A DNA stretch of 64,000 bases from Paramacrobiotus metropolitanus (taxonomy: Eukaryota > Tardigrada > Eutardigrada > Parachela > Macrobiotidae), in assembly GCF_019649055.1 (NCBI RefSeq), contig NW_026570246.1:1-64000 (forward strand), written 5' to 3'. Below, piece by piece: positions 1 through 64,000 of the stretch. The stretch's first letter is position 1, and the number at the start of each line of letters is the position of its first letter. Made by a program: the position numbers and the translations under genes. Under the pieces are notes generated by a model. It ran no database searches and was not told the origin of the DNA. It was given only the letters and a program-made list of their open reading frames with translations.

Positions 1-1087
1 TTAATCTACCTAAAACTTTAAATTCTTTTGTGAGAGTTATTTATTACACCAAATAAAATCCACGTGAACTTGTTAAAATATACCAGCTAGGGTTGTTACC
101 TTATTGAAAAATTAACAAATTACAACATTTAATGAGACAGCAAACTTATTGTTAGGTAAATTCCCTATTGTACTTTATAGAGAACTAAGAGAAGCATTAT
201 GAAACTGTTATGAATACTTTCCACCAAAGAACATATTAGAAATTAAGGTTTGCTGCGCGAAGAAAGACGATACAAAAAACGAGCACAAAGCTGTGCTAAT
301 CAGAGGCGGACTATCCGTTCCGGCTCGTTTTAAGCTGATAAAAAATCTCCATAATTGGATCACTACTCGAGTAGCCCACCAGATCGAAGCCCCTTGCCGA
401 CTGTTACAAGAGTGACGGAAATGAACACCTATTGAAATGCAAGCGCCATGATTAACAAAATCAACAATGAATCCCCAATGACGTTCTTTCTCTTCCGGAG
501 CCGACCAAAAAATTCTCTGTTTCACAATCAACTGGCCCAAATTAATTCACACATATCTCAGCGCGCTTTCTATGTGTACTCGCGAGGAATTAAGCGGTTC
601 GGCTTTGTTTTCTAAAGTACGATATATCGGTATAACAAAAAGTAGTAAAAACACATTTCGCAAATATAATTTTCGAACCAAATAAAGAATGAAATGATCT
701 ATGAAGTCCCGTACTCTTGTTTTTCAAAACTTTAAGCGCGTTATGATAACGCATCGTCCGGTGGTGCAACTGGTGTTAATGAACTGCACTGAACGTAAGT
801 AATCGCATAATTATTTAACAATAAGTGATACTGAAGTACACAATTTTACTATCCGCCATAATACAGCAAGTAAAAAATTCTGATGCAGTAAATGAAGAGC
901 CGTATCACTATATTTCTATTTCTATAGGGTTCATTTTGCCATATGTTTACAAAAACAACAAGATCAGCTGCACGCCAGCACAGCAGCGACAAGTGGTGGA
1001 AAGAACTGTTTTCCGCTACAGTGTAAGTGATATTGCCGTGGGCCGTTTGACTGCAAACCTCTTCTACATATTTCATCCATTACTTAC
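1..1087. other. Intron 3 of the PDE11 gene, no exon seen
   Basis: This stretch lies beyond the donor of the third PDE11 coding exon (GTAAGTA on the minus strand, GT at 1087-1086). I looked on the minus strand for the next conserved GAF-A segment and for other PDE motifs and found none. The longest open frames (about 110 codons at 208-540 minus, and overlapping frames at 825-1094) resemble no family I know. It is therefore read as intron, with the rest of the gene off the left edge. Confidence 0.6.
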
Positions 1088-4000
1088 CGAATAGGCATCC
1101 TTAATGTTTATTGACTGTTTGGTTTCCGCGACCGATCCAACAATTCCTTTGCCGAAGGGCACAATCACTTCCGTCTCCTTGGACTTGATGATTTCGGCGG
1201 CCGTCGATTCGGCGGTGACATCTAATTAGCCCATACAGAGAGAGACTTGTACACTTCTTTTACAATGTCTTAATACGATTTTTCCACCCAACGATTAAGT
1301 AAGCTGTGCGACAGATAATAAATTTACACCGCACTTACAGCAGGGTATTCATCAATCTCTTACCGAACAGTTTGCTGACAAGTAATTTCAAGCCGCCTTC
1401 CTTGCGGGTGAGGAATAAACTGCCCCGGTCCGCGCCCACCAGGGTCACCACATTTGTCATGACTTTAAAACATAACACTTCCATGTCCAGCTCGTTAGCT
1501 GCAACCAGGCAGAAAATGCGTCAGCATGAGGATTATATTACATAATAAATAGTTTCGTTTATTTGTCTTATAACGCTAGATGGCCATGTCGTAGGGAACG
1601 TGGTGAGAGGGATGAAAACTGTCACGAATTTGGTAATTCGTACGCGTAAGATAAAACTTTAGAGAGCAACTCGATCGTTTTATACGTTTTGCATCTGCAA
1701 ATATACGGTCATACTTCATGTTTTCATTTACTGTTAAAAACGAAATGAAAATCCGTTGCATCATAATTTTTTATTGTACTGTGCAATACCAAATATTACA
1801 AAAATGCGATAATGATATTTTAGTAAAGTCAAAATTCTGTTTTATATTGGCGAATGTCAACACTTACTTTCCAAAGAAAGCAGAACCGCTTTTTTTCAAA
1901 TAAAATATGATGTTTCAATAAGAAAAACAAGTTCACTGCACTGTTAACAATTCGAGTTTCATTTTCACGAAGTTTGTGCACGAGTGTTCCCACTTTTCAT
2001 GACGTTTTTATAACACATCATCGGGACAAAAAAATGGATCTGGACTCTTTTCACAACAGAGCGTCGACACGGTATATGATCAGCCTAGCGGCAAATGCCT
2101 CAATGGAATCAATCATGTGGATTGAACTTTGCTACTCCCATGTATCACCAAGCCGTAACAACAGCCAGCACACATAGCTCCAGTAAGACGAGATCATGAT
2201 CGTCAAGTATCCCAACACTACTCAGTGCGAGAACATCAAAAGTGCTTCTAAGAAACCCCAGACGTTTTCGCCTTGCCTTGCTCAATATCTTTCTTGGATA
2301 AATCGAAAAACTAGCCGTCTGGTCGAACACTGATTTTCTTTTTATGCCGTGAACAAGCTATATGTTAACTTGAGAAAGACATACAACACCCTGACAGCAC
2401 ATCTCCACTAAAAACCGGAAGTAGCCAAATGCCGGTACATCGCCATTCTAATCTTGGATACAAAACAGCCACTTACTCCACACTGAAAAAAGAAAAAATT
2501 ATCTTGTGTACATACTCGTACTTATATACCATTACAGAACACAAGATCGTAAATTCCCGACAAAAATATTTCTAAGGTCACCACAGTAGGACTATTTCTT
2601 ATATTATATTATTTTTCATAGCAATAACATTTTATTTCTCAGTCGTGAAAAAATAAAATTTTCAATAAAACAGCGTTCCTGAGTGGCTTATGTGAAACGT
2701 TCGTGCGTCACGCGCATACATTTTACAACGAGTGTTTGCTGGTTTGGGAACAGAGATAAATTTTGCAGTTGTGTCCCAAACGACAGTCGCAGGCATGATA
2801 CAGCATTCCCACCCGTTACGACTGCAATCCCCTAAATCCAGGCTGGTTAAGCCCTATAAGTCGCTCCGCGTGTGCCTGGACTGTCTCGCTGGATTGTAGC
2901 GTAATCACTTTAATGCACCGTTAACACTTTTAGTCCTTAATGGTCGACTGCAACACAACGTGACATTGAACTTCCGCTAGTACATGCACCAAAGTAAAAT
3001 CGCTACAAATAATGCATGGTGCATGTTGCTTATCAATGCACCACATGAATGAATTATAAGATTTGTCTTCGAAAAAAACTTTTATGTACTGCGTGAAATC
3101 TTGGAACGCAGCTTGCGCAGTTGTGCTAATTCTCGTCTCTTGCTTTACATTATCGCTCTATGACAAAATTATCATTTTATCATTTAGTCTACATCCGCAA
3201 TTAGGGTATTCAATAAAATTTATCGAATGCAGATTGTCTGAGTTTAAGACAATCTAAAAAGGATAGAAAAGTTATCGATGTATAAAACGGAAGGAAACTA
3301 GCTCTACTAGAAGCTTCAAACTGCAGACCGACTTTATCTTGCGGTCACTATAAAGACATCTAGATCTATTCTGTTTGGGATCTCATTGGCTTATACCAAC
3401 TAACAGCCGGAATTGCTGCAAGGTATAGCACATAATTACAATAATCGGGAAATCGGTAGCTGTTACTTCCGTTAGCCTGTACATGCCTGCACGATGTCTT
3501 TTCATCTTTGCTACCAGATCCTACTACGTCTACCGTATGATTTTGCATATGTGCTGTAAATAATTTCGCTGCTGCACAGATGTGAAATATTACCTTCATA
3601 AAATAGGTCAGCGTCTACGGTAATATTTAAGCCGGTATTTGTTAGGAAAGTACGTAACTGCAGAAATCTTACAAGCAACGAACAGGAGGGCAGTTAAAAC
3701 TGGATCAGCGCTAGCTTACTATCCTGTATTTTATGTGTGTAGCCGTACTAATACAATAATTGTTATAAAATGATTGTTATAGAAGTTTACTTTAAAGTCC
3801 TGTTCCAAATAGGTTATCGAAGTTCAGCAATTACGTAAATTAAGAAACTAATTGTGAGTGTTTTCTGTTAGTTAGGATTATGAACAATATGCATCCATGC
3901 AGCAAAAACTGCACATGAGGTTGCAGAATTAAACTAATTACCCGCAAAACAGAAATTTCTTGTGATTGCTGCTGACAACATGAAGCAACGTTGTTGCTAA

Positions 4001-6069
4001 TTTTAAGCACGTCAGAGACAATAATTTCACGTAATGCAGTAATCGCATAATATGCTTCGTAGTTCGTACGCATATCAATAATATCACATGATTAGAAAAA
4101 CATAACAGCCAAAACACAAACAACCAATACAACCATCTTCAAGAAAACCTGTCCTCTTCGTTTTGTCACTATGTCAAGGTTGCTAACTGTCAAATTTACG
4201 GTCGGAAAACAGCTGGCCAAAAATTTCCCGGCAGCATAATACAAACTATCTGAATTCTTTGGCCAAAAAATTACCTCTCTATAAGACAGCGTACTAAAAT
4301 TCAATTGCAATTCTGTAAATGTCATAAGCAGCATCGCATGCAAAGGAAAATGACAATTGTCTACGAAAAGCATGTCGTCAGAGCAGGTGATAAAAATTTC
4401 TCAATCCGATAAATGCTGATGATGGGCCATCATTTTTCACATTAGCACAACTCACGCAATGTATCAAAAGCCGAAATTGTTTTGCGCACTGAAAGGCCGG
4501 TTCCATTTACCTATCTGCATTATTGAACACTGACAGAAATATATTTTTGTTATTAAAACTGGGGAAATAATCTTCGTAATCCTTAACAATGCGGGCTCGC
4601 ATGTTTATCAGGTTTAGCCAATTTTACGGTGTGCATTTTTGATTGATATCCACGGCAGTGTTTGCACACTCTCGCGGCTGGGAGACGCTAAGAATTATCC
4701 GCCGCATATGAAGATGACTGTTTACTAACATACGCTTGCGTGCTATATTTGGTATCGGATTATAAAAGATCTCCAGGCGAATGACACATTAAAGGCATAA
4801 TAAAGTGATATGGCACTTGATCACAACTCGATTCTTAAACACGAGACACGACGCAACCGAGACACACACATCTTCCGCCCACAAGTCGATCGTGGGAAAT
4901 TCACTGTATACTGTCTCACATTACACGCCTGACGCTACAGCGATCGCATCGAGCCATGCGCTATTAACCTCTTGCAAAAAGTTTGCACCGAAAACTTTTC
5001 CGCTGTAAGCAAAACGTCATTTGCAGGATGGCCAGTCAACAAAATGGCCAATATTTTCCCCATCACTTAACCGTAGGGAAAAAAGCAGCCTGCACTTACC
5101 GACATCACGGATAAGCTCCATGAACAGCTCATTCTCGTCCAGCGCGGCCACTTCGGCCAGATACTGCTGGTGTTCCTTCAGTTTGGCATCCAGGTTGCGG
5201 TTGGTGTTGGTCTTATTGGACCAGGTAGAAGCCAAGGTGGGATCGTAATTAATCAGATTATTCTTCTTCCTGACAATCTCCTGCGCTACACTGCGTATAT
5301 TCTCCAGTGCATCCTCCCCGTCGTCATCCGCAATTTCCCCATCTTCATCATCATCCACGGCAGTTGCTTCGTCAGCGGCTGTTGCTGGTGCGACTGTACT
5401 ACCACTATTACTACTGCCTGTCAACTGCTGTACACTGGATGATGATGCTGACGACTGAGCCTGAGCGCCGGCGGAGCTCTCGTTACCCGTCAACGTGCCA
5501 TTTACGAGACCGCTGGCGTTGCTGGGTAAACTTGTGCCTGATTGGCGTCGCTGCTTGTTGCCTTTACTGCCAGTCGTTGATTTCCCGCTACGAAAGATCC
5601 GCAGTAGTTTGGCGGCGGAATTGGGATGCTCAATCAGAAACTCTTTAATCAGTGCTTCCGATACTTCGGGATGGGTCTTGAGAAAATGCCGTACCAGCTG
5701 ATTCTGGTCGACGGCAGGTGAGAAACGACTGGACATGGTCGTTGTAGCGGACAAACTGCCGAGCAGTCGCTCACGCTCGTCGGCGTGTGGCGATGAAGAG
5801 ATAAATGTATCGGCTAAACCGGTTTCCGTCAGCTGCTGTAGACTGTTAGCGGCACTGTTGACTGGATAGGCCGATGAAGAAACTTGCTGCTGGTGCTGCA
5901 GTAAATCACGATGAATCGTACCAATGTACACCAGAACACACGAATTGGGCTTCTCGCGTTGATTAGTGCGCGAGGATTGTGCGGCGGCGGCTGGCACGCT
6001 GGAATGGCGCGATACGGGAAGATTAAACTTTACACTTGCCGTCCCGCCGCTCTTAGGATATTGGGACAT
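1088..6069 (-). CDS. PDE11: PDE11-like GAF-domain cyclic-nucleotide phosphodiesterase, 5' part only
   Basis: Three exons join in phase: 5100-6069, 1364-1498 and 1088-1221 (413 residues). Family members hydrolyse cAMP and/or cGMP in the cytosol and carry tandem GAF domains before the catalytic domain. Residues about 121-165 form a short helical segment with HPEV and EHPN motifs, like the N-terminal helix of PDE5/11. Ser/Gln-rich sequence and an acidic run (about 230-262) follow. GAF-A starts near residue 312 with ENELFMELIRDVANELD, then GADRGSLFL, LVSKLFDVTAEST, VPFGKGIVGSVAET and INIKDAY, all typical of PDE11-type GAF-A. The last visible exon ends in phase 0, so GAF-B and the HD-type catalytic domain lie outside the window. 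The start is the first ATG of the long frame. A TATAAA on the minus strand at 6300-6295 lies about 225 bp upstream, but its role is unproven. PDE5 or PDE6 are less likely by motif wording. Confidence 0.88.
1499..5099. other. Intron 1 of the PDE11 gene (3.6 kb)
   Basis: The intron runs from a GTAAGTG donor (GT at 5099-5098, minus) to an acceptor preceded by a pyrimidine-rich tract (AG at 1500-1499). The open frames inside are short, AT-rich and mutually overlapping. I see no conserved coding block, RNA gene or mobile element. Confidence 0.6.
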
Positions 6070-6607
6070 AATGTTTTTCTAGTGTTTGTAGTGTTTGCTC
6101 GGAGCGGGCTTAGCATGGGATAGTGGGCAATAGAGAATTCCATACAAAACGCATGGAAATACAATGGTGGGGGATAACAAATGGTACGGTACAGCTTCGT
6201 CGTTCGTCACTGTCGGCACACACACACACACGTAGACCGGTCGCGGCGCCGCGTTCTCTTTGTAATGCCAACCATCTGCGCTCACATACAGCAGTTTATA
6301 ACGGATTAGTAGCGATTTTATTGAACGCCATATAGCCGCATAATACCACACACCCAATATCCCCCTAACACATACACACAACACGCGGGCGATCAGGCGG
6401 TGTATAGACTGTGTGTGTGTATTAAGCAGGCAGCTGTGCACCCAATTCGGGCCGCGACGTCGATTCCGGTTGCCAGCGCCAATCCAAGTAGCCTCGTCAA
6501 TCCAACTTTCTGGTATTGATCTTTTTCTCCCCTGGTTTGTACTTTGGAGGCTTAGTTGGAAATTAGCTAACTCAAACCATCCATTTCTTCGACCAAAAGC
6601 AGGCATA
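6070..6607 (-). promoter_or_regulatory. Probable 5' UTR and promoter region of PDE11
   Basis: This 540-bp interval separates the PDE11 start codon from the end of the foldback element. It holds short CA/GT runs (6213-6232 and 6409-6421), a TATAAA-like word on the minus strand at 6300-6295, and one copy of a 30-bp sequence that recurs at 15.7 kb. A 198-codon minus-strand open frame (6079-6675) crosses it, but it translates the CA/GT runs and enters the mobile element, so it is not taken as a gene. Promoter function is inferred from position only. Confidence 0.35.
6374..6412 (+). repeat. Dispersed 30-bp repeat, copy 1
   Basis: ACACAACACGCGGGCGATCA followed by GGCGGTGTATA is shared exactly with 15716-15746, then GACTGTGT follows. 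Copy 2 has 7 extra bases (CTGTATA) before that tail. Both copies start in an AC-rich run and end in a GT-rich run, so the whole has weak inverted ends. The copies sit upstream of different genes (PDE11, and between RAD51 and ZO-1). They may be remnants of a short mobile element or a shared regulatory block. Confidence 0.7.
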
Positions 6608-7140
6608 GATCTATGGAATTCGAATGGCCGGGAGTTTTGTTGATGTTTGCTGTTTGATTCAGAAAGTTTGATCAAAGATCAATGATTACAAGACAATGAA
6701 TTTGGATAGTTTGGTTTAAAACCATTGATTTTCAAATCAGTGATTTTCAGTCAATGATTATGAATCAATGATTTTCGGACACCATGATTTGAAATCAGTG
6801 ATTTTTAGTGATTATGAATCAATAATTTTCGGACACCATGATTTGAAATCAGTGATTTTCAGATCAGTGATTTTCAGCCAATGATTACGAATCTATGATC
6901 TTCGAAAACCATGAATTTGAAATCAGTGATTTTCAGATCAGTGACTGTAAATGACTGACTTAAATGGCTTGATTTTGGGTTAGTGAATACATTTCACAGG
7001 CGATTGAATTAAAATCAATGGTTCATTAAAGACTGATTTGCAATCATTGATTGCCCTGCACTGACCTGCCATCAGTGATTTTCAATACGCAACCGTCGCC
7101 GCGTGCACTGGATGCCGCTATTCGGACTTGGAAAACACGA
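6608..7140 (+). repeat. Left outer arm of the foldback element, with tandem repeats
   Basis: The arm consists largely of degenerate tandem units built from words such as AAATCAGTGATTTTCAG, CAATGATTATGAATCAATGA and TTTCGGACACCATGATTTG, roughly 60-80 bp per cycle. It ends in a unique block containing CCGTCGCCGCGTGCA and GGACTTGGAAAA, which is also mirrored in the right arm. Confidence 0.8.
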
Positions 7141-8500
7141 AAATGTTTGGTATCCAGTGCACCGTAGACTCTGCGGCACAAGAAAACCGTCTTAAAACGG
7201 CTGCGCACTCCTGTTCACTACCACCCAACCAATCCGAATTGCGCACAGCTACTCAATACTGAGTCCAGATAACTAATTGCTAGTGCAGCTTTAATTCTAG
7301 CATAATAATGATGTATTACTTGTGACATTCAACTAAAATAATATCGAAATAATACATTTTCTTCTGGATAAGAACTTGACATTTCATTAGCAAAGATGAA
7401 ATAACAACCACCATTGCTTTTACATCTTCCATTAACTGGCAAACTGAAAATCGACGAGAAGCAATATGTATATCAATTGAACATCTTAACTTAGAAAGCT
7501 TATTAATCCTTTTGTAGTAATGTACATAAAAATGATAACAATGCGTGCACATAGATTTTTACTTACTTTTCGAAAACAAAAAAACTCCGTTCAGTATATA
7601 TGGATAAATTTTGTAATGCTCTGCAAGAAAATTTGACAACATTCTAAACAAATACGAAAGCAACACATGTATCTGAATCATAGAAAGCAAACATTTTACA
7701 ACAGGTCGTACATTGAGATGTACTGCTGGCTGTACGATAAATAATGCTAATGGTATTGCTAAATTGAACTTGGTGCTCTACAGGTTAGACTGCAGGGCAT
7801 GCACTAGGTTGCACTCCGGGCTGTGCTGCAGGTTGTACTACAGGAACATTAGGCAAACAAGCGAGGCAAACCAGCACGCCGGGGTCGGCCGCACTATAGC
7901 CATATGGCACAAGATATCAGCTAAGCATCTTGAATATTTTTCTTAATTGTATTTTATCACATCAGAAAAACAAATATAGCGTAATAGCACACAGAATTTA
8001 GGATAATAAAAAAATTTAGGCAGCCCATCGCAATGATTGTTGATTTGTTTAACGTAATGCATCTGAATTCTTAAATACTTTTCTGAGCGCAATATAAGTC
8101 ACCCTATTAACACTTTTTTGCAAAAAAACTAAAGACAAAAGTGTTTTTTTCTGAAAGCTGCAGATTGTCCGCGTCTCTGGTTTTATGAATTTGTTAATTC
8201 GGCTCGATGCAGTGCTAAAATTCATTAATAATTGTGTCTTCATGTATCAAATATATATCCATGCTTCCAGTTTACCGGTTTCAATTTTACGCCTCAAATT
8301 ATTTCTAATGTGATTAAGTATAATTACAAAAAATATTCAATATGCTTAACTAATATCTTCTGCATTTTAACTATACTCCGGCGTGTACAGAACTTGTTTG
8401 CCTAATGTACCGCCTGTAGTACAGCTCGTAGTATAGCCCGTAGTATGACCTTGTGTAAGGCCTGTAGTTCAACCTGTGCTGCACTAACAAGCAAAATATT

Positions 8501-8695
8501 TCCATTGAGTTATTCTCACACATACCAGACGCCTATCGCTTTATAGAAAAAAATTTTTTGTAGTGGGTTGGTTTCTATTTTTATCGTTTAAAAAACATGT
8601 AAATTAAGTATGGCATTTCGTCCCAGACGTGTCGTCTGTGCACTTCAAAGATGCCGCCCATCACGCATCGGAGATACCGATCTTCTGCAGCGCTG
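8501..8695 (+). repeat. Left inner arm of the foldback element
   Basis: TCCATTGAGTTATTC, CACACATACCAGACGC, TTTTTATCGTTTAAAAAA and CACTTCAAAGATGCCGCCCA each have a near-identical reverse complement in 8974-9197, in the mirrored order. Divergence is greater than in the outer arms. Confidence 0.75.
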
Positions 8696-8973
8696 ATTGC
8701 GGGCATGCTGCATCGCGTGGTTATTAGCTTGGCTGATCATATCCGGATTTAGCTGAAGCTGGCACAAAGTACGCTGTAGATTCTGAGCACTAAACACTTG
8801 AACGCGGTGTAATTTTTGTTTGTGTTCTAAAAATTCCAAATCTAATTTCGACGATTTTGAACCTTAAATGCACATGAAAATATCAACAATCTATTTTGTG
8901 AACTCTTTGTAAACTCAAAACTAAAGCAAATAAAAGACTCTTTATTGCCAACGCAGATGTCGTACAGGCGGGC

Positions 8974-9197
8974 CAGCGCTCAGTTTTCACCGAATTTCAG
9001 TATTTCGGATGCGTAATGGGTGGCGTCTTTGAAGTGCGCACAGACGCGTCATTGGACGATTTGCAATACTAACTTCACATTTTTTTAAACGATAAGAATA
9101 AAGACCACCCCGCTATAAAAAAACACTGCTTGACAAAGCTAATTTTTCTCCATAAAACGATATGCGTCTGGCATGTGTGCGAATAACTCAATGGAAC
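8974..9197 (-). repeat. Right inner arm of the foldback element
   Basis: This is the mirror partner of 8501-8695. Its reverse complement carries GTTCCATTGAGTTATTC, GCCAGACGCATATCG, TTATCGTTTAAAAAAATG and CACTTCAAAGACGCCACCCA in the same order. The loop between the inner arms (8696-8973) is AT-rich and unassigned. Confidence 0.75.
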
Positions 9198-9589
9198 TAT
9201 TTAGCTCGTAAGTTTAGTTAGTGGGAAAGCCTGCAGTACAGCTTAATGTTCAGCTATCACTGGTCAGTCTTACTTAATGTACATCCTGGAGTACCCGTTA
9301 ATGTCCTGCCTGGAGTAAAGCTTTATGTTTTTCGTGACCGGATCACTGAACACTTATATTATCTCGCTTGCATAGAATGCCATCCTTTTCTTCTTTTACA
9401 GTATAACAGAATTTATGGTGATATACAGAACTTCGTTTTAACTTGTTTTTCGCATTTTTCATCAAATAATTAAAAATGTGAAGCACTGCAACATATCATT
9501 ATTTGTGTGTATCACTCTGAATGATTTCTAAACCTTTTACTGGAGTAAATTTATTGGAATCGGTAGATAGGAATCGGAACTTGTAAAGC

Positions 9590-10079
9590 GTGAAAACTTT
9601 TCCAAGTCTGAATATGGTTTCCATTGCACGCGGCGACGGTTACGTATTGAAAATCACTGATGGCAAGCTAATGAATGGCAATCAATGATTGCAGGTCTGT
9701 CTTTAATGAATCATTGATTTAATACAATCACCAGTGAATCACCAGTTAATTGTATTCAGTGATCCAAAATCAAAATATTTAAGTCAGTCATTTTCAATCA
9801 CCGATCTGAAAATCACTGATTTCAAATCATGGTGTTCGAAAATCATTGATTCTTAATCATTGACTGAAAATCACTGATCTGAAAATCACTGATTTAAAAT
9901 CATGGTGTTCGAAAATCATTGATTCATAATCATTGACTGAAAATCACTGATCTGAAAATCAATGGTTTTAAATCAAACCATCCAAATTCATTGTCTTGTA
10001 ATCATTGATCTTTGATCAAACTTTCTAAATCAAACAGCAAACATCAACAAAACTCCCGGCCATTCGGAACGCATAGATC
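9590..10079 (-). repeat. Right outer arm of the foldback element
   Basis: This is the reverse-complement partner of 6608-7140. It contains the same tandem ATCACTGAT / AATCATTGA words, the block TGCACGCGGCGACGGTTACG and the terminal CCCGGCCATTCG followed by CATAGATC. Small length differences show that individual repeat units were gained or lost after insertion. Confidence 0.8.
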
Positions 10080-13000
10080 CCCGCAACTACAACAAAAATG
10101 GATTGCCGAAGCGGTTAACGCGAGCGCTCTGGCATATATACGAGAATCAAGTGGCAACCGTATATCGGCTTTTTGCGATCGGTGATGATGCAGGAGCGTT
10201 GCATAAATTAATAAGTGGATCTCGTGTACAATGCCATATAACCACCACTGGCCAAATGGCCGCGACAGCAGCTCTTCTCGCAATCTAATGAGGATGGCAC
10301 TTTATTGACTATTCCGTTTTATCATTAATCGAATTCCCGACTTCCATTACCGTCGAATTACGCACCAATCCTCCCGTCCATCCGTTTTTATCGCTAACGG
10401 TCCATACGGCTAAAACGCTGTGGCTGCAAAGTGCAAAATAAAGTTGATCGTTTTTCGTGGATAGCGATGGACATATTGCTGCTGATGTGCCAATACTGCA
10501 TTGCATACAGGCGGTATATATACGTAATACGGTCTGAATTTTATCGTATCAATGCGCTATTGTGCCGGTAATAATTTTCAGGAAAAATGTAATAAATCGG
10601 CTTTGCAATTGTGCGGTACATTTCGCAGACACTGCTGTGTGGTGTGTTATGTGTGTGTACAATATTATACGCTTTGCAGAACTGGATACTTCCCGGCTCC
10701 GGGAATGCAGGGGAAGGATGCATTCACTGGGGAAAGAAAGACATTACAAACAAATTTCTAATGTGTAAAAATACATTTGCAATCGATATCGTCGCTGGAT
10801 GCATACTGCCGCAAGCGGAAATCAACGCTTCCGGGGTGGAATGAAAACCATCCTCATTTAATGCAGACGTGAACAACCAAAAATCACACCAAGTCCTGTT
10901 AAATTGTAATCGCGCACTGCTTGATACCACCAACTGCAAACCCTGCAATCGTCAATGTCGTCATATATACTCGTATTAGCATAATTATCTAATTCTGCAA
11001 ACCGAACCTTTGTGGTACGAATTACGGTAATAACACTGCTATACACTACAGTAATTTACGAAAGTTAGTACGGAATTAAGCGAAAAACAGGCGTTGATAA
11101 ACGCCGGCAATATGTGGATCATGTCGTTCAAGCGCGCGGGCACTGTTGCCGGTGCGGCAGCGAAATATTACGCACTGCACACAAAGCATTTTACCAATAG
11201 CCCGCGCATTTTCTTCCCGGCTTTTCCCCGTATCACGAATCTGATTCAGGATTAAACTTCAATAGCGCGGTAACGCTAACTATGTATGAGCAACCTTACA
11301 TGTTTGATGTCTGCAGCTCAAAAGCACACCAAAATACAACTGATCCCATGCAGGATATAGGATCTCACAGCACAATTGCAAATTAAAAAGGCAAAACATT
11401 TCATTGCATTTCGCAGTGCTCATGTGTGTACCATAGAATGTGAAATACATAATTCTTTCAAACTTGCGTAGAGAATTAAATATCAAGATTCAAGACTGTC
11501 ACTGATCCTGCATGTAGCCGATCTAATTAACGAAGCACTTTGCAAAACGCATCGCAAGAAACTCATACCGTTAGTTACAATTGTGTTGTACAATACATCG
11601 TAACACTGTTTAATAATCTTCGGTATACCTATATGTAGTATTTGTACTTTGTACGTGAAAACATGAGGCAAACATTGCTTAAAATATCGGGTGCCAAATA
11701 AAAGTGTGTAAATAAATCGTACTCTGTATATTGGTAAATAGTCAAAGGCACATATAGTATGCACGATTGCACGTATCAGTATAAATTTATCTGTCCAATG
11801 TCCACTATAATTCTGATCTCCAACGTGAAACTCGCTGGCGACCGAATGCCATAAGCAAGAAAATACTTGTACGAATACTACTGGTAAAACATTTTGACTG
11901 AATTTCTAAACTGCTTTCGACACGAATTCTAAATTAACGAAGGAAGTAACTGAATTGCATAACTGAATTGCAAGTGACTTGGCACTGTGCGCCTGCGTGC
12001 TATGATGCTCTCGTATTCCATGTTATCGTATTCCATGACCTTTCTCTTAATACTGTTTGCGCACCGGTTGTATTTTGTATTATAGCAAATAACAAATACA
12101 GTTTACTACGCAGCCAGGAAAGTGCTTAGCGCAATCTAAGAGTAAGTATTTATTGTACTGTATAACTGCAAAGAGAAGTTAATTAAATGGTAGTCAATAG
12201 TCATAAAATACCTCGTCAGTGTCCCAAATCGAAATATCTGCAGGGAATGAATTTCCAGCGGGTAACAAAATCCAAAAAGCGCAATATCCAAATATCCTCA
12301 CACAACAACAGTAATCCCACTCATAAAGGAACAGTATCCCATTTTGGTGAGTCGATCTCTGTCACTCACAGGGATAACAGAAAACCTTACACGTCGGTAA
12401 TCGCCGATCGGCTTGGAGTGCAAAAACTAAATTGGAAATCATCTGACAAAGCGTTTGCGCTAATTTGTACGGCACACTGCTGTCGGGAAAACAGGGTCTG
12501 GTGACGTTATGGTGCTTTCTCTTCGCGACGGTTAGAAACGATCGCTTATCGCTCTCTTGATGGTTGAAATTATTTCCCACTTAATGGGCAATATGTTGCT
12601 ATTACATCGCTGCGAACTCATCCGATCGTCCCGGCCATTGTCGTATCCATAAGTGCTCCATCGTCGAAAATTCTCTGTTCCAGTCACGGATACTCAAACA
12701 CTCCACGCCGGAAATAGATTAAGTTGCGATTAAACAGTTCAACGCCACCTGATATGCATATGCATACAAAAAAGTGCGAAAATCATGAATCTCGAGGGAT
12801 TTTGTAATCGCTAGATGAAAACTAAATTTAGTACCCCACTCGCAGGAAACGTCAGTATTTTATTCTCCAAACAATAAACAACAAGGTCCAACGACAATTT
12901 CTCGAGAACAGTATGTGAGATGCACATAATGCTTTTTACATATGAATATCAATCAATGAATAAAATTTCGGACCAAGACTTCGGACCTGCTAGGCCGGTT

Positions 13001-13080
13001 ATAGTAAAGGCTATACAGACAGCGGAATAAAGGAACAATAAGAGAAAACGTACTTTGGCAACGGTAAGGAGATCTAATAC
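10080..13080. other. Intergenic, no assignable gene
   Basis: The stretch lies between the foldback element and the RAD51 stop codon. Several open frames of 60-105 codons occur on both strands (for example 10103-10288 plus and 12187-12504 plus) without recognisable motifs. A candidate exon at 10309-10495 is listed separately. A minus-strand AATAAA (forward TTTATT at 12859-12864) could be the RAD51 polyadenylation signal, about 220 bp past the stop. Confidence 0.5.
10309..10495 (-). CDS. Possible terminal exon of an unknown gene, weak
   Basis: On the minus strand an AG (after GTATGCAATGC) is followed by an open frame of about 61 codons ending in a stop. It includes STKNDQLYFALC, AVWTVSDKNGWTGG and NSTVMEVGNS. 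The alternation of short strands with a terminal GWTGG recalls one blade of a beta-propeller lectin, but this is only an impression. I could not link it to a second exon with confidence; an open frame at about 10724-10950 minus is the nearest candidate. It may be chance or a relic. Confidence 0.2.
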
Positions 13081-15195
13081 TCAATCGTCATCCTTCTTTG
13101 CGTCCACGATACCGCCAACATCAATGGCAAATTTCGCTTCGGCTTCCGGTAAACACGGGGAATCATATACCTTGCAGATGCGATTTTCTCCTTTCCCTTT
13201 CTTCATCATTAGCCGTGTGGTGGAGGCATGAGCAATGATGTTTCCGCCGATGGGCTTCTTAGTTTCTCCACCACAAGCCATGGCGTCCACTTGAGCAACC
13301 ACCTAGAGTAAGAAAATACGGCTACAGCGCGACTGGCATCGGAAACGGCATAAAGGCTTTTGCGCAACTAACACCTTCCCAAATTAACAGTACTAAATAA
13401 TGTGAATAAAGGTTACGCAGGCGCAAAATCAATATCAATTCACCATAACATAACTGACTGTGAGATCGTTTCAACGAGACTTGTAGCAATAAACGACCAA
13501 CCAGTAACAGAGAATCCGTAAAGTCAAGACTGTCAGTTATCTATGTATATTTAACTTTTGATCTATCTGCACTTTATCTGTACTTTATCTATCCTGAGAA
13601 AAGCAGATTTAAAAAAAACAACTACTTCCATCTACACAATCATCGCAGTACGTCATCATTAATCATGAAATGGGTATAATCCACGTTCAAAAACATCTAC
13701 AACAATTTCACAAACCTGATTCGTAATAACCACAGCAACTCCAAACTCATCGGCCAGTCGCATTAAGAAGCGCAGAAATTTAGCCAGGTGCATTTGGCGA
13801 GCTGCCAGTTCTCCGCGGCCCGAATAGTCCGTCCGGTACAGTGCAGTAGCGGAGTCTACCACCAGGAGGGCGAAACGGGATTCGGCCAGCATGGCGGCAG
13901 CCATCTGGAGAAGTGTCAACTGGTGGTCGGTGTTGTAAGCTCTGGCGTACGCGACGTTCTCCAATGCGTCAGTAGAATTCATTCCATAACGTTCCGCAAT
14001 GGCGATCAAACGCTCAGGTCTAAAACAATCAGCCTCTAAGTAATAAAATAAACTAATTTTGCCAGGGTACCTAATACACATTAACATTACGATAAAAAAC
14101 AAAAAGACTTTCGAAAATCGGACAGTGCAAAAAGATAAAGTGATGAATAAACGCAGCTTACCGAAAAGTCCCTTCCGTATCGATGTACAGACACTTTCCT
14201 TCACCACCCTGCAAAATTGTTAAAAATTACAAGATCCGCTTTTCGGACAATAAATCACAAAGAATCGAAATTAGCCGTACACCCATATCCACGGGTAACT
14301 GGCACGTGATGGCCAAAGTGTGGCACAGCTGCGTCTTCCCTGTCCGAAATTCCCCAAACATCTCGGTAATGGATCCGGTTTCCACGCCACCATTTAGCAG
14401 TTTATCCAACTCCACCGAGCCCGTTTTGATCTGGATGATCTCCTGGCGTTTGGCGTGCATTTCCGTGGCCGTCATGAAACCCATCGGCACCATCTGGACG
14501 GCTTCATCGTGTAACTTTCCAGCTTTGGATTCTCCAATGCCTGCAATCCCGTACAAAAAATCAAATTAACATTATGTTTAAAAATAATTTATTAGTTTTA
14601 ATATGTAGATCTTTCATAGTAAACACATTATTTCAGGGTATCACAAACCCCAACTGCGTGCGTCCCTGTTTCACCGAACTTTTACGGTAGATGTATTGTA
14701 TACAGTACTGGCAAGTTGCAGTGTCAGTAACGTGTTTGAACGTGAATTTGGCTCGTAGCTGTCTTAGCATTGGGAGACAGCAGGATCAGCACGAGTACAG
14801 CTGCGTTAATGAATTTCAATTTAAAAACATCCTATTAAGTGATAATGACTTAACTCATAATTTTTTATATATCAAAATCAAAGAAACCAGGAGTTTGGGA
14901 AGATTACTAAACTCATCAACAAGTCACGAGACGACCGTTCCATAACCAACCACGTACCTTTGACAGTCAGTAGATGTTTTAGAGGAGCAAAGGCAACAGA
15001 TTCAACAGTGCTGAAACCAGCAGCTACTAAAGCTCTGATATCCTTTTCTCCCAGATTTACGCGAGATTTCAGCACAGAAATATGTTGCGAAGTTCCATCT
15101 CCGGATTCTTCTTCCTGTTGTTGTGGCTGCTGTTCAACGATTTCCAGGCTCGCGTCTGCATCTTGGGCTTTCTGCTTATTCTTTTGTCGAGACAT
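13081..15195 (-). CDS. RAD51: DNA repair protein RAD51
   Basis: Five exons join in phase with GT-AG introns: 14958-15195, 14281-14540, 14162-14208, 13716-14019 and 13081-13302, giving 356 residues (human RAD51 has 339). RAD51 forms ATP-dependent filaments on single-stranded DNA in the nucleus and drives strand exchange in homologous recombination. Visible signatures are the helix-hairpin-helix N-domain (about 40-95), the FxxA oligomerisation motif (FMTA, 101-104), Walker [10 protein letters not shown] (142-150), Walker [10 protein letters not shown], the [18 protein letters not shown] stretch, the VVITNQVVAQVD L1 region and [17 protein letters not shown] (L2). The linker and [12 protein letters not shown] favour RAD51 over DMC1. 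The first about 35 residues are a Gln/Glu-rich extension, somewhat longer than in vertebrates. The start is the only ATG of exon 1 in frame with the domain. Confidence 0.96.
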
Positions 15196-16503
15196 CTTCG
15201 CTAACGTTAACACAAACCACAAATACCGAGCACAAATACAAATCACAAAAACAAAGAAAAAATGGTAGAAACTCTATCCTAATGCGTAAAAGATCCAGTA
15301 AGAATACGGGAATATCTCGGAAATAAAAAGTTTAAGTAGCTTTGAACAGTGCAAACCGCGAAGTCTGTTCAAAAGCAGAATCAACGTCCTCGGTGGTGAC
15401 TCACAACAACAACCAGCGCGTAAGTATCAGAAAGTGGTATAGCTGCCGCTTCCAGGAGGTCACGCTAACGACACATGGCTGCTGATTAGAGCCGGCTGCC
15501 GGAAATGGGAGATCTGATGCTTCCTGATTCCGGGATAACCGTGTCAGCTTGAAATTTTCTGGAGTATGTAATAATAATAATTTATTAATCTCAAAACAGT
15601 TTGTATAACAGATAGGTATGTTTTTCGGCAGAAGGTCTGTTGTAAATCTTCTACGGTTATACTCTTTAGTCTGTACTACGGAAAATACAGAGTATGCTGT
15701 GCAGAATATTACAATACACACAACACGCGGGCGATCAGGCGGTGTATACTGTATAGACTGTGTTTTGATTTTATGGTTTTTACGTATCTATCCTTTTCAC
15801 TGCAGCATAGAAGTATTATGATATTTTGTGATTGGTTTTGCAGTGGCGTAAATTAAACCGGATGAAACGTGAATTTGCAGTTGGAATTTAGAAGATAAAT
15901 AAACCGATAAACCTATCCTTTCTGAGTGATTTCCCGGAATTTGAGTTCACCGATACCCGTGCTAATTTGAGTACGGCTACGGCATTACACTATTACAGAA
16001 ACACTTTCCCCTCTGCCGTCTTGATTTGGGTAATCACACCTTGTGGCCTGCAAATGCAGAACCGCTGTCCGGAAAGGATATTAGGGAGTGACCACTTGCC
16101 ACTCTTGGCCCTTTCTTCCCCTCGCTCACAGCACCAGTAACATATCTGTCGAGCGATAGAAAGCGGCTTCGTACTGGCCACACCGTTCTCGCAACACGGT
16201 GCGGTCAGGCAGCTGCACTATGAGAGGAAGGCAGGGCCGAAATAGTTGATTTACAAGGTGCATACGGCATGGCGCGTAGTCGCGTACCGTTCTCTGTATG
16301 CAGGCAGCACAGCAGTTGTACTTTGGAATGTCAAGAGCACAAGACGCGATATTATGGCAAAGTTAACTTGATGTTGCATTAAATATGCCAAATAACGCCA
16401 TCATGCCTGGTTTAACTCACGTCTGAACAATTTAAAACCAACATTTCACCCAGTGTGCGGCTATATTGATCGTGAGAAGCAGCCCAGCGCGGAGGCTGGA
16501 AAC
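15196..16503. promoter_or_regulatory. Divergent intergenic region between RAD51 and ZO-1
   Basis: RAD51 (minus) and ZO-1 (plus) are transcribed away from each other, so this 1.3 kb probably holds both promoters and 5' UTRs. An AG at 16452-16453, after a TTTCACCC tract, could be the acceptor of a ZO-1 5' UTR intron. Open frames on the minus strand (15401-15721 and 15993-16181) have no recognised homology. Promoter elements were not individually resolved. Confidence 0.4.
15714..15762 (+). repeat. Dispersed 30-bp repeat, copy 2
   Basis: This is the partner of 6374-6412: the ACACAACACGCGGGCGATCA core plus GGCGGTGTATA is identical. It then carries a 7-base insertion CTGTATA before the shared GACTGTGT tail, which looks like a local slip duplication of TATA-CTG-TATA. 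Confidence 0.7.
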
Positions 16504-19500
16504 ATGATTATGGACTCCTCGACTCCATTAAGCAATGGATTCTTATCGGATCATGATGCGGCAGCAACAGCCGATATGATGGCGTCCACGTCCAGCGCGC
16601 CAACTGGCCACAGCTGGTCCACTGTCAATGGATCCGCGTCGTCCTTTCAGCATGTTGATCTGCTGGCCGTGCTGGATGTGCTAGTGCGAAATGGGACGCT
16701 GAGCTCGTCCGAGCAACAGGTTGTGTTACAGGAGATGACGGAAGAGAAACGGTGGCAAGCGATTTTACAGATGGTGTATGCGAAAGGATTCACGGCCATG
16801 GAGAGCTTTTTCAGGTTGACCGCCATGCAGCAGCCCATAAATAGCCAAACAGGAAGTGGCATGCGAGCTAATTTTGGATTCCTGCCTAATAGCGGTTTGA
16901 ACATGATGGGTGGAGGTAAGCGGACATCGGTCAATGTATAGCAAACTGCATTTTCCATTACCATTCACGCTTTTGATTTGGTTTTATTAATTGTGGGCGA
17001 CGGACCGCGGTTTAAAATTGTAAGCCTTAAATGTTTTCTCTGCCGCAGACATTCAAAAAGTAAAATGGTTTTTAATTCGTATGCAGTGGAAGTTAAATTT
17101 AGATTGGGCTAATAACAATTTAGATTGGGCCAATAACATGCTTAAAAAATCGAAGTTAGATCGTTCTTGTGAATGCTACGTAATTTATTTACAGTGAAGT
17201 AATATTCTTACACAGGTGTTTCTGCTCCAATTTACATTTTTATATGCGGTGTTTGCCAGACAAATATACTCGGTTTTTCTACCTGTCTAAGCAAGTTTTC
17301 GAGGGGTCTACCGTTTTTATGTCTAGACTTGAATATGCGATTATTATTATTATAAAAACGTTGCTCTAGAAAAAGTTGAGGTTGGGTATAAATCTGACCA
17401 AATTCAAACAGTCAGCCGATCTGCGTTTAACCATATTTTACTTGTCGATCTCGTGTTTGATTTACGCTTGGCCAATTGAATGTGACCGAAGCGCTTTGTC
17501 GACTTGACATAATTTGGAGGAAGTAATGCTTATCTGATGTAGGAGAGATTGTAGCCTTCATATTTATATTTTCCCTTCGGTCTTATCAAGCACTCTTTAT
17601 GGTGAATTCGAGCGTTTTTCTTTCTTCGCGGTTTTACTTTCGTCACCCTGCACGTTTCGTGTCAGGTCTGGCGTGACATGTCCACCGAATATAAAAAATA
17701 TGAACTGATTACAACATGCCTGAATGTTCAGGGTTGGAGATACTCCACAATTTGTATGTTCAAAAGGCAGCGAAACTGTAGAGCAGACTTTTAGTAGCAT
17801 ATTTATTAAGTTTTTGAAAATAAATTTAATTTAAAGCTTGCAATTTAGTTCAGCAAATTTTGCTGTTAATACAACCTCTTTGTGGTAAATTCACAAAAGT
17901 GAATGCATTGGTATTTCTTGCGGTTAGTCACATGCGAATCGGTATTTATTAGTTTTTTTTAGGTACGGTTTTTTTGTATGTATGTGTCAGCCGGAAAGTG
18001 TTTTGTCTAAATGACTAAATCGTAAATTCGTAAAGCGAATTTTGCCTTTCTGATTTTATGGAGAAACGCCATAAGTGTGTGTTAAGTGTAAGGATTTGGA
18101 TTTTGCTGTTTTTTGAACTTTTGTAACGCTCTCTCGCAGCAGTAAGGCTATTTTTGTTATTGTACATGTACAGGTACTTGTACTAGAGTATTAACGTGCA
18201 CTGTTAATTGTAACTTGTAAGGCATGAACTTTATACCATCATGCATGTTATAAATCGGTCATAAATTTGATGTTTGTAATTTCCACACGAATTTCCATAT
18301 TTTAGCGCCCGATAACGTGTAAACATCGCGTTCGACTGCGCTTTGCTAAGACAAATCTCCTGCAGTACTTGTCCTATCATACTTTCAGTTTCTGTTTTCC
18401 AGATTCTATACCGTTTCCGGCATAATTTATAACTACAACGTCATAAAAATTCAATATCACGTTTCGATTTGTTTTATGGTCGCGTTGGCGTGTGAGAAAT
18501 CGCAGCAGCGCGAAAACACTTTCCAGTTGATTATTGGTTAGGTATCCTCAAAATCCAGTTTTTTGGATGTTACTTGCTTGTGAACCAAACAGAACAATGC
18601 CAGCTGTTAGAGTGTTAACCAGCCATCTGCCAACTGACGTGTAATTATAATTAATATTTTTCCTTGTCTATACTTTTTCACCGAACGACAAGCGGCAAAC
18701 GTTACCTTTAGGCATGATTTATCTTCTTTGACTGCAGATGATCGCTTAATGGAAAATGGCTGTGTGCAACCATCAGCAGCCTTCGCTTTACACATAACTG
18801 CCATGTGAGATTAGTTTTTTTGAATGCGCTATTAGTTTTTCACTTAGCATTTTGGCTGGGAGGTTTATACCGCTATAAGTTACTTTTTGATAATGGATTG
18901 TGTAAAAGAGATGTGTGAAAAGGCGGAAAGCAACGGCATGGATACATATAATAAACACTTATTACTTTTTTAATGCCGTGACGAATAGCGTTTTGTTTGG
19001 AGATGCCACTTAAATGGTTAATGAGCCGCTTGTAAATTCTGTTATAACTTGTAACTGAAAAAAGCTAGAAATAAACAAACGGCGTAATTAATTGAGTCAC
19101 TTATCAGAGCCGCTTTGACGGGACCCCGCTTACTCATGAATAATAATGAACAAAATTTTAACCATTATGTATTAAGTAATCGAAGTGGACAGATCTGTTA
19201 GTACGTATGGCTTCAGCCATGCAGGCAAATAACGAAATATATGCTGTAACTTGTCCACAGACGGCTTACAAATTTTGAGATTCTCGTTTTTTGTCGTTAA
19301 CGCTCGTTTCTACTCGTTCCAGAGGTTATTTATGGAGGTTGGGAAGTAATCATTCATTCGTCGACATTTTCTTAAAACACATATTTTATCTAATTCGCTT
19401 GAAGCGAGATCACTAATTACGCCTATCTTTGATTTATCTTTATACGCGGCAGGCAATTTAGTGTCGCATGTCCCGCTGTGTTCGGCTATGCTTTCCCGCT

Positions 19501-22500
19501 GTTTCATGACCGAAGTTTGAGGATTTTGTAAAAGATCAGCCTTCATCGAGATTTTTGTTAGTACACCTTTTAGGCAAAGCATCAAATCACAATCTGCGCG
19601 AGAAAAGTTAAAGTAGCATCCATTTATCAGTGTACTTGGTTGTTGTTGCATGTTGACGGACATGGAATATTACATGAGGTCGAGTTGAACAAATGGCTGC
19701 TAAGTGCCGCTACGAACACGACGCTTGAGAAACGAATCTTGTTATGGCTGGGATCAAATGCATTGACCGCTAAAAAAGTAGTTGATCTGAAACGGTTTTT
19801 GTATCGATATTTGTTCGTGGCTGGGCAAAAATGTGTATATTTGTGTAAAAGGAATAAGGCAGTTCGATTATCTCCACCGTCGAATGAATATCAATCCGCT
19901 CGATATACCGCTTAAAGCTGTTTGCACGAGCTAAAAATTGTCAACGATAATGTTTGTAACGGGAGCAGATTATCCTCCAAATTCATTTTGATTATGAAGC
20001 TTAACCTCAAGAAGATTACGCTGTCGTAACCGAAAAAATTGAAAACGATTGTCAGAACATTGGAAGGTTGTAATAAAAGCTTCATGACCACAAAGTACGA
20101 AACCGCGTTAAAAGTGTATACCGGTATATGAAAGTAGCCCAACCGCAATACACAGTGGTAAAAGCAGTGCAACAAATCAGATACGAAAATTTCAAAGTAG
20201 ACAGGGTTAGTTTACTAGTCAGGTATACTTCTATGCATTAAAAAAGGGAATTACTTTATTTGTTGGGGTTGATTATTTTCTCCAAAAATATATTTAAATC
20301 TGATATTTCGATGTTTTCGTACTATTTACTGCCAACCAAAAAGCTTACGGTTAGCTGCACTTATATACAGGACTGTGCTGTCTTTTAATAGTTGAAATAG
20401 TTACAACATTGTCAGGGCTTCAGGTTAATGTTTTTCGGAATACACGAGCGCTAATTGGTGTGGCGTATTATTATTACTGTAATAGCATCGTAAATTTGGA
20501 CTTTATCAGGTATTAATGGTCTGCAAACTTTAGAATCCAGATTGGCATCCATTGAGCCAGTAAAACTGGAAATATCCATTTAGAATTGTTAATGCGTGCT
20601 CGGATTGTCTGTCCCATATTGAAGGCTCAGTGCAGACATCCTCGTAAAATGAAATCCGAGTGCGCTTTTGGCAAAGCGAAATTTTCGAGATCTTAATTGT
20701 GATCGGAATTTCCATTTCCATTCTGGAATTATGGGTGGTCAAAGGCGCCGAGCTGGAAGTGAAGCCTAACCGGTTTTTACTGAATTCTTGAACTTCCTAC
20801 GAATAGTGGATTTGTATATTCGTCTCGATGTTGGATCGCTATATTGTTTTGTTTACGTCTTTTTACCGGTGTTTTCGAAAGAAAAATTTTGGCTTAATTT
20901 GTGCATACATTTACTAGATAGCCTGCCGAATCTTGTATGATTCTGTAAGCTGTTTTCGTTTTTATAAAATTGCGGCAGCAAATTTATTCTTGAAATTATG
21001 ACTGTGTCTTTCTCACTCAAGATGTTACGTACGATAGATCAAACTGACATGCGACTTCGAAATCACAAATGAATATTTTTTGCAATGACAACAGCATTGA
21101 TGCACAGTTTGTTACTAAACTGTGCCGCAATATTTTATTCGATCCACCGACGAAAAGCTGTCAAGTTATTGATTGCGGCGTTTGTTTGCAAACGTTTGAA
21201 CGACTTAATTTAATGACGCTCAATACGGCAGCATCTTTTGTTATTGTACGCTAAAATGCTCTGATCATATATGCCGGATCATGTACGACTGATATTTTTC
21301 GTGTCAAGTTCTACACTACATGCGCGAACATTTACAGTCACATCGTTGGCGACTTTTGCACTCGTTTGTTTGCCACTGCTGTCATGATGCTGCTTGCAAA
21401 AGCCCCAAATTAAATGTTTTGAGGTGTGACAGCAGAAGCTAATTTTGAGAAATTTTTTCCGCGTGTGTGACAATAATGCGCAAAACAGAACTTGTAATTT
21501 ATACCCAATTTGTTTTGTGAACACGCATATTTTTGACCGCCGACGTCGGGCCGTTTTTTTTTCGATAGCACCATTGTTCTGGGCATTATTTAATATTTTT
21601 TTTGAAAGATTTAGAGCTTTTAGATCTGTTTCCTATGTAGCATCACACGGTGTGAAATTGACTGATTGTCACAATTTTTCGATCTATTTGTTTGCAACAA
21701 TCTGATCGGCGATGAAGATAATGCATTTTAATCTGTCGAAAACCGCAACCCCATCCGCCCCGTTCACTACAAGCTGATTAAATTTTGCCCTAATTAAACA
21801 GCTGCTTGTGTGATTAATGTAGTGACCGGAAGCGGCGTGGCTAATCAGCGGGATCAGCCGTCGTCCTCCTCCTCCACCATCGACACGCTGACCCACAGCT
21901 CAACCGGATCGGACCACAGTCCAGTGCAGTCCACAGCGCAGCACCATCGCAGCTCATCCTCATCAGGATTTCATGAGCACACTGTGCCCGCGGCGGAGCC
22001 GGGACTGCAGGAGGAAATCAGTAAGGCCATGGAGGAGCGATACGGTACCAACAACATGCTATTACGTCCCCATGACACAGTGGATACCATGGTTGGACCC
22101 AAAACAACCTTACCGACCATTCCGGAATCCCTGACGGCTGTGGATGTCAATGGATACGCGCTCAAGTCACCCAAGACATCCAACCGGTAAGGCCGTCGAT
22201 TTAACGGTGGATAGGGTGTAGGATTTCACTCCGTGGTGTCTGGTTCGACATGGACCGTGCGAGTTTATGTTTGACGTGGTTGGCGCTCGGTGAGAAAGGG
22301 GCTCTCCACTTTGGTAAATTGCTCGCGCACTAATTGTCAGGTTAGACGAGCTGGGGTATTGGGTAATGTTTAGGTTTGTGCGTTTCAAGTGGCAGGCCTT
22401 TCCTTTTGTCTACCTTGATTTATGCGGAGTTTTTGTTAGACTGACCCCAGATAATCTATGCGGTTCTCACCGGTTTTCACCGCAGATTCGCATACCGTCT

Positions 22501-25500
22501 ATCTCTCATCGTAAACAGCGAAGGTTAGTGTACGTCTAATGTTTATGTAAATTCTGTCGTCGTGCATGATACGAAAAATAAACAGATTATAGTATCAGTT
22601 ATTTGGTCAGCTTAGAACGAAGAATTTTTAGGTACAGTAACAGTGGTGGACCGGTGGTCCTGATACCGTAGCTGAATTTTCTTTTGTAATTTTGGTTTCT
22701 GAAATAACCGAGACTGCATTCCTGTTATTAGCTGTACTTGTAAATGAGCTGTAGCCATCTATAAATGTTATGCATGCATTGTGTAAATTTTCATTTAGAA
22801 CAGTGTTGCTGTTAGTCGAACCGGTACGTTGCGCAGATACTTGATGAATCTTTGAAGGTTACAGTTCACCTGCTGGTAAGTTTAACCTATTGTACGAAAT
22901 GTTTCATTCTTAAATCTTCTGTGATTCATGTGATGAGTCTTAGCTATGATTATTTTTCAGCGTTACGCATAGCGCATAGTAATTTAACTTTTTGCCGAAC
23001 TTTTTCAGTTTTCATCATGGATAAGTTCAGTCTGGTACAGTACTAGCATTAAGATTTCCTTCTTAAAGCAAACTTTTATCTCTCCATCATGGGTGAGCAG
23101 TGAATTTAATGCGCGGCGTACGCGGTATATGCCCGTGAAGTCTGTTCGTGACTTTGTGGAACAAAATTTGGATGATGCTGGTAATTTTGCTATCGAAATG
23201 CTGTTTTCGTGAATGTGCGACCGTGGACTTGCTGTTAGTTTGCAAGTCTGCACACGTGCAAGTTAAGAATATAATGGCAAAATGTCATATGTTAATACAG
23301 CGTTTTTGAAAGTCTTGTTCCATGCTGGCTTGCTGTTTTTGATATTTTACTTCAGAGCATAAGTTCGTAGAAAACGCATGATATTTTCTGGAGCATTCGA
23401 ATATTTTGATTAGAGCTTGATATTCATGTGCTCGTTTAACGTAGAGAAGCTGGTCCTCCGGTAAAAAAGAACTTCTCGTAAACCGTAGCACAGATATTAA
23501 ATCTGCAGTTAATATTGGTGGGAAGTTAAACCAGTAACACAAAACCTCTATATTTACTTGCTGCGTTTGCACATGTGTACGCTGCTATACGTGTGTTCGG
23601 AGCACTTCTCGATGTATTGTGCCGGAGTCGAAGAACTTCTTTTGTTTTTTGGTTTATTAACTCATATAAGGCTGCAGATTTGGCGCCCAACTAGCTGGTG
23701 TTAGGTGAGAAAATTTCTAGGCTATTTATGGTGAGTGATTGCTCACTATAAAAGCACGCATTAAATAAATAAAAGCACGTATATCGCACATAAAACACAA
23801 CTATAATAGCAGCGCAGCATTCATCGTATTTATTTAATCTCGCCTTAGCGTCTATTAATCTAAGCCACGATTCCGTTTAATGCCAAAAAACGATCCAATG
23901 ATCGGCTCAGGTAGTCTTCAACTCCGGTGTAAAGTTATCACTAATACGACGATAATCGGGGGCAACTGCGTAATATTTAGCGTATTAACGATTTACTGCA
24001 CATTGATTGTGCCAAAACACATCTTCCCGTTCAATATTTAATTTGGCCAGCGTAATCCGCTGCTAATTGTGTTGGTATTGCTGCTGATAAATTGTGTTGT
24101 AGTAATCTGGACCACGCATCATCATCGCTGGCCGGAAACAGTATGGTCGCTCAGCTGCTGGCACTGTCCACGTCCAAATCGTCAAATTACGTTAACGCCG
24201 GTCCATCCATGGATTCGGCTGGCCAGGACACTATCGATTCAGTGGGAATGATGCCGGGCGGCACAGGGGCATCCACGGGACTGGTAAGTGAAGTTGAGCG
24301 TGAAAAATGCGGCAGATATAGAGCCACTTGGTGTTGCCTAGTGCGGCGGCATCGATTAGCTACTCGTAATCCACTAAGCAGGCACTTCCTGCAGTATTTC
24401 CTTACTTGTTCACTTGTTTGTCCTGCTGAACAATTTATTAGTGCATTTGGAATGTACGGTTTGTCAAATGGAGGGGCGCTTTTTATTCATGAGGTTGGCT
24501 AGACAAGGGTGACCCTTTCGCAGCTCTGGGTCATCCTCTTTAATGTCTGATAGTGCTGCGGTAGAGCTGCGTACGAAACATTGTGAAGTATTTTCATTAA
24601 TGGAAAGATTTTCAGATTTATACGAATTTTTTCAAGACGTACTTTGGCTGAATATCACTACCATGTACGTAGATACCACATGTTATTCGATATTGCTGCT
24701 TTGTTATGGTGTACGTTCTCGTCTGCTCGTATTTGTGTAAATAATTTGTTTCGCAGATATTTTCTTGAATTTGTAATCAGAACTTTTGAAAACATTTAAG
24801 TGGAACCTCTGCAAATATACTTCGATATAGCCTTTCTTATTAGTGCCAGCCCATTCGCGGATTTACTTTGCACATCTTCGATGCGGGGAAATTGGCGATA
24901 AATTAGAGTTATCAATGCCTGATTGAACGGCATTATTGCCTTCTTTTTTGCACTTATCTAATTTACTCCAGCCTGGTTTGTCTTATTCTCAGTCGCGCAC
25001 TTGAAGTTTTAACTCAATATGCGAATGAATTCTTAAGTGAATGTCATTTCTCGATGAAAATCAATATGTAATCTCCCACAGAATAAGTTGTTCTCAATGA
25101 TTAGTGCCCGCGAGATAGACCAGTCTGAGCGGGGATGAGCAAATTTATTTTTTTCCTCCAATAATCTAATTTGCATTGTTGCTTATTGTCCAGCCGCGCA
25201 TTTAGAATCGTCGTTAAATGCCGTTAAAGTCGCGTTCTCCGTTTATTGATTTCACTCTCCGTCCTGCTTAATTGGTTATCCACTCTAGAAAAAACACAAT
25301 CACCATGTTTGACTGTGTGTATTTTTCAAGTGATATCTAGTCACTTGAGTCGACTGCTTGTGACGGAAGCGCCAGGACTGATGCATTCGACAATTGAGTG
25401 GCCGATTGTCGGATGGTTGTCGTATGGGGTTGTGGAGATGGGATCTTATTTGTACAGTCCTATGGGATTGCAGGGAGGGTCTTTGTTCTTGTTACTTGGG

Positions 25501-28500
25501 CCAGTGTTGGCGCTTTCTGTTGCCGCTCCGCTACATACATCTTCCGTTTCCTTATCTCTGACGGCTGGGATGTGACGTCCAATCTGGCTGGCTGTTGGCT
25601 GGATATTGCCGGCTGACTGGTTTGTTCACTAGCCGGAAGAACGGGAACCGGGATAAAGGCCGGCAGCGCATACACTGGCTTACTGCTCGTTTGATCGTTG
25701 GATTTGACCCGTTATGTTATGAAGGAAGGAAAAACGCCTGCAGACCATTACAACATCTTATGGAGGCCGATATAAACAAGCCGAACAATTTGCCGGTTTA
25801 GCGAACCCAGTCGAATCAAAGCGCAGCTGGTGTGAATGCAATTTTAATAACTTCGACAAAAACTCAGGAATAGACACCACACATCAGAATTGTGTAATAA
25901 AAACAGTTCAAGTATTAACATGGCTAATCTAATTTGAACCATTTCCTTTGCGGAAAGATGTGAAAGCGCTTTCAGGCAAATTATGGTGGCAGATGACCAG
26001 TCGGCATTAGCATGCAACATGTCATATTCATCGAGCCAATTAGTACATCATCCAGGATAACTTCCTAATGCACTATCGACAAAGGAGTATCCGAGCTGCA
26101 CTTGGAGCAACTGTGGATGAACCAGTGAGGAAACCGATTGCAATCGGTTTTCATCGGTTCCGGCCTAACTTGTAGGCTGGACGGAAGTGAATCCTGCACA
26201 GTGCGTTTGTACAGCCAGTACAAGCCATTGCTGGCGGGCATAGAGCAGGCTAACCCATCACTCTTCCCGTTTACGTGCGAGCGTTTTGTCGGCTGCTAAG
26301 TCAATGTACTTATAAGAAGCATTCCAGTAAGCTATACCCGATCGTGTTAATTTCACGTCTCATCCCACCTTTTCGATTCATTGTCTTCGCGCTTGCTGGT
26401 GGTCTGTCAAATCGTTTTTCACTGAACGATTACCTTACCAAGGACTATCCACCGCCCAGCATGGGCTTTATTCGGACTGTCTTCTGGATTTGAATCGCAC
26501 TGGTCATTGCGCAATCATGGCCAGTCCGCAAGCTCATCAGGGAACAGTAAACGCGCTGCCGGGTTATTCCGTGCCTGTTCGGAGGTCTTGTAAACTCGGG
26601 CCATATCCCTTTTTACGACACTGAGGCGCTCCACTTGTCCAGTCCATGAACCTTTCGTAAGAGTCAATCCCAAAGTTTTTTGTTGTGAAGTTGTATTAAC
26701 ATTCCTCGAGTGATCTGGTATGATGCGGAGCAGTAAATTCGTGCTTTTGTACAAGAGATGTATATGTAAATTTTCTGTTTTTAGTCACTTTAAACGTCTT
26801 ATGGAAGTTTTTTGCTTATGTTTCGACATATCCAAGAGAATGCCTGGAAAGTGCTTCGTTAATGGCATAAATTGCGTTTCACACTTGTGTTTTTTTAATG
26901 CTGTTTGCCGCATGCTGACTAGAAGAATGTTTACATTCTTTGCTGCTCGCGTTTTTTTTGTAAATGGCATTATCGTGTGGTTTTCTCAAATTTGGGTAAT
27001 TTCGGTTGCGATATGTGTGCATGAGCAGCATCGACTGAAAATGAGGCTGATGAATATTCGCGTCAGCTGTGAATCGCCTACTGCTAAGAATTCTCTTGAT
27101 TACGATACGATGGGAATGGGCTTTACTCATTTAGGTTAATGCTAGCGGCGTTCCATGGCGATCAGCTGTGGATTATTTGACATCCATTCGGACTTCCATT
27201 TATCGGTTTTGACCATTTGTGTTGATGTTTTATCACAAATCTTAAAGGATTTCTAAATCGTTTGGAAATTTATGAGACGTTTGTCGGTTGAGTTTAGTAT
27301 TCAGCTTGCTTACCCACTATGGAGCAAGCACGATCCGTGCCGCAGTTATGTGCTGTACTTATCTGTATGTATCGGTATACCAGTTTTTTTTACTTGTAGC
27401 AGAACAAAGTGTAAATTATTAAACAAAACAAATTCACTCAACTTATGAAAACATAATGTTTAAAAAGACTGTAATTTTGTGCACTGTTCATCAACGCTTT
27501 AACAAGTTGTTGCTACAGTATATTCTGTATGTGCAGCTCGGTTTGTAAAAATCTGTAAACCTAATTTTTCAAGCTATGACGTAATGAGTAATAACGAGTA
27601 TTTCTGTAAAAGTGTACTCATTTATTTGGTTGTTTTCACGGTTTACATTTGGATATCGAAATACCCGGCACTTTTTTAACAACACAGTTTTCTTTTATTC
27701 GAAGATCAATGCATTGATGTTTGATGGTTCCGTCGGTATCATTATTGCATGATAAAAGTGAAATATGATTTTTTACACTCCAGCGCTTGTTCGAAAGAAG
27801 ATGCTGGCATACTAGTCCATCGGCGATTCAAAAAGTTATCTCTGGGCGAAAATCGAATTAGGTCACACAAAGTGGCAGTGATTTGAAAAGGGCGTAGTTG
27901 GCCGGTTTTGCGCTATGATTCCCGCGTTTGGATTTTATATTCATTTTACTGGGCCGACGCGTACGCAGCATATCCGCCGTGCAGCACAGTCTTCCCTTCC
28001 GGCGATGCCGGGCTGTGATTTGCTGCAATTGTTTTTTCTCCTAACAAATAATTTCCTTCTTAACTATTAATTTGCTATTGTCATGCATGGAGGTGTTGTC
28101 AGATTGTGTTGTGATCGGTGCATCATTTGTCACGATCGCCGTGTGTCACTTACTGTTTATTGTTTATGTTCCGAAGCTTTTTCAGGTCGTTAAGGGTTTA
28201 ATTGCCGTACACGGCGGAGGCCAGTATCGACGCCCACTGAGCATTGATTTTTGGAAGATTCTGCACAGACTTGCGTGGTGTTTGTTTTTTACGAGGCCAG
28301 TCGTAAACATTGCGCGATTTAAGTGTGGGTAACGATTTATTGATTTATGTTTATAATTGTGTGTACTTTATAATCGCCTACTTGTTACCTTCGTGCTGTA
28401 TAATCGTACTGTTGGTATAATAATGCACCGCACTATGATCGATGGTTAACATAAACCATAATGGTTATCCCACTTATACATAATACGTCCTTTATGTAAA

Positions 28501-31500
28501 CATTTCGCACTGGAAACGGCTCGGAATTATTTCGAAACTTCTTAAAACTGGTCGATTAGAACGTTCACCTATGCATCGCACCCTTGCTGCTTTAGTGAAA
28601 AATTCAGTCAGGAGAATTGTTTTATTGGTACAAACTTGGGAATTGCTAACCAAAGGGAGCAGATCGCAACATTTATTTCTAAGAAACTGAAATAACTTCC
28701 TGGGAAATAAAATATTCTTTATAGAAGTTGCTACAAATTTGGTAATTTAATTATTATTTGATGCTTTCCAGTGTGTAATATCTAGAGACAGTGTGTTATA
28801 CATTGAAGCTCTTTATTATTTCGTGGAAGTTTCTTTACTCTTTGAGCAGCAAATAGGTAGTAGCATTATAGCATACGTATTTACATTCTGAAGCAGTTAT
28901 TGGGCACAAGCTGCATGTAACTGGTAGGCACTGGGCAGTATTAATTTCGGAAAGTTCATCTCTAGAGATTAAATTAAAAGTGAACGAATTCCGTTGCGCG
29001 GACGAAACTGCAGGAAATTTGAAAATTTAATAGCTGATGTGATTGCAATATCGTTTTGATTTACGACAGTAATTCGGAACTGACCACAACCTTTTGCAGT
29101 AGTGGACAAAGAGCGCGCACGCTTTTTTCATGATACAGTGCAACCCCATGAACTTCCGTGTGTGTGCACGGAATTACGGGGGCGCTGGTCACGATCAGGA
29201 GGCGTGTACAACTGTACATGCAGTTTTGCAGGGCTATGGAAAAATGATCGGTCTTCTCTCAACAGAAATGTTCTAGTTGAATAAACAATTTAAGCAGTGA
29301 TATTGTGGTCTTTAAAACAGATGTGAACCTCTCGTTAGTGAGCCGTGAACAGAGTTGCGCGTCGACGCTGAGCGGACATAACGCGCTAAACGCCGCATCG
29401 GATGCGAGATGCAGTATATTAGTGGACATTGTTCTTTGTTGGATTAGGATAGCATAATGACAATGACATCATGCATTTAATGAGTGGAGAGAGCTGTGCT
29501 TGAGATTGACAGTTGTAGAGTAGAAAAGTAAATGAGAAAGAGTTATATTTAAGAACTCCAAACAGACAGAGAAGCCTATGTCATCGTCGACACGCCCATT
29601 GTGTTCACTGTGCGGTCCGCGTCGCCACGGATATTGTTGTCCGTTGGGTAAATTTAGTTTTGCTTATGCCGGCGACGGATGGTGGTTTGCTTTTTAATAC
29701 GTTATCAGTCCCCTTACCTGGGCTTTTATCGAAGTCTGACTCATTTTTGCTGCATGCTTAAGCATGCTGGAAATTTCATCTAACATTTGCGCCGGATGTT
29801 GTTGTGGAATTACTTTCTAATTGCGGAATATTGGTATTTTTTCTGATCAGAATGCGAGTCAAGAAAAATGTAAGTTTGGCCTGCATTTTGTAGGTTTTTT
29901 TTTTAGGTAATTTCCCGTTTTTACGCAGCTTTAGCATTTACAGACACTTACTTAAATCAACTAACAGCCAGAGTAAAATTAATTTGATATGTATTTAAAA
30001 TTGCTGTATATACTCGAGAAACAATATATTTGCGCATTATCTTTAATGAAAATGAGGGAAAATGAGGAAGAATGCTTGTGCTTGTCGGTTTTGCATTAAA
30101 TTATTGGCTGAAAAACTGGTTGCATCAGAAAGATGTAGTTGATTAGAACTGCTGTGGATGTACCGGATTTTAGCGTTAGGTTAATTACTGCTTAACTTTT
30201 AAAAGTGTGAAATTGCTAGGTAGTTGTTGCTTGATTTTGGTAGTTCCTTCTGTTTTTTGCATTTCTGTGCTTGTATTTTAGCGTGTGGTTTTAAGTACAT
30301 GCTTGCAACATTCATTTGCAATTTTATTGCCAGATTTTTCATTGCCTTTTTGCATGCTTTCTGGGAAACAGCAAATTCAGCATGTACTCTATTTACAATT
30401 ATAATCCACTACACAAAAACGTTTATAGCTTCCAGTTGACATTGATGAAGTGCTTGTCTGTTATGTTAAATTATTGCAAATGATTTCAAGAACCTGTTGA
30501 AACCAATACGAGTATTATGAAATACCGGTAATGGACACCTTTTCGTTTCCAGATCTTCCGTATTAATGTGTTGCGAATATTATTATCGGTGGATAGCCCG
30601 GCAACCTACGTTGCTAATTGCTTAGATTAGCAATTAATGTTTTCGATGTTTCGGAAAAAATTGTGGCAGACATCCATTACAGATTTTTCACAAAAGACCC
30701 ATTTCATGACCGTTCGTGTTTACAGAACGAAGAGAATGACCAGTGGGAGCTAACGGAGATCACCCTGTCCAAGGTGAGTCATCCAGGATCTTTGTAATAG
30801 ATTTGCTTTGGCTATTGTGCTGATAAGAATAGTGATAATGATGACAGTTGAATGGGCTATCGTTGTTGCGCCATCTATAAGTAGACACTTGGTGTAATGC
30901 TTTTCTCATTGCAGCTGCCACCCTATGGATTTGGGATAGCGGTCAGCGGTGGTCGGGATAACCCGCATTTTGCCAATGGTGACCCGTCCATCGCCGTCTC
31001 CGATGTATTGAAGGCTGGGCCGGCGGAAGGCAGACTATTGTAAGCGGAAGACATGATTTTGGTGATTGCGATATATGCTTTTTACTGATAAATTTTTCTT
31101 TTTCAGTATTAATGATCGCATTATCCGTGTTAACGGCATCAGTCTGGAGAATGTGGATTATTCTTATGCTGTTAACATCCTGAAGGTAAAGATATTTACA
31201 GGCAGACAGGCTAAACAGATATTCCCAAGAATGTTATGAATTATTTTTGTTTGAATTTGTTAATAATTGATACAGTTCGACAACTAAGAGAAACCTTTGG
31301 TGATTTAAACCAGATGTATGCAATATGCAGTAGAATGTATGCAATATGCGCCGATGGTTTGTTTGAAAGTGATTGACTTATTTATTTGCAACTGTATTTT
31401 GTTTTCTCGTTAATCCGTTTATGTAATGTTTGGGTTGACGAAATGATTTGATACGATTTCATGCAAGTACAATAATGCGCATGACATGAATTTGAATTTA

Positions 31501-34500
31501 TATTGGCAGCATTATGTTGGTTTTACTAACTGGCAGGAGCGGCCATTTGTGTGAGCTCGGTGTTTTAATTAGCAACATACCTGCGCAGTTGGCGTTACAT
31601 AAAACGTATTTTTTGATAGGACTCTCCTCCGACCGTTTGCCTCTTGATCAAACGCCGTGTGGCCCTTCCCACACCCACAACTCCTTCGCGCTACGCACCC
31701 ACTTCCTACGCGGTCACTCTCAACAAACCGCAGTCGAGCAGCAAGAAGAAAGACGACTACAATGGCCTCGTCCTGGGCTGCATCCTCTACGTTAAGGACA
31801 TCACCAACCGGTCGTTGGCCGATGCTCACGGTATCCAGATCGGCGATACGGTGCTGCGGATCGGCACAACACCTGTTGATCATCTGACGTTCCATGAAGT
31901 GAAGAAAGTGCTGGAGAAACGCCAGAAGGACCGTTTGACCATGGTGTTTCAGCGACCACGGGGCACGCGCTCGGTACTGGGGCATAATGCTCTGATGGCC
32001 TCGTCGTCCAGCAATCCCAATACGCCGCCGATTAGCCAGCACCGTCGGCAGAGCAGTCAGAATGTTTATACGGAATTACCCACCAAAACCGATAATCATG
32101 TCAGGCAGAAGTCCGTCGATTCGATGGATGGCAAGCTGGTTAATGCGGTTAATAGGTGAGAAAAAAAGCTGGTGGGGACTGGTCAAGTGGGATTATGACA
32201 CTTGCTGATCAAGTGGACAACAACAACAGCTTAAGCATAATTTCGCCGTAATGTCTGAGGAAGTCATGTGAAAATTTCGGTAGCACTGATTTTAAAGTAA
32301 CTTTAATAAGCATTCGATTTGTTAACTAGAGTGGTGTTCGTACAATAGTTTAATGATTACTTTCAGAACTTTTATTCATGATTTTTAATTCGGTAAAATA
32401 AACTTATAAGTTTTAAACCCTAATAGTTTCATAGTTGGTTTTCATAGTTTCTTTAGTCTTATTTAAAGACCTGCATGCGCGTTTTAAAAGCAGTATCCAT
32501 AAGTATGCATTATTTGCGGCCAGAAATTTGATGAAATCTTGGCTTTTATAGAAAATCAAATCTTGGTTTTGTAGTGGTATTGTGGCTGTTGTGTATTACA
32601 CGTACCTATACGGTTAAAAGATATTCAACCACTTGTCAAATTGCCCTTACCGGCATAGTTTATGTTTATGGCCATGTCAGTATCGACCGTTAACCGCGCT
32701 TTTGTAGAAGCCACTTGATTCTCTATGTGTAATTGTTTCCGACAGTGAAATGTCATGTTTTCATCGCCTAATTATTTGATTTGCTGCATGGACTCAAGTG
32801 TATTTAGTAATTAATTACGGGCTTAATACACAGTGCGACCACAGCGTACCGTTCTTCGACCAAGTTACTCCATCTTATTCACAATAATTGGGTTTTGATA
32901 AATGTCGCTTCTGTTGATATTCAGCAGTAGAATGAGGATATCGAATCTCATTACACTGATTATCGGTTTTTGATGAGTCTTGTTGATTGTGAGCTCGATC
33001 ATACGCCTTACTCTTATGAGAAATAATCCATTTCTGGTCCGTTTGTCGCACATTTTTTTTCAAAACAATGGCGTAGACAATATAGATACAAATTGTCGAA
33101 GTTTCAAATTTGACAGCTGTTATTAAATTTGTTATTACTGATATAATTTCGGAACAATAGAAGTGAAAATATGTGAAACATGTCAAAAATTAATCCTAGA
33201 TATCTGGCTTTCATTTCCAAAAATGGTTATTTTGCATCCATGTAGCTGTCTGAATATTTTGACACATTTTGTACTTTTTGCAGAGGCGAACGTTCTCACC
33301 ATGCTGTTCGTTCAGCGTCAATGAATTTGAACCTAAATAAGACGGAAATTTCATCTCCGCTGGCCGTGCAGCGAGTAGCCATTCCCGTATTGCCACCGAA
33401 AGCGCTTCCGGATGGACCAACCTCGTCCGGAAACCGCTCAGAAGGCAGCGGTTTTCCAATTACGTCGCCTTATACGCATACACAATTTTCCAACAAACGT
33501 GAGTGTTCGCCTAGTATGGTTGACCGACCATCATATACCACGCGTAAATATACGACTGAAAATTTAAGCAAAATAATGTGATAACCCAGCCTCGACCTAA
33601 TGGTAAATCCTCGAAATTTGCCAGTGAAATGGGCTTCGTTGTATTGATAGAATGTTTTACATTTTCAGCGACTACGGAAAGCCCACACGATGCTATTTCG
33701 CTGTCGTCTGACTGGCGCTTTCCTGATCCGCGATTTGTCTCCTTCCGGAAGGACAGCAGCGTTGGAGTGGGGCTTCGCTTAACGGGTGGGAACGATGCAG
33801 GCATCTTTGTGGCGGCTTCTTCACCAGGCAGCCCGGCAGCCATGGCAGGCCTGATTCCCGGCGATAAAATTCTTAAGGTACCAAAGATGGCGTTAGTCTC
33901 TTCATAATTGTAAGGTACATTGTATTTATAGAGTAAAAGATTACAGCGCGGCACTGCGTTAACACAGCGTGACGTATGCTGCAGATTGCATATATATATA
34001 TATATATATATTATTATTTATTATGAGAGGAATGTGCAAATGGTAACAAATTCGAAAATAATACGTTTAAATGATTATGTTATTCTTATATTTCTGAAAT
34101 ATATAAAAAATGCTTACGACTGCATAACTTTACAATAAAATGTGTCAACATTATAAGCCGATTAGGAAATGTAGTGGTGTCATGTTATGTTCCGGTCGGT
34201 TAGCGGCGTTTAATTTTTGCGGTCATTAGACGATAGACGCCGGTTGCAGGTGAACGATAAGGACATGAAAGGTGTGACGCGTGAAGAAGCGGTGCTGTTC
34301 CTGCTGCACTTGAGTGAGCAAATTGAAATGGTTGTGCAACATCGGAAACAGGAGTTTGATTACATAATCGCCAATCAAATAGGCGATTCGTTCTATATCA
34401 GGTACGAGTAGCCACTGCGACGCGCGCTAATCGGTGCGCTTTGCCGTTTGCCGCAAATGTCCATCAAAGCGTAGAGGACAGCAGCGACGGCTGTTTGTTT

Positions 34501-37500
34501 GTTGTGTTCGCGGTCGAGCTTGTTATCCCCTGGTGCTTAGCATATTTTATTGATTGGGGCTGTTGTCTTTGTTTAGAACTCATTTTATATATGATCCGGA
34601 TAATAAGAATGATCTGTCTTTTCAACCGGGAGATGTCTTTCGTGTTTTGGACACCCTGCACACCGGCAGTGTCGGCACGTGGTTTGTGGCCAAATTGTCG
34701 GCCAACAAAGTGGAATCGGTGAAAGGCAGCGTGCCAAATGCTGTGCGGGCTGAGGAGCTGTCCAAAATTGTGCGAAGTAAGCCAGATTTTCGATTGTTGA
34801 TTGGCAAATAGATTATGTGAATTGCAAATTGTTTTGTTCTATCGCATTAGCATATTATTAGAATTAGCAATCCGTGATCTCTTGTATTCCCCCGGGCTAA
34901 AGTTTGAATTTGTGATTAAAGTTTCCGTTTATGTATTAGCAGCTGACGCAGTTGCAGTGTCTTTCTGTGAATATCTTTTATTTACTGTAATTCCGTCTTA
35001 TAAATTATGTTGTTTTCAGATGAATTTTTCTCTCGCTTTTTTACTTTGTTATAATTACACTAAAATAAAAAGTTTAGATAACTGAACATAACGGGCTAAA
35101 ATTATTTTCAGATGGACCAAAATCATCAAAACCCTACACAAATACATTGGCTGACCGTATCCGTCGGCGGAGTCGACGAGCGAAATCACTGACTAAAGAC
35201 CAGTGGGAAGAAGTAGCTTTTGCCGGTGTCGAGACGAAATTCCCCGCGTATGAACGTATCGTGTTGAAGATGCCGCACTTCCAGCGACCAGTGGTCTTTT
35301 ACGGCCCGCTAGCCGATATTGCTCGAGAAAAATTAGTCCAAGAATTTCCAGAACGTTATGCTGCTCCTCGTACGTCCTGCTTCTTATTTCTCTGTATACT
35401 GTTAAAGTAAAGTGTGAAATTTCTCATGATTTTAGAACTCGATGCAGGCAACGGTGAAGATAAACCCGGCATTATCCGGCTGAGTGTCATTCGGCAAACC
35501 ATGTCACTGGTATTACAACCTTATCTAAAATAGTGGCATTGCCAGTTTTCGAATTTACGTAATTTTGAAATGTTTTATGTGCTGTTTGCGTATATATACA
35601 GTCTTTGCGGCATTTTGCTTGAATTTCAGAACAAGCACTGCGTTGTCGATTTGACCTGCCAGGCTGTCGATCGATTGAACTTTGCTCAAATGTATCCCAT
35701 TGTGATATTTATGAAGGCCGACAGTAAGGACGTGGTTAAAGAAATTCGCTCATCGGTTGATCTCAAGCGAAAAAGCACAAAAAAGCTCATTATCGAAGCT
35801 CAGAAGCTGGAGAAACAAGCCGCATTCCTTTTACTGGTAGGAATGTATTCCATTAAATCACTTAAAGTATTATTAAAATTATTAAGCATAGAATTGTATC
35901 ACCATTACTCACCGCAAGACTTTCCAATAAGTAGCATCTGAATGTCTTCTTTTATTATTAGGTGTTGTTCCTATCAAAAACAAGAACAGTTGGTTCCGCA
36001 GTGTGTGCGAGATGATCGAGCAGCAACAGCAGACACCAATCTGGATGACAGAAAAGCCGGTAATTTGAATTTTGATTGTGTTTCTCTTATCATGATTCTA
36101 GTGTCATTCATTGTGTTGCACGCGGTTTACGCTACTTGCCGGCTAATACGTTAGGCGTACTGTGAGAGTGTGCTGAAGTGTCATGTAATTCGTTTTCTAA
36201 CGCAGCCGGAGAACGCCCTGGCAGACGACTTCCTTTTCCCTATGGCTTCCTCATCACTGTACAGCTGCGCATCGTCTGGACCGGAAAGTGACGCGGAGAC
36301 ACTGTACGATGCGGCGCCGCCGCCTCCACCGCGGAGGATATCCCGCGATGACGGGATGACAGGCTCGACGCTGACGCATGGTCGCTCGTCGGGATTAGCG
36401 TCCAGTCGGTCCGTTCATGCTGGGGTTAACGGATTCAGTGAACCTTTGTACAAGGGCGCTCCCGTCAATGACTCCAAGGAAAACCGTCCAATGCTTCCCA
36501 GTTATCAGATGTCTCCGCGAATTGTAAGCCCTGTCGACGTAAACGTATTTAATAATATCACACACTCTGTGGAATTCATGCACTTCGTTAACTAAAGACT
36601 GAAAAATTCTACGAGCACATGCCTTAGTTTTGTTTCTGTTTACTGTTCCAAACATGAAACTTATTTTTTTCGTGGAAACGAAGTTTTTCGCTGTATAAGG
36701 GTCTGTTCCGAATTTTGTTACCGTATGTATGCACTATGCAGTAGTTTTGTTTTTTATTGTAGGATACTAATGATCCTAATAGCAGTGTCAATATCTTCGC
36801 AACGCTCCGCATTCCGAAACCACCGATGGCACCAGGATCCAATTTCTCACGTCGACCACGACCACCTCCCATTACCATGCCGCCACAAATCGGCGACAGT
36901 TTCGATCGGAAACCAATTTCCAGTATTAGCTTGGCCGATCTTTCAAATGGCACCAGTACAACCAGTAAGTGGCCAGTCCGGCTTTCCAAAATTGTAGATA
37001 AGTTCAGATTTCACTAATTCCGTATCTTTTATTTTAGCAGCCGTTTGTTTTCTAAGTTTTGCTGTTGTATTGGGTCTAAAATCGGTGACTTCTTACAGAT
37101 GGCACACCGTCCACTTCCGGCACATACGAAGATCCGAAACACTACGATCCGTATCGTATTTGTCGACCGACAACGCGCGGGCACTCCTTCACTTCTACCA
37201 CATTAGACCGGCATTCACGTGCTGTTCATAATCAGGCTTCCTTTACTACGCCCGACCCACGGATATCTCCCAGTGCTGCCTCCACCAGCCCGAGTAAGAA
37301 CAGCAGTGCCACGCAGTCTTCCGCCACCAGCAATAACGGCTATATCAACGCCTCGGACATTTACGTCCGGCATCCGTCCATTAAAGAGGAGCAGGCGCCG
37401 CCATTGCCTCCTAAACCTAAGTATCTGACGAACGGTCGGCTGAAGATGGCACAGAATGGACACGCCGAGAATATGTACGCAGAAACTGGATTCGGTCATG

Positions 37501-38658
37501 GCAGCAATGCGGCCAATGGAACATACGGAAAATTGCCGGCACGACCTGTTGCACAACGTGAGTGAAGCAAAATTAAAGAGTAGTAAAAAGCGATGATTAA
37601 ATACTGAGCGTCAAAATAATTATAAAATAAAATCAATAATAATAGTGATGAAATAATGTATAATGGAACTTTACACGCAGGTTGCACTGCACGGCCAATA
37701 TATGTGGATCAAACGGACACGTTGACGCATCAGAAAACCAACGGCCACCGTCAGCATGATCTCATGAATTTCCCCTTTGTGGACGATGAACGCGGAATGT
37801 CCCCCAGTCAGATGAACTTTCCTCCGCCACCCGATGATTTCCTCAGCTCACCCAAGAAACTGCATGCTCCGGATGTGATTGATGAAGTTCGCGGTTTCTT
37901 TGACCACAACGGTGAGCGGAAGCGTGTTTGGATAACGTACCAGTATGTTATATTGTATGAATTTTAATGTGCATTTCAGGAGGTATGTTGGTATCGGAAG
38001 AGACTGGCGTCAGTCTAATCATCCCACCGGGAGCACTGGCTCATGGTGTCCGACAGGAAATCTATTTCAAAGTTTGCCGGGAAGAAAATGTGATATCAAC
38101 ACTGAACAAGGAAAAGGGTAGGTGACCCTTGGCATCTGGTGTTGGTGGATCTTGGTTTACAGCTGTACTAATGCTGCTTACTTTAGGCGAACGACTCCTT
38201 TCTCCGTGTGTTCTGTGTGGACCAAAAGGGATATCCTTTTTGAAGCCGCTGGAACTGAAACTGCCACATTCCGGCAATAACAGTCCCGTCAGTGGGCACT
38301 ACGGCGTAAAAAGTCCATCCGCTCGATCGAACGGTAGTTGTGCTTGTAATTATTTGATAGCTCTGATATTAGCAGTGCTATAGTAATCGTAATCTGATAG
38401 CTAGAGAAGGCGATATCGAAGTAAAACTGACTAGTTCTGTATGGAGCATAACTGCGAACCTATTGTTAATATTATCTATGTTACCGGATACCAGTTTCAA
38501 ACAATTAATTATGTAATTTTGACAAATTCTGTTTCACAGTTTCTGACTCTTTATTAGGCATTCTAATGGATCGCAGTCAAAATCTGCAGACGAAGCCGAA
38601 CAGTCCTAAGTTCGCCGGTGCACAGGGAAGTGTGTCGGTGTATGTGGATCGGTTCTGA
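16504..38658 (+). CDS. TJP1: Tight-junction scaffold ZO-1 (MAGUK)
   Basis: The 22 coding exons are 16504-16915, 21823-22186, 24103-24283, 30726-30773, 30915-31039, 31107-31185, 31620-32155, 33284-33498, 33669-33877, 34250-34401, 34577-34776, 35112-35369, 35436-35509, 35630-35836, 35962-36059, 36206-36523, 36763-36964, 37099-37557, 37681-37911, 37980-38117, 38187-38333 and 38558-38658. ZO-1 links junction membrane proteins to actin. Domain order fits the family: PDZ1 ([15 protein letters not shown]), PDZ2 within one exon, PDZ3 ([17 protein letters not shown]), SH3, GUK-like, a proline-rich linker, and a terminal ZU5 ending SVSVYVDRF, close to the vertebrate C-terminus. A CARD-like segment precedes PDZ1. 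All joins are in phase except exon 14 to 15, where one base is missing. With it restored the protein has 1584 residues. A polyadenylation AATAAA lies at 39048. Confidence 0.95.
16656..16830 (+). other. TJP1: CARD-like domain in ZO-1 exon 1
   Basis: Residues about 52-108 read as an amphipathic helical bundle. [20 protein letters not shown] is followed by [20 protein letters not shown] and [18 protein letters not shown]. The wording 'L...G.LS..E...' then 'T...R...IL......KG..A...FF..L' matches the usual CARD pattern known from CARMA and DLG5 MAGUKs. It is not part of textbook vertebrate ZO-1. The assignment is by pattern only. Confidence 0.5.
16916..21822 (+). other. ZO-1 intron 1 (4.9 kb)
   Basis: The intron is bounded by a GTAAGCGG donor and a TTAATGTAG acceptor, phase 1. 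Open frames inside, such as 19310-19663 minus (117 codons) and 19640-19915 plus, overlap head to head and lack known motifs. I see no mobile element or RNA gene. As a long first intron it may hold enhancers, but no specific site is claimed. Confidence 0.6.
22187..24102 (+). other. ZO-1 intron 2 (1.9 kb)
   Basis: The donor is GTAAGG and the acceptor TGTTGTAG, phase 2. No coding block or repeat stands out. Confidence 0.6.
24284..30725 (+). other. ZO-1 intron 3 (6.4 kb)
   Basis: The donor is GTAAGT and the acceptor GTTTACAG, phase 0. The sequence from about 25370 to 26750 is less AT-rich than the rest and carries open frames antisense to ZO-1 (25460-25675 and 26515-26754, minus) that look more protein-like than their surroundings. 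They may be relics of an inserted element. The remainder shows nothing I can assign. Confidence 0.5.
33990..34011. repeat. TA microsatellite in ZO-1 intron 9
   Basis: About eleven uninterrupted TA units lie between the two PDZ3 exons of ZO-1, followed by TTATTATTTATTATG. Confidence 0.9.
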
Positions 38659-39316
38659 TTGTGAACAGCCACCGGCGTCCATTCCGTTGCTTGTTTCCGC
38701 ATAGCATAGCTTTAGATGTATACATGGTTGGGTTTTTGTTTGCCTTTGCATGGGTAGGTCCTTGTCTTTTCTGGTTGTTGAGAGCCTTAAAAAGGTTGCG
38801 AACCGGATTGGTTTGTTAAGCATTGTGCAAAGCGCAGCTAACACATAAGCTTGTTATTTCCTTCTGAAAACCTTTGTTAGAAAACGTTATTGCTCGTTGT
38901 ACGAGTATAATTGAGCCGAAGCGAAGCGTACACTATAAAAGTCAGTTGCATACCCAAACAGACTTTTGGATGGTCTTCAGTTATTTCTTGGTACTAGGAA
39001 CGTTTGGTCGGTTAAATTCACGTTAACAGGAGTAGCAAATACAAGCAAATAAACTTAAAACAGTACCGTTGTATGAACATGCTCCTGGTGCACCATCGCA
39101 CTCGTAATTTTTCCGACACGACACCTTCTGGTCACTTCGTTGTAAGGTATTTCTATTGAAGAGGAAGGTTCATGGAAAATCAGGTTCGTTTCTGGATTTC
39201 TCGATACTGTTTCTTGTATCGAGCTCTGTCATTTCTCCAGTAAGTGGGACATATTGCTCTTGTCAGATCCTAGAGTGAATTTTTAAGGCGTACTGAAATT
39301 CTCATACAGCCGAAGC
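38659..39316 (+). other. ZO-1 3' UTR and spacer
   Basis: This follows the ZO-1 stop TGA (38656-38658). AATAAA at 39048-39053 is a plausible polyadenylation signal. The stretch at about 39065-39145 has a diverged copy at about 45690-45770, showing that the 3' flank was included when the ZO-1 tail was duplicated. Confidence 0.5.
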
Positions 39317-39932
39317 ATGATACGTGGAATTATAAGGTAAAACCGTAAAATACTCTGTACAAGAAAACGTAAAGAAAATATAAAATACTAGTAGTTTCTC
39401 ATGGCCCTCGTTCTCTGTCTGGGATGGTTCGTGTGGTTTATAGTGTCATCACTGTGATATGTGGGCTGTCAGTAAGCAGCACAGTTTAGAAGACTTGCTC
39501 ACTCACTTATCCATTTCTTTTCGCAGACTTCGTGTTACAAAAGTCGTGCCAGCTCTCGGTGGTGCTGAGAGTGTTCGCGGAACTAAAACAGAAGCTAGCT
39601 CCCTGTGGAACTTCTTCGCAGGGATAAGCGCATGATATTTAAGCCAACCGGCTTCTGTAAGCCACCGTTTCGACGGAAGGAAAATGAAGATATCTGGTGG
39701 CGTTTGATAAGAATTAACATAAAGGTTTCTGTTAGTGCCTAACAAACTCTTGCTTTGTCCTCGAGTTAGCGATAGCGATTGTAACGGAGTTGAGTCAAAC
39801 AGTCCAAGCATAGCTATTCTAAACAGGTTCAGCCTGTTCAGGTGCTTCTAAATGTTATTTAGGGCTTGTGTGTTGACCTGTTTTATTTCAGGCGGATATT
39901 TCTCCTGGAAAAGCTGATTTACGATTAATCAC
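39317..39932 (+). pseudogene. Gene J, broken copy A
   Basis: Three of the four exons of the J family are recognisable: the 20-nt start exon 39317-39336 (MIRGII, donor GTAAAA), exon 2 from 39527, and exon 3 at 39892-39932 (ADISPGKADLRLIT instead of ADVSLGKTDL). Exon 2 shifts frame near its middle, so the conserved MIFKPTG..KPPFRRKEDE-like part is read in another frame from its start. The exon 2 donor is AT rather than GT (TTTGATAAGA). The long fourth exon is absent, although the 3' flank of the family reappears at about 40390-40560. This copy cannot make the full protein. Confidence 0.75.
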
Positions 39933-41715
39933 GTGAGTGCGATGTAGAATCCATATTTTTTGAAAGCGAGCAGGTCACTTTGTCTTCACTCAAATCTTCT
40001 TTCTCTTCCTTGTACCTGTACGTATCGGTGTACCTATGATTTTAGTGGCTCGTTTTAAATTTAAATTTTTAAATGCACGTAATAATTATATTACGTTGCC
40101 AATATATCTGTACATGCAGTCATTCGTAATCTCTTGTTTCGCATTAGCTCTGGGATGGCATTGTTATGGTTTGTGACTGACTACTGTTGTTTAGAATTCC
40201 ACAAGGACATGATATTACTATATAAAATTCGTTACAGAAAAAAGTGAGGAATACAATGGAAACAGCCACGTAAGCTTTCATATTCCCATACAAACAGATG
40301 CTACAGTTGTACAAGCGAATTGCAAAATAGGTACTACCAAGATGTTGGTTTTATTTCCTTAAATTTGCGATTGTGCTTGTAGTGTACAAAACGATTAGAA
40401 TCCACAACAAATTATACAAGGAATAACAGTCTCGTACAAAATGTACCAGGACAGATATTGCACGTTTTCGGAAGACTTGTGAAGACTGTGAACAAAGTAA
40501 CAACGTGAGTATAAATTGTTGAAATTCTGGTGTGGTCACAAATTAATAATTTTAGAGTTCCACTGTGGCGGTGATTTTTTTTCAAACATAGCCAAAACAT
40601 CGCTGAAACTTCTCATTTGCATTTCTTTTCAAACATCTCGAGTACTCACCCGGCCGGCTTCCTGGATCGAGCAGTACCAGCGCAGATGACCTCAAAGTAT
40701 TTACCAACAGTGGTGATGGTGCATGACCTTTCTACCATTGTTGTTTAAATTTTCATGAGACTGCGCTGGCGGTAGTAGGAAAAACGAACTAAAAAACATT
40801 GCGATTTGCAAAGAATTATTCTCTTGAGTTCCGACTATAAATAGCTCGTAGCGTCGTAGGGAAAGCGTACGGGTTCCGGATCGCAACCGTCCTCTCCAAG
40901 TGCAAGTAACTCAGTAAGGCGTAGTCGTGTCTCATGTAGAGTGCCGAGGCGCATGGACTAAAGGCCTTCCGTTTTCTGACCGTTTTCTGAGATGGAGAAA
41001 AAGTTTCGCGAGGAGACGGTGTTGACAAGCTTCCGAGGTCGCAGAGGTCCGACGACACTGTCACTTCGACTGCCCGTCCCGTCGTGGTGATCGAAACGTG
41101 TATTGCCCTTTTGAAAGGATCGAATGGCCAGCAGAAAATCGCTTTATCCTGTTATCTGGGCACTTTATATTCGTCGTATATTTGCTTTCGTGTACTTGCA
41201 AATACATTTCTTACTGTCACGTAATGAAATGATAAAAAAACTACAACACCGCACCTTACAGATTTATTACAGATTCAGACTTAAGACAATCTTAGTTTTT
41301 ATCGGTGCAACCGTACAGCATAAGAAAGCGCCTCTGATAAAAAAGAGCCACATTTCCTGCAGCTTGTCACCTTGTGCGCACAGATGGTTCTGGTGTGGAG
41401 ACTGAATTTTAATTCGTTTTCATTGTACTCTGATTTAAGTTGTAAACTGGTAAGTTGTATCTTTCTGTTTTCGACTACATATTTTCTCGACCGCTCAGAG
41501 ATGTTTTGATTTTTCCTTTTAGCGAAATATAGACTTGCAAAAACATACTTACTGTTTTGAAAGCAGATCTGTACAGTTCCGTGGCTGACACTTAATTTTC
41601 GCCCAATTTTTCTCTGATTTGGGCTTTCCCACTGACTTCCCCAGGGACCCCAACCAACGCATTGTTATAGTTCCTAGAGGACTCCTTGGGAGATCTAGAC
41701 TCCCAAAACGAAAAC
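39933..41715. other. Spacer with J-family 3' flank
   Basis: TATTGCACGTTTTCGGAAGA at about 40455 and GAGTTCCACTGTGGCGGTGA at about 40555 match the 3' flank of J copy C (62796 and 62872). The sequence between 40.65 and 41.1 kb is richer in GC and open on the minus strand for 82 codons (40816-41064), with no recognised motif. Confidence 0.5.
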
Positions 41716-43430
41716 ATGATGCGTGGAATTCGAAGGTGAAATAATCTGATGACTTGGAAAGATACAGCGGTCAAGGCGGGTAGATAAGTACATAGTGGCT
41801 GAACGAAAACAAAGTTACGGTTGTTTACAGTACCATAAACTATAAAGCAAGCGTCACCGATTTTCTGTTTTGCCTCTGATGAATTCAATTGATTAGTCGG
41901 GGAGCGCTCTGGTTTCCACTATGCATCTACCCGCCTTATAGATAATCCAGACTCCAGAGAGATGGTGGTTTGCGAAAGCTTTGCAGAATAGTTCGGAACA
42001 GCTTATTTTGACTGGTATGATTTCAGCTTCAGCAAATGTCATGTTGTGAAAGCAGCGGCAGCTTTCTGCACTGCTGTGGATGTGCGCGGAACTGAAAAAA
42101 CGGCTTTGGAGTGTTTGGGTAACGATCGACGGTTGATATTCACGCCAACGAGCTCCTCGCGTCCACCATTTCAGCGGAAAGAAGATGAAGCTATCTGGCG
42201 ACGTCAAGTAAGGGTTTCAACTAGACCGTTTAAAATGGGTACTGAGTCATATGAGTGCAATGCTCGGTACTCACGAAGGGAAGTGTTGTCCTCCAGTTAG
42301 CATCAGTATATTGATTGTGAGTTTATTCCACATCGTTGCAAGAGTTTTATTAGGATGTTATATATATTTCCCTGTGAATACCAGTGAATGATCTATCCGG
42401 TCGAAAGTTCTCATACTAGTTTGAGCTTTAATTTTTAGGCGGATGTTTCTCTGGGAAAAACTGATCTGATTACGTGAGTATGGTCAGGCTTCCATGCCTT
42501 TTGACCGTTTTGGGGTTTTTTATTTTGTCTAATGCCCACTTGCAGTTAAGTGTCAGTACATACGTGAAAATATTAGGTTTATTATTTGAACAGTATGTAA
42601 ATGTGGTACTCTACTATTACAAAATACAGCGAGCGGAGCGAAATGCTTGTTACCGGCTTTCTAAATTGAGTGCTTTAATGTGACGGACATTCGTCTTACG
42701 AAATCGTGTAAGGTTAATTTCGATGTTGTGATCACCCAGTCTGATTCACATCCGCTCAGTACAAAGAATATCGGCGACAGCAGGTTTAATTTATTACAAA
42801 CTACCAGTATAATAGTAGTGGCTACATAGCACAAATTTCCGTTGAATGTCTAATGTTCGTGTCACTTTTTTAAGGTATCTGAAAAAAGCCCCATGGAGTG
42901 GAATTGTCACCCCGGACATTCGGGAATCGATCGATTGTCACATGGGAGGAACGTGGATCGCTGCTAACTACCTGGTTGGATGGAGCGGAATTTTGCGCCA
43001 TTTGCTTCCACAGTTCTGTGGCTACACTTTGCAATGGGAAATCCTGAAACGTCAAGGGATGGGGTTATTTTTCGACCACTTGACCGTTTCGAAAAAGGAC
43101 CGCATTGGGAAGCAGCGGGTTGTGTTGGTTCTCGTCGCTCATGCACTGATCGAAGATTATGGTGAGGAAGATTTCAAAACCTACACCGATTTCAAAATGT
43201 CCTTCATGCGTGGTGCGATTGGTGAGCGCGTTGAACTCTTGGCGGCAGCGGGACGAACGGGTCATCGCGTGCACTGGATCGGTGCGTTTGGATGGCAGTT
43301 TGTTGTTGGAGTGAAAAATGAAACTGGTGATGTTATGCAGACGACTAAGAATTGGTATGACGTTTTTCAGGCGTCGTCTAAAGGTGTTCTCCTGAAACTT
43401 GTCAAAAGTATTGACGAACTGATCTTGTGA
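41716..43430 (+). CDS. Gene J copy B, unrecognised 261-residue protein
   Basis: Four exons join in phase: 41716-41735, 42033-42207, 42439-42473 and 42875-43430. I do not recognise the family. The protein starts MMRGIRSKCHVVKAAA. It contains RLIFTPTSSSRPPFQRKEDE and ADVSLGKTDLIT. The C-terminal 185 residues include GTWIAANYLVGWSGILRHLL, LKRQGMGLFFDHLTVSKKD, QRVVLVLVAHA, AAAGRTGHRVHWIGAFG, QTTKNWYDVFQASSKGV and a terminal SIDELIL. There is no signal peptide or membrane helix, so a cytosolic or nuclear location is likely. It shares about 84% of residues with copy C in the long exon, and exon phases and lengths are almost identical, which supports a real gene. The start ATG is conserved in all three copies. 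A relic of gene X follows tail to tail. Confidence 0.75.
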
Positions 43431-43637
43431 ACAGACGATCGTAAACTTTTCTTACTGTTTTTCGTACTACTTAGTTCGCACCAGTGTTGCTGTTACTTTT
43501 ATAAATCTGTAACGTATATTCCAGTACATAACAATGTAAAAAGCGATTAAAGCCTATTTACTGAATCCATTAAGAGCAAATAATACTGCTGCAAATATGG
43601 GTTTAGCCTTGCTCCTTTTCTTGAACTGCTCTTGTGG

Positions 43638-43990
43638 TTAAAAATGCCGTGACTTTCTGTTGTTGTGTTTGATCGCTTGGGATGAACCAGTGTCATCCCA
43701 TTCGGAGCCACGATACGAACTGGTAAAGACGCTGTTGTTGGACGGAGGTGTCGCGGTTTCCACCACCCGTTTGGAGTACTCATTTAGAATGTCCTCGGAA
43801 TCGTCCGCTTCCGGTGGTACATGCGGCAGTTTCGGTCGCCCGGAGGGAGTTTTCGGGATGGCCAACAGCTGCGCAACGATGGGCGGAACATTTGGAATAT
43901 CGGGATTTAAGCTTTGGTCATTTCCCTCTTCCGCTTCGCGAGTGGCAATCACGGCGTTCAGCTTATTTGCTGACTCTTCCGGAACGAAAC
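43638..43990 (-). pseudogene. Truncated copy of gene X
   Basis: On the minus strand the segment encodes NPDIPNVPPIVAQLLAIPKT, then PSGRPKLPHVPPEADDSEDI, LNEYSKRV and ETATPPSNNSV. It is nearly identical to gene X at 63860-64000 (LNEHSKRVGETATPPSNNSV). After that it runs into unrelated sequence (YRGSEWDDTGSSQAIKHN) and a stop, so the rest of the X exon is missing. On the other side, near 44.02 kb, it joins ZO-1-derived intron sequence. Its 43866-43990 part probably shows what lies just beyond the right edge in the intact gene. Confidence 0.7.
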
Positions 43991-44068
43991 GAAGAGGTCG
44001 ATTGCTTAAGCAAATATTCGCTGTGTATTTTTCTACCGTATATATGCAGTATATGTATCTTACTGCAG

Positions 44069-45563
44069 GATACCAGCGATCCTAATAGCAATGTCAATAG
44101 ACTCAATACCTTTGCAAAGCTTCGCATTCCGAAACCGCTGCTGGCACCGGGATCCTGTTTCTCACGTCGCGACGACCACCATGTGCAGTGTGCACGCACA
44201 TATTACCGTGCTGGTGGCACGAGTACAACCAGTAAGCGGCCAATTTAATTACTGTATTGACTCGTCATTCCGATCAAATCTAGGTTTCGAGAGATGAAGA
44301 ATTTTTAATTTGAAAGCCGTAAATTTATAAGTTGTTATACTGGATCTAAAATTAGTGAGCTACTGCAGTCTGCAGATGACACACCGTCCACTTCCGGCAC
44401 TTATCAGGATCCAAAACATGGTGATCTATACATACCGTACTTGTCGGCCGACAACGCGCGGTCACTCCTTCACATCCAAGACATAAGACCGGCTTTCCCG
44501 CGTGCTGTTCATTACCAGGCTTCCTTTGCTGCGCCCAAACCAGTGATATCTCACAGTGGCTGTCTCCACCAGTCCGAGTAAGAATAGCAGTGCCACAGTC
44601 TTCCGTCACCTGTACCAACGGCTACCTCAACGAGTCGGACATCTACGTCCGGTATCCGTCCGTTAAAGGAGCAGGCGTCGCCATCGTCTCCTAAGCCCAA
44701 ATATCTGACGAACGGTCGGCTGAAGATGGCGCAGAATGGACACGCCGAGAGCTTTAAAGGGAAACGGGATTCGGTCATGGCAGCAATGCGGCCAGTGGCG
44801 CGACCTGTTGCGCAACGTGCGCAAAAATGTTTTAGAGAGTAGCAAGAGCTTGCAATAAAGTTAACAGTGAACGAAGTGTAATGGTTCAGTTTTTACATAG
44901 GATGCATAGCGTACCCGATTTATGTAGATCGAACGGACACCCTGACGCATCCCAAAACCGACGGCCACCGTCAGCATGATCTCATGAATTTCCCCTTTGT
45001 GGACGATGAACGCGGAATATCCTCCAGTCAGATGAACTTCCCACCGCCACCTGATGATTTCCTCAGCTCACCCAAGAAACTGCATGCTCCGGATGTGATG
45101 GATGAAGTTCGCGTGTTCTTTGACCACAACGGTATCTCGGGAAATTGACTTCGATAGAATACCGGTGATTTGTATTGTATTGTATTGTATGTATTTAATG
45201 TGTATTTCTGGAGGTATGCTGGTGTCGGAAGAGACTGGTGTCAGTCTCATTATCCCACCTGGAGCACTGACTCATGGTGTCCGACAGAAAATCTATTCAC
45301 AAGTATGCCGGGAAGAAAAAGTGATATCAACACTGAGTCACTGACTTAATGAAAAGGGTGGGTGAAATGGCATCTGTTGCTGGTCTACAGCCCAGATAGT
45401 CTTGCTTACTTTAGGTGAATGACTCTTTTCTCCATATATTCTGTATAGCTGACCGAAAGGTATATCCTCATGAAGCCGCAAGAATTGAAGCTGCCGCATT
45501 CCGGCAGTAATAGTCCCGTCAGTGGGCATTACGGCGTAAAAAGTCTGTTCGCTCGATTAAACG
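44069..45563 (+). pseudogene. Pseudogene copy of ZO-1 exons 17-21
   Basis: Diverged copies of five consecutive ZO-1 exons lie in order: about 44069-44230 (exon 17), 44376-44818 (exon 18), 44902-45131 (exon 19), 45211-45346 (exon 20) and 45416-45563 (exon 21). The introns are kept, so this is a DNA duplication, not a retrocopy. Damage includes a shortened, frame-shifted exon 17 copy, stops in the exon 18 copy, loss of the exon 20 acceptor (TG at 45209-45210 in place of AG) and a stop after ISTLSH. The upstream PDZ-SH3-GUK exons and terminal exon 22 are absent. Flank similarity continues to about 45.77 kb. Confidence 0.9.
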
Positions 45564-46201
45564 GTAATTTACAAAATTGTGCTTGTAGTTCTTTGATAGG
45601 TTCGATGGTACCAGTTTATTACTGTAATTCGTTAATTAGAATAACCAGTTATATTAAAGGATCGTCAAATGCAAGCTGATGAAAAAATGTTGTATGAATA
45701 TGCCAGGCTGCGCCGTCCACACGCTCGTGATTTTTTCCGGCTCGGCAACGTCCGGTCATTTCTCTTGAAAACCTCAAAATATATAAGATCTACAATTTTA
45801 TTAATAAAGCTAAAAATGAACATAGCAGAGACATCAAAACAAAAATTACTTGGGACAAACACTACAAATTTTCGGAAGGCTCTTAAATCTGAACAAGTAC
45901 TGCACTATGCAATTTGTTATTATCAAGGATTAAGGAACAAGAACTATAATATACAGTAACTACAAATAAGATGAGATATCGAGATCGGAAAAACCAGAAC
46001 TTGATCCAAAAACGGTAAACGCCATTAGATTCAGCATGTTCAGAAATCGTGTCAAGTGCGTTTTATTTCTTAAAAGAATTACAGTATTTAAACCCGTCTC
46101 ACCGATGCCGGTTCCGGCAAAACTGGCTTCGGTAAAGCTTTCAAGGTGACCTTTGAGAATAATAGCAGCGCAAGTTGCTCAGAACATTTATTAAAGGTGA
46201 C

Positions 46202-47500
46202 TGCTATGCGCCCCGAGCAACCGGGGGCATAGAATTTGGCTATGCGCCCCGATGTCCGGGCGCACAGAATCTGGCTTTGCGCCCCGAATTTCCAGGCGCA
46301 GAAATTTCGGCGATTTGTGTTTTTTCGAAAGTTTTTTATATTTTATTTGGCTCCTTTTATTTATTTAACCAATCATCTGTCCTGTTGTATTGTCGAACAC
46401 GCTAGGTTGCTTGAGGAGGTAAGATACCAAAATGCGCCCCCATACCCAAACTTTAGGTACAGTAATATGCGCTTTCCGTAAAAAATCTGAAGAAGCAATA
46501 GGAAAGTTGCCAACTTTATCGTGTCTGACCTGAAGTAGCAGTTCAGTTCCAACCTTTACATCCGTAAAGGTTGTAACGCGCATGAAAGCAGGACAGCTTA
46601 CATATGCCTCAACCTGGAACTTTATTAGCGTTGGCACAGACTACGGCAGCAACAGCGACGAAGCGTAGTGATTAAGCTTTATCGGTTCTTGAGAATTGGG
46701 TGAAGACACTAGCACCGAAACACGGGTCACCGGCGCAACCGTCACCGTCGTCCTTGCTAAAATACCCCCCCCCTCCTTGTGTCCTCGCAAAAGAAAGTAG
46801 GCAGGAGGGAAGAGCGACTTGATACATGTAACTCAACTCTACTTCGACACAATAGTAACTAAAATGTACTAAACACAGTTGTGCATGCGCTATGCGCCAT
46901 CGTCAGTCGGAGTTGCATTACTTGTCCGGTATCGGGATGTACATCCCAACGACACACCCTAATGCCTTCTCTCGGCTGGACACTGGTCAACCAAGTCGTC
47001 TAGCCTTGCAACTTCCTCCACTGGGTTAACCCGAATTAGCTTTGCTTATTCTATTTTGCTACAGTTTTCTGCATGGAGTGAACTTCCGTGCCGCTCTAGA
47101 TGACCTATAACAACTGTTTCTGACAGAACTTGATAAACCAGCGTTATTAGCTTGCTGTAAAGTTGAAAATCAGGATCTCTCAGACTGCGTCCGTGATGTT
47201 CTGAACAACCTTTCCAATAAACCAGGCGATAAAAAGGGGATAAACGAAACAAAAATTTAGCTATTAGGGGCAGCTCTCAAATTCTTCAATTCTGTCTTAG
47301 CTTCTGCTCCCCTGCAACCTTAAGGATAAATCGAGTAAAACAAATTAAGTAAAAACATTTAACTGCCGGAAAAACATGAAAATTTTTGATATTTCTGCGC
47401 CCGGATGTTCGGGGCGCAAAGCCAAATTCTGTGCGCCCGAACACTCAGGGCGCACAGCTAAATTCTGTGCGCCCGGTTTGTCGGGGCGCTCAGCCATTTC
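46202..47500. mobile_element. 1.3-kb element bounded by inverted hairpin triplets
   Basis: Left block 46205-46310 and right block 47396-47500 are inverted copies of each other. Each holds three tandem units of about 35 bp in which GCGCCC and GGGCGC words flank a short loop, linked by CAGAATTTGGCT-like spacers. Every unit can therefore fold into its own stem-loop. The interior contains a 90-codon minus-strand frame (46365-46637) with VEAYVSCPAFMRV and VKVGTELLLQVRHDKVG, unassigned, and a C-run at 46765. Inverted ends around a short interior suggest a non-autonomous DNA element. No target-site duplication was identified. Confidence 0.6.
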
Positions 47501-49997
47501 GTTTATTCAAATATTAAGTATGTACTATAATAAATTTGTAATTATTTTATTTGCACGCATGCTGAATTTTAGTAGCCAGATTGCTGTAAATCAAATTACA
47601 ATGTTCAAAACGTATAAAAAGAAACGTCTGATTTCCGACCATGTTTGAATTAGCCCACGTTTCGAAGGGAACACAATCCAGTGAACAAAATTGCTAGGCG
47701 AGTGAGTGACCGAGCTGCCACCACTGTCCAGAAACGAAATCGTTAGGTGACCAAGCTAGACTCCCTGCCTGAGAAGTTTTACAACAACTGCTAACTGCTA
47801 AGGCAGTTAGTGAATTTATTAACCAATAGAGAGAATTATTTGTTTATAGCGGCCGTGGATCACAAGAAACGCGGAGGCGAAGCCGCAAGTGTTTCTTGAA
47901 GCTATAATATACGAGTACAGTACATATAACGAACAAATATTTGACAGTCAAGAGCTTGAGAGTTAAAAATTGCAGAAGTTGATGCAGGAAACGGCTAAAT
48001 TCGATTGGGCATAAATTCCATTGGGTGTGAATAACAGTCATAGACTCATAGTATCAGTGAAGGCGCGCTTTAATACAGAGTATGGTATAACTATTACCAA
48101 GTACTTACTATAGTGTGAGGAGGACTGGTAACCTACCGTTTGACGTCATCACTCTCGCATACACGGGAGGGCGGCTGCCATGGTGACAGATGCGCGTTTT
48201 TTACGGTTTTGTCAGTTTTCTCAGCATATTTCTTTTCTCTTCCAATTTCTAGCCCCTCATCTTGGGGTTTCTAAATTCAATAGGATCTGTTAAAATATCA
48301 GAAAGCTTTAGAGGAGAAAGGAACTGAGAATATCTTTAAAAAGGGACAATAAAATCTGTGGGCCTATGGTAAGCAATAGCACACCAGTGCATTCTGTATG
48401 CGACAGTGATGACGTAGTCGACCGTTGCAGAGTCGCTTCCCAGTCCTCTACCTATAGTAAGTTCTTGCTATTACAAAAGACTCCCAGTAATAATACTATT
48501 AATTTTAATACTATTCTCCAGACTAATAGTGAGTCGTACGAACAGCCCAAGTTGAAAACGTTTCCTTTTTTCTATCGGAAATTGGGTGGTTATTTGTTTC
48601 GTTTTCAAACTTCGCGGTTTCATCCTAAAAATAATACACTATTCAATGCAATACAATACAATACCAAACAATGCAATACACAGTACAATATAATACTTTT
48701 CATTGTCTGGCGTAGGTGTTAAGGTCGGTATGGCCAAAACTGTACCGAGACTACCGACGCAAACGGTATCTATCACACCATCATTCTACCACTGTGTGAT
48801 CGGCTGGTACTCCGTCCAGCCGGAACCGACCGTAGGCTGATACTTCCGCTGCGGACGCTGACTAATGTTCTGGAAATCCAGTCTTTGGGTTCGCGATTTC
48901 CGTCAAGAACCTTTATTTTGCTGCTCGCTACAAGTATTCATTTCGGGGATGCGAAAGTTTGTTTTGTTTAAATCGTTTTTTCATTTGTGACAATAATTTA
49001 AAGCACTAATAAGAACAATACGATCAGTACCAAAACATGTTTAAGAATGTCCTAAGGTACGATACCTGTTGCGTCGCTCCGGCGGTTCAGTTAATAATGT
49101 GTACACCCGCACTTCATGAACGATTTTGAGGAATTGTTTCTCTGCTTACTTGAAGTACTCAATGATGATTCTAACGATGATTCATAGGACATCGTCTGTG
49201 CGGGCAGCTGTCAGTGCCCGCACCAGGCATCTGCGGGAAGCCCGTCGCTTGCAATCCCACAACTGTCTGACAGGTAGCAAGAACGACGGGCGAGCCAGGT
49301 TCGTGTCGATTATTTTGTGCTGTGACATGCGAATTATGGGGGTAGCGTAGATAATTATTGCTTGACCGCATTTTCCTGTTTTTCTTCTATTTTGTGTTCA
49401 GGATCACATCCGCCGATTTGGACATTCTTTGCGGACCATTAAGCATGGTGGGTGGCCGATCGACTGCGCTATGTGCGAACGAGGTCAGAAATGTATTCTG
49501 CATGTTTTCCGCTCGTTTTTGGTTTCGGGGTATTTTTGTTTCTTTATCCGGCTCTCTTCCGAAAACAATTTGGTGTTACATAAGTTAATCCTGATAAAAA
49601 ATTTCGATCCGCAGTTAAAGAGTAGAGCAATTACTCACCTTTATTGTGAAACTGCATCGAACAAATCTTGAGAGTGCCTGTAATCACCTGTACGTCCTGG
49701 CCATTAATTACTGGAGTAGGGTAGCAGACGCTCTTTGTAGTTGTGATTGAATTGGTTGGTAGACACGGGCTGTTTAACGCACCGACTGACCTGCTGTTTG
49801 TAGCTGGACCTGTTAATACTGTTTTTTTTACAGTTTTGGTTAGTATTAACGTTGTGTCATGCTTTTGTTTAGCCCTTGGAGGTTCGAAAAGAGACCAGCA
49901 AGGCCAGAAGCATTGACGTATAATAGTAATCGTAGTATTATTAGATGGCTTAGAAATAACAAAGCTTCGTTTTCTAATAATGCAATCGTGGATGCAG
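47501..49997. other. Spacer with unassigned open frames
   Basis: There is a CAATA-type pentanucleotide run at about 48640-48705. An ATG-less frame of about 80 codons follows at 48722-48970 (plus). An Arg-rich frame at 49126-49290 (MMILTMIHRTSSVRAAVSAR) resembles a mitochondrial presequence and ends at a possible donor (CTGACAG/GTAGCA). A small exon-like block follows at 49402-49447 (ITSADLDILCGPLSM). These last two do not join in phase as read, so no gene is claimed. Confidence 0.4.
48640..48705. repeat. CAATA-rich simple repeat
   Basis: Degenerate tandem AATACAATACAATACCAAACAA-like units. Short runs of the same kind (GTATT repeats) also occur at 45173-45190 and 57475-57560. Confidence 0.7.
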
Positions 49998-50487
49998 GTG
50001 TACGCCCTCGCCGGATGTTTTAACTGTGATTACACTCCCTCCTGCCGATATGAACAAAGCCTTAACAGGTATGAAACGGGAATATGGATAAGATTTATCA
50101 AGGGTTGTTAAATGATACTGCTTTTCTAGAGCCATTAATGCCGATGCACGCAACCTGCTGGTCTACATCGACGTCGATGGGAGTCTGCACAACTGCCCCG
50201 TGAACGGTCAGGCTGAGATGGTCAGTGTTCTAGGTGCCATGTTTTGGGTGCCATGTGTGCTAGTTGTAAGTGGGAAGTATTGGAACTTTAACCTAATATA
50301 TTAAATTGTGGTATTCTAAAATTGTTCCCTCTAACCATACATTTATTTCTGATTAGCCCTTGCAGATTTGCGAAGCGGAAGGCAAGAAGGCCACCGAGGC
50401 TGACCGCACCGTTTTCCGTATGGCCAGCACCAATTACACGCCCGGACCGAATGTCGAGCGGCTGGCAGATGCTCTGAAAACTGGACG
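49998..50487 (+). pseudogene. M17 aminopeptidase exon set 1 (partial)
   Basis: Three exons in order with good splice sites: 49998-50068 (VYALAGCFNCDYTP, a decayed form of VYAPTGPISRDYDDA), 50130-50265 (AINADARNLLVYIDVDG, NCPVNGQAEMVSVLGAM) and 50357-50487 (PLQICEAEGKKATEADR, PGPNVERLADALKTGR). They match three exons of the more complete set at 53.2-53.7 kb in length and phase. No downstream catalytic exon follows before the next set begins. This is read as a partial duplicate rather than a working gene. Confidence 0.65.
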
Positions 50488-51341
50488 GTGAGCCATGTGT
50501 TTTTGCTGATATTGTGCTTTTGATCTTTTTTGGATTGTTTTCGTGATCTTGCGTTATCCTTTTCTGATCTCATAGGTTTAGGTTTTATTGTTTAACATCT
50601 GCATGTAATGAAACTCTTTTTATAATTAAAATATTATAGCTGCATGGACGGGTAACACGGGCCCGTTGGTTGCGTACTCAGGTGACCTTTTCGGGGCCGC
50701 ACGGGTGCTGGTTGCGTGCATAGGAAGTCGTCAAACATTTACGATTAGATATTTTTTCTATCTATAATTTCGTACTCGTAGCCTGGTAGCCTTTTTCGTA
50801 CTCACATCGTTTTTCACTTTTTTTGCGATTAGTTTTGTAAGCCGTTCATGAGACATTTTTTTGTGGTATGCCTAATCCCGGAAAGGAGTCCAAGTATATG
50901 GCCTTGAATGCGACCTTCCGATAACCTTTGCATCCTTTCCGGTTCTAGTCAAGCCCGCAACAAATGCAGCGGCCTTTGGGATAGCGTAGTGCATCCGTAT
51001 TTAACGCTTCTCTGTTTTTAGCAGCGTTCCATGACCAGTATCCTTCTCTTTTGTCACTCGTAAACTTTCATTCGATAACACATCAGCGGCTCCGTTTCCG
51101 TCGTAATACTCCAAAACTGGGTTTCAAAAACATTTTTTCAAATTTTAAGCGGTTTTAAAGAAAGAAGTAATCCGGACACGCAACAGAAACATCTTTCCGA
51201 ACTCTGTTCACGAAGCCAGCGTTCGTAGTTTCCTGCCCACGCAGCATTGACCTTGTATTATACCTTATATGGTATACTGGGTACAAAATTCAAATACAAG
51301 GAATTCTTATATCATTCTCGAAACAGTAGATTTATACTGAG

Positions 51342-54300
51342 CACCAAGACCGAGTTCACTGCCGACGGGCGCAACCTAAGCCAGTATGGCGCCTTCATCG
51401 TGGTCTGCAAGAAAGGTACCGGGGATCAGCCTGCCTTGCCGCGATTCGAGCCCGTCAACGCGGTCATCAGGAATATCACCGAGGTTTGTCGCTTTTGTTA
51501 AAAAATGTAATAAAAAATTGCTACTCTACTAGTGTACTAGTGTGCTTCTTGCCCCGATTAATCCATCATAATGTGCATTTTTAAATTGTGGATCCCCGTT
51601 ATCTGATCTGATTAGAATGTTGCCTTCTGTGTATTATTTTGTAAAATAAAAGATTCTGCTCAGCTGGTGTTTACGATGGGAGTGGATGTGACACCGCACA
51701 CTACCGGATGTTTTTATTTAAGTACTGGTACTGACAGAAGGTTTTGTTAATTTCCGCATTTTTATGTATCAGTAATTCATAGTGCCGTAGTATGATGTTA
51801 GAACCAAGTGATTGGGATATTTTATTATAAAAATATTTTCCACACAGTGTATGAAATGCTTGTGTGCATAGAAGTATTCTAAATCAATTAGGTATCTGTG
51901 AATCTTTAGGTGGACTCTGCAGCTGTCAAATGCTCAGCAGTGATTCGCCTTCCGGAAGGAAACGATTTGGGTGGGAAGCGTCTGGTGAGGACGACTAGTT
52001 ATATTAAACCCGAATCGCTAAGTCTGCGCCAAAAGTACGTATTAAACTGTTGATTTTACGTTTTTTCGTTTTCTAGTAGTTATATTTCGTATGTCTTTGG
52101 TGTGTTGCTTTTGATTTTCTTGCTGGTTACAATTTCGGCGTTTGGATTGATTTATTTGTCTTCGAATCGGGTTCTTTTGGGTCTGGAATATGTGCGCGTT
52201 TATTAAATCACATGTAAAAATTACAAGTAATTATTAAACTAAAAGTAATACATGTAAAAATGTAGGATCAGTGATGCTGATATATCTTATGTTTTTAATA
52301 AATGGCACAAGAAAACCAGGGCTTGTTTTTCTAACAGGTATATGATCCGACCGGACCTCTTAACCGTGATTACGATGACGCTCGCCGATGTGAGGAAGCG
52401 GCTTTCGAAGTCGTTGACCGGTACCACACTTCGATAAAAATATTGAAAAAACATCGATAAGTACTTTTAACACATGACAGGGGTTATAAATTTATATATG
52501 TTAAATTTTGTGGCAGGGCCATTGCTCCTGGTGAATGCAATGCGTTCGTCTATATCGAGGACGACGAGAACCTGGACAGTTGTCCCGTGTACGGTCAGGC
52601 TGTGTTGGTCACCCTTCTGGGTGTTGCGCGAGCCCTCGGCGTTGTAAGTAATAAGTAACTAAAGGCTACAGTTTGAGTATTTCATTATCGGGGTACGTTT
52701 TTGTATTTTATAATTGCCCTTACAAGCGGTACTGTATAATCATTTTTAACCCGATGAATCGTTTTCAGATAATTAAAAAAATTCCTGATCAATGTAGGAA
52801 ATGTTATGAGTGTTTTTTCAGTTATCTGTGAATTATCAGGTGGACTCTGCTGCTCACGAATGCCCGGTAGTGACTCCGGACGGAAATAACTTGGGTGTGA
52901 AGCGTCTGGTGAGTGGTCGACTATGCTACGCTTAGGAATTAAATCGCTAATTTTGCAGCAGTAGTAGGGATTAAGCTAAGGATTTTACGTTTTTTGCCAG
53001 CAGCTTTATTTTACTTGGGTTTGCTGGATTTGAAGGATACATTTGTAGCTTATTTGGAATACTTAGATATACGCAACTTCATTTGAACGATGCAGGATCA
53101 TTGCTGCTGATATGCTTAATAGTTTCATTAAATTCATTAAGAATAAATAAGCATCCTTAAAAAAACGATGTAATCGTTGACGCAGGTGTACGCTCCGACC
53201 GGACCTATTAGCCGTGATTACGACGACGCCCGCCCCTATGAAGCTGCTTTTGAAGGCGTTAAGCGGTACAGCATCGTTGATTTTAACACCTGACACGGGT
53301 TGCATGATACAATTTTTTACAGAGCCATTGCTGCTGGTGCACGCAACCCTTTCGTGTACATCGACGTCGACGAGAAGCTGAACAGCTGCCCCGTGTACGG
53401 TCAGGCGGAGCTGGTCAGTGTTCTGGGTGCTATGCGAGCCCTCTACGTTGTAAGTGAAAGTTACTGAAGCGTATTTTTGGGACGTTTTCCTATCGGGTCC
53501 CGATAATGTGTTGTTCCATTTCAGCCCTTGGAAATCTGCGAAACGGAAGGCAAGAAGGCCACCAAGGCCGACCGCATCGCCTTCCATATGGGCAATACCA
53601 ACCGCATGGCTGGACCGAACGTCGAGAAGCTGGCCCATGCTCTGGAAGCTGGGCGGTGAGCTCACTTGATTTTTTTTGTTTTTCGCGTTCAGTCATTTTT
53701 AGAGTATTTCCGTGGTTTTGTTTTAATCGTTCTGATCTGTGTTTATTATTTTTTCGTTCGTTTACAGCATCGTCACCCGTGACATCGGTGGCTCCGATCC
53801 CGAGCGCATGGCCTCTCCTTGCGTTGCGGAATACGTTAAAGAGACCTTCTCCGGGGTCAAAGAGATCAAGATCGAGTACATCACCGATCAGAAGAAGCTG
53901 GAGGAGTTCCCGTTGTTAGGCGCCGTTAATCACGCTGCTTCCGGTAAGTGCCGACAGTGTGCAGAAGGTTTCCGTCACGACAATGTACACCTGCTTTTCA
54001 GTGATTGACCGATATCACATCAAAGTCATGATCCTGGCATATGTCGGTGAAGGCGAAATTACCGAGAACGTTTTCTTAGTCGGAAAGGTTAGTATTCTTA
54101 GTCGGAAAGGTTGGTACGTATCTAACTTTTAGTTTTGCGAGCCTAATTTTGTTACCGTCTTGATCAGTGTGGGGTTTCCAGCCTGCAGTGATTGCTGTTG
54201 AATCTATAATTTTCCTGGCGGTTAATCCTGTCGTTCGTAATCGCTTTTTATTTTGTTTTTTTTTGCAGGGTATTGCTTATGACAGTGGTGGAGCCGATAT

Positions 54301-54792
54301 GAAAGCGGACGGTGTCATGGCTAGAATGCACCAGGACAAATGCGAAGTGGCGGCTGCATCTGGCTTTTTCAAGGTGCGTATTAATTTTCATGTGCGCGTT
54401 CCATGTTGCATCGAATTTATTTTGCCTTTAGTTCGGTTTTTGTACGGTATTCTTTCCAGAATCTCTCCATCCTTAGACCGATCGAGGAGTATGTCGACGA
54501 AGGCGAAATTACCGAAAATGTTTTCTTAGTCGGAAAAGTTAGTCATATGCTGTAATATAGAGTAGCGTATTAACTTCTACTTTACGATGCTAATTTTATT
54601 ACTGTACTAAAATATTGATAAATAATATGTTTTTCTCTTACAATTATTTCTACGATTAGTTTGCCCGTTTGTCATTCCTTTTTGTTTTGTTTTTGGCAGA
54701 ACACTGATGGAGTGGATGTAAAACCGGGCAGTGTCGCGGCTAGAATCCACCGTGACAAATGTGGAGCGGCTACCGTAACCGCCTTTTTTAAG
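51342..54792 (+). pseudogene. M17 leucyl-aminopeptidase-like gene with duplicated exons, 3' truncated
   Basis: Exon order: 51342-51483, 51910-51984, 52338-52420, 52517-52643; then second versions of the last three at 52840-52908, 53186-53265 and 53323-53449; then 53525-53655, 53768-53943, 54002-54087, 54269-54373, 54460-54537 and 54700-54792. The family (W07G4.4-like, peptidase M17) removes N-terminal residues using two metal ions. RDIGGSDPERMASPCVAEYV and GK+GIAYDSGGADMK...MHQDK supply counterparts of bovine Lys250, Asp255, Lys262 and Asp273. The NTDAEGR-type exon with the remaining ligands is absent, and the last two exons are degraded duplicates (NTDGVDVK replaces YDSGGADMK). All joins checked are in phase and no stop was met. 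It may be a recently broken gene or an incompletely seen one. Confidence 0.7.
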
Positions 54793-55115
54793 GTTCGATT
54801 CTGTACTTTCACACTTTTTTAACCAGATCAGTTTCCAGACTTTTCTATATTTTAAAGATTTAACACTCGTTGCATTTTCGCCAAATTACAGTGGTTGTTA
54901 TTGTATACAAAATGCAATCGTTTGCACCGTGACTTGGAACTTGAGAGCACTCCACTCTGTTGAGTCTGTTGACAGTACTGACTGTAGCGTAGTAATATAA
55001 GTACTGTCGGTGGATAATATATTTTTATAGTCTAATTTAATAGTCTCCATGTGTGATCTCCCAGCACTTGCTGCGTTTGGCCAATCCCCACATCTCCTCA
55101 CCATGCATTCGTGTA
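54793..55115. other. Spacer between M17 exons and the nuclease-like gene
   Basis: AT-rich sequence with short internal echoes (CTGTTGAGTCTGTTGACAGTACTGACTG). The missing M17 C-terminal exons are not here. Confidence 0.5.
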
Positions 55116-56155
55116 ATGAGATGTTTCCATTCCGCCGGCGCCAGCCTTAATGCTGCGAAAAAACAGACAGTATTGCAAAAGTTGCTAGCTTCTCTTCAGA
55201 ATGCGCACTTAAAAACAGCAAGTGCGCAAGTAAAAAGACCAGGTGAGCGCATGATAACTTTTTCACTTCTTGAATAAATTTGCACTAACTTGTCACAATG
55301 TTGTACAAACTGGTACGTTGTTTTCTGCGCTGTCGAATGTTGTGCCCGTTTTCATCATATCAGAGTTTCCTAATAATATTGGACAAACCAGATAAAAGGC
55401 ATATAAACCAACCCACCCGGTGTACAGATGATGTGCATTTGTCTGTTCCGGGCCTAGATACTAATAATATTTTGAACTGCACCTAGAACAGATTCTACAG
55501 CTTCCGCATTTTCTTGCTATAAAGGTGTTTTTAATTTTCAGGTCTTGTGGACGCTGCGGAAGAAGTTTTAGAGAAGTTCCTTAAGTTTTCGGATTCCGGT
55601 TTCTCCAGATATGTCCAATTTGAATATCGTGCTGCGCTCAACGCGGGATTTAAATACGAATCGTATATGCACGGCCCAGTGCATAACCTTCTGGCGGAAG
55701 TGTTTCCATTGAAGGAGCTATATCACATTGAACCCCAGAGGAGACACTATTACGATGAAACCTTGTTTGTTATACCCGACTATATGATGGCGTTCAAATC
55801 ATGTAAATATTCTGTCTACGGCCCAGTATGGAACAACGAATACGTCCTAATAGTGGAGTTAAAACTTAGCGTTGGCAATGTGGTTGACCAGCTGACGGCT
55901 TACGCTTTGTCCGTGTTCGAGTCCGACCGGAGTCGACATGAAGAGCTGTACATTATCCACATGCTGCCGGACAAATGGATGTATTATCATGCTCTGAAAG
56001 ATCCCGTATCGCCGCTTCCAGTACTTCGGGCATGCTCTCCTTGGATTTTTGACCCGTTAAGCAAAGAGTCTTTTGACACTTTAACTGAACTTAAGGCAAA
56101 GATTGAGGCACTTCGTCCCTCAATGCATGCCACTATTCGCAAACACCTAAATTGA
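55116..56155 (+). CDS. Putative PD-(D/E)XK nuclease-fold protein, 246 residues
   Basis: Two exons, 55116-55242 and 55542-56155, joined by a GTGAGC...TTTTCAG intron in phase 1. The N-terminus (MRCFHSAGASLNAAKKQTVL) is basic and hydroxylated with no acidic residue for about 40 positions, like a mitochondrial presequence. The main domain has a conserved-looking Glu (QFEYRAALN), then VIPDYMMAFK, then YVLIVELKLS, and a following QLTAYALSVF helix. E...PD...(D/E)xK...Q is the hallmark order of the PD-(D/E)XK phosphodiesterase fold. I cannot name the subfamily. The remaining C-terminus (HMLPDKWMYYHALKD, LRPSMHATIRKHLN) is unassigned. A nuclease role is inferred from motifs alone; an inactive relative is possible. 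The start ATG is the first in frame, and the frame is also open upstream. Confidence 0.65.
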
Positions 56156-56601
56156 TATTCTCACCGTATAGCTTTGTACTGGCAGTGCTGAGAATCGGCT
56201 CCGTCTGAATAGACTAGTTCAGACACTTTTGACCATTGATTAAATTGTGTGGATCACTGGGCTGTTTAATTCCAGAGATAAGGTACAACCATGCAGCATC
56301 TGTTATTTTGCACCGCCGAGAAAACTGCAATTTTAGTTTTAAGTAACGAAAAATTCAGCTTACTGTGGAGTTATTACTGTTCGCAGTTATTTTACAAGTT
56401 ATGTACGATATTTGGAATGCCGAAAATATTCGGGCAGGCTGGAGAAGGGTTAAAGGGTATAAGTTATGACCCCACAAACGTTGTGGACAAACGTTCAAGA
56501 TCAGCCGTCACAAAAAGGAGAGCCCCTTGCAGTTAATGATTAAAATCAATTTTTTTTCCATAAAATAATTCCTTTCGGCTCAACGCATATGTACACTGCA
56601 G

Positions 56602-59600
56602 AGAAGATTCCTTGAGAAAAATGCCCGCGTTCCTTTCGATTATGAGCATCCGGAAAATAGTATCTCTCGTGCGAATCCGAAAACCACTCATCGTCGCGAA
56701 ATAATCAGTTTACTGATGGGCAGTGGGGTCACTAGTCAGGTCTCGCCCTGATCATTCAGTGCTTTAGCGTGTATTGCCGTGTGACTCTTCCGCTTTCGGA
56801 TATCAAAAAATTCCTAAAAGATGAAAGGTTTTCCCAAATGACAGCCGGCAGTGGAGTCAAAAATCACGATTACGATTTTGAGCCTGATCCAGATGACGGC
56901 AGTCAACCATGGCGAGAAAGCGGAAACTGACACGGCCACTGTCCCCGATCAAAACAGGCCACCGCCATTTGGATTGAAAAAAGAGAGCTGCGGGCTTTGT
57001 ACCAAGACGTCGCAAGCAAAGAACTGAGGTGTGATCCCATTCACCCACCAGAAGAACGCCTGCCGAGTTACATACAAAAATCTTAGGTATTAGTTGTAAG
57101 CTTCTAAGTAGCTACGGTGTACGTAAAAGCCCATAACTATTCAGTTTATGGTAAAAATCTTTTCCTTATGGTTAGGGGTATCGCTGCTACTCGGGCTGAT
57201 TATCTGAAAATGCGAAATCCAAAGTCTTCTCGAAAAACGAAAGGTCGCTTCGGTAGCCAGGCCAGTTTGCCGTCCATGTTCTTTGATCTTTCGCTCCCAG
57301 CTGATGTCTGATCTGGATGATGTACAGTCTCGTGTCGTGTCAGTCGTGATATTCACATTTTGAGCGAATCACTTTGTTATTACTGCTTAGAAGTTAGTAC
57401 TTGACCAATGTGTACGAAGTAGCAACCCTCTTCTTATATTCACACAACGCGGTTCTCTAGGGGCTGTATTGTATGTATTTTCATACTGCAAAAGTATTGT
57501 ATTTTCACTGCAAAAGTGCGACAAGTATTGTATTTTCACTGTATACAATACAGTGAAGACCCTTGAGTAGGGCAGTGATTCACATTATTGAAAGCTTAAT
57601 TAGTTTTTAAGCATTAGTTGTATTATCTGGCAACAACTTTTTAGTGTTTTGAAATTGCGTGTACGGTACTTGTATTTCTGCTCAGGCGGCATCAGTCACA
57701 TCTGCATCGACTGTAACCTCGCAAGATGTATGCACTTGGAGACCTACCGAACGAGTGTTAATGCTGTCTTGTAAACCGGATATCAACATTATCTGTCAAC
57801 CGGAAAAGGATCCAGTGGTTTTTCAGCAGCTTTATCCACTGGAAATCATCCCCCTTACGAACTACAGTTGCCGATTTATACTAGAAAAAACGAGGTTTGA
57901 CATAATACTGTAATATGTATATTGCGTGATGTACTATTTTTAACATCAGCTTTAAAAAAATTTTTCTATGTATTTTTAGTAGTGTTTAGTATAGTTTACT
58001 CGTAGTTATTTAGTATGCCTTGTATTTTCCAATCGTTAGCAGCCAGTTAGAACAGCACGATGTCATGCGTAAAATAGTATTCTGTTGGCAGTGTTTGACT
58101 TGTGTGATACCTTTCAGATACGTACTGACAATGAGATTTTTGTGTAACCGAAGGGTTACCGTCATTTGTGGCTCTACTGGAACGGGTAAAGCTATTCATG
58201 TACCGCTCTTGGTTCTGGACGATCGAATGTGCCGCCACAGATAAACCGTGCAACATCATTGTAACTCAACCTCGAACAATTGCTCCTACCAGTATTGCCA
58301 AAACTGGAAGAGTGTGACAGTTGTTTCTGAATATATTTCCGGTTTAGGTTGGCTTGGATAGACAGACCACATAGTCCACAAGGATGACTTACTGCACTAT
58401 CGGGGTTTTCCTAGAGAAAATCATACCCATGATGAATTTGAATATATACACGCATATACACGCAGGTGCGGTTGTTTGGGTTTTTATAAGGATAAACACA
58501 TCGATTTTAAATTACGGTGTACCCTATGCCGCTGTGTGTTCTATCTAGTTTACTTAATATATCTTATCTAATGCATCTCTAAATTTATTTGGTTGTTTAT
58601 TGCGTTGTGGGTCGTATTTTCTGTAATGCTCGCTCTGTGTTTGTGGGTGCATTTGTTATAGTACCAGCACCCCATAAATTTTAAAATTTTGAGCCAACCC
58701 TGATTTAGGTTCATGAGCGGCATCAGTACACCGATTTGGCTCTGATGCTAGTGCGACAGATGGTGCGCAAAAATTCTTTAAATCAGGTAAGGTTATTTCG
58801 GACTGCAGGTGCAATGCCGTCTCGTCAGGAAATATCTATAATTTTCATCATTATCGTTTAGGCCATTTTCATGTCCGCTACATTATCCGCTACATTAGAA
58901 GTTCAAAAAATGAGCAAATACTTCAAGGAAAAAACCACATCAAGCCCTGAACGCGAAATAGAAGAAGTTGGAAATGCTAACTCACAAACAGCATTCGCGA
59001 TCAAGGAGTTGTACTTGGAGGAATTCGCCGCAGATTACGACACATCGGTACAGTTTTGCTACTAATACTGTTTTGTTATAAATTTTGCATCGGTGTTGCT
59101 GGCTAGTCGACGTCCATGCATCCAGTGAAATGCAATATGACACGAAGTTGTAAAGTGCGACAAGTTTTTGCTGATTTTTGTGTGATGATCAGAGCGGGAT
59201 AATTAACATGTACAATACTGTGTAAACAATTTGTGGCATTTTTTGCCTGCATCGTCAGGGGCTGCATCAGTTTACCTTTGGGCTTTGAATTATGTTGAAC
59301 TTGTATGCCGTAACTTGCCGTTATGTAAAGGGTTTTGAACTAAATCATCCTCGATTGTCTTCGAAGTTGCTGGAGCCATCCATAATCGACAATTTAATTC
59401 CACTTCCTGGTTCAAATGCAGTTGAATTTGTCAAATCTGTTCTCATGTTTCTTCCTGGTACTGTACTGGTGTACAGTGTACAGTGTACACCCTTGAATTC
59501 GTGTGCCGAAAATTTTGAACATAACAAAGTTTGTTCGAACTGGCAGGTCTGGAACACATCCTATAAATGGAGGCTTTGCTCAAAAGAACAAAGGGTACAT

Positions 59601-60539
59601 CATCTTTGTACTTCCTTTCGTGTAGTATTTTACTGTTCAGGCCGGGCTTGCGAGACTCATAATCCCGGTTATGTACAGAAGTCAATCGTTGGAAGTATGG
59701 TTCTTCATTCATTACTGAAAAAACCACATTCAAATGAAACATCTGTCCAGTTGGCGTGGGAAGGGATCGTGTTATTATTCGTATAGAAGTAACAGAAGTT
59801 ATAAAACACACTCATGGCATTACCGCCTGCCGTGAGTGTGCTATACGGTATATGGTAACTAAATTTCCGCTGTTTTATTTACGGTCGGTACTGATGGTGA
59901 GCGGTAATTTACCACGCATGGCATTAATTTTGACTTAAACGTTGATACAATAAACAAGTTTAACTACCCTCGCCCGTCCTAATGTACAATTTTTTACCAA
60001 TATTATTTAACAGTAATCGAACTACAGACCTGCTACGCCAAGTTCGGGAACTCTTTCCCAAAATTACCACAGATCACTCGTTAAGAACTTCAAGGCTAAT
60101 CAATTTTGATGCTCTTTTGGTAGGTGTCTTGCATCTTTTCCGCTTAATTTATCCTCGCTTTATGCGTTTTCGAATTGTAGTAAACTTAAAACTAAAACGG
60201 ATATGCTTGACAATGTTGACCCACGTACAATGATAGCCTCCCTTGTATTCAAATTTGCTTAAAAATTCCATGACGTTCTTATCCATACACTCCAAGTTGG
60301 TTGTGTCTGCCATTCAATGTTTTACGAAATATGTCAAGTATCGTGCAGTTCCAACTAACTTACGTGACCTTCGCAATGTAACTGTTGGCATGGTCAAAGT
60401 TGGGGATGATCCCATTTACATGCTTGGTGTAGAACCGCGTGATGTTGTCGTCGACACGTTTTATTTTATTTTATTTGCATTTTATTTGCAATGCACTGGG
60501 CGTATAATCGTATATTTAGATTTTACGTTAGATGCTTGA
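56602..60539 (+). pseudogene. TDRD9/Spindle-E-like DEAH helicase, degenerate
   Basis: Scattered exon-like blocks run in helicase order. 56602-56739: RREIISLLMGSGVTSQ. 58130-58320: VTVICGSTGTGKAIHVPLLV (Walker A with Ala after Lys), then, after a frame change near 58240, CNIIVTQPRTIAPTSIAKT. About 58709-58788: VHERHQYTDLALMLVRQMVR (motif II tail). 58860-59050: AIFMSATLSATLEV (motif III) and FAIKELYLEEF. 59330-59460: HPRLSSKLLEPSIID and VLMFLPG. About 60185-60240: KTDMLDNVDPRTMIASLV, resembling the VKLLDMGEPRALLA segment. Intact relatives are germline piRNA-pathway helicases with a Tudor domain. Frameshifts, internal stops (for example after YISGLGWLG) and missing motifs IV-VI indicate a pseudogene. 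Confidence 0.65.
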
Positions 60540-61064
60540 TTCGCACAATAAGCCACAGATATTCCGTTTTATTCGAAATCGCTTCAGTATATGGGTCCGC
60601 CATCGTGTCTCTGCACGTTAATCGGTCCGGTCTAGAAAGTTCGCGAAGTTCTTTAAGTACGTAACTTTGCCGATTCTTGCAGTATTGTGTTCTAAATTTA
60701 AGTATTAAGTATTCAAGTATTTTTTTAATTTTTAATTTATTTTGTATTTTGTTTGGTAATCTTGCTGTACGTGTATTGTCGACAATGTCGAGTACGTGCA
60801 CAATTACTGTACTCTTTATGCAATTGTAGTGGCAGTACTAGCCCGCTGCCTTGAGGAGGTTGACTTCGTTAAGGCAGCGGGTAGTTGACGATCGTATAAA
60901 CTGGGCATCTCTCTACCACCGAAATCAGTTAACTTGAGATTTAAGCCATTTAAGGTTTTTAACTTTCCAAAAACGTTCGAGACTGGGTTCTTCATCGACC
61001 CACAAACGCAGCTATATATTTCATTCCATAGAAGGCCTATCTATAGTTTCCATAAAACGGAAGC
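60540..61064. other. Spacer upstream of J copy C
   Basis: AT-rich, with AGTATT-type short repeats near 60690-60720. The last about 20 bases before the J start codon (CATAAAACGGAAGC) resemble the corresponding bases upstream of copies A and B and contain an in-frame stop, supporting the chosen start. Confidence 0.5.
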
Positions 61065-62600
61065 ATGATACGCGGAATTCTGAGGTAAAACATTGTAACA
61101 ACTTGGGAATCTAACTTATGACTGTCGTTGAAGCAGAGAGATAAAGTACTTGTGTCGCTTCGAAAACTTCGGTGCAAGCTGCAAGCAGCAAATTATAACT
61201 CGACGTTCTCCAAGTGATTCTTATCTTCAGCACGTCTGGAATTATAAAAGCAGCAGCTTTTCGCACTCCTGTAAATGTGCGCGGAATTGGAACAGTGGCT
61301 GTACAGACTGTGCTGGATTTTTTTGGCAAGGATCAGCGCTTGATTTTCACGCCATCGAGCTCTTCGCGTCCGCCATTTGAACGGAAAGAAGATGAAACTG
61401 TCTGGCGACATCAAGTATGACAAGAAACAAATTTGAATATTTCCAGTGGGCACTCAGGAGTTATTATTTGATAAGTTAACATTTTACCTAACAGGTATAG
61501 GCCGCAGTGGCCGCGCATCATCTTAGAATCTTTTACTATCTGTGTGGTAAACCGTAAAGAGTGCTCCGTAGAGCGTTCTGTTACCAGTTCGCTCTTTCTA
61601 TAATATTAGCATCTGTAGACATCGTGACAAATTGGAACGCAGTATTTCTAAGTTTGTTATTTTAACTTGTAGGCGGATGTTTCACTGGGAAAAACTGATT
61701 TAACGACGTGAGTACTGTACTTACTGCATGGTTTTGGTTCGATGCTTTGGGATTTTTGGTGCTTGTTCGCTTGCCCGATCTAACTTATAAAAATAATAAA
61801 AATCATCAGTAGAATTGAAAATACTATTATGACCAGCGGAGCGTAATGCGGTGTATTATCCCGGCTTTCTGTACTTTGAGTTTACCATCGTGTAAGGGTA
61901 ATTTCGTCGCTTTTGTTATTATATAATTGTGTGATCTCACCCAATGTAACATGCGCGCAGTCACGCAGTATAAAGAATATCGGCGGCAATGCCGCGGCAT
62001 CAAGTTTAAGTATTTACATAATTTACGTTTGAATCACTTTCAAGGCATCTGACGAAAGCCCCATGGAGTGAAATCGTCACGCCGGACATTCAGGAATCCA
62101 TTCAGTGTCACATTGAAGGAACGTGGATCGCTGCTAACTACCTGGTTGGATGGAGCGGAATTTTGCGCCATTTGCTTCCACAGTCCTGTGGCTACACTTT
62201 GCAGTGGGAAAGCCTCAAACGTCAAGGGATGGGGTTATTTTTCGACCACTTGACCGTTTCGAAAAAGGACCGCAGCGGAAAGCAGCGGGTTGTGCTGGTT
62301 CTCGCAGCTCATGCACCCATCAAAGATTATGGTGATGATGATCTGAAAACCCACGCCGATAGGAAGATGACCTTCATGCGCAGCACGGTGGGCGCACGAA
62401 TTGATCTCTTGGCTGCAGCGGGAAGAACGGGCCATCGAGTGCACTGGATCGGTGCGTTCGGATGTCAGTTTGTTGTTGGAGTGAAAAATGAATCTGGTGA
62501 TATTATGCAGACGACTAAGAACTGGCACGATGTTTTTCAGGCGTCGTCTAAAGGTGTTCTCCTGAAACTTGTCAAAAGTATTGACGAATTGATCTTGTAA
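61065..62600 (+). CDS. Gene J copy C, unrecognised 264-residue protein
   Basis: Four exons join in phase: 61065-61084, 61231-61414, 61673-61707 and 62045-62600. It has the same architecture as copy B; exon 2 is 9 nt longer and the exon 1, 3 and 4 lengths are identical (20, 35 and 556 nt). Landmarks are MIRGILSTSGIIKAAAFR, RLIFTPSSSSRPPFERKEDE, ADVSLGKTDLTT, GTWIAANYLVGWSGILRHLL, LKRQGMGLFFDHLTVSKKD, AAAGRTGHRVHWIGAFG and the terminal SIDELIL. An in-frame TAA lies three codons before the ATG. There is no signal peptide or transmembrane segment. ATTAAA at about 62718 may be the polyadenylation signal. Gene X lies 580 bp downstream on the other strand. Function is unknown. Preserved frames in two diverged copies argue that the protein is under selection. 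Confidence 0.78.
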
Positions 62601-63177
62601 ATAGTCGTAAGCTTTTCTCACTGTTTTTCATACTCTTATTTGCTGTTTCCGGCCAGTGCTGCTGTTGCTTTAGTAAATGTGCAATGTACATTCCAATGCA
62701 TAACGTTATAAAAAACGATTAAAACACCACGATCAAACCACAGCGACTTATTTACTGAATGCATTAAGCACGTACAAAAAATACTGCTGCAGATATTGCA
62801 AGTTTTCGGAAGACCTGTAAAACCATAAAACAATTACTGAAGTTTATCGAGCCAACGAATTAAGACCTTCAGAATTCCACTGTAGCGGTGATTCGTCCTT
62901 CAAGCAGCGGCAACGTATCGTTGTCATTCTTTACTTCATTCCATACGGTTCCAGTACCCGGCACGGCTTCCCGGAAATAATACCTACATACATAACCGCT
63001 GAGTGTCGGTATCAATCATAACGATTTTACAACTCGTACTGTAATGGTACTATATAGATTTTTACATACTTTAAAGCACACTGCACAGTATTAGCATTTC
63101 TTCTATAATTTCCGTTTAAGTATTAATCATTCTGTTAACAGGTTAACCTGCAGTCAGTGTTCAAGCTTCAGACTTAC
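62601..63177. other. J copy C 3' flank and gene X intron
   Basis: The flank shares TATTGCAAGTTTTCGGAAGA and ATTCCACTGTAGCGGTGAT with the region after broken copy A. From 63177 leftwards the sequence is read as intron of gene X (donor GTAAGT on the minus strand). No exon of X was found before the J gene, so its next exon is either small or missed. Confidence 0.45.
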
Positions 63178-64000
63178 CTAGTCGCCGGTCCAATATTCAT
63201 ATTCGCGGGCAATACATTTTTGAAATTCTTTAAACAGTTCCGTCCTGTCATTTTAGTCATAAAAAAGTCCCCGGTCTGGCCCGTTCTCCACACCACCGTG
63301 AAGCCTTCTTCTTCTTTAACACTGCTCTTCAAACCGTTGCCAGACCGACCCGTTCCCGTATTCCGAGATCGCTGATGGCGCGACATCATGCCCGGTGACG
63401 CCGCTCCTTGGTTCTGATTATGCTTCAACTGCAGCTGATGCCCTTCGTTATCTTTCCGCGGCGGGATAGTTGGTCCACGCGACGACAACTTCGGGGGTTG
63501 AGCGCCCCGTCCCTCTCCGGATGACGGTATCAAGAGGAACGGATGCGGTGGCTGAATGGGCGCCAGTGTGGAACCCTCTCCCAATCCCGAATCCGTGCTG
63601 ATGTCCCGCAAATTCATATGGGTAAACTGCCGGTTAACCTCGCGCGGATTGACCGTCATCGCCGGTTTAAAGTCGAACTGCGCCGGCACAGCAGGACGCC
63701 GATGCTCTTTGACGACAGGCTTGGGCGGCAGGACCTGTGTCGGACGGCCGAACTGTCCCGGTGGATCCCAGGATGTACCGTGCCGGCGACCCCCCTCACT
63801 GGTCGCACAAACGGTCGACGCTTTGGAATACGCTGATGCCGGTTCGCGCAAACGTGGATACGGGCTGGTACAGACGCTGTTGTTGGACGGAGGTGTCGCG
63901 GTTTCCCCCACCCGCTTGGAGTGCTCATTTAGAATGTCCTCGGAATCGTCTGCTTCCGGGGGGACATGCGGCAGTTTCGGTCGACCGGAGGGAGTTTTTG
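63178..64000 (-). CDS. Gene X, partial, unrecognised proline/serine-rich protein
   Basis: One open exon of at least 823 nt runs off the right edge. It ends at an AG/GTAAGT donor (exon end 63178, phase 2). From the edge inward it reads KTPSGRPKLPHVPPEADDSE, DILNEHSKRVGETATPPSNN, VLPPKPVVKEHRRPAVPAQF, FTHMNLRDISTDSGLGEGST, SSRGPTIPPRKDN and finally FFMTKMTGRNCLKNFKNVLP. The sequence is rich in Pro, Ser and basic residues, with several PPKP/PPRK-type potential SH3 ligands and few hydrophobic blocks, so most of it is probably disordered; only the last about 50 residues look foldable. I do not recognise the family. A truncated duplicate lies at 43638-43990. Confidence 0.6.

Follow-up and report, generated by a model that had tools for sequence, protein, structure and literature searches.

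Family J is probably a real four-exon protein-coding gene that was duplicated locally, as a segment together with its neighbors, within the 64,000-nt window (the whole stretch of DNA analyzed here), leaving two intact copies under selection (B and C) and one inactivated copy (A), with gene conversion between copies suggested for exon 4. The original prediction of a family in which two genes are intact and a third is dead is borne out by exon structure, dN/dS, and the remnants of copy A. The analysis showed nothing exceptional about this locally duplicated gene with no family in the libraries searched: lineage-restricted duplicated genes are ordinary in animal genomes, and local duplicates are common. 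With its linked selected copies, one pseudogene, and no family found, J resembles other locally duplicated orphan genes that have a decaying copy.

Copies B (41716-43430) and C (61065-62600) share a four-exon layout with matching phases, and each is followed by a hexamer resembling a poly(A) signal:

41716..41735, plus strand: copy B exon 1 (20 nt; start codon, then a GT donor)
42027..42207, plus strand: copy B exon 2 (181 nt; alternatively 175 nt from 42033, a second in-frame acceptor aligned with copy C)
42439..42473, plus strand: copy B exon 3 (35 nt)
42875..43430, plus strand: copy B exon 4 including the stop codon (556 nt)
43546..43551, plus strand: copy B ATTAAA hexamer resembling a poly(A) signal, 116 nt past the stop codon
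61065..61084, plus strand: copy C exon 1 (20 nt)
61231..61414, plus strand: copy C exon 2 (184 nt)
61673..61707, plus strand: copy C exon 3 (35 nt)
62045..62600, plus strand: copy C exon 4 including the stop codon (556 nt)
62718..62723, plus strand: copy C ATTAAA hexamer resembling a poly(A) signal, 118 nt past the stop codon

The matching exon lengths and phases noted previously for these copies were confirmed, and all six of their introns have GT-AG borders. Exon totals of 792 nt (B) and 795 nt (C) are multiples of three with a single terminal stop each, and an in-frame stop lies upstream of the start codon at a distance of 48 nt in B and 12 nt in C. Copy C encodes 264 codons, while copy B encodes 263 with the upstream exon 2 acceptor or 261 with the second in-frame AG, six bases farther on. 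Because this second acceptor lines up with that of C in the alignment, the 175-nt form of B exon 2 chosen earlier (261 aa) is probably the homologous one. Over the 184 whole codons of exon 4, B and C differ at 62 nucleotides and 30 amino acids, in line with the earlier estimate of about 30 residue differences.

Divergence between the intact copies, estimated by the Nei-Gojobori method over 260 aligned codons with B in its 263-residue form (1000 bootstrap resamples each), gave a dN/dS of 0.297 in exon 4 (bootstrap 0.179-0.495), 0.397 in exons 1-3, and 0.335 across all exons (0.228-0.501); the expectation that the ratio would fall well below 1 therefore held for both exon 4 and the whole coding sequence. 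In neutral simulations with an equal number of substitutions, an equal transition share, and random positions, 30 or fewer residue changes occurred in only 1 of 5000 runs starting from B and 1 of 5000 starting from C, and none of 2000 base-by-base shuffles of B exon 4 was open. Judged by their sequence, B and C are very probably genuine genes that purifying selection has maintained. That one or both of these intact-looking copies are recent pseudogenes or are not expressed would accord with the death of copy A and with the diverged stretch at codons 91-120 of exon 4, where 15 of 30 residues differ between B and C and dN/dS reaches 0.41. Neither B nor C has an in-frame stop, yet the absence of stops by itself is weak evidence, since 358 and 479 of 5000 neutral runs were also stop-free. 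What makes the pseudogene explanation unlikely is that dN/dS falls to 0.36 in codons 1-24, 0.18 in codons 25-90, and 0.12 in codons 121-184, the remaining segments of exon 4, and that the splice sites and the ATTAAA hexamers are conserved.

Copy A retains alignable parts of the first three exons, as well as flanking sequence:

39317..39336, plus strand: copy A (dead) exon 1 remnant, aligning with B and C
39527..39708, plus strand: copy A (dead) exon 2 remnant, with reading frame and donor lost; the 3′ limit is approximate
39892..39932, plus strand: copy A (dead) exon 3 remnant, aligning with B and C, with no exon 4 behind it
40386..40666, plus strand: flank downstream of copy A, matching the downstream flank of copy C (62724-62975) at 64.2%

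The loss of frame and donor in exon 2 was judged by eye on the alignment. A permissive tblastn search (E up to 50) returned no match to exon 4 between 39933 and 41715, and C-like downstream flank sequence restarts at 40386, behind the exon 3 remnant; exon 4 of copy A has thus most likely been deleted. By alignment and tblastn, copy A is dead, lacking both the exon 2 donor and the long exon, as the original prediction had it.

The origin of the copies can be read from the sequence around them, where eight pairs of similar segments were identified in the window. The segments assigned to neighboring genes are as follows:

36712..38405, plus strand: counterpart of 44027-45640; by position and strand, probably the 3′ terminal part of the PDZ-protein gene lying upstream
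44027..45640, plus strand: duplicate of 36712-38405 (72.7% identity)
43692..43985, minus strand: fragment of the downstream, tentatively Axin-like gene, adjoining copy B; its part 43712-43853 is 93% identical to 63857-63998
63267..64000, minus strand: tentatively Axin-like coding stretch adjoining copy C (supported over 63267-63992), probably running off the window

Besides the pair 36712-38405 / 44027-45640, a second non-J pair links 39023-39138 with 45654-45762 (67.5%). Copies A and C share three pairs (39285-39343 / 61032-61091, 39881-39921 / 61660-61702, and the downstream flanks already listed), and B and C share another three, comprising an upstream pair (41631-41760 / 60982-61109), J itself (42018-43598 / 61215-62796, 69.9%), and the pair within the convergent minus-strand gene (43712-43853 / 63857-63998, 93.0%). 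The upstream gene, which we take to be ZO-1-like, has PDZ matches at 33668-33892 (above the Pfam cut-off) and at 31620-32156 (below it), and the downstream gene matches Pfam Axin_b-cat_bind with an E-value of 0.014 and 15.7 bits, below the cut-off of 23. Judging by these neighbors, J is probably an animal gene.

Since adjoining non-J sequence was duplicated too, the copies are read as products of segmental duplication rather than transposition. Most of the pairs would result if a block extending from the end of the upstream gene, through J, into the end of the convergent downstream gene had been duplicated locally. Nevertheless, one simple duplication is insufficient to account for all of them: block identities span 64-93%, and the partner of C is A in one flank but B in the other. 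Several events, or else exchange among the copies, would be needed. About 15 kb of other sequence (45.8-61.0 kb) separates the parts of the second block. The block ends, the dead copy, and the intact copies that record this history all lie in one place. A transposon- or virus-derived gene whose copies spread through transposition would also produce several linked copies of a gene without a known family; this origin is, however, extremely improbable, being largely refuted by the duplication of adjoining sequence alongside the copies. In addition, the J copies retain introns, no transposase, polymerase, or PHROG match was found, and inverted repeats of at least 16 nt number one (short) in 60600-63200 and zero in 41300-43760. 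Likewise, J showed none of the transposable-element features looked for, namely transposase, reverse transcriptase, or integrase domains and terminal repeats.

Divergence between B and C is uneven along the gene. A first global alignment, with intron identities of 0.42-0.50 and an exon 1 identity of 0.43, misplaced parts of the copies, and introns were instead compared against shuffles. Introns 1 and 2 are barely above chance, with their scores reached by 22 and 20 of 200 shuffles, respectively. Homology is clear for intron 3 and for the 3′ UTR, where none of 200 shuffles reached the score in either case, and nearly so for the 5′ flank (1 of 200). The claim that introns are far more diverged than exons consequently stands for introns 1 and 2 and only partly for intron 3. 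Exon 4 is itself a mosaic, with a dS of 0.146 in codons 25-90 versus 0.722 in codons 91-120. The window-to-window range of its divergence was reached by 0 of 5000 shuffles when all sites were considered and by 72 of 5000 at third positions; clustering of identity was weaker by the longest identical run (79 of 5000 and 336 of 5000, respectively). Jointly, the three longest identical runs were matched in 0 of 10,000 random placements; for the longest run by itself, the figure was about 1%. Because patches of exon 4 are near-identical while introns 1 and 2 are unrecognizable, these results suggest exchange between copies by gene conversion, to which uneven constraint along the exon is the alternative. 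In this history, B and C have diverged under purifying selection and A was inactivated, and exon 4 patches would have been swapped between copies.

The earlier statement that J could not be placed in any family was upheld within the resources covered, as no clear match to a known family or transposon protein was obtained in curated profiles, PDB, or viral, prokaryote, phage, and plasmid sequence. Full-length searches (Pfam and PDB sequences) used B only, and exon 4 served as the query in the others. Pfam returned no family for either exon 4 with E-values allowed up to 10, and none for full-length B with a limit of 1, under search filters that remove most matches above E of about 0.1. No family was found for exon 4 of B and C in PHROGs, NCBIfam, or PADLOC, and only chance antibody-chain matches in PDB sequences (best E 0.22 for full-length B and 0.59 for the exon 4 alignment). 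A few exact exon 4 peptide patterns found no relatives in viral and prokaryote contigs, nor did exon 4 of B among phages and plasmids. The part of the literature reached by searching, which cannot prove absence from print, held nothing on this family.

These searches bear on the possibility that J diverges fast and belongs to an animal protein family that has already been described, to which we assign a chance somewhat short of even. The null Pfam results for either exon 4 and for full-length B argue against it. In its favor, the libraries used consist of curated profiles, chains from the PDB, and sequence from viruses, phages, plasmids, and prokaryotes, and the exon 4 alignment, with two similar rows, has an effective depth of 1.12, which leaves remote homology nearly undetectable. 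J is therefore a gene with no known family in the libraries searched, none of which covers animal proteins generally, and the term "undescribed" cannot be claimed for it. If its relatives are confined to a narrow lineage, it would be one more selected orphan gene, with a duplication history readable at a single locus; it becomes more interesting only if its domain is a repurposed nuclease or acyltransferase fold.

Structure prediction, proposed as a way to place the protein, was carried out on exon 4 with AlphaFold2, and mean pLDDT values of 39.3 for model 1 (184 aa, B first) and 45.2 for model 2 (173 aa, C first) are too poor to place the fold; the two models disagree in their first half. The exon 4 product probably forms one alpha/beta domain. 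In model 2 (mean pLDDT 45.2), the order of elements is helix-helix-strand-strand-helix-strand-strand-strand-helix-helix, with helices at 4-12 and 16-32, strands at 54-63 and 69-78, a long helix at 89-113, strands at 120-127, 130-136, and 142-148, and lastly a pair of helices at the C terminus. Three Foldseek searches gave no match at E of 0.001 or less. Among the best 50 matches listed in each, the best were E 0.064 for model 1 in PDB, E 0.0033 for model 2 (acetyl-CoA carboxylase, TM 0.23), and E 0.0094 for model 2 against viral proteins (N-myristoyltransferase, probability 0.97, TM 0.35).

Two nameable folds were weighed against this low-confidence model. The PD-(D/E)XK superfamily has the core topology alpha-beta-beta-beta-alpha-beta and the catalytic motif D...(D/E)-x-K. 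As a conjecture, model 2 is loosely compatible with such a core lacking the catalytic E-x-K: the rough order of elements agrees, a shared aspartate (in FFDHL) precedes the strand RVVLVL, and two PD-(D/E)XK or Cas4-like viral proteins are among the weak fold matches (E 0.095 and 0.22). Examined by eye, however, B and C lack the complete motif, with AHA in the place of E-x-K, and one core strand is unformed; in model 2, at a mean pLDDT of 45, two strands of at least three residues precede the long helix, and the strand expected before 54-63 is a two-residue bridge. There was also no sequence match or significant fold match, and profile comparison of J with a neighboring nuclease-like ORF gave nothing (probability 0.13%). 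The best guess at a mechanism, itself unlikely, is a PD-(D/E)XK-like domain that has lost catalysis and binds nucleic acid, perhaps in mitochondria; it was marked down on account of only two of three expected core strands in model 2. A fuller version, in which J would be an undescribed family of dead nuclease-like proteins, present in several copies, partly homogenized by conversion, and carrying the fast-changing codons 91-120 of exon 4 within a strongly conserved domain, is very unlikely; if true, the fast 30-residue stretch would fit a protein that binds nucleic acid or acts as an inhibitor and whose partner keeps changing.

The domain could instead be a GNAT-like acyltransferase rather than nuclease-like, as hinted by the acetyltransferase chains 7ak7, 9ils, 6gtq, and 6z00 among the weak model 2 matches (E 0.06-0.29) and by the viral N-myristoyltransferase at the head of the viral list. 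Against this, TM-scores of these matches are at most 0.35 with no E below 0.001, the last strands of model 2 are not separated by a helix, and the acetyl-CoA-binding loop characteristic of GNAT proteins, R/Q-x-x-G-x-G/A, was not seen by eye in that spacing. A GNAT-like domain is a highly improbable assignment.

The J product of 261-264 residues has a basic, acid-free N terminus, which gives a weak hint of a mitochondrial presequence. Its helical moments are not above those of shuffled sequences, being reached by 649 (B), 610 (C), and 1535 (A) of 2000 shuffles. In each of the three copies, four basic residues precede the first acidic one, which lies at positions 25, 36, and 21.

Further features and groups of features were noted in the window, as follows.

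6608-7135 and 9598-10079: inverted repeat arms (79% identity, 539 alignment columns)
13084-15207, minus strand: RAD51 gene (Pfam Rad51), outer limits set by codon scan
16396-16941, plus strand: ORF with a below-threshold CARD match (Pfam)
50122-50570, 52335-52664 and 53183-53738, plus strand: exon-like segments (similarity among segments)
51890-52066/52820-52995, plus strand: exon-like segments (same basis)
54040-54158/54490-54605, plus strand: exon-like segments (same basis)
55116-55242 and 55542-56155, plus strand: two-exon ORF, ~246 aa (exon borders by eye)
58117-58300, plus strand: short reading frame with Walker-A-like 'GSTGTGK'

The RAD51 gene carries Pfam Rad51 matches at 13713-14015 (E 8.2e-48) and 14281-14556 (E 1.8e-27). 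For the CARD-like ORF, which has the exons of the PDZ-protein gene downstream, the match (E 0.0011) scored 19.4 bits versus a cut-off of 23.9.

RecB-type nucleases share a D...E-x-K...Q-x-x-x-Y pattern, which the peptides 'PDYMMAF', 'VELKL', and 'QLTAY' of the two-exon ORF appear to resemble. Its exon 2 gave a weak exonuclease match in PHROGs (E 0.099), no matches in Pfam, none with E <1 among PDB sequences, and no viral relatives.

Within 49400-54800 (plus strand), several exon-like segments are mutually similar. These segments, which resemble leucine aminopeptidase (M17), are apparently partial or decayed duplicates; Pfam searches with three short pieces, and with 53754-53945, returned no match.

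The Walker-A-like frame resembles a DEAH helicase fragment, and frames nearby appear broken. The inverted repeat, possibly a transposable element, contains minisatellite-like arrays.
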